A stretch of DNA of 64,000 bases, taken from NCBI RefSeq assembly GCF_032362555.1, contig NC_083511.1:6138001-6202000 (forward strand), read 5' to 3'. The notes below the pieces were generated by a model, which saw only the letters and a list, made by a program, of their open reading frames with translations, was not told where the DNA came from and searched no databases. This DNA is from Amyelois transitella (lineage: Eukaryota > Arthropoda > Insecta > Lepidoptera > Pyralidae). Position 1 is the stretch's first letter, and each line of letters begins with the position of its first letter. The translations under genes were made by a program, and so were the position numbers. Below, in pieces: positions 1 to 64,000 of the stretch.

Positions 1-695
1 GGAATCTGTCCTTGACTAAGCTTTAAGACCTTGAAATTTGGAGACACTTACAAAAAGTAAACCAGTTTATTGAGAAGCACTACACTTGGAATGCCGTCAT
101 CGTCAAGGGTTTAGGATTCATCCTCCGTGTAGGGTTCCGTAGCCAAGTGACAAAATCGGAAGCGGGGTATTAATGAATAGGTTTGTCTAAATAGTTCCTG
201 ATACGGGCATTTCATTTGTGCTTTGCTTCTGAAGTTGTAAAAACTCTTACTTTTAGTGAAATGCAGTAATAATTGGGTAAGGAAAAAACTTTATATGTTT
301 ACAATAAATCGATCACGCAAGATCGACAAGTATTATCCTACGAAGAAAACGACTCCCGCTTGACTTGTTTTTTATTTAGGGGTTCTGCGCAGGCTCGGCT
401 GATGTAATGGAAATTTGTGATCTCATGCTGCGGCAAACAGCCGTGCTCTCGACTCATAGGACAGAAATAACTACTAACTCTCATAGATAGTACGAGAAGT
501 AGGTATTACACGAATTAATGTAAGTGTACTTGGAAAACAAATAAAAGTGTGTAAATATAAAAAAATTTTCTTGAAAATTTTAAGACGAAATTATTAATAC
601 CATTGACTTATATTACACAAATATGCTGGATAAAATTTTATTCTACAGAAAAAACAGCTATTACCATTGGAACCTCATTGTTATGTTGTGAATAT

Positions 696-735
696 GTTAA
701 TATGAAGTCCAGAGTACAATGGACTTCATATTAAC
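696..735. repeat. Perfect inverted repeat (16-bp arms, 8-nt loop)
   Basis: The arm at 696-711 (gttaatatgaagtcca) is exactly complementary to 720-735, with 8 nt between. It would form a tight hairpin as DNA or RNA. Nothing nearby suggests a gene; it may be a mutation by template switching or a small structured RNA. Confidence 0.85.
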
Positions 736-3700
736 GATATTTACAGAGTTCAGTGGTTTAAAACACACACAAACATACGATTTCCCTGATAACAAGCAGC
801 GCACGTGGGCGTTAATACCATATAAGCATAGGTACTACTTATATGTATATTTTTAGAAGGCCATTAGATGCACTTACCTTACAATAATATATTACTACAA
901 CTCCCGCAGCTCCGCCCGCGTCATACGAAAGAACCCGTCAATTTGCTTTCCCGCGGGAATGATAGAAAATCCTCTCTCAATGCACCCCTATACCATATGG
1001 GGAATGCCATGCCATATTTCAAATTTTCGGATCCGTAAAAATAATGTAAATCAAAGAGTTAGTCGGTGTCCTCTTTTATACATTTAGATTTATATACTTA
1101 TATCTTTTGAAGGCTATTACAGTGATACACTATCATTCTTCCTTTTAGTTGGATATTGATATCGTACCAATATCTGTCACATATGCGGCGCCCAAAATTA
1201 TTCATTTTGTAAACACCTTGATAAGGTATCAACTAAATATCTAAAACCATATACATAAAATACCTAGTGCAGCTTTTACCGATATTGGTGCATGATATGT
1301 GAATGATAACAAATAAGTAACCGACGTCGGTGAACATAAAATTATTGAAAATTTTTTTGCATATATCAAAAATTCGGTATTTTGGTTTTACTGTATTGTT
1401 TACTTGTATGTTGTTATGTTTGTTATTACTTGCATGTTATGAGAAAAAATAATACTTACTTTCAAATAATAGCAGATAAGTTTACTTACCTAGATAGGTA
1501 AGCAGATAATCTTGTAAGGATTATCCCTAAACTATTATCTGTTACAAACTCCACAATATGACTCATCCTACCTAAGTCAAAAAAAAGAAATGTTCCTTTC
1601 GCCTTGAGAAGGACAAATATATGTTTAGAAATTAAAGAAATTATTTCTAGTAATTATTAAGGAAACCTAGATTAATATAAATAATATAGATTAAATAAAA
1701 TACTTGTAATTTTTATTCAAACAATTTTCGTTTATTCAAAATTTTATCAAGAGTACCCTTTTTGTCATTTGGCTACGGTACCCCAGAAGTGCCTTTCTTG
1801 CAGTCTAAAAGGACAAAGGAGGTCGATAGTATTCACATTAATATTTTTTCACGAATTAAAAACAGATAATATTAACAAATTAGCTAACTTATTAAATGGT
1901 GATTAAATTACTGTAATTGAGGGAGTTAAACCTTTCTGAGTAGGACCATTAAAGGCGAATTGGAGTGGCTGCGGTGGGACAAGGCGTGGGCGAGGATAAG
2001 TCTGAGTCATGATAAGGCGGCAGGCGCTTAGCCCAGCCCACATGCCCACATTTTATTCATATAAACGCCTGAGACGATACAACTTACGTCTTATATATGG
2101 TAAACCTAGACCTATATAGACTGGTACGTTAATATTGTTGGGTAAATACATTCAGAACAACTAAGTATTTTAGTTCATTATTTTTTTAGTTAAAACCTCA
2201 TTTAATTTCCGTTCCTTGTGGAATTTCGGTATTTCCTTACCTACATTCGTAAAGTAAAAATTGCCACCCATCGTAATTACTCATAGTCTACATAAACTAG
2301 TCATACTAACATAAACTATACAAAGAACCATTCATATTTTTGAGTCACTGGCGTCTGTTTGTTATCGTTCATCAGTGCAAAGGCTTGTTTATGTTAAACT
2401 AGCGTTTACCCGCACTCCGCCTGCGTTATTTTAGCGCCATCTACAAAAAAAGCGACGAAATTAGCACTACCACAAAAAGCAAGGAATTAACGCCACCTAT
2501 AAAGAGCAAAGAATTTAGCCCCACCTAAAAATAATACAGATTTTTCGCAAATACCTCAAACTCACTTTCACATTTATAATATTAGTTGGGATATGTTTTT
2601 AACCAGTATAGACTGTGTCTGTCTGGGGGAGATTTTTAATTGCAAAGAAATTGTAAACATTTACTGAAAACATAAAAAAATTATTGGTTTGAGCTATTAA
2701 AACATTATAACCAATTGCTTTGCCTGTGTATAAAACATTTGCAAACCTGACAGTCCGTTTTGTAGTTGATAGTAAACCTTATTCAGGCGAAGGAAATCTG
2801 TGACCTGGCTCAGTTTACGATTTCCTGTTATTATTGAATGCTAAGTCACCCGGCACTAAGCGTTTATGGGAACAATACTTCAGTCAGGTTGAAGACTTTT
2901 GAAATAAGTAAAAAAAAAATTAATTAAAGATATCTCGTGTTGTAGGTATGAAACTTGTTAAGTCTGTCACGTCATCAGACGAATTAGTCCCAAGACTAAA
3001 TCGTCTTAATATGATGAGTCAGCATCAGAACAATAAGTGACGAAGAGAAAAACATCTTATGTGTTGACATAATTAATCTCTCTCAATCTTGTCTTTTAAC
3101 AAAAGATGCATTTGTAGGATCTCCGTACGCGTAAATTGAAAATCCTGTTAACTTCTGTTACCGCGGAAATTTCAGGTCCTCCCTTATTGCTCCTCTTGAC
3201 AAAGTAAATGCTACCTACGTGCTAAATTGAAAGTCTCGAGTCGCAGCGGTTTGGACAGTGCGTTTGTAAAACAGTCAGTAACAAAAGAGTTTTAAACGAA
3301 ACTTAAAGACTTAACAAAATTGTTTACCTTTATTTCAGTATCTAAAGAAATGGACTTAAGACTTTTTATACTTACATATATAACTTTAAAAGATGATATC
3401 ACGCAATTGTAGGCCTTCCATTGGTCGCAAACTTGATCTTCCTTAGCGAGCTGAACAGGCCAGGCCAGACCAAAAAGTCGTCTCATTCCATTGTTGATTG
3501 CAACAAGTCGCGGTCGCGATCCAATGGGAAAAGTCGCACAGCTTGGAATTTTGTAGAGCATGGATAATATGGAGGTGGTATCGTCAATTTTTTAAAATTT
3601 AATAGTTTATGTGTATTTTATATTTATTTGATGTATTTGATAAGTTTTAAGAAGTTTGATAAGCATTATTAGTGTACGTTTACAATGTAACGTTTGGTAC

Positions 3701-4324
3701 AATACGTTTCAATAAAATTTAGCTTTCAGAACGGGGAAACTACTGAAAATTCTCACGGTAGGCTAACACTGGTATGAAATAGACGTACTTAAAGTACGTA
3801 AGTAGTTTTGTTGTGAACAGTAGGTACCTATGGACTTTTTATTGATTGAAGTCTGTGGCTTTAATTTTTTTAAATTAAAGAAAAAATTCTTGCCGAGGGG
3901 AACCTGTGCCTCGATGCGCATTCATTTTAATTACCAGGCATTTTATCGGATCGACAACCGAGCGAGGCGTATCCGTTAAGACAAGTCTCGACTCGAAGTT
4001 TACTTTGGGCTACTCAATTGTGATTTATCTCGTGCATATTTATAATTTCACGGCAACTCATTCTCTAGATTGTTTATAAATGTCATATCCACGGAATATC
4101 TGGTTGGGCCGCGGTTGCGACCTAGTGCAGGGCGTAATGCGGTGCAATCACCGGGCGCGTACGTTCCCGTGAGAACCGATGGGTGCTGCGCCCGCGCACT
4201 GCCTGTTTCGCTGCATGCCAGTGAAAAAGGTCACCAGACCGTTTCGGTAACTGTTACAATTTTTATAGTTGTCAATATTTGATCAATATATACCTTAGAG
4301 CGAATACAGAATAATAATACTTTA

Positions 4325-4430
4325 TACCTTGCGGATGAAGCGAAGGAAGTATGCAGAGATCGTGGCAAGTGGAAAGATGTAGTCTCTGCCTACCCCTCCG
4401 GGAAAGAGGCGTGTATCTATGTAGGTATGT
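4325..4430. repeat. Dispersed repeat fragment (moth interspersed type)
   Basis: The stretch contains gtggaaagatgtagtctctg followed by a cctacccctccgggaaagag-like segment. Related fragments appear in this window at about 41,690-41,726 (same orientation) and about 45,968-45,990 (opposite orientation), so it is a dispersed family. I cannot place it in a named class. Confidence 0.45.
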
Positions 4431-5177
4431 ATACCTTAGAGTTATATACTTCGTCTTAAAGTTTAACTTGCAGAGAAGCCAAATAGAGTACACTCAGTTG
4501 ATTGCGAAATACTCAGGCGCGATCTAAATAGCTGTTTTAATTTAAACAGTTTATGTTATGATTTGTACGATGAGTAATTTCATAAATAAACATTGTACTT
4601 AATAATAATCAAGTTACTAAAAATAAACTTATTTAGACTATACAGGAATGTTGGCCTGGTGAGCACAGATGACCACAAGATTTCTTTACCCGTCCATCAT
4701 GAAGGAAAATTCTTTTTTTTATTAGTCATCTCGGTTAGCTATTTTATTTTATATGTAGTTTTATACGATTATTCAGTATAGCATTTTAAAATTAATAGAT
4801 TACAACAAGAATTTGGCATTAAGGCTAGCACATAACCTGAAAGAGTCTCTTATTTAATTATTTTAGGTTTCAAATGATACTATTATTTGTACATACTTAC
4901 CAAGTAAAGGAATGCTGTATCGAGGACCGGTTTTAAAAACAATTTATTAGTCAATCTTTAATGGGAGACCGTGTTACGTCGGTATCTACGGTAATTTAGG
5001 GCAAGGTAGTCCCTCTAATAGCTTGAAGGACGGATCAACATTTCGACATTCTTTTAAACACCTAATTAATCAATACGTTGGATAGATGACTCGTTAAACA
5101 AGACTGTCTATCTCTTTCAAAACTTGCACGCAACGGAATTTGATATGAGTTTACGACAATTAGATTTTAATTAGTTT

Positions 5178-5200
5178 CGGTAGTAGTAGTAGTAGTAGAG
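5178..5200. repeat. (AGT)n microsatellite
   Basis: A short perfect run of about seven gta/agt units in non-coding DNA. Confidence 0.9.
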
Positions 5201-8200
5201 ATATTTTCTAATATGACAATATTTTTGTAAGAGAACCAACTCCTACTAGTAGAAACCAATTAGTACTTTAGTGGATAGCCATATTCATAATCCGACAAAA
5301 AGCTTAATTTGGCTATACATTGTTAGAGGAGTCATTCACGTTTGCCTTACAGACAGATACCTAATTTCTCTACTTAGTTCAATTCGAAATTCGGAGTAGT
5401 CCACTACACACCGGGTTTCTATCCGCCTTTCATTTCTTATTAGAAAAAGTACCTTCATTCGTCCTTTTTGTCAATCTGTTTATCTTCTGACATAAATGTA
5501 TAAAATCGTTTTTATTAATACCAATAGATTTTGAATATCATGTGGCGTCGGGAGTACTGAAATCTGAAAAGGCTGTATGTCATTGTTGTTGATGAATGTT
5601 GGCTATGGAAGACCTTGTATTAGTATTGCACGTAGAGATGTTACTTATGTAGTCATTGCTTGTACTCTTCACCACAAATTGGCTTGATATTATTTGTATT
5701 TGTCTGTAAACGAAAATATAAGACTTTTTAGATTTAACTGCATTTTCCCATTATAAATTTCCCAGCCATCAAGAGAATTACGTATTTATAACACATTTCC
5801 TACATCTTGCACAATTCTCTGTAAAACCATCGTGTGAAAATCTGTAAAGTATGGAGTTTCTCAAAGAAACGGACCATTGAAGACGCGATACCACCGACCA
5901 TCTTAACATGGTCTACCCCGTTCCCTTCGGAAGGCAAAACAAACCGACTGTAAAAGGCAACAAGCGTGAATATAAAAGGTCTTTTGTAAATGGTCGTTCC
6001 ATGCACATGCTGCATCCATTGAGATTCTTCACACGGTCAAAGACGACAAAAAATAATACAAAAACCGTTACGCCCTAGAAAAAAATGTTCCCATAACTTA
6101 TGAATGTGTCTCATTCAGAAAATTCTGTGTGGTGTTGTTTTGTTAATCTTTCTTGAACAATTTGTAAATCTCATTAAGGTTTATGAATTGAATTCATAAT
6201 AAGATATTACTTTTGTGTGTAAGTTTATATCAAGTTGCACAAAAACAATGTACTCACCTACCTACTCGATTATACATTGTTATAGAAAAAAACAACAACA
6301 CTTTCTGTTTAGTTGATCGAATAACATAAACAATCAAAATATGGTACGACATATCTAAAGTAACGCAAAATACTTATATCTCGATGACTGCAAAGAAACT
6401 TTTAGGAAATCTTCACAGGAGCTTATCGCAAAGCTAATAATATATATTTATAAAGACCATTATTGTTCCCAGTTCGGCCTTGGTATATTGTGACTGGCAA
6501 GTTTTCTTAGTCCAAATATTAACGATTGTAAGCACGCAACAAACATTCTGTTGAACTTTTGCTTACGTTTCATGGGCTCAAGTGAACTTTGCGAAGTTGA
6601 CTCACTACCCGGATGCTATTCGAGGTTATCTGCGAATAGATTTAATTTTCTGGGAATAATGTGACTAGTGTTTGCCCGGGTGTTTGTGCGTGCAGGAAAC
6701 TCGTGGGAGCGGTAATGGTATTAGAATGAATACCATTATCTCCCTTGACCTATCTTTTTGCTCCTGTCGTTAGTCCCGTTTACGAATTTTCCACTCTGGA
6801 GCGGAGCCCGGGTGCCTTTTGACTATGGTCCGGGTTTGGGTAGTCAGAATTTACAAGCGATTCCCATCAGGCCTCCATAGGGACTGATAACTCCTACAGG
6901 TTAACTAACCCATATTGGGTCATGGTAAACTCTGTACTAGACGAATCACATCCATGTTAAATTATTAAGCTGATTGGCATTTTTTGGCCGGGAACCACAC
7001 AAAAGGCCATAACTAAAATATCCCGTCCAGATCAGCCTTCTCGCCCTACAAGCTCAATTGCATTTATTTTATTGGATGGAATACATTCTGAGAATACACT
7101 TTTTACTATTCCATGGAATAAGATAAAAATGCTGAGATACAAAAAAATGGAAGCACATGGGTCCCATGTGTATCGTGGGACCAAAATGGTTTACTTTATC
7201 AATGGACAGACAGCCGACCAGATTATGACAGCAGCACCACGTGCATGATAACTATTCATACAAATACGATGGAAACCTTTGGACGGTATGAATGAATCAT
7301 TGTAACTAGATTATTGTGATTGATCAGGAACATCATAGAATATATCTAAATAACATTCTTGGCAGTTAATAACATTTTGTCGGAATGTAAACGTAACATA
7401 GCGACAAATAACTAGATAATTAACGATTTGTGCTAAAATACTTAGTAGGATATGTTTTCTTTATCAAAGTCTCGTAATTCGATTATAGCAGGCATGCTTT
7501 TTGTTGAAAAATATTAAAGCTATGTTATTACCTATATCCCCATACGTGTCATTCTTTTATGGGCTCTTGGCACGTTTTGTGTACACTTTACTTACTTACG
7601 CCAGGAGGATAAGACCTTTCCTCAGCATTTTGAGACCAGTCCTAGACCAACCCAGGATATCTGCAGCCAGCAACCCGAGACGGAAGGAGCTACGGAAGCG
7701 GTACTTGGAATTTAAATTAACAACAAAACAAATTAATGCGATTCCGTACATCGTCTGAAAATAGACTCTGTTCCAAATTTTTAGAGCCTTATTGACTTCG
7801 TTTATATACGGCGCTTACAATTTTGTTATTTTGTACAAAATGTTTGAGAGTAAAACGTATCATATCCAACATTGTTGTACATTAAAATAGACTCTATATT
7901 TATTACATTTAGAGCTTCAAATACATTGACATTAATAAGATTACTTCCGACAAAATTCCTTGTATGGTCTGATCAACGCGCGCAACCGTCTCGCTCCAGT
8001 GTACCGTGCATCCTGCCTCATACAAGGTATAATTTTCCCTTGTTCTTTTCTTTTATCCCAGTTCTTGGTTGTATAAAAACATTTACAAAACCAATTTGGA
8101 CCTTTTGTATCTGTTGTTTGTGCATTTGCCTATTTAAATTAAGTACTTAAATAAAGTTTACTGTTGTCATTATAAGTTAAGGGTATTATCCTACTGTGAA

Positions 8201-8969
8201 AATTAAACGAAACGGCAAACTAGTTTTGATGGGGATTTATTATTTTCAGATTTTAAAAAGTTCCGTGTAGTCTAAGTAAAATATTTAATTCCGTATTTTT
8301 AATAATTATGATTATTCGTTGCTAAAATAGTATCAATTAATTCTATAAGTCATAAATCTAGGTAGGTACACCTCTGCAAACATATTATTGATACCACATT
8401 TTCTACTTGTAATGGTAAACATATCTAATTTCTGCCTCAAACAGACCTCCTACGGCGGAGTACCTACTTACATTTCTCATGGTTATTTATTTTGTAAACT
8501 TTCAAATGGATAGCGTAAAGCATCACAAATTGTTCCAGGCGACGCCACAATTGCGGGACCCGCATGCCTTATTGTCCACAATTACAATTATTGGAAATCA
8601 ATTGGAAATCATTCACCAACTTCATTGTTATTGATAGAATGGTAATCAATTGTGATAAGGTTAATCAAGAAGTTAACGTTTGAAGGCTAGTTGAGATCAA
8701 TGCCAATGTAATTGACACATGACGATAAACCCATGCTCGTGAAACGTTACCGTACCTATTTGTGAATAAATACTTAGGTAATTATTTCATAAGGTCCTTT
8801 ACATAATAATTACATTATCGATCATATGTAAAGTAGCAATATCTCATTGTACTATAGTAGATGCGTTTATAGGTTGAGTTTAGTGACATTATTCATTGAC
8901 TGGTTTGTAGTTTGCAGTGAAAGTGAGGTCGCGCGCTTTCTATCCGTCACCACTACCAGTGCGAAAGCA

Positions 8970-8998
8970 ACACAGCCGCCACCACCACCACCACCGTC
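8970..8998. repeat. (CCA/CCG)n microsatellite
   Basis: A run of ccn trinucleotides (gccgccaccaccaccaccacc) in a short open frame that would read as a proline run. No other coding evidence; treated as a simple repeat. Confidence 0.85.
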
Positions 8999-11900
8999 AT
9001 CCTTTCTAATATCAAAGTCTAAAAGGTGAAGTAGGTATTCAAGTTTCTCTAGATAGGCTTACCTTTCCTTATGGAGATATGGAATAGATCTAATGAGAAG
9101 GCATACAATCTCACGGTATACTCCCTACGCATATTAGGTTTTATTTGTTCTTACTTATAAATCAATGTTTTATTATTTTAATATAGTGGAATCACAATTT
9201 TGCATAATTTAATGATAATACCGTTATTACCTTGACTTTAATAATGTAGGTACTAATTGGGATAATTTAGAGTAATAAAACATTTCTCATATATGCAATA
9301 AGACCCACCTACCTATTGTTATTGAAAAACGTAGTATTTTTTTTAAATATCATCGTCGTCATCAAGGAGACAAAAATATTACCTACTAAACTACGTGGTC
9401 ACGACTGATGACATCATCGTCAAAATGACTGACTATAAGTGGTTTAGTCGCTCGAATATTCTTTACATCCTCTTCTTCTTCCATTTATCGCTGTTATCAT
9501 TAGCACCTGCTATATTTGCAACATTCTTCAATGTGAAAACTAATTGTGCAGAGAAAACAATTTGGCATTTCGAAGGTTTCAGTCTGAATTATACGAGAAA
9601 TTACAAGTGGTATCTTCTTAATCCACCAATGGAAAGTGGTTAAAAGAATCATAGTAAGTATGTATAAGTTCAATGCATTCATCGGGGCACGACCACCATC
9701 TGTGTTTAAACACTGAGTAGACAATAGCCGTGTATCATGATATATACCTACGTGCGAAGCCATTCTCTGTTTTTCTGAAGCCCTCGCACAATGTCCATTG
9801 TGCAACTCCCGCGCAGCGCCGTGAAACGAGATCCTTGCCGCTAATGCGATGCGTGCATCTCGCATGCACGCCTACATTCGCTAACAAAAGTGCTATTCAC
9901 TGGGAAAACTGAAAAACATAGAAAAAGATCTGGACTGGTAATTAGGAAAAAGGACTTCACAAGCGATGAAGTAACTACCACAACATATATAGGATAAAGA
10001 GAATCAAGTGCTTCGGCTTTGGTACTCTAGTCAGACATAGATATGTACTGTACACTTCCAATAATATCTCTACCAATTGTTGAATAGACGGGGTAATACG
10101 AGTAAAGTGCACACGCATGCTACGGGCTCAAACATTGTTTAAATTATTAAATATATTTATCAATTATTATAATAAAATAACTGCAATTATTGTGTATGCG
10201 TATGTAAATATTTTATGAGATGTTTACACACCAATTAGTAAAATAGTGGTTGGTTTCTTTATCATTTACATTCAGAGTCAACATTGTTATTATTCACTAA
10301 AACGAGTTCTTCGACAATGACTTGTTAGTAAATAAACAAGTTAATAACATTATTCAAGTCATTTATTTATTAAATAATTAGCCAAACAACCAAATCACTT
10401 TACCTAATGGAAATAATTCTATGAGATAAAATCAAAAGACAGCAGTTCGGAAGTTATTCCGTTACAAACATACTCCCATACATAAAAAAAATGTATTACC
10501 GTCTCAAGTTAATTGGTAGACCTCACTCGCTTCACTCGCACTGTCAATTATGGGATAGCCACGTCACAGTTTTCTTTGCTAAGCATGAGAATAAATTTTT
10601 TCCCTAAATCCAAATTCTTAGAAGAATCTGACAAGAAATCCAATCCTCGCAATAATTAAAATCTTTTAAGTTTAAGAATCAGATAAACTTAGAAGTCTCC
10701 AAACTACGAGTAGATTTAAGTAGGTATACCTAATTATGAAAGTGTAATTAATCAAACACAGTTTTTACAAGCCATATAAAAATGGACATAAAACAGACAG
10801 TGTTCATAGCACAAGTAGCAAAAACTGCTTCTTGTTCAGGAGTAATGAACTTTTCGTGTTTGTAAAGATCGAAGTTGCGTGGCAGCTGGCGCGCTCTGAA
10901 CAGGCGTGGTGGCGTCATCAGAACGAATTTGGCAAGTTGTACGACCTCCAAAGCATGGAATCACCGAAGTGACTTTAAAACGGCGCAGATTTGTTACTCA
11001 TTTTTAACAAATTTGGTAAGTAATTACAAAGCAAGTACCTATAATGAAGAAATAAGGAATAATATTTTGATATAACAAAGAAACATCAAAACGAAACAAC
11101 ATGTGGATAAAAAATTGGCAAGAATTAGGTAAGAACATAAAATACAACTCAAATAATTCATATAGGTATTTTAGTTCATTTTGCCTGATGTGTAGGTTGG
11201 CATAGTTCTATAGACCGAAAGTAGATTTTCAACAGCCTTTGTTGAAATGACTGCAGCGAAATTAACCTTCTACTAGGTACTTTATAATTCTTGTAAATAT
11301 ACTTGAAGGAACTTGTCTTAAGTTCTATATATATAAGACTTTACAAGACTACAATATCCGGTTAGTTCACTGCCGTTTAATATTGTATTATAAGTTGTTG
11401 CCCGCAAGTCCGTTTCCGTGTTATTGAAAATCGAAGGAAAAGGTTATTTTTTTAAAAATTTCCATACATATTAGAAAGTAGCTGGTCCCTTTGGCTTCTA
11501 CATCACATGATCTTCCATTTTTTTCACCAAAAGTAAATGCTATCAGGTTGAACAACTTTTGTTAAGACGTCATTTCGATATTTCCTATAAGTAGTTTAGC
11601 TGAGTTGTTATGGTTCGATATAAGCTGTTTCAGATTCCAAAATAAATTAAAACTCTATATGTTGGCCAGGCACAAGAGCTATACAACAAATCCGTATATA
11701 AAACAAACATACAAACAGACAGACTTTTTTCAAATTCATGCTCGATAAGTATTTCTTCGTCGTTATAATTTTTTTTTTTTTTTTAATATACTCAATGTAC
11801 AGATTTATTTACTGTTTTATTATAGACATGTATTCATTTATATTTCTATTCTAGCAGTTTCAATACAAAACAAATTCAAACAAAACTCTTTTAATTGTAT

Positions 11901-14238
11901 TTTCAGTTGGGACTTAACTTTTTGAACTGTTTGTTGAATATGTTACCATTCGTTAGCAAGGCCTCTATTTCTTGGCAACATCACATTCAATATTTTTTTC
12001 AAATATTTGATCATGAATGGGAACTTTATTTAAAACTCTATGTAGCGTAATTTTTCAAGGTCTGTCTTGCGTATAGTTTTGTTTTTTGTATTTTAATAAT
12101 TCTGTTCTACTATTATACTCGTAAGTACACGTTGGCAAAATTCTCACCTCATATCTCAACAAAGGCTTAATTAACAATGGGTTTAAAATTCAAAGGGAAG
12201 GTAGTATGCAAGTAGGTACTCCGCTAGGGCGACCCACAAGTCGGTTTGTATGGAATAAAAGAATAGTGTGAATAAAGGGAGTGAATGAATTAGATAAAGC
12301 CTTGATCCTAACTGTATGTTATATTTATTTTGCTTCACTAATCGTCGTTATTTCATACATCCGTGTCAATACAGCTTTATCGAGATTATGTCTCTGTCTT
12401 TAGGGAAGGGATTAGATTGGCGTTGAGTCAGCGTCGTGCCCCAAATTCCAAAGAACACCATCTACAGAGTCTCATAGGAAAATCTACTCAATATAAACTA
12501 CGAGAAGATTCGATTTGGCTAGCAGAAATCAAGCCAAAGATCCGTTGCTTGGATGTTTCTCTCGATCTATAATGTCTAGCAGATGGTTTATAGATGCTAC
12601 AACCAGTTACTGCACAGACAATCTAAAAGTGTCGAACTATAAATTTAACTTTTCAAATCAAATGTATTCTTAACAAATCTTTGGCGTAAGATATTTTCAA
12701 TTTATTTAACACATAAGTGTGAGGCAAAATATAGCCGTTTGACCTCTTCGTCTGTCGAATTTGGTATAAGAGTACAAGATATTTGGCGCCAGTCCCTTCA
12801 CACAATGGTTGCTATTATTAGAAGAAGCGACCTTCAGGCGAGGCCCGGAATGCCTTCGGTTGTTTCAAGAGTGCTATTTTCCTAGAATCGTTGCACGCGT
12901 GCACCACGCACTTTTTATGCAACTTAATATAAGATAACGAAGAATAAAGCAGTCTTGATACTTTACATCTTGTGACAATGATTCGATAACAAAAATACCA
13001 AATAATAAAACATATCGAAAAGTAGTTGGTAGTATAGTAGTTTGGAATGTTTGGAATTGGTTTGGAAATTATGAAATGAATGGATATTTTTCTGAAATTT
13101 TACACAAAATGCTGTAAGTACTTACCTTCTTATCTACAAATTATGCCATCACTCACCTACTTATTTGAGGGATCATACTTCCTCAATTAATACTTAAGTG
13201 GATAGGGTGTCCTATTCCTACTTATCCTATCTTAAAAATATTTGCGGTATCAGGACTTTTCCTAGGAAGGTAATATTTGGTTTTAAGAGTTAAGACTTAT
13301 TAACAACTACTTACACGAATACTGTATTCATTCAAATATTCAAATTATTAGATTTTTTTTATTCTATTATTACTTACCTACAAAACTGGTTACTAAGTGG
13401 TCCGGGAAAAAATAGTTATTTTTAGTATTAAATTATTCAATGGTAGAAAAATATCAAGTGTCAAATTTAAGCGGTCGAATTGTAAATTCCATTCCCATCT
13501 TAGCGCCAGTTTACCTGTGGTGAAAAAAAAGAATTCTGGCTGCGGGCCGCGTCGGCCCTTTTGAGATAATTTATAAGGTTCTACCTTTCTTGGAATTTCG
13601 AAATCTTCTTGAGATGGCTCCGAACCCAAGTCGCAGCTTCACGGAATGGAATGTAACGGATTTGGATAGGAAAAAATAGTTTATTGTGAACATTGTGAAC
13701 GACGACGCCTCAATGTGGCGCGTTTTCGTAACTATTTCCAATTAAGATGGGAATAATTTGATATTGGACTATAAATAAACCTAATCTATTTTAGTAGGTT
13801 GTACTTATAATATCGTGTGTGTAGTCCATTTTATTGTAAAAGTATTCACATAGTATATTGCGCTTCGTTACAAGGCTAGTAAGTACTAATAACATATAAC
13901 ATTGCACTTTTTTCATTTACATTACATATACAAAGCAACGTGCAAGCATCAGTATGTTATAGATACTACAAGCAGTTAAATAACGTAAATTTATTATATT
14001 TAATGTGAATTCACATGATTAATCCTTAAACGTGGCACCGTAACAAAATACTGATGCTTCCAATGTAAATAGTAGATTCCATATTAACAGTTACAGTACA
14101 CTCAATGTTAACAGTACATAGTTATAAACTTAAATAGGTGGCATTAGTAGTGCTTTTCTCCATTGTGGTGAGGATGTAACCTAAAGCCAAGAAGAAGACG
14201 AAGAAAAGGTAGCACTGGTACATTACCTACTAGAAGCA

Positions 14239-14497
14239 TACATACATACATACATATGGTCATGTCTATATCCTTTGCGGGGTAGACAGAGCCAACAGTC
14301 TTGAAAAGACTGAATGGCCACGATCAGCTATTTGGCTTAATGATAGAATTGAGATTCAAATAGTGACTGGTTGCTAGCCCATCGCCTAGAAAAGAATCCC
14401 AAGTTTGTAAGCCTATCCCTTAGTCGCCTTTTACGACATCCATGGAAAAGAGAGAGAACCACACGGCACTGTATTGGTGCCGGGAACCACACGGCAC
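14239..14497 (+). mobile_element. SINE-like element, copy 1, with 14-bp target duplication
   Basis: The element starts with an (ATAC)n run and ends in a gtgccg...cggcac hairpin. It is flanked by the direct repeat acctactagaagca at 14,225-14,238 and 14,498-14,511, a target-site duplication of retroposon type. Internal landmarks shared by all copies are ggggtagacagagcc, the hairpin agtcttgaaaagact, ttgctagcccatcgcct, gtcgccttttacgac and gccgggaaccacacggca. No clear tRNA-type B box was seen, so the promoter class is uncertain. Confidence 0.85.
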
Positions 14498-15504
14498 ACC
14501 TACTAGAAGCAATTTTATTTCCTGCACTACAATGTGTAAATATGTATCATGTATAAAAATAATATTAGTAAATTCTGACAGCTTGTGTATGCAAAGTTCT
14601 TTTTTGTATTTAATTATGGTGTACCCCGATTGCAAATAATTTTAGGTTTTCTATTAGTAAGCCAATAAGTGTGAACAAGAATAATAATATCTTATAATCC
14701 TGTCTACACTTTTTGAATTTAAATTTTTTCAGATGCTGTAAGATTTTATAATCCTTGAACATGTGCTTGACTTTCTACAATCTCCAAGCAGTTGTTTTAA
14801 ATATGCAAGTGTTCCCGTCGCCCGGCATACAGACATCGGCAAAAATTTAAGAGCAGTTGAGTCTTAAGTCGAACCAGGAACGTCTAAAATCGAAAATGGT
14901 TGTACAGCAACATTTGATGTTGGAAGTACCAAGCGAGAAGTTCTGGGAAAAGCCGGCCGCATTCCAAGCCACGCGCAGTCATTGGACCGCTTTGAGCCCG
15001 CTTGAGCCAAAGACGACCGGTTGCAGAAGGTTCTTAAAATTTAAATGTTCTTCTCGTTTCGATATCGATCAAAGAACATCGGCTTCTAGGGGCCCGACAC
15101 TTTGCAATGATTGATTATTATAGATGAAGAAAAGTTTGAAATTGAGGAATACAGATAAAGAAATGGGTGGGCTGTAGGTATGCTATGTTGTCACGTTAAC
15201 AAGAGGAAAATAAAAAAAAAATATTATTCAGTTTTCTGTACTTCGAATGTTCAAATTCAGTACTACAAACAATCCTTTTCCAGTGGCTTTATTAAGTCAA
15301 TATAAAAATAAGTACTTAATCTTCTCAAGATGAGCCGCCTGCGACGATTACTAAGAAGAGCCTTTTTAACTCAGCCAAAAGACACAAAACATCTATTGCT
15401 GCCGAATGAGTAACATTAAGCAACTCTTTGTACAATTAAACTATACATGACCTACTTATATCTGGAAAAATCTATACACCAGAAAGAAATACGAATACGA
15501 TATA

Positions 15505-15644
15505 CGAAGAAAGATGCTATTGATAGATGGTAAGAAGAAAAGTTAGAAATATCTTTACCTATATCTGGTGTAACTGAGGCCATACCATACCACAGTAATA
15601 TAAAAACTTTTCTTCTTACCATCTATCAATAACATCTTTCTTCG
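15505..15644. repeat. Long inverted repeat: 40-bp arms, 60-nt spacer
   Basis: The arm 15,505-15,544 pairs with 15,605-15,644 at 39 of 40 positions, with a 60-nt loop. A transcript would give a dsRNA hairpin long enough for Dicer. The flanks show no obvious target duplication, so a foldback MITE is possible but unproven. No coding content. Confidence 0.85.
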
Positions 15645-18417
15645 CTTAAAATGATATTGTACTTACATATTTCTTAACTTATAAACAACATGACAAATAA
15701 CTTCTTAATCAAACAATGTAATCAACTGAGAACCTTTGGATGGTTCAAAGTTCGTTGACGATAATAAATTAGAGCAACTATCAATAAATACACAGACAAT
15801 ATTACACAAACAACTCGTTAGGAGAACGAATTCTCTTTAAAATCATAAACATATTTGAAACGAAGTCTCCTGAATGAAGACCTGATGTAATAGGGCCTGG
15901 GAAATATTAGTCGAAATTTCTGGTTGAGGAATTCTTCAGTCAGGCTGATCTCAAAGTGACACACTATGATCGTGCTTATCGTATGAGACAGCAGCTAGAG
16001 TTCCAAACACTTGCTGATGAAAGGGGTTCGAACCTCTTTTGAACTATTTTAGTACAAAATGGTGAGGTTACATACTTTTTTAAAATGTATAATACTTCAT
16101 AGTTTTGCGTTTAAAACTATTGGCATCGACATTAACATACAAGGAATGTCCCACCGGCTCCACTGTAAGGAACTAATCTATGGCATTGTTAAGTCACGAC
16201 GTTGCCGGCTCGCCTCGGGGCGAGTTCCTGGCCGAGCCAGCGTCGGGTTCATTCATTAAAATATGCGTTTATTACAGCCTGTGTCTGCCGCCGTTGTCGG
16301 CTCAACTAGCAACAACCATTATCATGACACAACATCAATTCACAGATTAGAATTCGTTCTCATGGAGAAAAGCTAGTTTCAGTTAGTCCGAAACTAGATA
16401 TTGGCCGGAATTCCTTCTAAATGACCAAAAATTCTTTCCTAGCGTTGTCAATTCAATATAATTGTGTGTGTCGAATTTTGAACAAATCTGCCCAGCGGTG
16501 CCAGTGAATTTTACTGCAACTATTTAGAAAACAATGCTTTATTATCTGCCAAGGAATTTTACTGTTTAAATGCGAAGCAGTTAAAAAAATCTTAACTCAT
16601 AGATATGTTCAAATATATAAATATGAAAAGGCTGGTCTCTTATACGATTTCCATAGAAATATTTGAAAAAACGAGTACCGTATCTAACCTAGTACTATTG
16701 TAAACTGCATTACTAAAGACAGGAGGAAGTTTGTATAGGTACCTACTGCATTTAAAATAAGTAAAATTATTAAATTCCACTTGTATAAGGTCATAGCTGG
16801 CTGTGATTATCTTAAATTAAGAACAGTTTGGGAATAGATTAAGTTGCATTCCATGCGATGCGTCATGCTCATGCTATGCAACGCAGACGTGATAGCTTCG
16901 TAAACCAATGTCTACTATGAACAACTAACTACTTATTAATAAATGCTTGTGATTGTATGTATAGACCACTTTTTTAGATAGGAACTGTAGCAGGAAATAA
17001 ACTGCAAAGGTCTTTTTGTTAAAAAATACAATTTTAATTTATAACCATGAATAAGATAGCAATATGAGTTTACCTTACCAATATTATAGCTCTCCTAGGC
17101 GATGACGAACATCGTTAGAATTAGTTATAAGTATTAAAAATTAGTGATTAAAGCAGTAGATTCCATCAAATAATTATCATGCACTGCAAAATCTAGACTC
17201 GTAGACCAGGCTTCTATTGTCTACGACAATATTGATATTTTTATTTAATTTAATGTCCTACTTGCTTACTTTTAGAAGTAAGTGTTCTCAGTTCTGGTAC
17301 AAATTACATTCTGAATTGGTAAAGTTGGAAATCTTGTAGGTAGTGTTAGAAATTGAAGAGGGTATCATCTAATGTTCTCTACTTATATTCCATACTACTT
17401 TTCCCCTATATTATGCAGTTTGATGTTTAAACCAAATATTTAATGAAAAATATGATTAAGCCAAGCACTCCTATTAAGCATTAATTATGATTGATAAATT
17501 TTCCTGAATTTGGTCAAGGTAAGGAGTACCTACCTAGTACTTACCTAGTTCGTTCTTTGGGTTTAACCCCTTCAATTGCCAGTTCTTTGTTCGTCCAAAA
17601 TTCAAAATATCTACCAAATTGAGGTACTGCGGAGACGACAGCTGTGAAGCACGTGGAACAGCAGCTGCGCCGACGCCCGCGCACAAGCTGCGCCCGCGCA
17701 TCACCTGCCTCGCGTTTTTTTCACTAATCTACCTTCACAATGATATCTAACCTGATGTCAAACATCTGCGTGTTATTTGCCTTTAACGAACTCGAAATTA
17801 CCTTGTAGTCGATGTAAATGGGAACACTATAAAGTTAAGAAAGGCAAGGCAAAATTAAAGAAACAAAAGACCTGTCACTTTCTGAAGTTCCATTATTGAG
17901 CCATTCAGCCGACTTCAGCCGTCTTTTGAGGCCGTTGGCTCTGTTTAAACAGTAAGGGAAATCGACATATGTATTGTAACTAAATAATTGGAATGTTAAT
18001 TTTACTTAAGCCGCTTCATACCTACCGACCGATCGGAGGTAGGTACAACTGCCTATTGATCGAATGAAGATGTATACGATGAAGACTGGATTAAGGCGCC
18101 AAGTGTGTACTTACACTCTTGCTGCTGCAGTGATGATGATGAGAATATTGCTTCTGCCATTATTTAAAAATGTGAATATACATATTCATTGTCCGCAGCG
18201 TGGATAGAGAGTATCTTATTAAAAAAACAGTTAATATACATATTGCAAATCAAGCGATGTTGGCCGTTGTGTTCCCATTTTGCATTGTATAAAATCAATT
18301 CCAATGCCTGCATTATCTGGTAATAAGCAGTTTATATTTAAGCTTCAGTAAAAAGTAGTAAAGGACCTATGTATATCGCTACCTAAACCTTAATTCCATC
18401 ATAAATTCGTTCAACTG

Positions 18418-18480
18418 AACGTGGCCTATTTAATCAGTCTTTTCGAGACTGTTGGCTCTGTCTGTCCCGTAAACGATAGA
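18418..18480 (-). mobile_element. Decayed fragment of the SINE-like family (reverse orientation)
   Basis: Reads aacgtggcc then cagtcttttcgagactgttg then gctctgtctgtcccgtaaac, the reverse complement of the 5' part of the family at 14,239-14,497. Only about 60 bp are recognisable. Confidence 0.6.
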
Positions 18481-19750
18481 GGAGGCTTTATTTTAATCTC
18501 AGACGTTTAAAACCCACTCGATCAATCAAGCAAAATTTGTTATCACATCACACAGCACTGTCGCCACTTCAAAGATTATTTATTTTGTTGTTCATTTTGT
18601 ACATAAGTTCTTTCATTTTTTTTAGGATTCTGTCTCCAACAAGGAACCTTTAGCTTTACCAAGCCGATTTATCTGTCCGTTCGACTGGCCTTAGTATCTG
18701 TCCTTTCAGTCTTTAAACTTTACTATTAGACATATTAGTATCAGATATTTTTTTTGTTATAGGTAAAGGCTTGTCAAGGTACCTTTAAGACCACAAATAG
18801 GTACCATCATTGATTCACCTTGCCTTTGTTTCGTTTACTTCCTGGAGAATTTATTGCGAAGGGCGCCTTCAGAACCCCTTCCTTACGCGAAGCCCGATAC
18901 GCACTTCGCCGTTTTCTATACATATACGAGTTGGTAGGTATAGTGTGTCATACTAAAGGTAAATGATTAGATTATTGCGCTTAATAACGCAAGATAATGT
19001 TGTCGTACACCCAGTGTGACTTCTACGTCGTTGAAACAACACGCGATGGATGTGAATACGGTACTATAAGGAAATACATTTTCCGTACATTATTTATCAT
19101 CCAACCAGTTTAATCTTCTCTAAGGTGACCTTTATCATTAAATGAATATAGTGAATGTTAGAACTAATAGGTACTTACAGTGCACAGAAAATTTCGTTCT
19201 TAACTATCAAGAAGTGAGTGAACATCATATGGAAAAATTATTTACAAAGAGGAAATCAGGGAATAACTTCTCTTCCCTAAAAGCACAAGGAATTAAATCA
19301 GGTAAGTTTGTATCTACGAGTAAGTTAGTTATTTACCTAGGCATACATAGGTAAGTGCATACTTATCTAAGTATTTTTTTTATAAAATAATCGATATATA
19401 GCTACTGTCTCGCTAATATTACTTACACCTACCTAAAATAGTGTAGGTATATATAGCAGATCCTGATAAATACATAGGTGATATTTTTTTCAGGCATTGG
19501 TGTAGAAACGTTAGTTCATTTCATCACGTTTACCTATTATGTGTAGGTAACTTAAATTTATATTTTTTATAACATTCGCGTTTCTACCTGTAAGTAGGTA
19601 TAAATATCGACCAAAAAATTGCTTTAAAATTACGTTTGTGGTATGGGATTTAAAAATTACTTTATTTTTATTTAATTTGAAAAGTAATAAAATTTGGGAA
19701 ATTTCAGCTTTCTAGCTATCACGTTTTATGAGATAAAGCAAAACAGCCTG

Positions 19751-19840
19751 GTGACAGACAAACAGATGGACAAATAGACAGACAGCGGAGGCTTAGTGAT
19801 AGGGTCCCGTTTTTTCCTTTTAGGTACGGAACCCTAAAAA
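19751..19840 (+). mobile_element. LINE 3' tail (non-LTR retrotransposon remnant)
   Basis: Runs of gacagac units are followed by gcggaggcttagtgatag, then ggtcccgtttttt and ggtacggaaccctaaaaa. This arrangement is a common 3' end of insect non-LTR elements. No reverse transcriptase frame remains here. Confidence 0.65.
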
Positions 19841-20467
19841 TTGCCATTGGTGTGCTTTGGTTGGATTATATTTACACACACACCATAACAAAAACCATTC
19901 GTCTCGCTCTGGTCTCGCTCGTCCACCGCACGTCTGTCTGACGTATAGAGCTAAGCTAGGTTTATAGTTTGAAGTGGGTTGCCATATAAAATGGTTACTA
20001 AATTAGTAATTTTGTAAACAATTTAATTTCTCCTTTAAGTAATATTTTGTAAAAATAGTTTTTGCATTAAAAAAGACAAATATACAAAATTACTCTTGAC
20101 ATTATTTTAGTAGGTATATTAAATTTTAGAATGAAAAATCTGACCATATTTTGGTAACTTAATAGTTGCAAAAAGCTTATTTAGTTATTTTTACTCTATT
20201 ATTTTATGTATATTGATGTCGAAGGATGCAACTAAAAGACAAAAGTATTTATAACTAAGTGCATCAAAAGTCTTTATAGGTAATCTTTGCCGCTGCTGCC
20301 TCCTACAAATTTAGCAAAATTGGTGTGCACTCAATAACAGAGATTGTGCAAAGAGTTTGTTTATTGACAACAAAAGATATTGAACAATAATTTTTAAAGT
20401 TTAAACACGTTTTATTTATCCTTAATCACGCCGAGCAAAAATATTTTAGCATAGGTTTCTCAGTTAA

Positions 20468-20760
20468 CTAGCTGTTCCCCCCGGCTTCGCTCACGGATAT
20501 TATTGTTTAATGCAAATCCTACCTAAACATGAAAGGTTAAAAATACCTTCTCATTACTCCTAAAGGCTAGGCGGGCTTTGGATGACTTCTGTCGACAAAT
20601 TCGTACGATGAACCGTTTCTCCACTCCCATGAGAATTTTAGGCAATCCTATTTCCCGCGGATTGGCTCGGCTCACAACATTGTCGTTCATAGACAAAACC
20701 CGGAAAATATTTTTTAACGGGATAAAATATATCCTTTTAATGTCCTTCTCAGTTCTTTAG
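20468..20760 (+). mobile_element. RTE-like LINE 3' fragment
   Basis: Contains ctagctgttcc...cggcttcgctcacgg, matching the tagctgt-ccgcggcttcgc motif of 3' ends of RTE-type elements in moth genomes. The downstream part includes a 60-codon chance frame with no domain. Family assignment rests on motif recognition only. Confidence 0.45.
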
Positions 20761-21053
20761 TTTATTTGTTACCTCGCCCACTGTTCGCAAATTTGAAACT
20801 GTATCTGGATAAGCGCAGCACCCGTAACTTATAACACTACACTGGCAACCCACGTCGTACGCATTCCAACAAGGCAGTCGCGATTTCGAACGTACTCACG
20901 GCGGACGGACTTGTCAAACTTAGTGTCGTGTTTGTATCTACAATGTTATTTGTTTGATGTTTGGAACAGCTTTGCATAGTGTTATTGACAGTGTAGAAAT
21001 TGGATTTATGTGGTGGCATTCATACCGATAACATTTGGCCTTTGGGATTGCTA

Positions 21054-21072
21054 TAATGATGGATTCAGTGAC
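21054..21072 (+). CDS. Possible alternative first coding exon of the IAP gene
   Basis: ATGATGGATTCAGTGACAG is followed directly by the donor-like GTAGGT. It leaves one base of a codon, exactly the phase required by the IAP exon acceptor at 25,021. A moderately GC-rich stretch precedes it (20,810-20,920), as for a promoter. Chance phase match is one in three, and the exon adds only a few residues, so this is a weak inference compared with the closer exon at 24,387. Confidence 0.2.
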
Positions 21073-24000
21073 AGGTAGGTCGCTGTCGACAGAACTTTTC
21101 TAAACATATGTTTCAAAATTAGAACACAGAAACGTCATTATTTCCTTGCATTATAATAATTGTACAAACTGTGATTCACTAGTTAAATGGCAAGTACCTA
21201 TAATTGAAACATTTATCCGCCTGAATAACCTTCACTGAATATCGATTTCTGCTTTAAGTAGGTGGGTACGTCACTTTGCGATGATTACTTTTGCTACCCA
21301 CATGTTTATGTAACAAATTCAACATTGATTTAACACCGTCACATTATTTAATAAATATTTTTGGTATGTTTCCTTTGACCATTATATGACCGCCTAATAA
21401 CTACTTTCAATGATATCATTTTGGAGCAGAAGTACCTAAATACTCAGACAGTCTGCAATGAACTGCCTTTTTAATATATTCTGATAAACAGTTATGTAGG
21501 TACAATAATTAAAATGTAATATTTCTATTATTATATGTATGTAATAAAAGAAAAATTTAATAAAAATGTAGGTAGCGCTTACCTTTTACCTCAAAACTTA
21601 CTAATTATGAAATGTTCCATTCAAAAAACAGTATCTAACTATCTGCCTAAAATATTAATTTTAGTTTGCAACTCAATCTAGTGAGAAGATTGGTAATTCT
21701 GTTAAACACAAACTTAATAAACCATACAAACAATAAGTAGGTATTAAAATATTTTATTTCTTTGAAATTTCTATGTGAGTAGCTTTATGTAGCACACAAA
21801 AAATTTATGTAACTTTTTTATATTATTAGTTTAGTAGGCAGTATATAACAGTTTAGTACTGGTTAATAGAAAACTTGAGTACCTATAAATTTTGAAGACC
21901 TACTGTTAGGTAGTTAGATATTTTTTTTAAAAGTAAAACTCTCAGATTTTTATTTTAACATATAAGTAGGTAGGATCTTGTTAAAGTTACATAGCCATAA
22001 TGTATCTAGGAATTAACAACATCACAACATTAAAAACCCAACAATTTAGTTGTCTTACATAACTAAACATTTGTTAAAATTGTTTTGGATAAATAGAACC
22101 AATGTCCTTGGCCTAAGGCCATTATAATACCCATTAGGGGCCCCAATGCTATAATTCTATGACCTTCCAATTTTTTCCAGCAATACTTGTTTTGATTGAA
22201 AATATATTTTTTAATTGTGAATTTCTGTAGTTACAGATAGGCTAGTCTAGCATTTATTTTTATGTTTATCACTTCAGTCAGATAATCTTTGACTTGAAGC
22301 AACAATATAGAAACTGGTAGCGCCATCTGTTTGCGCAATGTGTTTCCAGTTTAAAGTTTATTTTTTATCTGGCAATCAACTACTACAAATTTTTTTTACA
22401 TAAGTACCTACTCATTGTATTCAAAGGGTCTTTATCAAAGCCGTTAGCGCCATCTGATGGCGCCATTGCGAAAATTTACCACACAAGAATGTTTTTGTAT
22501 CATTTATTTTTAAGTGAACATCTAGGTACCTACCAACCTATATTTTTATAGTTATTAAAATTTGCAGTCATACCGAATTGTTACAAGACGTAATGTTCCT
22601 TAATTAGGCATTCAAAAATTAAAACCCGTTAGGCAATAAAATTCAGTTTTTTTTTTATCACTACCGTCAACATGAATATACGCCCATCTGGCGGATGTCT
22701 CACTTCCGCTGAAACAGTTTCCGGCCGTAGGCAGGCACAGTATGCTTCGGTTTATTTTTTCAGCTTTATCACAGTAAGTTTGTTTATTTAGGACAACGTT
22801 AAATTCATTCATAGGTCTTTTACTACGTTTTTATTTTTCTTTCAGTTGCACTTTTCTGATATAAAATATCAGTAATAAACTGGAGACAAGTCTATTCATT
22901 GCAATAACTAAACATTATGTGGCTGAAATTCCAGTAAGGAGATATGGTCTAACTAGCGCGTAGGCGCTGTAAGCGAGGCATTGGAATTCGAAAGCCGATC
23001 GGAGTAGACCACCCATTGCATGAGAACGCAGTCCCGTCCCCTTCCCCACGCTTGTTCTCGGAGCGCCGCCTCTCGCGACTCCGACATAATGCTGAATTTC
23101 ATTTTCTCTTTGCGGTGAGCGAGCTGCGTTGCAAACCTTGAACCAGTATTCTTTTTCGTTTTTCAGAATAGCGCTTTTGTACTTCCCACATTTGGATTAT
23201 CTCACGTAGTGCCAATAATCACGCGCAAATACATTTTAACGTGCCATTACAGCTTTCATTATGGACTAATATTATTTATTTTATTTACAAATATTATATT
23301 AAATTTTAGTAATGGTCAAACCATATCATATTCTGAAAAGGTTTACCAATCTACACATGTCTATAGTAGAAACTAAAGAAATTGTAAGCAGTTTATTATC
23401 CCTTAAAAAATTGTTAGAAAAAATCAAACACAAAATCTGTGTTGACTGTCAACAATTACCTAAAACGTAAAGTAATCCTATAAAAATGTTGCCGTAACTA
23501 GGTGGGTACTTTCTGTCTGCATTCCATGCAAGTACTTTTTTATTTGGCGTTAGACCCGCCCAGCAGTACTGCCACATTCCATAGGCCCTCTTTACGCTGT
23601 GTGGTCGCGGTTTCCGCTGGTGACGGCAACCGCGCATCTCAAATATGAATGAAATCCGGCTGGAGGTGAACGGTGCGGCAACGCCGCCTCAGTTTCTAGC
23701 CTGATTGAGAACTACATCTCCCGCGACGTCCCTACGCCTTTAGTGGTATGAACAAAAAAGGCTCTTATGGCTCAGACAATACCTACTTCATACTTCGGCA
23801 CTTAACATCTGTCTTTATCAAAAGCTGACATATATATAAAGACCCCCGACGTCGTTTATATATAATAATTAATAATTAAAAAGTATATTAGAAACAAAAT
23901 ATTCAGGCGATAAATGTATAAAATAAAACTTTTTATATTTTCTTAGGGTGGACAGTTTGAGGGCTAAATTTTTATATTCGCAAACGCAAAATTGTGCACA

Positions 24001-24386
24001 TAAAGACGCTTTTAGTAATCTGCATAATCAAGTTACTGATAAGACGAAATAATAAAAGCTCTTCGATAAACTAGAGTTTTACTTTTTATTGGTTTTAGCG
24101 GAATAATAATTACAACCATAACACAGCTGTGCCATGGTGGCACCCTTCGCTAACATATACAGAATAAGAACCCCTCTTTTAATATTACGCACGCGCATTG
24201 GGGTGGTCACTGCGACAACAGTCAGACGACAAAGCTAGCGAGAAGCTTACGATGCTTCAGCGCTATTGTTTTAATCGCGTAAAATAAAGTACAAACGGTT
24301 TATCAGAGTGCTATTTGTGTAAAACTTTGTTGCGATGTAAAGAGTTCAGTGGAAATATATAAGAATCCAGTGCAAACCTACTCAAA
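21073..24386. promoter_or_regulatory. IAP upstream region with GC-rich patches
   Basis: No further exon is supported. GC-rich segments at 22,960-23,110 and 23,540-23,720 stand out from the AT-rich background and could hold promoters or 5' UTR exons of the downstream IAP gene. Close to the coding start there is an arthropod initiator-like ttcagt at 24,345-24,350, about 40 nt before the ATG. These are positional inferences, not proven sites. Confidence 0.3.
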
Positions 24387-26051
24387 ATGCCAATCCTAGT
24401 CGATACCAACTACAGAAACGGTAATTATCGATCGGTGTACTATCTGCAGCCATTACGCTAGCACCAACGCGCTCTAAAATTTGTTTTCGGATAGAAGCTT
24501 CATTGGGTGCCAAGCGCGTTAAATAATTAAGTTCAAACCTACATTTTCAGAAATATATACCCCATTAACTTTTTATAACAATAAAATAAACGTTTATCAA
24601 AATGTGAAATTAACTATCCTGAACTGCGTTTTACTTTTTATGTTCAGTTTCAAGTCAGATTACAATTATAACCAATGGAAAAGCTAAATTCTTTGTTGAC
24701 TGTAAAAGTTTTGAGTAAAAGAAATTATTGTGGGAAATAAGTGCATGCGTACTGTGTGCACTGGAAGAGGGGAGGGACGTGCCGGGGAATGGAATGTCGA
24801 TGACGCAGCCAGCTCGGCCGGCCGCCGGAGGACTTGTTATGGGAACAGAACTGTGGAACGCCCGTCATACTGTTTCTCACAATATACATACATACCTGCT
24901 TAAATAAGCTTACTTATTTACCTACAGACATTTTAATACCTCTTCTAGTTTCTCATAGATAGTTTAGTCATAGATACTTTATTAAAATCATTCTAATTAT
25001 AGATTTTTCTCTCTTTCCAGTTGCATCAAAGACACCAAACCTGCTAGCCTTCAAGAATCTGCAATGTGATGCAAAAATTAGCAATACTGGCTTAGCGACG
25101 TCGCCATCTTCATCGAATCTGAGCACTCCATCGTTAGACAAGATTGATAACCGGGATACATCCACTTTCCAAGACGTGGATTTGCGGAGAGAAGATGAAC
25201 GCTTAAAAACATTCGTCAATTGGCCTGTCCCATTTCTATCACCACTAAAACTAGCTCGCAACGGTTTTTATTATTTGGGAAAAAATGACGAAGTTAGGTG
25301 TGCTTTTTGTAAAGTGGAGATTATGAGGTGGATGGAAGGCGACGATCCAGCCAAAGACCATCAGCGGTGGGCGCCACAATGCCCGCTATTACGCAAGCAA
25401 GCCAGCGCTGGGAACGTTCTCGGGTCTACGACTTCCACCAATGGTCGCGACGAATGCGGTCTTCGCATTCCACTCGCTACGCCTGGCAGACCTAGTCCCG
25501 CCCATCCGGAGTATGCCAACGTCGCGGCCCGGCTACGTACGTTCAAAGACTGGCCGCGTAGCATGCCCCAAAAGCCGGAAGATTTAGCTGAAGCCGGTTT
25601 TTATTACACCGGCCAAGGCGACAAGACTAAGTGTTACTACTGTGACGGAGGCCTGAAAGATTGGGAAAAAGACGATGTACCGTGGGAGCAGCACGCTCGT
25701 TGGTTTGACCGTTGTTATTATGTATACCTTGTTAAAGGACGCGATTATATAAAAAAGGTTTTAGCCGATTCGGCTGCCGCAGATTCGGACTTGAAAGATG
25801 CAACAGCGTCCACATCGGATCCGACCTCCACTGCGACGACGGCTTCTTCCACCAATACGACTAATTCGGATGAAGAAGATAAAACTGTATCAGATTCCAA
25901 ATTATGTAAAATATGTTATGAAGAGGAAAGAAATGTTTGCTTCGTACCGTGCGGTCATGTGATAGCATGTGCAAAATGTGCATTATCTACAGATAAATGT
26001 CCTTTGTGTCGTGCGGATATTTTGAATACTTTACGGTTATACTTTTCTTGA
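24387..26051 (+). CDS. IAP: Inhibitor of apoptosis protein (two BIR + RING)
   Basis: Spliced CDS: 24,387-24,420 and 25,021-26,051 (354 aa). Exon 1 begins at ctcaaaATG and ends aacG|GTAATT; exon 2 follows ctctttccag, and the phases fit. BIR1 spans about residues 71-137 with zinc ligands C105, C108, H125, C132. BIR2 spans about 181-248 with C216, C219, H236, C243. A Ser/Thr-rich linker leads to a C-terminal RING of C3HC4 type (C307, C310, C322, H324, C328, C331, C338, C341). The family binds caspases and IAP antagonists through the BIR grooves and ubiquitinates targets through the RING; moth IAPs have this same two-BIR layout and similar length, in the cytosol. Exon 2 has no in-frame ATG before BIR1 residue 113, so an upstream exon is required; the identity of exon 1 is the least certain part. 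Confidence 0.92.
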
Positions 26052-28687
26052 GTTTACTAACGCTCGCACATATACGTGCTGAAACCACGTGTAATCAATC
26101 TCTGTGATTTAACATAATTGTAGTCTTGATGTTGATGGTTTAGTTTCGACAGAACAAGGAGAATTTAATTGACCATCATTCTAATATTTGTTACTTGAGC
26201 ACTACGAAATTTATATTAAACCTGATATTGTTTTTTGCGTGCCACCTTTGCAGAACAAAATGTGTATAATGTTGAAAGTATCGGGCTTTTTAAATTTTGC
26301 AATATTTTCAATAAATTCACTCATTTTAATATATTAATAAAATTCTTTAACTATCTTACCATAAAACACGTGAATGTCTTGGAAAAGCTGTTGGGACTAA
26401 TTTTAATTATGTCAGTGGAATGTACAACTTCGACAGGCTTTCATAAAACCAAATGAAAGAGCTATTTTAGACCACAATATATTATTAAGGCAAAGTAGCA
26501 AATAGCTTTGACCACACCTGATTCTCGTAAATAGGGCAGCCTGCTATGTTTGCCTATCCATTGTTTTACATAGATTCAAAGGAGAAATTTAGACAAAGTG
26601 CATTTGTAACAACATGAAAGTTAAATGACTGTATGATAATTTTAACCTATAATTAATTGTCCATATATAATAAATAGAAGCCATGTAAATATCACATATT
26701 TCATACTTTCCTAAGGAGCAGCAAGACATAAAATTTACATGATAATTATTGAAAAAATTAATGAGAATAATATATAAATTATTGAAGTGTTTTAATTATT
26801 TATGATTCAAATTGTAAATTTATGTGTAAATATATATATTTGTAAATAATTTCCCATGTAAAACATTATTTCGATGGCAATTCCTATATTGTTCCATTGT
26901 CATAATCAATGTGTGTTATTATTATTTAAATAAAACCAATGCGATAAATAAAGTAGATATTTCTGAAAAACACTTTGCGAGCTAACTTCAGGTTCAAGAT
27001 AGCTTGTTAAAGTCTGATTTTAAGAATTAATACATATGTAACACAATAAGACTGATCCACCTGTACTATTATTATATTTCTACTTATTTTAAGCATTGGG
27101 AAAAGTGTTTCTTATATTGTATATTTTCACATTAGTAATAGATATTCGATTAGACAGATTTAATAATTTAATTTGTGTTTGTGATGTTTGTAATGTATAG
27201 GTAAACTAACATTTATTTTAAATAATTCCACATTCTGTATCAGATTTCTAAATAAGTCTATTTCATCATTTTGTTTTCAATACATAAAAATCTGATTGGA
27301 ATTTTTCCTTGGTTAATAGTTTCACATTATACTTTAATCTAATTGGAAAAATCGTTGATTGAATTACACTTACCATATCCGGATTTTAATTAGTAGTTGA
27401 AATGATCGGAAACTAACTTATATCAGCAATTCTATTTCATTAAAATCACTATAGTCCATAATGTAAAAAAAACGATGTTTAATTATTTTATATGATAAAT
27501 TAAGTTATTGCTCGCGACGTATGCTTGATTTAAAAAATACTGATTTTGGTTTCTTTTTTATGGGGTGTAAGTGTCCCAAATAAAAACTATGGGTCAAAGT
27601 CAACCTCACCTGCAAACGGTGCACCCTGCTAGAAAACGAACGGGGCTCTGGCGAAACTGCAACAGCATTACAAGGTGCATCTATCAGGTTGGCGCTACTT
27701 GTCAAAAGGGTCCGTGGATATGCAAACTTCATTAGATAAAGTCATTTAACGGAACTCTCCGCTTTTTATTACACAAAATTGTCCATCCCGTTCAAACATG
27801 ACCGTATTCATCGACCAATGCTTTTAAGAAATACAGTTTGCGCATGCCTTAGCATTATCAATTTGCTTTTTGCCGTTATTGTGCCACCTGTAAGGAAGTA
27901 GCCATAGTGCAGTGGTGCCTCATTAGCAATAACATAGTAATTTTGATTGAGTAAAATTTTTTGTATCAAACATATGTCGCAAATATTTTGTAATTTGAGT
28001 AAAAATCTGGTAGAGTTCAATGAAAATGTATAATATATATAAAGACTATCGTTAATAAATGTCAGTAGGTCAAAGTAATGTAGGATTTACAGCAAAAAAT
28101 ATTTTGTAGTTTACCTATATAATTGCCATCCTAAAATAGTTTGGCTATTTAGTTAATATCTCTATTTATTTCTTTCAAATTTCAGTGGTAGAAAAAAGCC
28201 CGTCAAAAGACAAAAGCTCAAATTACACAATTTATAATAATAATTGTTAGAAATATGTAATTACAAAATAAAAAGAATTTTAATATCAATTAGTTTTTGC
28301 TTCCATTACCCTCTCAGAATATGCAATCACTACACGAATAACACATTCTGGCTCCGAAAATCAGCAGGGTCAAAGAAGGTTAATTCAAAGTGAAAAATGT
28401 AGAACGGCGGATAAAGTCAGAAATTGTTTCTAGCGTGACTAGATCAAATATGCATCTCTTCTTTGAGTTATAAAAATAGGTGACTTAACCACAAAGAACT
28501 TACAAGCGATAAAATAAAACGAAATACAAGTTTTTGATTGCGACAAGGTTTTGTTGTGCAAGCATTTGATTGGGATTATGACACTGAAGCGAATATTACA
28601 ACTTGTAATATCGGATCAAATATATACACAATTATAGCTAGTTTTGGGCCTCATTTGAAGTCCCCAAATGTGTGTACCTACTAGCAT
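26052..28687. other. IAP 3' UTR candidates and intergenic DNA
   Basis: Canonical AATAAA sites occur on the + strand at 26,310, 26,669, 26,929 and 26,947, so the IAP transcript probably ends within about 0.9 kb of its stop. The rest (about 27,000-28,687) is AT-rich with no supported gene; short frames such as 27,505-27,732 and 27,808-28,020 on the - strand show no domain. Confidence 0.6.
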
Positions 28688-28700
28688 GGCATGCGCGACA

Positions 28701-28745
28701 CAGCGATATTTGCGCGATACAAACTGTATCGCGCAAATATCGCTG
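28701..28745. repeat. Perfect hairpin, 20-bp arms and 5-nt loop
   Basis: The arm 28,701-28,720 is the exact reverse complement of 28,726-28,745, around the loop aaact. The arms contain the alternating tgcgcgata motif. A related gcgata...cgcgcgatat string occurs about 30 nt downstream (28,776-28,800), so the unit may be part of a repeat family. Confidence 0.9.
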
Positions 28746-28817
28746 TCCCGTTTCACGTCATAATAAAAAGCGAAACAGCGATAATTTTTCGCGCGATATA
28801 TACGGCGTCGCCCGTGC

Positions 28818-28854
28818 CATGCAACTAGGGCTTACTCAGCCCCAGTTGCATGGG
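28818..28854. repeat. Second perfect hairpin with a bulged inner stem
   Basis: ccatgcaact at 28,818-28,827 pairs with agttgcatgg at 28,845-28,854, and the interior gggct pairs with agccc. It lies about 70 nt from the previous hairpin, so the two may form one structured or transposon-derived unit. Confidence 0.85.
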
Positions 28855-28899
28855 CATTAAAAAGTGATATAATAATTGCGTATTTATTGATTAAAGTAT

Positions 28900-29159
28900 A
28901 CATACATACATATGATCACGTCTATATCCCTTGCGGGGTAGACAGAGCCAACAGTCTTGAAAAGACTGAATGGCCACGTTCAGCTATTTGGCTTAATGAT
29001 AGAACCGAGATTCAAATAGTGACAGGTTGCTAGCCCATCGCCTAAAAGAGGAATCCTAAGTTTATAAGCCTATCCCTTAGTCGCCTTTTACGACATCCAT
29101 GGGAAAGAGATGGAGTGGTCCTATTCTTTTTTGTAATAGTGCCGGGAACCACACGGCAC
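28900..29159 (+). mobile_element. SINE-like element, copy 2, with 12-bp target duplication
   Basis: A full-length copy of the family at 14,239-14,497, from the catacatacata start to the gtgccg...cggcac end. It is flanked by tgattaaagtat at 28,888-28,899 and 29,160-29,171. It lies between IAP and the 3' end of MSH2. Confidence 0.88.
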
Positions 29160-29398
29160 TGATTAAAGTATGTGAACTACTATTAATCAAATAATTGAAT
29201 TTTCTGTGTTGTAATATTTATCAATGGAGTATGCGAATGTTGTGAAATTAAAAAGTAGGCGTAATTATTTTTCACAATTAGTTCTTCGGACACTTATCGC
29301 CAGAATGTAAGTAAATTGATTTGCCAATATTTTTTTATTGGAGCGGTAAACACATGATCTCTGTACTTAAAAAGTAAATAAGGGATTAACAAGAGTAT

Positions 29399-29404
29399 TT
29401 TATT
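29399..29404 (-). terminator. MSH2 polyadenylation signal (AATAAA, - strand)
   Basis: tttatt on the + strand gives AATAAA on the - strand 39 nt beyond the MSH2 stop codon at 29,443-29,445. Confidence 0.7.
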
Positions 29405-29442
29405 CAATGTCTTACATACAAAAATGCGGATGTAACAACAAC

Positions 29443-32400
29443 TTATGCAATCACAGATTGGACGTACTTATTATTTCGTTTCAGTAAGTCCTGTTTCAAT
29501 TTTCTTATTTCCTTCATCATTTCATCGTCGGATTGGATCGATTCATTTAATTCTTTGCATTTTCGCAAAAAATCCGTGACAAGTTTCTGTCCTTCCAAAG
29601 TTTCTTCTGTCTCCAATTCGTACAGATTCGTTTCAAGTTGCGCTTGCTTCTCTTCTGCATACTGAAAAGAAACAGAATTAATCAAAAACAGCGTAATAGG
29701 CTATTTGACAAAGTTCTAAAAACTATCTTAGGTTATTTATTTGTTTATAAGGAGCCCTACAAAAATACTTTTCTGCCTTTATTACAGCTATTTTATAAAA
29801 AAATCGAAAAAGAAAATGAAATATTCAAATATGCCGCCAAAACGCGACTTTTAGCTTGTTGGTGTTTCGAAAAGTTTTGATTTTCTCTTGTTTTATTTAA
29901 CTTGTGCCACGTCATATGTGTGAAAATTATTAAAATGAGTTCCTATAAATGTTGTGCAGTGCCTCAATGCACTAATACAACAATAAAATCTCCTACGAAA
30001 CTGTTTTTTTCTATGCCGATGGATTTGAATATTCGCAAGAAGTGGTTTCAGATCATGATCTAAGATCAGTGGTTACCAAGATATACTTACTATTAATGTT
30101 TTCACATTCCTCAGTTCGGAAGCATAGAAATCTGGATTGTCTTTGAAGAAGACAATCCAGATTTCTTCTTCCAACCATTATTGCGTCCACTTTTGGTAGG
30201 TTTCGGCTGTCAGCTTTCGCGGAATTGGTTTCCATTATTAAATACCTATGTTATCTGAGTAATCCTGAGCGATCAAACACTTATAAAATCTTGAAAAATA
30301 ATAGCGAACACTAAGGAACGGTACGATCCACAGTCTGTTTATGGATAATTGACGTCATAATAGAAATAGCCAATCACGTTCGTTTTTAGTCACGTGACAG
30401 CTACATATAAAAACCTAATTTTCTGAGGCGGATTTTGTTTAAATAATGCAATATTTTTATCTCGCGTTATTACAAATCGCTCCAAAAAAATAATATTAAG
30501 ACTGATGACATAAAAGAAATGTATATTTTTAATACAGTCAAATAGCCTATTCACAGCGTTCAGGTACACTATCTAGGGATATAAGCAAACGGTAACTTTC
30601 ATAAAAGGCCTTTTTCTTTGGATATCTGTGTAGCTTCAATAAACTGAATTGAAATTGGTGTAGAAGTTTTTATCTGTGAAGGCGTAATCAACAATCTAAT
30701 TTGCATTTTTAGTATGCAGTTTAATCGTAGAATTAGGAATAATCCATACATATAATTAAAAAACAACTGACAGTTGTACCTATGTACCTACATTAAACAT
30801 ATTGCCAAAAAATCAATATGGGGCGGGGCCACCAACAGAAAATTTTGAATTTCTGTCTGTCCGTCTGTCTGTATGTTTGCACACGCAGAATGCGATTTTT
30901 TTTCAAATATATTAGGCTTGGTCCAACTGGTCCAACTAAAAAACTTGTATACAACTACTATGCTAGTAAGACTAAAAAAGGGCTAATTTCCATATCGCAA
31001 CTCAATCGTGAAATTCGAGATAGCGTAAAAAATATGAAAACCTTTTTTACACAATCTCCTCGGTTTAGAGTACTTAGTAACATATATTTTTCTTCAAGAA
31101 TACCTACCTCAATGACAAAGTCCAACAAACTTAGTCGATATGCTGTACAGCAACACGAGGAAGTATACACCAGGATAAAGAGACGAAGCGAGTCAGCGAG
31201 TGAGTGGGTTGCGGGGTAGCGAATACATCCCTTTTTCTTCAAGAAGAATATTCCCCTACCTTAATTACTGAGTCCGGAGTCAGCCAACTTAGCTACGTAT
31301 ATCCCCAAGAACTGCAAAGCTGGTTCTGGCGATATCCTATGCAGCAATAGAAGTCTCTCTTTTCGTTAAGAATATATACTACCTACCTGAATTTTTCGAG
31401 AATTCACTTACCTCGATAACCGAGTCCGGAAGGTCAGCCAACTTAGCCACGTGTATCCCCAGGGACTGCAAGGCGGGTCCTGGCGATATTCTGTGCAACA
31501 ACACGAGTTGTTGGTCCACAACCGAGGCTTCTGCGTGGGAGTTCACAATCACACCAGGATGTAAGGACGCGAGGCGAGTCAACGAGTGGTAGTGGGTTGC
31601 GAATAGGCAGAAACATTTGCTTTTGTTCGCGAGTTCTCTGCAATTAATTAAATGCATGCAGAAAATAAGTTCATTTGTTTGTTACCTCTTTTCACGGGTT
31701 TATATACTGTATTAATCTTCTTGAAATATCACGTTTAAATAATTAAGATTCTGGAAAAGGACATCACATCACTAACGTCACACATCATCTGCCAATCACA
31801 GCAAAGTATGTGACACGTTTAGCCAATAACAGCGAAGAGTCACACAAGCAAAGATTTCACGGATTGCAGCAAAAATCCAAAATGGTGTCGCTTTTTATAG
31901 ATGGCGCTTAATAAACACGAGCGAAGCTGCGTGATTTATAATACGTTTCCTTAACAACGACAAGAATATGTTTGCATTAGGCGCTATGATAGATATGACG
32001 GAAAGTTCCGTCGTCATGTCTGATTAATTTCAGCAGTTTGGATTCAAGAGATGTATTAGAACACTATTAATGTAGAAGAAGGCGAATAAAGTCCGCCATG
32101 ATGTATTATCGTAACAGAGAAATAAATTGACTTCTTCCAATTTCAATGAAGTAATAGTGAAGTTAAAATAATACTGAACTTACTCTGCAATAGCCCAAGC
32201 TATGCCGCAGCCCTCGTAAGTGGATGTTCCTCTCCCGAGTTCATCAACCAATACTAGTGAATCAGGTGTTGCGGTCTGGAAGTGAATACATACATATAGT
32301 CACGTCTAGGTATATCCCTTGCAGGGTAGACAGAGCCAACAGTCTTGAATAGACTGAGAGGCAACATTTAGATGTATGTAGCTTTATGATGAAGTTGCGA

Positions 32401-35400
32401 GCCCATCACCTATAAGAGGAAGCCCAAGTTTATAAGCATATCACTTAGTCGCCTTTTACGACATCCATGGGAAAGATATTGAGTGTTTCTATTCCAAATA
32501 GCCGGAATACTAGTTGCAAGGGCTGTAAGTAGCTTGTAAAACAACAAAATATCTTTAAAAAAACTCCTTTGTATAACTATAAGAACCTGTGTTCTTCTAG
32601 TTTTCAAAGTCTTTATTGGAGCACAATCTGCCTAGTGGTAAGCAAGATGAGGCCAACGGTAGTGCATGCAAACTCAAATAATGCCTATTCATTTGCTTTG
32701 AAACTAATAAGGAAAAAGTAAAATAAAAGGCAAAAGAAAAATAGATTCATGCTTTTTGTTCTATCTTTATACATATATACCTACATCATAGTCATATATC
32801 TGTCTTGCTGTCATTAACTATGATCTTGTTTTTAAGAAGTTATAATAGCCTGTGTCTCACCCACAATATGGCCGCAGTCTCGATCAATTCCAGCATAAAA
32901 ATACTCTATTCCCTGTTCTCCCTCTCTGTCCCTCCCTGACTGCCAAGTCTCAATCTCTGCTCTGTACAGTGGCTAGTTACGTATACCCCTTTAATTTCAT
33001 GATGATTATTAGAATGAAAGCTGTCAAATTCATACTTTTTATGTTCCATCTTTGTCGCTCCCAAATCATAGTCATATATCTGTCTTGCTGTCTTTTAGTA
33101 CAATCAAGTTTTTAAGAAGTTGTAAGCCTGTGCTCACCCTCAGTATGGCCGCAGTCTCGATCAATTCCAGCATAAAAATAATCTATTCCCTGTTTTCCCT
33201 CTCTGTCGCCACGACCCCTGACTGCAGTCTCAATCTCTGCTCTGTACAGTGGCTAGTTACGTGTACCCCTTTAATTTCATGATGATTATTAGAATGAAAG
33301 CTGTCATATTCATACTTTTTATGTTCCATCTTTGTCGCTCCCACATCATAGTCACATATCAGTCTTGCTGTCATCAAGTATAATCAAGTTGTAAGCCTGC
33401 GCTCACCCTCAGTATGGCCGCAGTCTCGATCATTTCCAGCATAAAAGTGCTCTGGCCGCGGTCCTCGCGGTCGGCGGCGCCCACGCGGGCCGCCACGGCG
33501 CGCAGGCGCGGCAGCGCGGCGCGGCGCGCGGGCACCACGCAGCCGGCGTGCGCCAGCAGCGCCGCCACGCCGCATGACCGCATCCAAGTAGATTTCCCGC
33601 CCATGTTCGCGCCTGTCACTATGTGCGTTGTGCCTACACCTATATTGCGTTAAGATTAGGTTTTGCTTAACATAGCATTATACATACATACATATAATCA
33701 CGTCTATATTCCTTGCGGGGTAGACAGAGCCAATAGTCTTGAAGAGACTAATAGGCCACGTTCAGCTGTTTGGCTTTATGCTGGAATTGAGATTCAAATA
33801 GTGACAGGTTGCTAGCCCATCGCCTAAAAGAAGAATCCCATGTTTATTAGCCCATCCCTTAGTCGCCTTTTACGACATCCATGGGAACGAGATGGAGTGG
33901 TCCTATTCTTTTTTTTATTGGTGCCGGGAACCACACGGCACCAATAAAAAACGGATAGCATTATAATATTATCACGTAACTGTTACACCCAATACCCTAA
34001 AAGGTTTGATGATGTATTTGAGATTAAGATAATGACAGATTGATAGCGGGTCGCCTAAAAGAAGAAGCCTTTCTCTTGACTTACAATTATTACATTATGT
34101 TTTACTTGGCTACTATACTTATATGGAATTTAGGCACTTTAGCACTGGTAGCAGGAACTTAACACCCAGCATGTGCCAGTAAAGCAGCGACTCCACATGA
34201 TATCACCCAAAAAAACTTTCCTTCCATATTCGCGTATGTCACTATGTGTGTTGTGCCTACACGTACAATGCATAATAATACACTTAATCTTTTTTCAATT
34301 ATTTTGAAGGAATTGAGATTTCAATCAAATGAGATTCAGTTCGCTTGCAGTTTCTCTGCAGGACAACTGTAGTACACTGGTAACAGAAAGTTAACGGCCA
34401 GTTAGCTTGAAAAAAATAAGCTCACTGCTGGAGCATAAAGAGAAGTAGAATTCTAGGAAATGCTGAACACTACTTCGGACTTCGGTCCGCTTTAGTAGTC
34501 AAGGCAAACAATCCTTGCCTGTTTTGTCAAACACGCCTATATCCAAAACGAGTATTATTCCGACCGCACTCTTTGCAAAGGGGCCCGAAAGTATATCATG
34601 ATTTTACCACGCCTTAAAATATGTACTTAAACAATTCACTAACCTCGTTTAAACACAACATCATTGGGAATATACGACACTCCTTCTTGCACTTCTAAAC
34701 ACGGATGACGGACATCTTTCAAAATGAATTCATCCAAGCTTTCAGTGAGAACAGGCCGGCAGTATGGGTGGGGGGCGGAAGAAGCTGCTACAGCAAAAGA
34801 AACTAGAACGTCTAGTCGAGATAATATCTGAGATAGACACGACAGACATTCCGAGTATCCAGCTGAAACGGTAACACATTTATAGTTTACACACCTGAAG
34901 CATACATAAGTTAATCAAGATTTTTGTGTAATAATGAAAATAAATCGGTAAAGGGATGGAGGTGGAATATTTGAATTCTGAAAGTCTGAATATCCTGCTG
35001 AAATTGTAATAATATGTAAGTATACATTACTTATCGATAAAAAAATTATTCACTATCAAGAAAGCAGTCACATTGAACTAGACATGCAGCGGACAACATC
35101 AAGATAGGATGGCAGATTTTTTTGATTATCCGAAATCTTAATAATACTGTAAATAATTGTTGTTGCTTAGGGTTGGGCATGCAAGGAAAAGTAAACTCAT
35201 ACCAATAAAGTCTATAGCGCCACCACACGGCTACTCTGATACCTCTACAGGGGGTTATTAATGATAATAAGCAAGGCAAGTTTATCTTTTCTTTCTTTTA
35301 TTCTCTAGACGTTATCAAAAAAATTAGAAAATGAGAGGAGATATATCATATGCTTTGTTCATGAATTGCCGATAATATCAAAACTTAAAAACAAAGACTT

Positions 35401-38400
35401 ACCGGCGATGGAAACGATTTCAGCCACAACTTTATCTTGTTCCTTTTCGTACGTAGATTTCGCATTCACGTAATCTTCCGTTATATTTTCCAGTGCATTA
35501 GTTTTGAACCTTACGCCCCCTTTAACAGCGTCTATAATTGTATACTTCTTGTTGCCGCGAAGATTTTGCTCGTCTTTCATTGTCACTCTAAAAAGAATAA
35601 TATGTCATCCGAATTTACGTACAGCTTCACACATCTTAGTTAATATTATTAAAAATCAAATAATAGATTCTCGAAATGTTTATTTTCAAATAACATATTT
35701 CCCACTTAAAATTTGCAGTTGTATCCTATCCTTTCAAGTTAACGCATTTATGTATAAGCGATTGCTTACAAGGCTTTGGTCTCACGAAATACTTATCCAG
35801 AAATGAAACCTTTGTTATTCCCTAAGATCGACTTTGTACCAAAATTCATCGAAACGGGCTCAGAAGTAGAGTTTCTTAGCTACACACAGAAATAAAACAT
35901 TTTTCTCTTTATAGTATCTGTAAGGATTATTAAACACAGTCATCACGAATTTCCGAAAGCATACCTAAAGTAGAAGCCATTTTGTGGGTTAATCTCCAGC
36001 TTGATAGATTTTCCTGCATCCAAACCTAAATCTCGCGCGGCTTTGTTCAACTCTTTCTCGGCAGCAGATTGATATTGTTCTAGTTGTTCACTCAAACTCT
36101 GAAGTTGTTCGTCGAAGGATGGCTTTACGAGGAAGTCTCCTGTTGGGATATAAGCAGTTGTATAATATTCTCTGACAGGATTTAGTAAGAAGTTAAAACT
36201 AACATATAATACTCACACCGTGTCCAGATCATTATGTCAACCACATCTTGAGACTGAAAAGCGGTTTGTTTCACAAAAAAAAGTTAACAAGTAATAATGT
36301 GATCACAATAAAAAAAAAACATTTTAGTTTTTCAATTTTAATTTTTCAACACCAAGGAACGCCGCAATTAAATATAATCTAAATCTAGCAATAAAATAAT
36401 TAAAAGAATGTAGAAGTACAAAATGACTAAATCTTCTAAACCACTCCATTTTTTTTTTATTTAAATTTTATTATGAGCATTAATGTTTAGTATTTAGGGC
36501 TCAAATTATATTGTTTAGAATTACCGTTTGATTTGATCCTGCGTTTTGATAAGGAGCCTGGGATGCGTCTTTGACCATGATCCTAGATTAGGGGAGGCAG
36601 GTTTTTACACGAAGCAACTCCCATCTGACTTTAGTAGGGAAACCTGGGTTAAAACCAATATGGGTTATATTGGATTATGGTAAAACTATTGTTTTCAATG
36701 CTAAATTAAATGCTACATCAACTTTACCTCTGTCTACAGCGTCCATATCAATCGTGGTTTCGATCATTTGTTGAAACTTGTCAAGGTCTCCGTTCAACTC
36801 TGATATTGGTTCGGAGAGAGCGGAGTGAACAGTTGCATGATCAGCTTCGGCCAGACATTGTAGTAGTGCTGGAAGTCTTTTGATAGCCTGTGAATAAATA
36901 ATGTACAGTCGCATGTAGACAAACTTGACATATCATTTAATCACCATAGTGGAAAGTACCACCTTCGATATATCTGTGATAGGAAGTATCTGTGTTATTC
37001 TTTTATAAAGCCTTAAAAGCAATAATGAAATAATAGAATTGGTAAAGTGGACGATGCAAGAACTAGTGAGTGCCGTGTGGTTTACGGCACTTTTAAATGG
37101 AACTACTCCATATAATTTCCATGGATGTCGTAAAAAGCGACTAAGGCATAACCTTATAAACTGGGATTCCTCTTGTCGGCGATGGCCTAGCCACCTGTCA
37201 CTATTTGAATATCAATGCTTGGCCGTGGCCATTCAGTCTTTTCGAGACTGTTGGCTCCGCCTATCCTGCAAAGGATATAGACGTGACTATATGTATGTAA
37301 GAACATTACCTGATATATTTTATAGCAGTCATGTAGATTAGCCTTCTTCCTCGTCAACCGCCTGGCCAAAGCCTGCAAATCCGGTATCCTTCTGAGATGA
37401 TCATCATATAACTGCAGCCTCAACTGAGAACTGTTCACCAACAATTCCACGATGTCTAGACGCTCGTTTATCAGGTTTATGTCGCGGAGAGGCTGACGAA
37501 GCCATTGGGCCAAAAGTCTGTAACCATATGCAGATTGGAAATAAAATAAACTTTGGCTAGATTTCTTAAAAAGTTAATAGATACAAGTAAAGAAAAAGTT
37601 CGTTTATTTAAACTCAAATTCTCGTGTAAAAAATACATTTATTACCTAGGCCAATCGATTGCCTCTCTCTCGATTGACTTTTACAATCAGCGCGGGAGGA
37701 GAAGCAGCGGGCACCCCAAGATGTTTTTATTTCGCTACCAAGCCAGCATGAAAACTCGCATTACATGAATGTGCTTATTCTCTTAGTCTCTTTTTACGAC
37801 ATCCAAGGGAAAGAGATAGAGTGTTCCTATTCTAAATTGGATTTTATGTGAAAGAAATGATTATGATGAATAAAAATTAAGTAAATTAATAATCGAACCT
37901 CTTTCCATGTTGAGTCCTGCACCTATCAAGCAGACCAAACAAGCTTCGCGAAGGAGAATGGCTGTTATCTCCCAACTCTGGGAAAACATTCAGTGCTGAC
38001 AAAGCCGCCGCGTCAAGGTGTAGGAAACAATCGCTTTGGATCGTGTTTATGCGGAACCTGAAATATCATGGAATACATAAAAATATAAAATTAAGATATA
38101 GAAGAGGTACGGATAAAAAAAAGTGATAATAAAAAGGCTCAGGGTCTGGAGAGAACTATTCTCGGTATTTCGAACAAAAGTAGTCGACATAGCAGTTCGG
38201 GTCAGCAAATTGAAGTGGCAATGAGCAGGTCACATCTCTCGAAGAGCTGATAGCCGATAAGAAAAAGAAATCTCAAGTGGAGACCACGTACCGGAAACGT
38301 AGGACGGCCCCCCGCGTGATGGACCGATGATCTGGTGAAGTCCGCGAGGAAACGTTGGATGTAGGTGTATAGATAAATCACGCAGATTGCGGTCTCCGGA

Positions 38401-41400
38401 ACAAAGTTCTAAATAGAGTTGTGTGTAAGGGAGCATCTTTATTTTGAGGGAGAGACATTTCTTTGTGGAAGCGGCTATATGAGATCTCTTGAATCGTTAT
38501 TCCGATTGCACACAGAGGACGCAAATGTGACAAACGCTCGGAGAAGTCCCTCTTTTTTCTCTGTGTGTATACGCTAATATCGGAAAGTTGTGGACGGATT
38601 TTGTTCTTGTTGGAAATGTTAGAAAGATAGTTTTCTGGGAAAGGTTCATATCTACAAAGGCTACCCGTACGAAGCTGGGGCAGGTTGCTAGTTCATATAT
38701 AAACTTGAGGCACAGATTGATACAAAGTGATGCAAGATCTGACCAACTGTTGACAAATTTTACATAAATGACACTCTGAGTAACAGTATTAGGTACTCAA
38801 TTCATACTCGTATTAACTCACCTGCCGAAGTTAGTATTGTCTGACAACAATGACATATATTTGACGGCCGCAGCTAGACTAGTCATAGCTGTGTCATTCC
38901 TCGTTTCTGGAAAAGCGTTGGCGTCCTGAGTTTGATTCTCTTTAAACTTGAGGAGGCGATTGAGGTCCTGGATCAGACCTTCGGTGGAAAACTCGCTCTT
39001 TTTCAATTTAGTCAATGTCACACTCGCTCGGTCCATTACTTTTTTGAGCGCTTTATACTGAAATATCAAGCAGTATTTTTTAAAATAAAAGTGAAATAGA
39101 CGAGCAAAAAACCTGAAAAAGTTTTCAAGTACTACCTAATAAAACATAATGAAAACTCAATAAAATGAAGACCTTATGCACAGTACATTAAACTCAAAAT
39201 CCAAAAACAAGATATGTCCTACTATCTCACATCAGCATGAAATAGCGGAGAATACAGTTAGCGGGTTTAAGTTTCGTGCTCTGTTGGGCTGAAACACTCA
39301 AATATTTGCGCGCCACTTTCTGCATAGGTATATTAGTGTAAATTATAAAAGTGGTGATACTGTAACAGATTTATAAATTGTGATTCTTCTTTTATACTAT
39401 GGCCTAGCAGCTTGTCACTATCTGAATCTCAAGTCGTCCGTCGTCCAAGAGTCTTTTTGAGACTATTAGCTCTTTCTTCTCCGTAGAGGGTGCAGACATG
39501 ATATACGTTTGTACCATTATTTGATCTTTCTTACGTCACATTTATACATAATCTTACTTAACAATTTAGCGGACTGAGGTCAACCGCACTCAAATCGTGA
39601 CAGACATTCGGATTTTATATAGAACTAGCGACCCGCCCCGGCTTCGCACGGGTGCAAAATTATAAATGTTATTATACATAAAAACCTTCTTCTTGAATCA
39701 CTCTACCTGTTACAAAAAACCGCATCAAAATCCGTTGCGTAATTTTAAAGATTTAAGCATACAGACAAACCGACTAAAATAGCGACTTTATTTTATACTA
39801 TGTAGTGATGTAGTGAAGAAGTACGGATACATACGTCATCGTTATCGCTAAGGGGTACGAGGCACTCCGAAGGCGCCATTTGCACCACGATCGTCTCCAG
39901 CCCCGTCAGCAGGTCATCGTCGGTGAACTCCGATACTGATAACTGGTACTCGTACACTGATACACACGCGACGCCTAGAAGACGACCCTGAAAGATGACA
40001 ATGATTTAGTTTGCTTAGTAATATCAGTGGTGCTAAAACCAAAATACTCCAAAAAAATCCCAGTTTCTTTCAACGCATAAACGCAAAATTAATATTTCAA
40101 GAGTAAATCAAATTACTTAGATGTGTAAGAGTTGAATGAAACCCAAATTGTTTCTTTAATGAATTAATTTAATAAACATCATAAGTACCTTGGTCATCGT
40201 ATCCGTCTTTATATTCACTGCCATCAAGCACTGGGCATTTTCCTCAGAAACCCCGAGACCCTCTCCTAAAACCTCTTCTAACTGAGACAAACAGCCAGGC
40301 GACCCTTTGTATCTAAGCACCCAATCGTTGCTCTTTACTGAACCCTCTGCTACGTATATTTCTACTCTGTACCGTCTCACCTTAAAAATAAGAGGTTTAT
40401 TATTATCATTGATATTTTATACGTTACTTAGATTTGTTTAACTTTTTAAATCGCATCAGATCGGAGTTCTGACATATTGTAGACATTGAAATATTGTCTG
40501 TAGAGATATTGTGACTGGAAATCATACCAAAAAAGAGTATAATAAAATTAATGATAAAATCGTTAATACTTTGAATAGAACCCGGAATTAATAGAGCAAT
40601 GTCAATAGCATCATTAAAATGATAAAACAAATCGATCCACGATCAGCTCTAACATTGGTCAAACATAGATAAAATTAACTACAAACAAATAGATGACATA
40701 TTTAAACAAACAATAATAACATTGAATACAGTGTAAGGTCACTTGCTTTATGTGCTTAATAATAAATCGGTAAAACTATGTTATAAATATATTTTTAATA
40801 AATTTATATCTAAGAAATAAACATATTTTTCACAAGTCGGTACGTCGTACCTACGTCACAATAAGAAACCTAAGAATTTTTATGAATAAAAATCTTTATA
40901 AATCGGGTAAAGGTTTCAGTTCGGAAGAAAAATTGAAAATGATACTTAGGTAAACTACTTAGGCAATTCTTCGTTGTAAGCTGTTAAAATCGTGGGCTAA
41001 CAGAATTTATTAAAAGTCTTCATTTACCAACAATAGTTTCTTAATGAGTGTTTCGAAGTTTCCTTTAGAGAGCACCAGGTAATCCAATTTATTAGGCTCG
41101 ATCCCCATTTTTTTGATATTGGAGACAGAGGAAAACACCTCTCTTGCAGCGGTGGTGGCGTCCACGCCATGGACACTGTAGTAGTCATTGCGATCAAATA
41201 TTCTCACTGTGGTTGGTGGTTTCTGAAATTTTATTAAAATTTGGTCAACATAATAAATGGAATAAGAAAGAATTTATTTTTCACTGTTGAATTCACAGGA
41301 CAGCCGCATAAAAAAGTACTAGGCGCGATATAGAACCTCTATTTAGTTTGTCGCGTCCACAATCAGGCACGTATCAGCAATGAAAATTTTGAACATAATG

Positions 41401-44400
41401 GACTCCTTAATAAATTTATTTGAGAAGCGCCGTACTCAACCAGGGCGGGTCAACTAATGAGACCGACGATAATATGCCTTCGCCAGTTTTATCAGTACCG
41501 TAGCTTGTCGATTCTCTGGAGCATTAAGAAGTCAGATTTATATAGGATCTACGTTCTATATAAGAAATATAAGAACGGACCACCGAACTGCTATTGATTG
41601 CTTTTATTATTTCTCGTTACTAGCGACCTTGCATAAATTAAAGTAGTGATGAATTTGGATGAACTAATTAAGTATCATAAGCAAGTGGAAACTCGTAGTC
41701 TCGCCTACCTCTCGGGAATAAACTTTTTAATGTGGATGCTACCGGCGAATATCGACGACTACTACTAATTAAAATATATTTTTACAAAATGGAAAGAATA
41801 TTTTCCTTATTTACTTCATAAACAACATGAAGGACTCCCGCGACCGACATAAAATAAATTGTAGTATTTCTTGTAATTGGATAAAAATGCTCGCCCTATA
41901 TTTTTAATTGAGAGCAATGTCAAAGTAAGTATTGTTATCACATTTTATTAATATCACAACAATTACAGTTATGAGACCAACGTATAATTACCTAAATAGT
42001 ATAATTTGCAATGTGAAGTTTGATACTGAAAAACTACAGTAGGACAAGCAGTTTAAGTAACACTAGATTATGTTATTTCTCTCTACATTGGTAAAAAAAT
42101 ATATTAAAATCTAATTTTAATTTTAATTTATGTCAAATTGTGGACGAATTTGGCATGAAATTTTGAGCGCACATAGGAGTCTTAAATCCACCTTTGTTTG
42201 CATTATGATCAAATTACTTTAATAAAAAACGCAATAAATTTCAGGCTTCCTTCATACAAGCCACAGCAGAATCTTTGAGTTATTTTTCTATAACTTACAT
42301 TCTTTTAGCTGCTGTTCTTGTCCTAACAAGTTCCAAATCACTAACTTTGACGTCTTATCACTTTTTAATTAAGATTTTATTAGTAGTAATGCTGGTAGCA
42401 AAGAAAATCTTGTAGTCTGTGGCAGCTGCTTTTCTTCCCGCGCAGTCATTTAAAATTCAAAATGGAAAAGCTTAAGTTAATTGTAAAGTCATCTGTTACT
42501 ATCTAAATCTTAATCCAGTAAGTCCTTGTCCAGGTAAACGTTGCCTTCTAGACTTGTGACTTTTGGCCTCTACCCCGTAAAGAATAAAGACTTGCATGTT
42601 GCGTGTGTGTTTTCTAAAACGAACTATGATTCAAGTTATAAAATGACTTCATTACCATTGAATCACAGTTTATAATATAATTAATGAAAATGTTAACGAA
42701 ACATTTTACGAATTTAATATTTTTGTGGTTTTTCAATACTAAACATTTTGTGTCGTATTTTGCACATATTTCTCAGAATGAAGTATCACTCATGACCTGG
42801 CCGGAGGTTATCTTTGAAGTGATAGAAAATTAAAACATTATAAATTGGCGTCCCGCAAATAGGGAATGCCAGTGCGTGTCAGCAAGGTGTAGTGTCAATC
42901 TGCGGTTATTTAAAATTTAGGATCGTTTATTACGGTGTGTATTTTTGTGGCTGCATCTCATTTGCATTACTTCTCGATATTCGACGTCCACTGCTGGACA
43001 AAGGTATGTCTCTTTTTGAGCCCCAAGTTTGGTTAAACCAAAGAGTATCTATTTATTTATGTAAGATCTACTTAAATAATAAATGGATAACTTTGATTTT
43101 TATAGATAAAAACAAAAGATGTCTGACTGATCCATTCAATGCCCAGCTAAGTTTAGCTGGGCAGTAAATTTTCTAAGTAGTAAAAAAGAGGATCGCTAAA
43201 GATTTTTGGACAATTTTACGGAACGATGCCCGAGTACCGGTTAGTTAACTACTCAGGTTAAGTAAAAAGATTACACAGTAACTACATGTGATTATCGATA
43301 ATACGAAAAATGTAATCTTGGGGTAACATTTTTAAATCAAATACGACGTAAACAACGTTAAAGAGCATCATAGACAAATGTTAAATTTTATAACAAATGA
43401 CTTTTGTTCAGTTTCATATAACGAGCCAAAAAATTGGCTATGAAATATAATAACGCAAATATTTCTCATAATTTCAGTATCAAGTATGAGGTACCTGGTC
43501 CTCATAACTGTGGTCTTAGCAATAGCCGCAGCCAGGCCGGAGATGTATAGAGAGAAAGAAGACTTCCAGTATTCTAGAAGTTCAAGTGATGAAGGTTCCA
43601 AATCAGGGTATTATGGTGCGCAAAGAGGAAATATGGGCGGGAATTACGAAAAAGCACATAATATGGATTCTTTAGCTCAACATCAAATGAGCGGTCTCAT
43701 CCACCAAGTCGATGGCGAATTGGGAGAAGGTTCTAATACAAAAAGTGGCAGTGTTTTCACTGCTGCAAATTCCAGAGGAATGTATGGATCAGGTCATTAT
43801 GACACGAGTAATCTTGAAGGACGTAACTTCCAAGAGGGAACATCTTTTGGAAATTCTCATTCCCAAAGTGCTCTAACAAATTCGGCATACAGGGATCAAA
43901 CATCTAGAGAGAACAGATACAGTAATAGCAATAGTTATTCACACAGCTCTAGACATAGTAATTCCGAACAGTCTGAATATGAACAGCGGGAAGGAGTACA
44001 AAGTAGTAATCTGAGATCTGGAGATAGATCATACCAACAAGAATATGGAACCTACGATGGTTCTTCAAGACTAACACACTCGACCTCTCCTTATCAAAAT
44101 AGGCTAGTAAGCACTAGGCCCATGAGAATTTTATTACGTCCAGGTACTAGAACAACAATTCCTATTGCTACGCAAACCTATGATGCTGAGCACAGCGCAT
44201 CTTCTTACGATGCGTCAGAATACAATAAAAATGCTGCTAAAAGTGATGCAGAACTTATTACACACAATGCTCATTCTAGTAGTGTTAACAATGTCCCTGA
44301 AAATAAGCACTATGAATCATCATACAGTTATCACAAAGAATGGGAAAAACATCATAGTAACCCCGGTGTAGCTCCACTCGGTATCGACACGGATCGTTCA

Positions 44401-47400
44401 CTTCCAAAAACTAGTGAATTATACGATGATTCACAACAAACGCAAGCTTATAACAGTAGAAATCAACAATATACATCGAATGCAGCAGGTTCTCATCATA
44501 ATCATCATTCAAGCAACTCATATGGATACAATACAAAAAGTAATTCAGCTTCATCCAGTCACTCAAGGCAGCAATCTGAATATGATATACAACGCGAAAA
44601 TTTATCGTCTGCCTTAAATTCTATTGTTGGTAATGGTCATCAATCTAACTACGATGCTGATTATGTAAACCAACAAGGAACAACGAATTCTAAGCCGAAA
44701 AGCTATCAGTCATCATATTCATATCATAAATCATGGGAAAGGCAAGGAGATCCCTATGTCATAGTGCCAGTTCCAGGTGGTCAAAACGGTCAAGAATCAC
44801 AAAGACTAATTGCTGCATCTAACACTCACAATGGCTATTCATCTCATCAATATGGTGCTAATCACAAGCAATCACATCAAAGTTATTCAAGCAGTAATGG
44901 ATTAATGGATTGTGATTGTGATGAAGAAGGACATGTCCGTGTTGCCCGGTCTTACAATAGTGATCAAGAACTACAACAGCAAAATGGATGGGAAGATTTT
45001 GGACAACATTCACAGAATCAGTGGGACACACAGAGTCAGGATTTAGGACAGCAATCACAAAACCAATGGGATAAAATAGAAGATTTGGGACAACATTCAC
45101 AGAATCAGTGGGATACTCAAAGTCAGGATTTGGGACAGCAGTCACAAAACCAGTGGGACAAAATTGAAGATTTAGGACAGCATTCACAGAACCAATGGGA
45201 TACTCGAAGTCAGGATTTGGGACAGCAATCACAAAACCAATGGGATAAAATAGAAGATTTGGGACAACATTCACAGAATCAGTGGGATACTCAAAGTCAG
45301 GATTTGGGACAGCAGTCACAAAACCAGTGGGACAAAATTGAAGATTTAGGACAGCATTCACAAAACCAATGGGATACTCAAAGTCAGGATTTGGGACAGC
45401 AATCACAAAACCAATGGGATAAAATAGAAGATTTGGGACAACATTCACAGAATCAGTGGGATACTCAAAGTCAGGATTTGGGACAGCAGTCACAAAACCA
45501 GTGGGACAAAATTGAAGATTTAGGACAGCATTCACAAAACCAATGGGATAAAATAGAAGATTTGGGACAACATTCACAGAATCAGTGGGATACTCAAAGT
45601 CAGGATTTGGGACAGCAGTCACAAAACCAGTGGGACAAAATTGAAGATTTAGGACAGCAATCACAAAACCAATGGGATAAAATAGAAGATTTGGGACAAC
45701 ATTCACAGAATCAGTGGGATACTCAAAGTCAGGATTTGGGACAGCAGTCACAAAACCAGTGGGACAAAATTGAAGATCTTGGCCAACACTCTTACAACGA
45801 TAGGGGCAAACCGGATTCATTTGATCAACAATCACAAAGTAAGTAAGAGAAGTACTATGAAAAATAAAAAAAGGTTTTATACCATGTATTTCCTTCTTTA
45901 CATGTAGAGTAAGTGTAGAGTATAAAATAAACATACATATGATCATTGATCATGCGTCTTTAATTTTTAAAGGAGTAGGCAGAGACTATATTTTTTTGCT
46001 TGCAACATACTGTCCACATTCATAGATGTTTTCATACAGGCTTGTTAGTTAAGTAAAAATATATATTAGCAAAATAATGCCTTTGGAACCGTCAAAACGA
46101 GACAATATTTTATGTCTCTGTATTTCTCTATTTTTAAGAAGCCACTGACATAAATTTACGGGCTTAATTTATAAAATGAAATAATCTGAAACTTATTTAG
46201 GAAAACAATATTTGATTTTAAAATTATTTTTTCCTGATAGGCAATGTTAACCAAGAACAAACTAAACGGAATAAATTAAAGAAATCACATAAACAGTCAA
46301 ATACAAACAACCATGAATCACAGGATGCAGACGATTTATTTAAACCTTTAGATGATCAATCACTATTCAACCCTAATATTAATACATTTTCTGAGGTTGA
46401 AACACACTATACTGACAACGGGCTAGATAAAGAAGAAACGGTTCATGACCATAAATACTTACACCAACACGTACCTGACCAGACAAGAAACAATGAAAGA
46501 GATCAACATGCGTCTATCAATAATTTGTGGGACAGGTTAGACAGTTTAGATAAAGAATCTTCACTTAACTTTAATACACATAATTATCACGCAGAAAATA
46601 ACATTTATATACCTTTTTCACAAAAAGTAACAACTGCTACAGATGTCTCATCTGAAACACCTGACAAAACTAAAAGTCATCCGAAAGATTTTGGCCGTGG
46701 TGATATAGAAACGGAAAATTCCGAATTCGAAACATCTATATCAAATACTGAAAGAACAAATTTTTATTTAAATGCAGATTCTAACTTAAACAACAAAAAT
46801 ATCCACAGGGCAATACAAATAGAAGGATCAAGTTTATCATCAAATAATCAAGCAAATACGACACGCGGAAATTCTGCACAACAAACCAATAATAATTCTA
46901 TGGAATCCATTCCCCAACAAATTGAAGAAATAAATGATAAAAAAATAATAAAACCTAAAATCAACAAAATTAACGAAAAGAGAATAACCCAAAATAACGA
47001 CGACCTTATATCGAAAAAAGTAACTTCAGACCTACATAGTATAAATCAACTTGAAAGCAAAGATAATATTAATCAAATAAAGCTTCAAGATTTAAGCGCG
47101 CCTGATGAAAGCTTTGATAAAAGTAATCAAAGAGATTTAGAACAACATAGCATGGCGCAGGACGATCAAAATTATGCTAGTTTTGTTCAATATGACTCAA
47201 ACCATTACTTTGAAAAATTAGGAGCTTTTAGTGAAAATTATGGTCAGCATAACGTGAACCAAAACTTTGACAATATTTATCCACAGATTGAAAACTTAGA
47301 TCAGCAGATTGTATATGAAGATAACAGTGGACATTCTAGTGATAATCAAAAAAGTTTAAAAGATGACTTTAAAAATAAAAAAAAAAATCGCAGAATTATG

Positions 47401-49591
47401 GCACAGGATGGTCATAGTTTTGATATGGTTGGAGAAGAGTTTGATCACGCACAATCAAAAGACAACTTTATGGACGTCAGCACAATAAATGAAAACTTTG
47501 ATCATCAGAGTGTTAATCAACAGTATGAGACCTTCGATCAGCAACACGAAAACTTAGACCAACATGAAATAGAACAAAATTTACAGAATTTTGATCAATC
47601 AAATGACAATTTTGACCAAGAAAATTTAAACCAAAACCTTTATGGCACGAGCAAGCTTTACGAAACATTTGACCAGCAGAAAGAAAATCCTTATAATGAC
47701 AAAGGACATAGCAATGATGAAGTCAGCTTTTATATTCAAAATTTTGGCAAGCCTGATCAACAAAAATCGAAGCCAAATGAAATTAATAACAAGTTGGATG
47801 AAAATGTCGAACCACCCAGAGAAATTTTCGTGCAGCAAAACTTTGATCATACTGGTCACGAAAGGGATACATCAGTAATAGAAAAAAATAGGCAAGAATA
47901 TTCAGATCAATCCATCTCACTTAATGATCTGCAAGAAAATAAAGAAATATATAATCCATTGTCTGCACTTGGTGAACAGAATATAGTTACAACTACCATA
48001 ACACCTGAACCAGAACAAATAGGATTTTGGGCTTCAGTTGGAAAAAAAATTAATAAGGCCAAAGATAAAGTAACTTCCTGGTTTCGGAAAACACCTGAAA
48101 AATAACTGAAAGTATTTAGCATTACTATGTCATGTATTATATTAATATTTAAATTAATTATATCTTTATTAATATATAATAACTTACTTCAGGTAGTCCA
48201 TGGTAGTACTTTATGAATGCTTGTTGCTGAACAGAATCTGAAAAAACGAAATTTTTTTTTTGTAAAAAGTTATGTTTAATATATAACACTTATTTACCAG
48301 ATTATTGTTTTATTATTTAAAATAATCTTAGTTACTATTTTTAAAAAGTGTTTTATTATTTTAATGCTTCTCTAACTAGAATAAAAAACTTTGTTTTAAT
48401 TAAACCTTGCATTGTTTAAAAGATTGAGTTTTGACTAAGATTGATTGAATTATAAATAAGAATCTAATTCATGACAAAATGGATCTAATTCAGTTATGCC
48501 TTATATCATATTTAAAAAGGAGTCAACAACTCCACTTATAATGACCGATCACATTTAAAGACGGATTTCCACGCATATTGTCCTATTATAAGGACGTGCA
48601 CAAAAACGTAAACGCACAAAACGTAAACAAATCGAAGTTATTAGCAACAAAAGCTATCCCTGCCCCGCGCACCCACCTTGCCTGTGCATCGCGGATGGTT
48701 TGTTTTTTTTTTAATCTTTTTTATTGTATTACAAGCACTGAAGGCTGCAGAAGAACTGGCTTTGTTTGTGCCTTCTGATTTTGAAGACAACAACATGAAA
48801 AGTATTTTCTCAATTGCATAATGCAGTCCGTACTTCTTACTATAAAAATAAGAAACAAAAATAATCAGAAATTACAGACTAATTGCAGTAGGTGTTGTGT
48901 TGTTTTAAATTACAAATAGATTAATTTATAATTTCTTTTCATTCTTAGTACACTTTTGTACCATATATGTATGCATATTATTAAGTGAAATAAATGAATA
49001 TTTTTATTTCGATGTTTATTTTGTCTGTTACCTTAATACATATTAATATGTAAATACATTTTGTACATGATTATTAAAAAAATATTGATTGTTTGTTACA
49101 ACTTCTGGTTATTACAATGTAATATCACTGGTCCTTTGAACATTGTTGTTATAACCATATATATATGCATACACACATACACATAATCATATCCCTTGTG
49201 GGGTAGACAGAACCATCAGTCTTGAAAAGACTGATAAGCCATGTTCAGCTGTTTAGCTTTAAGATAGAATTTAGTTGAAGTTGATAGCCCATTGCCTTGA
49301 AAAAAGAATCTCAAGTTTATAAGCCTATCCCTTTCCAGGAGAAAGAAAGTATATAGAACCCAAGCTTACAAGATTAAAAATTCTTAAGAATACTTAGGTA
49401 CATATTATTTAGAAATGACAAGTACTGGAACCCCATTCGGGCTGGTTATAGATTGTTAGTCGGTAATTGAGTGGAGGGAAGGGAAAACATGTTGCTTACA
49501 TTGAAGTCTTGAAACATATAAACAATAAATGAAATTAATTTCTTGTGAACTTACCCAAACTCAGAGCATGTATAGGTTGTAATGCTGACAT
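29443..49591 (-). CDS. Msh2: DNA mismatch repair protein MSH2 (MutS homologue), complete
   Basis: Sixteen exons, read 5' to 3' on the - strand, each with GT/AG borders and continuous phase: 49591-49555, 48237-48188, 41222-41028, 40380-40189, 39987-39835, 39057-38822, 38057-37899, 37517-37310, 36887-36728, 36139-35965, 35587-35403, 34862-34644, 33633-33407, 32275-32184, 31637-31412, 29661-29443. They give 910 aa, close to the usual 930 or so. The order is the MutS mismatch-binding domain I (about 17-130), connector, lever/clamp, and ABC ATPase (about 655-850). The Walker A reads [10 protein letters not shown] around K670 and the Walker [13 protein letters not shown] around D743/E744, with the FATHYH loop in exon 15. 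MSH2 pairs with MSH6 in the nucleus to detect mismatches; insects generally lack MSH3. Identity is clear from colinear similarity over the full length. Oddities: Ala replaces the usual Pro in Walker A, exon 13 is very GC-rich, intron 2 contains another gene, and transposons crowd several splice sites. Confidence 0.95.
29695..30551. mobile_element. Short TIR DNA transposon with THAP remnant, in MSH2 intron 15
   Basis: The 15-bp terminal repeat aataggctatttgac (29,695-29,709) is repeated exactly in reverse complement at 30,537-30,551. The flanks share acagcgt (before the left end, and one base after the right end), suggesting a 7-8 bp target duplication. The interior carries a THAP-type start on the + strand and, on the - strand (30,235 to about 30,090), coding-like peptides such as [11 protein letters not shown] and [14 protein letters not shown] in broken frames. 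It also has an 18-bp hairpin at 30,126-30,166. A P-like or another THAP-bearing superfamily fits; the catalytic part is absent. The left end lies about 33 nt from the MSH2 exon 16 border. Confidence 0.7.
29935..30063 (+). pseudogene. Truncated THAP zinc-finger domain ORF
   Basis: A 42-codon frame starts [12 protein letters not shown], continues with a [17 protein letters not shown]-type segment and ends RKKWFQIM before a stop. This is the first half of a C2CH THAP domain: the first cysteine pair and the conserved Pro and Trp positions are visible, while the later Cys and His ligands are missing. THAP domains bind DNA and occur at the N terminus of several transposases. It lies inside the TIR element at 29,695-30,551, so it is most likely a transposase exon remnant. 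Confidence 0.65.
31130..31350 (-). pseudogene. Decayed partial copies of MSH2 exon 15 (in intron 15)
   Basis: Two pieces resemble the true exon 15 at 31,412-31,637. About 31,265-31,350 matches its 3' half: the frame reads [12 protein letters not shown], then [11 protein letters not shown], and is then broken by a 2-base loss in place of gaccttccgg. About 31,130-31,215 matches the centre of the exon (cgcaacccact, tcctggtgt, tcgtgttgctg on the - strand). Both lie downstream of the real exon in transcription order and cannot encode a working ATPase segment. Confidence 0.8.
32284..32512 (+). mobile_element. SINE-like element, copy 3, abutting MSH2 exon 14
   Basis: Carries the family's atacatacatatagtcacgtc start, the ggggtagacagagcc-like core (gcagggtagacagagcc) and the gtcgccttttacgacatcca motif; its 3' end is diverged. 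The 5' end begins about 8 nt from the acceptor of MSH2 exon 14 (on the - strand), so the pyrimidine tract of that acceptor includes SINE-derived sequence. Confidence 0.8.
32784..33406. repeat. Tandem array of about 280 bp units carrying dead exon-13 ends
   Basis: catcatagtcatatatctg at 32,784, an almost identical string at 33,064 and another at 33,345 mark three units with a period of 280-281 bp. Each unit leads into a copy of the 3' end of MSH2 exon 13: 32,862-32,955, 33,138-33,235, and the true exon at 33,407. The second copy still reads [13 protein letters not shown] before a kept GTGAGC donor but has a stop codon just upstream (ERENRE then stop). The copies are AT-rich where the true exon is GC-rich. 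Confidence 0.85.
33683..33954 (+). mobile_element. SINE-like element, copy 4, with 11-bp target duplication
   Basis: A full-length copy flanked by atagcattata at 33,672-33,682 and 33,955-33,965. Here the element has a short tail (caataaaaaacgg) after the cggcac terminal hairpin, as expected for a retroposon 3' tail. It lies in MSH2 intron 12, 50 nt from exon 13. Confidence 0.88.
34000..34076 (+). mobile_element. Decayed SINE-like fragment
   Basis: gagattaagataatgacag, then gatagcgggtcgcctaaaag, matches the middle of the SINE-like family with many changes. It is an old copy in MSH2 intron 12. Confidence 0.5.
34140..34256 (-). pseudogene. Decayed copy of the MSH2 Walker-A exon (exon 13, 5' half)
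   Basis: After a tgtag acceptor identical in placement to the real exon, the - strand reads [16 protein letters not shown], then [13 protein letters not shown], then a stop. The true exon reads [16 protein letters not shown] and [13 protein letters not shown]. The P-loop glycine and the Ser-Thr pair after the lysine are lost and a stop follows, so it is a dead duplicate lying 5' of the true exon (33,407-33,633) in transcription order. Its codons are AT-rich, unlike the true exon. Confidence 0.88.
37070..37300 (-). mobile_element. SINE-like element, copy 5, next to the MSH2 exon 8 donor
   Basis: A reverse-oriented copy from gtgccgtgtgg to acgtgactatatgtatgt. It occupies more than half of intron 8 (36,888-37,309). 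Its 5' end reaches within about ten nucleotides of the exon 8 splice donor (GTAATG at 37,309-37,304). A possible short target duplication, aagaac, flanks it. Confidence 0.85.
37770..37830 (+). mobile_element. Short fragment of the SINE-like family
   Basis: ttagtctctttttacgacat followed by ccaagggaaagagatagagtg matches the 3' third of the family. No start or target duplication is visible. Confidence 0.55.
38130..38380 (+). mobile_element. Decayed R1/Jockey-type LINE reverse-transcriptase C-terminal fragment
   Basis: In shifting frames it reads peptides like [22 protein letters not shown] and [11 protein letters not shown]. These match the C-terminal region of moth non-LTR endonuclease-reverse transcriptase proteins (the AGHIARR...GRPPxRWTDD stretch). 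Multiple stops and frameshifts show that it is dead. It lies in MSH2 intron 6. Confidence 0.6.
39360..39505 (-). mobile_element. Decayed SINE-like element (reverse)
   Basis: tggcctagcagcttgtcact, then gagtctttttgagactatt, agctctttc and a ccgtagagg-like segment match the reverse complement of the family with many substitutions. Confidence 0.55.
39622..39815 (+). mobile_element. RTE-like LINE 3' end
   Basis: actagcgacccgccccggct then tcgcacgggtgcaaaat, aatccgttgcgtaatttta and catacagacaaaccgac, ending ttttatactatgtagtgatg. The last string recurs in reverse complement at 54,231-54,250, so the two are copies of one family. It lies in MSH2 intron 5, ending about 20 nt from exon 5. Confidence 0.6.
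41223..43485. other. MSH2 intron 2, part upstream of the nested gene
   Basis: AT-rich intron sequence with a dispersed-repeat fragment near 41,690-41,726 and no supported exon. The last 100 nt probably hold the start of the nested + strand gene: ttataaca at 43,388-43,395 and an initiator-like ttcagtt at 43,407-43,413, then ataatttcag at 43,469-43,478, which could be an acceptor from a 5' UTR exon. Confidence 0.4.
43486..48105 (+). CDS. Secreted Q/N/S-rich tandem-repeat protein nested in MSH2 intron 2
   Basis: Two coding exons, 43,486-45,838 and 46,241-48,105, joined across a GTAAGT donor and a tttcctgatag acceptor in matching phase, giving about 1,405 aa. Residues 1-16 ([16 protein letters not shown]) form a clear signal peptide. 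The first 500 residues are rich in Ser, Tyr, His, Asn and Gln, with two SSYSYHK(E/S)WE motifs (about 283 and 410). Residues about 505-765 are a tandem array of a 29-residue unit (GQHSQNQWD + [15 protein letters not shown] + KIEDL). Exon 2 is rich in Asn, Gln and Asp with recurring ENFDQ-like motifs and ends in a basic amphipathic tail (GFWASVGKK...VTSWFRK). There are almost no cysteines beyond one CDCD spot near 480. I do not recognise the family; low complexity, the signal peptide and repeats suggest a silk-gland, cocoon or other extracellular-matrix protein. If intron 1 is retained, a TAA at 45,844 would give a 786-residue form. Confidence 0.85.
44998..45780 (+). repeat. Coding tandem repeat, 87-bp unit with higher-order 174-bp pattern
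   Basis: Eight full 87-bp units (15 + 14 residues) and two lone 14-residue half-units. Neighbouring full units alternate in silent sites (for example gacaaaattgaagattta versus gataaaatagaagatttg), giving a 174-bp higher-order repeat. Very low divergence points to recent unequal crossing-over or gene conversion. The antisense long open frame here is a by-product of the repeat. Confidence 0.92.
45844..45927 (+). terminator. Possible intronic poly(A) site of the nested gene
   Basis: If the exon 1 donor at 45,839 is not used, translation stops at 45,844-45,846. AATAAA strings follow at about 45,863 and about 45,925. This would give a short isoform ending just after the repeat array. It is an inference from the sequence only. 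Confidence 0.35.
49169..49340 (+). mobile_element. SINE-like element, copy 6 (3'-truncated)
   Basis: Starts atgcatacacacatacacataatc, carries ggggtagacagaaccatcag and tcttgaaaagactgataag, and loses similarity after aagcctatccct. It lies in MSH2 intron 1. Confidence 0.8.
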
Positions 49592-50447
49592 GTTCTCCGT
49601 AAGTGTAAAATCGTATTGTTCTTATACAAATAAGATTTAACAGTAATTTGCTTTTTAATTTTTTATTTAATTAGGAACTAAAACAAAGAAATTGAAACAT
49701 AAATCACTTGCCCGCCAACCGAACTGCCATCAGCTGACATTGATTGACACTGACATTGATTGATTGCAAGCAAATTGACCTGATATTCTTAAAGGCAACT
49801 CACGTTGCAATTAAAAAAGAAGATATAAATTTTATTAACCAGGTTTTAGATTATTTGTATGTATTTGATTTTCAGTACCAATATACAATATTTTTTTTTC
49901 CTAACTTGGAATAAACCTTAGATTAAGTATACACTTAATTATAAATACTACTAACACATCGATTTAGTTTTTATTATAGATAGGTATTTAGTATATTTAG
50001 TTTTAATTAATTTTCATTATATCATTCATCATTTTTGTAAAAATTTAAAGTGTTCGCGAGCTCTTATTTTGTGGGGAACGACGAGTTAGGTACTGTTATG
50101 TCTAGGCAGGAAGTTGGAACCGAAAACGGCGCAGAGTAACATGTTAGTATGTTACCGACGGCTAGTCGCTTGTCGTCGGTCAGTGTGCACACCGTTTAAT
50201 CATCCAGTCTTTCCAGTCTGCCCGAGTCGGTCAGCCTAGGTCGGGTGAAGTCAGCGGTTCGTTGAACGAACCCTCGTGTTCCTATCCTATCTCATTCACT
50301 TCACTCACCACCTTCAATCAAATATGACGTTTTACTTACTTTCATCATTGCATTTCATTTGACAAGAAAGGTTTGACAAATAAACAATAGGTAACGAAGC
50401 TCCTTTGGCTAAGTGTAGTGTGATTATAATTTTTTTTTCATAATAAT
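49592..50447. promoter_or_regulatory. Head-to-head promoter region of MSH2 and the DRAM-like gene
   Basis: The 856 bp between the two start codons must hold both promoters. A less AT-rich core (50,080-50,300) contains several palindromes: gtaacat...atgttac at 50,136-50,155 and ggttcgttgaacgaacc at about 50,257-50,273. The string taacatgtta at 50,137-50,146 resembles a p53-type half-site (CATG core) but is imperfect. No TATA box is obvious for either gene. Confidence 0.5.
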
Positions 50448-53400
50448 ATGTTGATTTTTAAGTGTGGATTTATTACATTAACCTCTACCTACGCCCTATC
50501 GTAAGTATAATATTATTTGTTGGTTTATACATAAAACAACACCTATGTAATTCAAACACCTAAGTATTAATTCCTTATTGAAAAAAATATTAATTAATTA
50601 ATATGTAACAAAATCTTGCATAGTGCCAAGTATATGTGGTATACTGTTAAGTTACTTGTTAAGTTGCAACATGTATCTTCAGATATGTTAAATAGGTATC
50701 AGTTATAGAAAAGAAGCTTTTGAAAATAAAAATTAGGTACCTACATATTTATGTACTTTCACTTCTCACTGTTTTTAGACTTATTTGACAATTTATCAAA
50801 CTTGTTCTTATTGCATTTCAGTCTCTGCTTTCAAGTTGCGAAAGAGACAAATTCTTTGGATATTGGCCTTGCTTTTTTGTATGTTGCCAGTGGAGTAATA
50901 GGTGAGAGGATAAGATGCTTTGTTATGTAAACTATGTTGAAAGTCAGTAAATGCAACAATAAAATAACTACAATCAGCAATTGCATTATTAGGTTGCTAA
51001 CTAAGATTAGTTTCTGTTTAGAATTTAGTATCACTAAATACACCTACTCATAATTTTATGACTTTGCTAACATTATGTTAGCAGTTTCTTGAGTCTTAGT
51101 TTTGGTTAATTGTATTATTCCAGGTGTTCCAGGTAGAAAACTAAATTTTTTTAAGAATACTTACATATTATTTTGTAATTGTATTACTAACTACTTACCC
51201 ATTTGTGTTTGCCAAATATTTTATTTTGGCAGCTGGTGTACTAAAAGGATATTAATTGAATAATAACTGACTGTGGGGTAAATTGATTTGTGATTTGTCT
51301 ATATTTATAATCATTATAATTTGTTTATAATTTCTCTAACAATTTGCTAACAATCTTTTCAGCTGGCAAAATCATATATGACAGATATCAGCAAATACAT
51401 GTGCTAGGCTCACTAACATCCAATCCAAATGTGACTTCCCTTGCAAACCGGATAGCTTCCTTCTCTGCCTCATTTGTGTCAGTAGGCTTCCTGGTTTATT
51501 ACTTCCTCTTCCTTTTTAAGGTAAGGGAGCAAACAAGTACGAGGGTGGTTTGAAAAGTTCTCGGCCTAACCTAGATTTGAGGGTAGAATAAAAATAAGAA
51601 TATACTCATTCGATAGATTGATTCTTTATTTACAAGTATGTTAAATTTCATTGTGATAGGTTGTGTGATTATTTTTTTACGATTTTTTGTTTGAGCTAAT
51701 CTGACTCTCTACCGGAAAAATGGAAAAAACCGAAGTAAGAGCCGTGATTAAATATTTCGTCAAAAAAATATGACACCTAGCCAAATTAAGGAAGACATGG
51801 ATAACACTTTGGGTGAATCTGCGCCTTCGTATTCGACGATAAAAAAGTGGGTAGCTTTATTTAAACAAGGCAGAGAAAGCGTCGAAGATGACCCTAGGAG
51901 CAGAAGGCCTTCAACGTCCACCACGCCAGAAATGATCGATAAAATCCATAAAATGGTTTTAGACGACCGCAGATTAAAAGTGCGAGAGATAAGTGACACT
52001 ATAGGGATCTCAACCGAGTGGGTATTTAATATTTTAACCAATGAACTTGGAATGAAAAAGGTTTCGGCAAGATGGGTGCCGCGTTTGCTGACCACCGAAC
52101 AAAAACTCAACAGAGTTGAAATTTCAAGCGAGATTCTGGCCTTGTTTAGGTCAAATACCGCCGATTTTTTGAGAAGATTTGTTACCACCGATGAAACTTG
52201 GATACATCATTATATTCTTGAAACAAAAGAACAATCAAAACAGTGGAAACATAGAGGTTCTCCGCCTCCAAAGAAGGCCAAGGCGATAAAGTCTGCAGGA
52301 AAAGTGATGGCATCCGTGTTTTGGGATTACAAGGGAATAATTTTTATTGACTACCTTCCGAAAGGACAAACTATTACAGGCCCATACTATGCTAACCTGT
52401 TGGATAAATTAGCAGAAAAAATCCGTGAAAAACGCCCGGGATTGGCGAAAAAAAAATCCTTTTCCATCAGGATAATGCACCAGTGCACAAGTCAGTTGTT
52501 GCAATGGCTAAACTCCATGATCTGCGTTTTGTAGTATTGAACCATCACCATTATTCACCGGATTTAGTACCATCGGACTATTATCTGTTCCCTAATTTGA
52601 AAAAACACCTGGCTGGCAAGAAATTTTCCACAAATGAAGAGATCATAGCTGAGGCGGAACGTTTTTTCGACGAGTTGGAAGAATCGGCCTATAAGAGTGG
52701 CATAGAAGCCCTAGAATATAGATTAAATAAGTGTATTGAGACAAGAGGGGATTATGTAGAAAAATAAAAATATTTTTTTGTTTATTTATCGTTGTTTTCT
52801 TAGACGGGCCGAGAATTTTTCAAACCACCCTCGTATGTGTTGACTAATTTTGTGCATGTAATTTTGATTGTAAAATAAAAGATAAATTTTTGGTTAGATC
52901 ATAAATCAATGGTTGACTGATAAATAATGCTTCTAAGTATTAAGTTCACCAATTACCATATTGCATATTAAAATTTAATAAAATAAACAATATAAAATAA
53001 ACAATTATTTATAATTAATAATGTAGGTTTAGTGTCCTACATAAGTGAAGTGCACATTTATCAGGTACCTATCAATCAAGGTGTTGTATGAGAAGAGTGT
53101 GGCTGACATTTTGGTTCAACTAAAGTGCCTGTTAATATTAAAAATATAGGAGCCTGCTTAATATATAATATATATTAGCATATTTTTGTGCTTAACACAC
53201 TAGAATTGATTTGACATAAATTTTTAACACCTTTTTTTATGTCTTGTGTGCCTGTTCATTAATTGTAATTGCAAAGTTCATGGTAACTATTTACATATAT
53301 ATAAAACTTTTAAAATTTTGATAATTTACTAAAATTTCCTTTGCAGGTGGATAATCATTGCCTCATCGCATTGAGTATTTTCATATGCGGGTTTGGAACA

Positions 53401-55689
53401 CTTTATATATGGATGCAGGTATGTATAATATAGCACAGAATAAAATGTTAATATGAATAAGTACCTAACACTTACTCTTCTGTAGAATAAACAAATAATT
53501 TTTGGACAACATTTTACATAACATATAATCACGTGTATATCCCTTACGGGGTAAATAACGCCAACAATCTTCAAAAGACTGAAAGGCCACGTTCAGCTGT
53601 TAGGCTTATTGATAGAGTTGAGATCCAAATAGTGACAGGTTGCTAGGCTATCGCCTAAAAGGAAATTTATTGACGGTTGTATGGGTAATGCAATTTGGTT
53701 CTGTGGTGCTGTTGTGAATAGGACTTGTCTATTTCTTTGCCAAGGAATAACTTACAACTTATAGTATATAAGGACCAATAACCATGATGCGTCGTGGTAG
53801 GCTTGCCAATTGTACAAGGCAAAGGTCCTTAGGTCAGAAGAATGTCGCTCCTTGTTATTATAACCTGAATGAATCCTGAATTGAAGACATAGCCAAACCA
53901 CAATCTTCTTCCCAAGATGGAAGCTGAACAAACGTCAGTAGGGTGCTAAAAGACAATGATTTCATACAATACGGCTTCTGTGGAGCAGCTGTAGTAGGTA
54001 CCCTTGTCTCTGACTCAGGTGGTCTCGGGTTCGAATCCCGGCCAGGGCATGATGAGATACAAACTTTTCTGAATGGACTTCGTATTGGATGTTTATCTAT
54101 ACATATATGTATAAAATATAGTATCGTTAAGTAAGTAACTCGTTATAAAAGACTCGAACTTACTTCTAGGCATACTTACTCACTGTGTGTAATTTTTCCC
54201 GTATAAACTTATGAACAAAATCAGGTCACATCACTACATCGTATAAAACACAGTCGCTTCACACTGTCTGTCCCTATTACAGACCATTTAAGGTTAATTG
54301 CCTAATACACAATGTATTTTGTTGCGGGGTTCATATAAAAGATAGAATGATTCAAGAGAAAATAATATGTAAGTATACAACATCGGCATTGCAACCGTGC
54401 GAAGTCGGGGCGGATTGCTAGTTTAAGATAAGATGCGAGTAAAAGTATCATTGCACAAGCAAAGACCATTCAATCGCATACGTAACCGACAGCAAGCAAT
54501 GGTGCTTAGGCAACAGTTAGATAATAAACTATTATGTTGTTCCAGTGCATCATTACGGTGTATCTTTCAACATTGTATTATGACAAGAACTTGATGGTGT
54601 TCCGGCAATGTTTGGCAAATCTGAGCTTCCTGATATTAGTGGTTATGGCCACTTTCGGTATCGTCACTTCTTTTTTACCAAGAAGTATGTTTTATGATGT
54701 ATTTTTTTATTTAGCATATTCTGAATGTTTTTTTGTTTCTATATAAAATCTATAGTTACAAAATCGTATTAAAAATATGAAAGTCTGAATGATGATATTT
54801 TGTATGAATCTAGTGTAATTTCTTCGGAGCGGTGAGGTCGCATGGGCCATTCAGCTATAATTTTTTTTATAACCAGCTTTAAAACCTATTTATTTTGTTT
54901 TGTCAAATTGTTATCCGTCCTAGTTGTGGAGGGTAAAACTGGGAATACGCAAAGATGAGAGAGAGAAGGTAGGTTAAACTTGGAAGATTTGACAACCGAC
55001 AGTCAAAATATGTAAGGCTAACTAGTCATAGTACTATTAGGTACAAATTACTTTCGATTCAGACAAATAGTTCTTTTAGTAATATTATTAATGAAATAAT
55101 CTTAACGACTGCTTGCGTAACCTAAGACAAAATTTTGCCGTCTATGACGTTTTAAGACTTTGTTATAGGTATTTTATTTGTTTTAGGTGGTTCCACTGGG
55201 ATATACCTGAGTCTTCTTATCACTTCCTTATGTACTTATACGCTTGTAGCTATTTTCTGCATATTTATACTAACTTTTGAAAAGGAGTATGAATATTTTG
55301 CGGAGGTAAGTCTTCTTTATAATGGACTTAATTTTTTATTCTTAAAAAATTCTCAATTTTACTTGTTTTTAATAGTTTTAAGCAATCGCTGTTAGGATAA
55401 AACAATTTTAGTAACGAAATAACAACAAGAGATTATCTCTTGGCCGAACTAATAACAATTTATTTCAGATTTAATCTCAATAATAAGTAAGAAATAAGGA
55501 TTTCTATCACTCTTTGTATCATTGCTCAATACTTATCGGTTACAGGGATTGAGATCGGAACTGTTGCTCGATGACGCATGTTCACTTAGTAATGCGTCGC
55601 TTTCCGGCGTGGATAGTTTATATCCTGAAGAGTTGGTGTCCAACGCCATCGTTATAAAGGGGAATATCAACTGCGCCAAGCTGTCCTGA
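50448..55689 (+). CDS. Dram: DRAM-family multi-pass membrane protein (autophagy modulator)
   Basis: Seven coding exons with matching phases: 50448-50500, 50822-50901, 51363-51520, 53347-53418, 54546-54684, 55187-55305, 55546-55689, giving 254 aa (vertebrate DRAM2 is about 266). The typical motif order is visible: a short ETNSLDIGLAF region, YDRYQQIHVLGS after the first pairs of helices (compare YxRYKQVHAL in DRAM2), four further hydrophobic segments including LYIWMQCIITVYLS, then a short polar tail EKEYEYFAEGLRSELLL. DRAM proteins sit in lysosomal or endomembranes and promote autophagy, in vertebrates partly under p53 control. The N terminus is shorter than usual, so an upstream exon or another start remains possible. 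Intron 3 holds a mariner element, intron 4 a SINE. The UGA stop is followed by a long in-frame extension, listed separately. Confidence 0.78.
51540..52833 (+). mobile_element. mariner element (1,294 bp) with TA target duplication
   Basis: Inverted ends cgagggtggtttgaaaa (51,540 onward) and its reverse complement ending at 52,833 are flanked by TA at 51,538-51,539 and 52,834-52,835. Length, ends and TA duplication are those of a Tc1/mariner-superfamily mariner. It starts 19 nt inside intron 3 of the DRAM-like gene, in the same orientation. Confidence 0.95.
51720..52767 (+). pseudogene. mariner transposase, inactivated by two frameshifts
   Basis: Begins MEKTEVRAVIKYFVKK and is cut after 17 codons by a frame change in an A run (about 51,763-51,769). 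It then resumes with an N-terminal helix-turn-helix region (PSYSTIKKW, RESVEDDPRSRRPST) and the first catalytic Asp motif VTTDETWIHHY. A second frame change in the nine-A run near 52,450 precedes the second Asp motif (DNAPVH); the third lies in YSPDLVPSDYYLF, consistent with DD34D. Both lesions are one-base changes in homopolymers, so the copy is young or the calls could be sequencing errors. Confidence 0.9.
53520..53662 (+). mobile_element. SINE-like element, copy 7 (3'-truncated)
   Basis: acatataatcacgtgtatat onward with the caggttgctaggctatcgcct landmark; similarity ends at 53,662. It lies in intron 4 of the DRAM-like gene. Confidence 0.75.
53972..54165 (+). mobile_element. tRNA-derived SINE
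   Basis: A tRNA-like head contains a perfect pol III B box, ggttcgaatcc at 54,028-54,038, inside gtctcgggttcgaatcccgg. It is followed by an unrelated tail (gaatggacttcgtattggat, then tatgtataaaatatagtatcg) typical of moth SINEs. The stem pairing and anticodon arm are too degenerate for a working tRNA. It lies in intron 4 of the DRAM-like gene. Confidence 0.65.
54229..54425 (-). mobile_element. RTE-like LINE 3' end (reverse)
   Basis: catcactacatcgtataaaa and gcgaagtcggggcggattgc followed by tagttt are the reverse complement of landmarks in the copy at 39,622-39,815. It lies in intron 4 of the DRAM-like gene, about 120 nt from exon 5. Confidence 0.55.
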
Positions 55690-56325
55690 CCCGAGGCCGT
55701 GCCCGCCCCGGGCACGGAACACCAGACCAAAACACCCAACTCGCCTTTTTACGGTAGTTTTGGTCACACTAAAATAAAAACAGAAAACGTTACAGAAGAA
55801 ATACAGGACAATGATAGCGGTATGTCTTCAGAAGAGACCGAGGATTCTCTCAGATTAGTCGTAAGTGACAATTACGTAATAAGTTCATCCGTAGCTGATA
55901 AAGTAATAACCAAGTGCCTAAATAGCGAACCTCAGTGTGATGAGCGCCGGAATGGAATTCCTTGTTGCTCAAACGACGTAACTTTAAGTGTTGTTAATGA
56001 AATTAATACCGGGTCTTACCCGGACAAAAGCGGTTCTGAATCCGATAAAAACACATCGGACTTTATTGTGATAGATCTGACATGTAATGTCAACGATCCC
56101 AGTCGCCGGAAGGCTGTTGGTACAAAAACAAATGATTGTGATCGTTCAAGTATTTGTAGTGTAGATTCATGCCAAAGTTTAGTTCCTGTTCTGAACAACG
56201 AAATTGTGAATACTGAAAACCAGAAGTTGGTAAGTTTATCGTTATCCATACTCCTCGCCGCATTGCTGCAAGCGATGCGATGTTTTGCCCAGTTCTTAGA
56301 GAATATTGTTATTCCTCAAAGGTAA
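55690..56325 (+). other. In-frame open extension after the DRAM-like UGA stop (candidate readthrough)
   Basis: The frame of the last DRAM exon continues without a stop for 211 codons beyond UGA (55,687-55,689), whose next base is C, the leakier context. The extension is protein-like: an acidic, Ser/Thr/Asn-rich region (EEIQDNDSGMSSEETEDS, SESDKNTSDFIVIDLT) and a hydrophobic end (LSILLAALLQAM...FLENIV). Its first methionine is far inside, so independent translation is less likely. A strong donor-like TTG|GTAAGT at 56,227-56,235 suggests that exonic sequence may stop there in some transcripts. It may otherwise be a 3' UTR with a chance frame or a sequencing error at the stop. Confidence 0.5.
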
Positions 56326-57145
56326 TCCGTATTGTGTTATGTTCCTTTGTATTTTTATGCAGTATTCCTTTGATTTAGTATACTATATTACAAACGATAA
56401 TATATTTCATTAATACATTTTAAGTAGTCGTTTTATTTGATCTAATATTTTGAAATATACTCCCCACCCCAAAACTTTTAGGAAGCCCTCGGTTTAATTT
56501 TTTCCAGGAAAATGTTGTATAATAAACTTATATGGTTTTTACTTTATATAAAGAAGCCATGAAACAGCCCGCTCCCTAAGTAAGCGAATTGATCACGCAA
56601 CACCATATGCTATGCTTAGGTTGCTCATTCAGAATGGATTACCGTATACCGCTATGAGGCAATGAAATTCAATGTTGGCAATATGCTGTAGAATGAAAAT
56701 TAAATGCGATGATTATGAGAATATCGCCAATATTTTTTTAGGTATCGTGGGTTTACTGACAATATTTCATCCCCTCTTTTTATCCACTCTCCCCCTTTTC
56801 GCGATGAAAATGTTCTTGGTATAAACTCTTGTCTCTGTACCAAATTTCATCAAAATATGTAGGTTCAGTGGTTTAGGCGTAAAAGCGTAACAGATAGAGT
56901 AACTTTCGCATTTATTATATTAGTAGGGATTAGGGATTTTATGTGTAAACTATTCGTTTAGGTATAATAAATTCAGCTTCGTCTCCAAAATTTTAATAAG
57001 TAATATACACCACACTAATAATTTAATAAATTATATTGAACAATACACAAATTCTATTATTCACACACATCAAATAAATTAATGAGGTTAAATAGGTCGT
57101 ACATAAGCTATTCTATTATTGTCTCTTTATTATTTCACTAGTATT
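56326..57145. other. 3' UTR / intergenic DNA between convergent genes, with LINE tail
   Basis: An AATAAA at 56,521 could end the DRAM-like transcript. From about 56,790 to 56,940 there is an RTE-like LINE 3' end (ccaaatttcatcaaaatatg, ggttcagtggtttaggcg, taacagatagagtaactttcgc). On the - strand AATAAA at 57,131-57,126 lies 15 nt beyond the stop of the gene at 57,146. Confidence 0.6.
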
Positions 57146-60100
57146 TTATATGGACGCCTCATTGATGACTGTAATCAGTCTGTTGTTTGTGTTATGGCAC
57201 TTTTTCTTCCACTTGATGGAGTTATTGGGGGAGATTTCAGTCTCCTGGATGGTGGAGGGTTGTGGTGAGTTGGCGACCACGATGGACCAACGACGGTTGC
57301 GTCGCTCGTTCAAATTGGGTAGTTCTGCTATCAGGTTGTTTTCGTACTCGCTCAGCATTAGGTAATTTTCCACCTGGGTGAGATAATTTAATATATATAA
57401 TATCAGAAGTCTTATATTTGTGTATAATTTTGTCTCATACAAATGGGTTGGGTTGGCCAAAATTCACTCACGCCAAGGCGTGCAATGGTTTCTTTATATG
57501 CAGGGCTTTTTGCTTTTTACACTTTGATATACGATGATTATTTTTATGTTTCTTTGCCATTTTGTAGCCTTATCACAACGATCAGCTCATTATTACTGTG
57601 ATTGGAAAGTTGGTCCAAATCGAAATAATCGAACGCACAAAGATGAGAGGAAGAGAAAATGTACATACATATAATCACGTCTTTATCCCTAACGGGGTGG
57701 ACAGAGCCTTGACTGCAAGGCCACGTTCAGCTGTAGGGCTTAATGATGGTATCTATTGAAATTCAAATAGAGACAGGTTGCTGATACATCGCCTTAAAAT
57801 AGAATCCCTAGTTTATTAGCTCTTCTTCTTTTAGGGACAAGATGCTAGCCTATCGTCTTAAAAAGAATCTCAAGTTTATAAGCCTATCCCTTAGTCGTCT
57901 TTTACGACATCCATGGGAAATAGATAGAGTAGTCCTATTCTTTTTTGTATTAGTGCCGGGAACCACACTACACAAAAAGAAAATAAGAGAAAAGTTTGTA
58001 AAAAACCTTGTTACAACTGGTGATACAGTCCCCGCCGCAATCTAGATCTTCCAACAGGTGCTCGGGTATGTCCAGGTCGAGGTCGAGGTCAAGGCCGCCT
58101 TCCTCACTGATGCAGGTCAGCTCAGGCGGCACGTTAGTCGGCGGCGACCCCAGGCTGCCTGGCCCGATGCTTTCCAACAGTAAGTCGCGCCCGGTACGAC
58201 CTGGTGCTACTAATTCTGCTCCTAGAACTAATTTAACGAGTATTAACTTCCATGCATACATATTTTTTACAATGTAGGTATGTATAAGGATGTTGATTAG
58301 GTAATGTTTGGGATTGTTATAATGAGCAAGGAAACGCTTGTTAGGATAAAGCATACCTACCATTTACCAGTTGATTTTTTCACTCGCGCAAATCAGGGGC
58401 GTAGCTACCGCCGTATCTGCCGTATCAATTATACGGGGCCCCCGAGCCACGGGGGCCCCAAAGTGTGTAAGGCAAAAGAAATAAAAACTTCCTAATTTAT
58501 TTAATTTTACAAATGACAAAATTCTATAAAGCAATTACTTTTTATCCCGCCTTAAGCGTGCGTTCAAAAGTTGGCAACACTCTACATCGTTATGGCGGGC
58601 TGCGGGACTTCCCCGTTTTACTTACTTACATCTGCAACTCAGCGGGGAATCCCTCAATAATAAAATCGATATCACGATGTACGTGTACGTCCATACTCTA
58701 CATTTGATGTTAAACCACGGAGTGCAGTGCAGTGTTTATTTACGCGTTTTATGTAATTGTGCATTACCTACATTGTAATTCAGTACAAACAATATTGTTC
58801 TTCTGGTTTAACAATATTAGTAGCGATTTGTAAAAGAAATGAGTGAAAGGAAAAGAGATTATCCCAGCGGTGCTGAGAAAAGAAAAAGTAAACGGAAAAG
58901 GGAAGAGGTTATAAAAAAAGTGCCCAAAATTTCTTCATTTTTTCAGAGACAAGATACTGTGAGTGATTTAGATTGGAAAGGTAAGTACTACCCAACCCAT
59001 TTATTCGGGGTCCGTAGTGATTAACAAGGAAATCTTTTAATTTCGGTCTGTCAATCTGTCCGTCACAAAAAGTGGTCTCCCCCCCCCCTCGTTTTTCACA
59101 ACTACTGGTCCAAAAATCTAAAAAAGATATTGGAGACTCCTTACTAATTAAACTTTTACATGAAATTGGTTTGGCAAAAATGTTAAAACGGATAAGGTTT
59201 AAAAATAAATGTCAAATTGTAAAATTAGTTGTTCGAAAAACCGAAGTACTTACTAATTTACACAAGTACTATTTTACACGACGCTAATGTGGATCTGCGT
59301 GGTTAGATACGCGTGGTTGGTTTATTATTTACCTGTAGCGAAGGGTAAATTTTGTTTCTAGGGTGCCTCGAAACAAAAAAAAACCGAAACTAACTTATCT
59401 ATAGGATCAATTTGTTTTGTTGTTTGTCTATCAGTCTGTATCGTATCGTAAATTGCGTGTTGAGAAGATGTGCAGACTCGCTTTCGGGTTGTTCTCGTTT
59501 TGTATGGCCACTACACTACGCGCTGCGTTCAAATAGCACGCAGGTGTAATGTAACGCACGGACGGATTTTGTATCTACTAATACGAACACAATCCGCGTA
59601 AACACTAATTGTAACCCTTAGTAAAGTTATTTATTTATATATAACTCTTTTTAGTTTAGTACCAAAGCATTCGTATTTATTTTTTAACGAATACTCGTTT
59701 ATTTTTAGATTCTTCTGAAGCACGTTCTGCGTCAAATATCCATTCGGAAATAGAAGAAAGTCAAGCACATACTTCATCGGATGTCCATCCAGAAATTGAA
59801 GAACACCAAGTCAACGATTCTGATATATTTGAGGATTGTAATATAATTTCATCAGATAGAGGAAATTTCGGTGACAATTTATCTGAATGCGAACGAAAAA
59901 TAATTTTTAAATTGGGTCCATTTAAACCACAAGGACCATTTCCAAAAGATCCAGAAAGTAACCGACCTTTTTCGGCCTATTATTATTCATATTTCAATCA
60001 GGCAGGCATAAAACTTGTAAGACCATGGTTATGTTATTCTAACGTTTTAAACAAACCGTACTGTCACTTCTGTTGGTTATTAGCAGATCGTCAAAACAAA

Positions 60101-63100
60101 TCGTACTCCTCTGCTTGGGTTAACGGTGTTTCGGTTAGAAGCAATTTTACGCAAACTATACTTGACCATGAAAAGTCACAGCAGCATATGAATGCCTCAC
60201 TCTCTTATAATAATTGGTTGCAAAGAAATACCATCGATACTCTATTGCAAAGTGAAATCAATAGTAAAATTACATTCTGGAGAGATGTACTGAATCGTAT
60301 TATTAATGTTATAATTACTTTAGCATCTTGTAATCTATCTTTGAGAGGGCATGATTCTGATTCTGGAAATTTTATGGCAATTTTACGTTTGCTATCTAAC
60401 TATGATGCAACTTTAAAAGAACTTCTTCTAAAACCGAAAGGCGAAATAAATTATTTAAGCCCTACGATTCAAAACGAAATTATTAGTTTGCTTGGTACCA
60501 CCGTTAGGAACAATATTATCTCAGAAATTAAAAAAGCTCCATTTCTGACAATAATTCTGGATACAACACAAGACTTGTCAAAAATTGACCAACTTTCTGT
60601 AGTTTTTCGATATATCTCGGTTACAGAAAATGATGATAATGTGCCTAAAGAAATAAAAATCTGTGAGTCCTTTTTAGGATTTATAGCAGTAACCGATTGC
60701 AGTGCTGCAGGTCTGAAAACTGACATTTTAAATTTGACTAAAGAATATGGAATTGATTTGACTAAATGTAGAGGACAGGGTTACGATGGAGCAAATGTTA
60801 TGTCGGGTGTTTATGGAGGATTACAAACCCTAATAAAAGAGCATGCTCCAAATGCCGATTATGTTCATTGTGCTGCGCACGCTTTAAACTTAGTTTTAAA
60901 CGATGCTGCGAGACACGTTCGTGAAGTATCGACTTTTTTCGATAATTTAGAAAAAATATATACTTTTTTTGGCAATAGTATAAAACGCTGGGCTATGCTA
61001 AGTGACGATCCATCTGAAAAATATTTGATTACCCTTAAAAAGGTATGTCCAACCAGATGGTCTTCTAGGAACGATGCTTTATTATCGGTAAAGAAAAATT
61101 TTTTACTTATCATGAAAACTTTGTACCAACTAAATTTAATTTCAAATAAAAAAGATGAACGTGAAGAATGTAAAAACATAATTAATATTTTAGAGAGTTA
61201 TAATTTCTTAGTGCTCGTTACATTTTTTTCTTCACTATTTGAAATTATTAATCCTATTTCTAAAGCTCTACAGCATGAAAATAATGACTTACAGAAATCT
61301 AGTATTTTATTAAGTAATCTTTTAAATAGACTGTGCCAATTAAGAAATCAGATTTCATTTAATAGTTTGCTAAATGAGTCCAAAGATTTAGCAAAAGAGT
61401 GGGGGGTAACAACTGTTTTTAAAAACAGTAGGCGAAAGATAACGAAGCGTTTTTTTGATGAGTTATCACAAGATGAGAGAATTTCCGACCCGGAATCCTA
61501 TTTCAAAGTCAATGTATACTATTGCTGTTTAGATATATTAATTTCTCAAACTAAAGAAAGATTTCAGAGCCTTTGCGACCTGAGTAGTATGTTCGAAATA
61601 TTACAACCGGAGAAACTCCTATCTTCTTCAAACGAAGAGATATTAATCGCTTCCGAAAAACTGTCGGTTAAATACAGTAAAGACATCTCAGTTAATCTTT
61701 GTGACCAATTAAAGGCTCTAAAAACATGCTTAAAATCTGAAATTCAAAAAATTTATTCCATTAAAGAACTCATTGAATTATTGCTACTAAAATTCAATAG
61801 TCTTGCATCTAGTTTTCCCGAGGTAATCACAGCATGCTTTTTATTCTTGACCCTTCCAGTTACAACCGCAACTGCCGAAAGAAGTTTTTCAAAATTAAAA
61901 CTGATAAAAAATTACTTAAGAACTTCGATGGGACAAGAACGGCTGTCAGACCTCTCACTATTGTCCATAGAGGTAGAAACTTTAGAAAAACTAAAATCAT
62001 CATCAGCCATAAATGATTTAATAAATCAGTTTGCCGAAAAAAAGGCAAGGCGAATGAATATTTAAAATTTGATTTTTATTTGTAAAATTAAATTTTTAAA
62101 TTAAGGTTAAATTATGTTATGATAAATAAATATTTCTTTTCACAATATTTTTTTTCTTTTGTGAAAAATCTTTACCCCCAAACAATACAAGGGCCCCCAA
62201 ACAATTTTTTATACGGGGTCCCGCCAATGCACGCTACGCCACTGGCGCAAATCAAACTGGTAAAGAGATATGGCTAGTGGGCGACATTAACCTGTCACTT
62301 TCCTGTTAATACCATGTGTATCTGCCATGCCTTAAATTTCTCATTGATTCTCATTTTGATTTAACTTGTTGGCAAATTGAAATCAATGGGTCAATTAATT
62401 GGTCTCTTCGTTTTTTAAATAAATTGTAGACGTAGTAAGATAACATGTTTACATAAGATTAAGTAAGCACGTAAATTAATGTTATCGTGATAATATGAAG
62501 TGTGTTGACCCCTTTTAAGGTAAATTGCAAGCAGCAATGCATGCAATCATGTCAATGCCAGCTTACTGGAGCATAGCGAAGTGACCAGTCTAATAATAAA
62601 GTTTCGTCGTTACGTAACACACCTTTATAATTTATAGGTGTGAGTTGTGGTAACAAAATTTAATACCACGTATCTAACGAAAGCATATTTTTTTAGCATT
62701 ATGTAAAAGTTAAATATAAATATTCGTTTTTAAAATAAATATTAACCACTATCCACTCTATTTATACATGTGGTAAAACACTTTGTCAAGGTTGATACAG
62801 GTGGCTTGGTACATTATTAATTAGTATCTTATACAATTGGTTTCGTAATTTTGATATTTGGAGTACTTCTTTTGGTGTATGAATAAAGCTCTCGTCCTCA
62901 AAGCAAATCATCAAACTTGCAACGATAGGCTCCATTCGGAATTGGATTCCTTTAAAGCAATAGTTCATAAATAGCGAAAGTAAAGTTACTACCTAGTACA
63001 CTATATATCTTTGATTTGAAAAGTTTAGGCAGTACTTATTACCTAATGCGGTGGCAGCGCCAGTGGCGGTGCGGGGCTCCCGGTCCCGGCTGCCACTGCG

Positions 63101-63146
63101 GCGTGGACCACAAGCAGACTCGCAATTCACAGTGCCGCCATTTTCT
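57146..63146 (-). CDS. Unidentified gene, last three exons (partial, runs off right edge)
   Basis: Exons in - strand order: 63146-63043, 58221-58007, 57373-57146. The phases agree throughout (1 base of carry-over at the first junction, 0 at the second) and an AATAAA follows the stop, so I consider this a real gene end. The 181-residue C-terminal part is mostly polar: CESACGPRRSGSRDREPR, then LLLESIGPGSLGSPP, an acidic GGLDLDLDLDIPEHLLEDLD, then ENYLMLSEYENNLIAELPNL and RRNRRWSIVV. It has no transmembrane segment or domain that I recognise, and looks like a disordered tail of a regulatory or membrane protein. The donor of the middle exon (AAG|GTTTTT) is weak. The 4.8-kb intron between the first two exons contains the hAT element. 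Confidence 0.6.
57661..57968 (+). mobile_element. SINE-like element, copy 8, with internal duplication
   Basis: tacatacatataatcacgtc to gccgggaaccacact. It is longer than other copies because the gctag...atcg(c/t)ctt-aa-a-gaatc segment occurs twice (about 57,779-57,810 and 57,842-57,870). It lies in the intron between the last two exons of the unidentified - strand gene. Confidence 0.8.
58394..62244 (+). mobile_element. Complete hAT-superfamily transposon, 8-bp target duplication
   Basis: The ends caggggcgtagc (left) and its near-complement gctacgccactg (right) are flanked by the exact 8-bp duplication gcgcaaat at 58,386-58,393 and 62,245-62,252, diagnostic of hAT insertion. A perfect 10-bp GC hairpin (ggggcccccg at 58,435, loop agcca) lies just inside the left end, with a related ggggtccc near the right end. 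The transposase gene inside is open throughout. It is inserted in an intron of the - strand gene. Confidence 0.93.
58839..62065 (+). CDS. hAT transposase, intact, two exons (832 aa)
   Basis: Exons 58,839-58,980 and 59,709-62,065 join in phase across GTAAGT and tttttag borders. The basic N terminus (MSERKRDYPSG, KRKSKRKRE) looks like a nuclear signal. It is followed by a TTF/BED-like zinc finger (YCHFC, then H-x5-H at about residues 166-207), a DUF4371-type RNase H region with ILDTTQDLSKIDQ, GQGYDGANVMSG, HCAAHALNL and CPTRWSSR, and the C-terminal hAT dimerisation motif TATAERSFSKLKLIK...LSDLSLLSIE. This kind is often annotated as 'zinc finger MYM-type protein 1-like'. It cuts and reinserts the flanking element. 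No stop or frameshift is present, and the target duplication is exact, so it may be active or recently so. Confidence 0.92.
62786..62950 (-). CDS. Possible alternative terminal exon of the unidentified - strand gene
   Basis: The frame reads GIQFRMEPIVASLM, ICFEDESFIHTPKEVLQISK and LRNQLYKIL, ending at a stop (62,786-62,788). A poor acceptor (ctttaaag) would join it in phase to the exon at 63,043. It looks more protein-like than most chance frames here but has no domain that I recognise and no strong splice site. Confidence 0.25.
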   Translation of the reverse strand, partial: GIQFRMEPIVASLMICFEDESFIHTPKEVLQISKLRNQLYKILINNVPSHLYQP

Positions 63147-64000
63147 CTGCAATGTAAACTATTTTACTACGTCTTAAATCTGTTGCGGGAACGAAGTAAT
63201 GGGCTTGACGGAAAAGGAAATTCATCCGCGAAGAAACGAGTAAAGATTTCCTGGGGCTCTTTAGCATGATGAATTATTTATAATTGTTGTAAACAACAAA
63301 ATTGAGATAGAAATAGAACAAGTTTTCACAGAAAGTAAATTAAAGCAGGAATGAGAAATACTGTACCTATTGTTCGAGTTTCGCGCCATGATGCATTCTC
63401 TTTTATTTATCTCATTACTAAAAGATGGCGTTGTTCTTATTTTTAATTAAGGTGTTGCCCACTAGATGGCGTTACTTGTTCCACACGATTCACTTTTCAG
63501 GACAAGTTTAAGTTTTTAGCTGGTAAGTAAACTTAAAAACTAAAAGTGAAATATTAAATTCTTACTTGGTGTGTTTATGCGCTACGCTACGCCTGTGAAG
63601 ATCTATGCAGAAGAGAGACAGCGAGCCGATAAGTGAGCACGTTGAACTAAAATAGTATCCAGCCTTCCCGCCGCAACCTACGTTGATGTAACCTGAAATT
63701 ATTGTGAAAATTCTTTAAAGTATGTAACATGTCTAATTTTAATTTTCTGAAAAACTAAACGAAACAAATTGTATAAAATAAAAATCTAATAAGAACTTTT
63801 GTCACAAATTATTTAACTATTGCGGTAAAAGTAGGCCAAGCCATATGCTTTGCAAGGGCTTGAGAAAGTCGTAGGTACCTATTTAAAAGAGAGAGCATTT
63901 TTTGCTTGACAGGTATCACTTACTTATGTTATATATCTTTAGGTAAGTAATTTGTGGCAAATCCACTTTTAAGTCAACTGTCGAGAAGGCCGTACCTAGT
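63147..64000. other. Right edge: intron of the - strand gene, nothing else supported
   Basis: AT-rich DNA without a clear exon. On the - strand an acceptor-like tttcag at about 63,693-63,698 precedes only a very short open piece without a good donor, so I do not call it. Confidence 0.4.

Follow-up and report, generated by a model that had tools for sequence, protein, structure and literature searches.

A gene nested in MSH2 intron 2

The window, by which is meant the whole stretch of DNA analysed (64,000 nucleotides of Amyelois transitella, C7:6138001-6202000), carries MSH2 on its minus strand. Alignment with human MSH2 places the coding part of exon 1 at 49555..49591, exon 2 (50 nt) at 48188..48237, exon 3 at 41028..41222 and exons 4, 5 and 6 at 40189-40380, 39835-39987 and 38822-39057. 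Together these six exons encode 287 residues, of which residues 3-287 align with residues 2-287 of the human protein (E = 5.2e-68), and MutS domain V is found in the open frames 33374-33649 and 31379-31681. Introns 1, 3, 4 and 5 measure 1,317, 647, 201 and 777 bp, against 6,965 bp for intron 2 (41223..48187, minus strand), which hosts a second gene. This nested gene runs on the plus strand, with coding exons at 43486-45838 and 46241-48105 that join into a single reading frame of 1,405 residues. Its coding region (43486-48105) lies wholly within the one opposite-strand host intron, with the ATG 2,263 bp from MSH2 exon 3 and the stop 82 bp from exon 2. The initial annotation had described a two-exon gene of about 1,405 aa at 43486..48105, nested in MSH2 intron 2 and stopping 82 bp from exon 2, and all of these positions proved exact.

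The surroundings contain several other coding frames and mobile elements. A 362-aa frame at 24963-26051 (+), with two BIR domains and a RING finger, is an inhibitor-of-apoptosis protein (IAP). At 51752-52767 (+) lies a mariner-type transposase (PF01359) that looks broken, its reading shifting frame from 52429, and at 59660-62065 (+) an 801-aa frame with DUF4371 and a hAT dimerisation domain represents a hAT-type transposase that appears uninterrupted. A 211-aa frame at 55690-56325 (+) found nothing in Pfam at E <= 0.1 and could be one exon of a gene that went unrecognised. A short interspersed repeat, at most some 185 bp long, which we take to resemble a moth SINE, occurs at 49165-49333 and at eight other sites in the window (for example 14238-14421, 28898-29078 and 33680-33860; one copy sits in MSH2 intron 1), the copies being 73-88% alike where matched and some of them partial. 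Beyond the window, two frames of 1,061 and 1,063 aa with nearly identical ends, 85 kb apart (G000:C7:6039628-6042810, L006, and 6124898-6128086, L014-L015), are probably copies of a mobile element. No tRNA was found, and Rfam gave nothing at gathering scores, with one chance-level match (E = 0.95) at 45032-45101 on the minus strand.

Structure and coding capacity of the nested gene

The first coding exon (43486..45838, +) comprises 784 codons plus one nucleotide, and the last (46241..48105, +) the remaining two nucleotides of the split codon, 620 codons and the stop TAA. The intron between them (45839..46240, +), predicted from a splice-site scan, begins with GTAAGT and ends with TTTTTTCCTGATAG. 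The frame stays open with eight of the GT/AG combinations scanned; by eye the strongest sites are those at 45838/46241, with an AAA/GTAAGT donor and a TTTTTTCCTGATAG/GCA acceptor, and spliced translation across this join gives the 1,405-aa reading without interruption. Retention of the intron would end the exon 1 frame at 45846 and yield a shorter protein lacking the exon 2 part.

Both exons stay open far beyond chance. The longest frames in 500 dinucleotide shuffles reached 182 codons for exon 1 (784 observed), 160 for its non-repeat part (501 observed) and 153 for exon 2 (620 observed). In the non-repeat part of exon 1, GC content is 0.47, 0.45 and 0.26 at first, second and third codon positions; exon 2 has a similar third-position value of 0.25, compared with 0.52 in the MSH2 exons.

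Upstream of the ATG, an acceptor-like TTTCTCATAATTTCAG (43462..43477, +) ends in a CAG (43475-43477) only 8 nt before the start codon, so that a non-coding 5' exon is likely to precede the first coding exon. Three TATA-like sites occur within 2.2 kb. One of them, TATAAAT at 42839..42845 (+), is followed about 30 nt downstream by CCAGTG, and the pair is a weak promoter candidate for the nested gene. The CCACTGCTGGAC at 42988 resembles a repeat common in moths.

A search of the genome with exon 1 (327 Mb in 33 contigs, 26 candidates scored) returned a single match at E <= 0.01, the exon itself, a result that covers exon 1 only. Across 264 kb around the gene, open frames reaching 180 aa number 17, and only the two of the nested gene have a GRAVY below -1. 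Out to 100 kb beyond either end of the window the scan thus shows no further large exon of this kind, although it would miss genes split into small exons.

A hydrophilic repeat protein

The first 17 residues (43486..43536, +) are the only strongly hydrophobic stretch that the hydropathy scan finds in the protein, and they can be read as a signal peptide, with cleavage presumably following residue 17. The mature part has a mass of 159.6 kDa, a pI of 4.94 and a GRAVY of -1.47. Over the whole protein the commonest residues are Q (12.5%), S (12.2%), N (10.2%) and D (8.5%), a composition that suggests a largely disordered chain; Ser rises to 14.8% in exon 1, and S, T and P together make up 19.4%. 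The only two cysteines, C476-D-C478 (44911..44919, +), are N-terminal to a tandem repeat array, and the motif SSYSYHKxWE occurs twice, at residues 278 and 409. At the C-terminus, a cationic amphipathic segment (48025..48102, +), predicted to be helical, has the highest helical moment in the protein.

The array (44992..45788, +) consists of 18 full units and one degenerate unit of 15 and 14 residues, mostly alternating. A 33-nt core common to the 18 units has seven variable columns, all seven at third codon positions (hypergeometric P = 7.7e-5). The units are homogenised and hence not independent, so this pattern counts as support for constraint on the encoded repeats and not as proof. Of the nine repeat alleles, six are silent in the plus frame (where 15 of 99 possible changes are silent), and one minus frame likewise gives six of nine (22 of 99), and the strand can therefore not be chosen from silence alone. 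An open frame of 363 aa on the minus strand (44858-45949) crosses the repeat and is regarded as a by-product. The idea that exon 2 arose from the exon 1 repeat by copying and decay is rejected as unproven: its score against the repeat consensus was reached by 135 of 1,000 shuffles. A short motif occurring eight times in exon 2 was reached by none of 5,000 shuffles, the choice being biased in that the motif was picked after looking.

Searches of Pfam, NCBIfam and PDB gave only chance-level matches and no credible domain, in line with the absence of a recognised family in the initial annotation. Taken as chance were a Pfam RNA_pol_A_CTD match (E = 0.036) and an NCBIfam fut_nucase match (E = 0.00033; 20.4 bits, the cut-off being 124.7), the two falling within the array, as well as M2-1 chains from PDB (E = 0.043 and 0.05) in exon 2. 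Viral contigs gave 2 and 7 pattern stretches, none of them confirmed, and none would be expected for a moth gene.

Avoidance of N-glycosylation sites

For a protein so rich in N and S, N-glycosylation sequons (N-x-[ST]) are scarce. Only three occur (residues 372, 990 and 1002), compared with a mean of 23.7 and a minimum of 11 in 2,000 residue shuffles. With the signal and the array left out, the three compare with 20.9 expected, and none of 2,000 shuffles was as low. The same holds in each part separately: residues 18-503 contain one sequon (9.4 expected) and the stretch from the array end to residue 1405 contains two (11.6 expected), again with no shuffle of 2,000 as low. In genomic terms, the stretches outside the array, at 43537-44994 and about 45820-48102 (+), encode about one-seventh of the sequons expected from residue shuffling. 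Most of the signal lies in N-x-S (2 vs 14.6 expected, 0 of 2,000 shuffles as low), N-x-T alone being weak (1 vs 6.3 expected, 26 of 2,000 as low).

Is this a peculiarity of residue order or of the composition of the region? The reversed triplet is not depleted over the same regions (28 vs 20.9 expected), nor, in the nested protein, are the control motifs N-[ST], N-x-x-[ST] and Q-, D- or E-x-[ST]. Depletion was likewise absent from all five control proteins and from the four wrong plus-strand frames tried across the two exons. Observed and expected counts for the controls were 8 and 9.4 (hAT frame), 2 and 2.2 (IAP), 2 and 2.0 (MSH2 N-terminus), 1 and 1.2 (mariner) and 5 and 4.4 (L006 frame). 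Residue order is not fully random, since some other spacings lean the opposite way, for example [ST]-x-x-N (31 vs 21.4, with 23 of 2,000 shuffles as high). The test was unplanned, arising on a recount, and its controls were chosen afterwards.

The most natural reading of the depletion is selection against N-glycosylation, which would require that the protein be translated and enter the endoplasmic reticulum (ER). The depletion thus supports translation and ER passage of the nested product, and, since it holds in each exon separately, it would tie exon 2 to the same secreted product. Secretion of a Q/S/N-rich repeat protein encoded antisense in MSH2 intron 2, which the initial annotation had already proposed, is now backed by two kinds of evidence, the hydrophobic N-terminal segment and the sequon test with its controls. 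That the gene is real and its product secreted, taken as one joint claim, we consider very probable.

Comparison with silk-coat proteins

What kind of secreted protein might this be? Among the published proteins compared, those closest in hydropathy and commonest residues are Gm-P150, Ek-Csp1 and YC-Muc2, the comparison being one of composition only. According to the available part of the source, the pyralid silk-coat protein Gm-P150 (155 kDa, GRAVY -1.25, pI 4.75) has serine-rich repeats, with S, Q and N as its commonest residues (PMC9745057). The nested protein resembles it, by composition alone, in mass, hydrophilicity, acidic pI and these three residues. It differs in serine content (12.2%, against 22.4% in Gm-P150 and 34.6% in Ek-SerP150; PMC9745057) and in having no CXCXCX near the C-terminus. 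Ek-Csp1 of Ephestia kuehniella (OP185497), which the same excerpt describes as known from transcripts only, has S, Q and N as its commonest residues, a GRAVY of -1.30, a mass of 58 kDa and a pI of 6.6, (PMC9745057); it is presumably homologous to one of Galleria LOC113523011, LOC113515440 and LOC113511581. Here too the likeness is one of composition only, in the three commonest residues and in hydropathy, whereas mass (159.6 kDa in the nested protein) and pI (4.94) differ. For YC-Muc2, a Gln content of 17.1%, a GRAVY of -1.27 and a pI of 5.37 are given (PMC9684489, available part).

Assignment to a named silk family is another matter. In the accessible portions of the sources, sericin repeats are tandem and lie within large exons (PMC9684489), the sericin-1 family is marked by CXCX near the C-terminus and mucin-1/P150 by CXCXCX (PMC9684489; PMC9745057), and sericin genes are clustered (PMC9745057). 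The nested gene shares with the sericin-1 family the hydrophilic character, the tandem repeats in a large exon and the presence of a CXC. This CXC, however, lies at residues 476-478 of 1,405 and contains the only cysteines, so that neither the CXCX nor the CXCXCX mark is present near the C-terminus, and the protein is therefore not filed in sericin-1 or mucin-1/P150. The neighbourhood is not that of a sericin cluster either, the nested gene's own two being the only strongly hydrophilic frames among the 17 described above. Serine in Ser1 is reported as 14-17% in Ephestia and 22-35% in Galleria (PMC9745057, available part); exon 1 falls within the Ephestia range and the protein as a whole falls outside it. 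The definition of a mucin as having Pro-Thr-Ser motifs over about one third of the protein (PMC9745057, same portion) does not fit an S+T+P content of 19.4%. With two cysteines and no credible Pfam match, the protein is not a Cys-rich zonadhesin-like silk protein with TIL/EGF domains. The Pfam scan of either exon gave no match to fibroin light chain or P25. P25 is a lepidopteran silk protein, and a gene of its family (PF07294) is present elsewhere in the genome, on C28, where four exon-sized matches exceed the cut-off, one with an internal stop; PF07294 matches were found in none of 14 control genomes.

Silk or extracellular matrix had been suggested earlier from composition. That suggestion survives in part: hydropathy and commonest residues are like those of published silk-coat proteins, one of which is also close in size and pI, and the C-terminal Cys motifs of sericin-1, mucin-1 and P150 are lacking. 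In favour of a secreted polymer of silk-coat type are the single hydrophobic segment, at the N-terminus, the presence of two Cys in 1,405 residues and the fibroin-P25 family gene elsewhere in the genome; against it are the Ser and S+T+P values, which are low for most sericins or mucins, and a neighbourhood unlike the published sericin clusters. The reading preferred here, at a probability of about 0.5, is by analogy that of a functional moth gene for a secreted hydrophilic coating or adhesive polymer of silk-coat type, its nesting in MSH2 being probably neutral. The silk part is drawn from composition and is plausible to about the same degree; the product would be an orphan hydrophilic secreted polymer, perhaps of the silk coat. 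In such a polymer, the tandem core, rich in Q, N and W, and the short tail, cationic and amphipathic, would belong to a very hydrophilic and probably largely disordered chain, which would be hydrated and would bind by hydrogen bonding of its side chains and by tryptophans set at regular intervals. The near absence of N-glycosylation sites would be maintained if N-glycans spoiled packing or contact. Transcription would start from the gene's own promoter within the intron.

Composition is weak evidence for tissue, and the same real secreted repeat protein could instead belong to another matrix, such as egg glue or eggshell, cuticle, gut lining or male accessory secretion. The evidence for secretion and for the repeats fits this equally well, the silk-defining motifs are absent, and the flanking 100 kb on each side of the window show no comparable large exon. 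Nothing positive points to any of those tissues, however, and a literature search on moth egg glue turned up no moth glue proteins by title or by the start of the abstract. Another matrix is a real, if tentative, possibility.

Nesting and its possible effect on MSH2

The architecture of the locus is ordinary, as published surveys show nesting to be common in animals, opposite-strand nesting included. The available parts of these surveys report that in Drosophila about 6% of genes are nested, frequently on the strand opposite the host, and that host and nested expression are not significantly correlated in 109 human and 752 fly pairs (PMC3786989); that 567 opposite pairs in Caenorhabditis elegans are co-expressed less than neighbours, yet a majority have a cell type in common (PMC12274878); and that overlap occurs less often than expected in five metazoan genomes, antiparallel overlaps being enriched (PMC2330155). 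Two described cases are close in layout, although the genes themselves differ from the present pair. C. elegans ceh-10 lies whole in one opposite-strand intron of polq-1, a DNA-repair gene like MSH2 (PMC12274878, in part), and Drosophila 2mit, which also has two exons, is nested on the opposite strand in one intron of tim2 (PMC3786989, in part). Among the literature matches listed, judged by title and the start of the abstract, a gene nested in an insect MSH2 was unreported, which is no proof of absence.

Where would the nested transcript end? The usual spacing between poly(A) signal and cleavage site is 10-30 nt. There is no AATAAA between the nested stop and MSH2 exon 2. A variant signal, AATATA, lies at 48171..48176 (+), from which the usual spacing would put cleavage at the edge of exon 2; the first canonical AATAAA downstream of the stop (48380..48385, +) and a second AATATA (48278) lie beyond exon 2. 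With the likely poly(A) sites at or beyond exon 2, the nested mRNA may reach that exon or its donor in antisense.

It is conceivable, then, that nested transcription alters MSH2 output, either through antisense pairing over exon 2 and its donor or through an intronic promoter that yields a short MSH2 from exon 3. As the first AATAAA is at 48380, exon 2 and the donor could fall within the nested 3' UTR, and loss of the 50-nt exon 2 would shift the frame. Precedents in the accessible text of the sources are ceh-10, which induces a short transcript of its opposite-strand host polq-1 (PMC12274878), and a greater shift of nested genes when Drosophila expression diverges (PMC13343718). Against this, the AATATA at 48171 could stop the transcript at the exon border, and the available parts of the published work describe nesting as mostly neutral, with co-expression reduced and not absent (PMC3786989; PMC12274878). 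A regulatory role of the nesting is considered improbable. More improbable still is its strongest form, in which mature antisense RNA over exon 2 and the donor would cause loss of MSH2, by exon-2 skipping or RNA interference, wherever the nested mRNA is strongly made; if true, a secretory gene would turn mismatch repair down in a terminal, endoreplicating gland.

That the open frame has fallen out of use and is not expressed, as might be argued from its single match in the genome and the lack of a recognised family, is hardly credible for 1,405 codons open across a clean intron, with a repeat core that varies at third positions alone and sequons avoided at the protein level in both exons, the sequon test having halved the little weight this idea had carried.

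Significance

For now, the locus is a further case of a gene nested on the strand opposite its host, its product being a secreted repeat protein of no recognised family; under the preferred reading of a secreted coat polymer, the nesting is probably neutral in itself. The avoidance of sequons suggests a way of testing orphan disordered proteins for secretion without recourse to homology, and other silk-like genes would be candidates for such a test. Should the 3' ends prove to overlap MSH2 exon 2, the pair would also allow antisense effects between a housekeeping host and its nested gene to be tested cleanly. Coat proteins that evolve fast are difficult to detect via homology, and the conserved host provides a syntenic anchor: intron 2 of MSH2 is open to inspection in the genome of any moth, which would give the age of the nested gene and the changes that its repeats have undergone.
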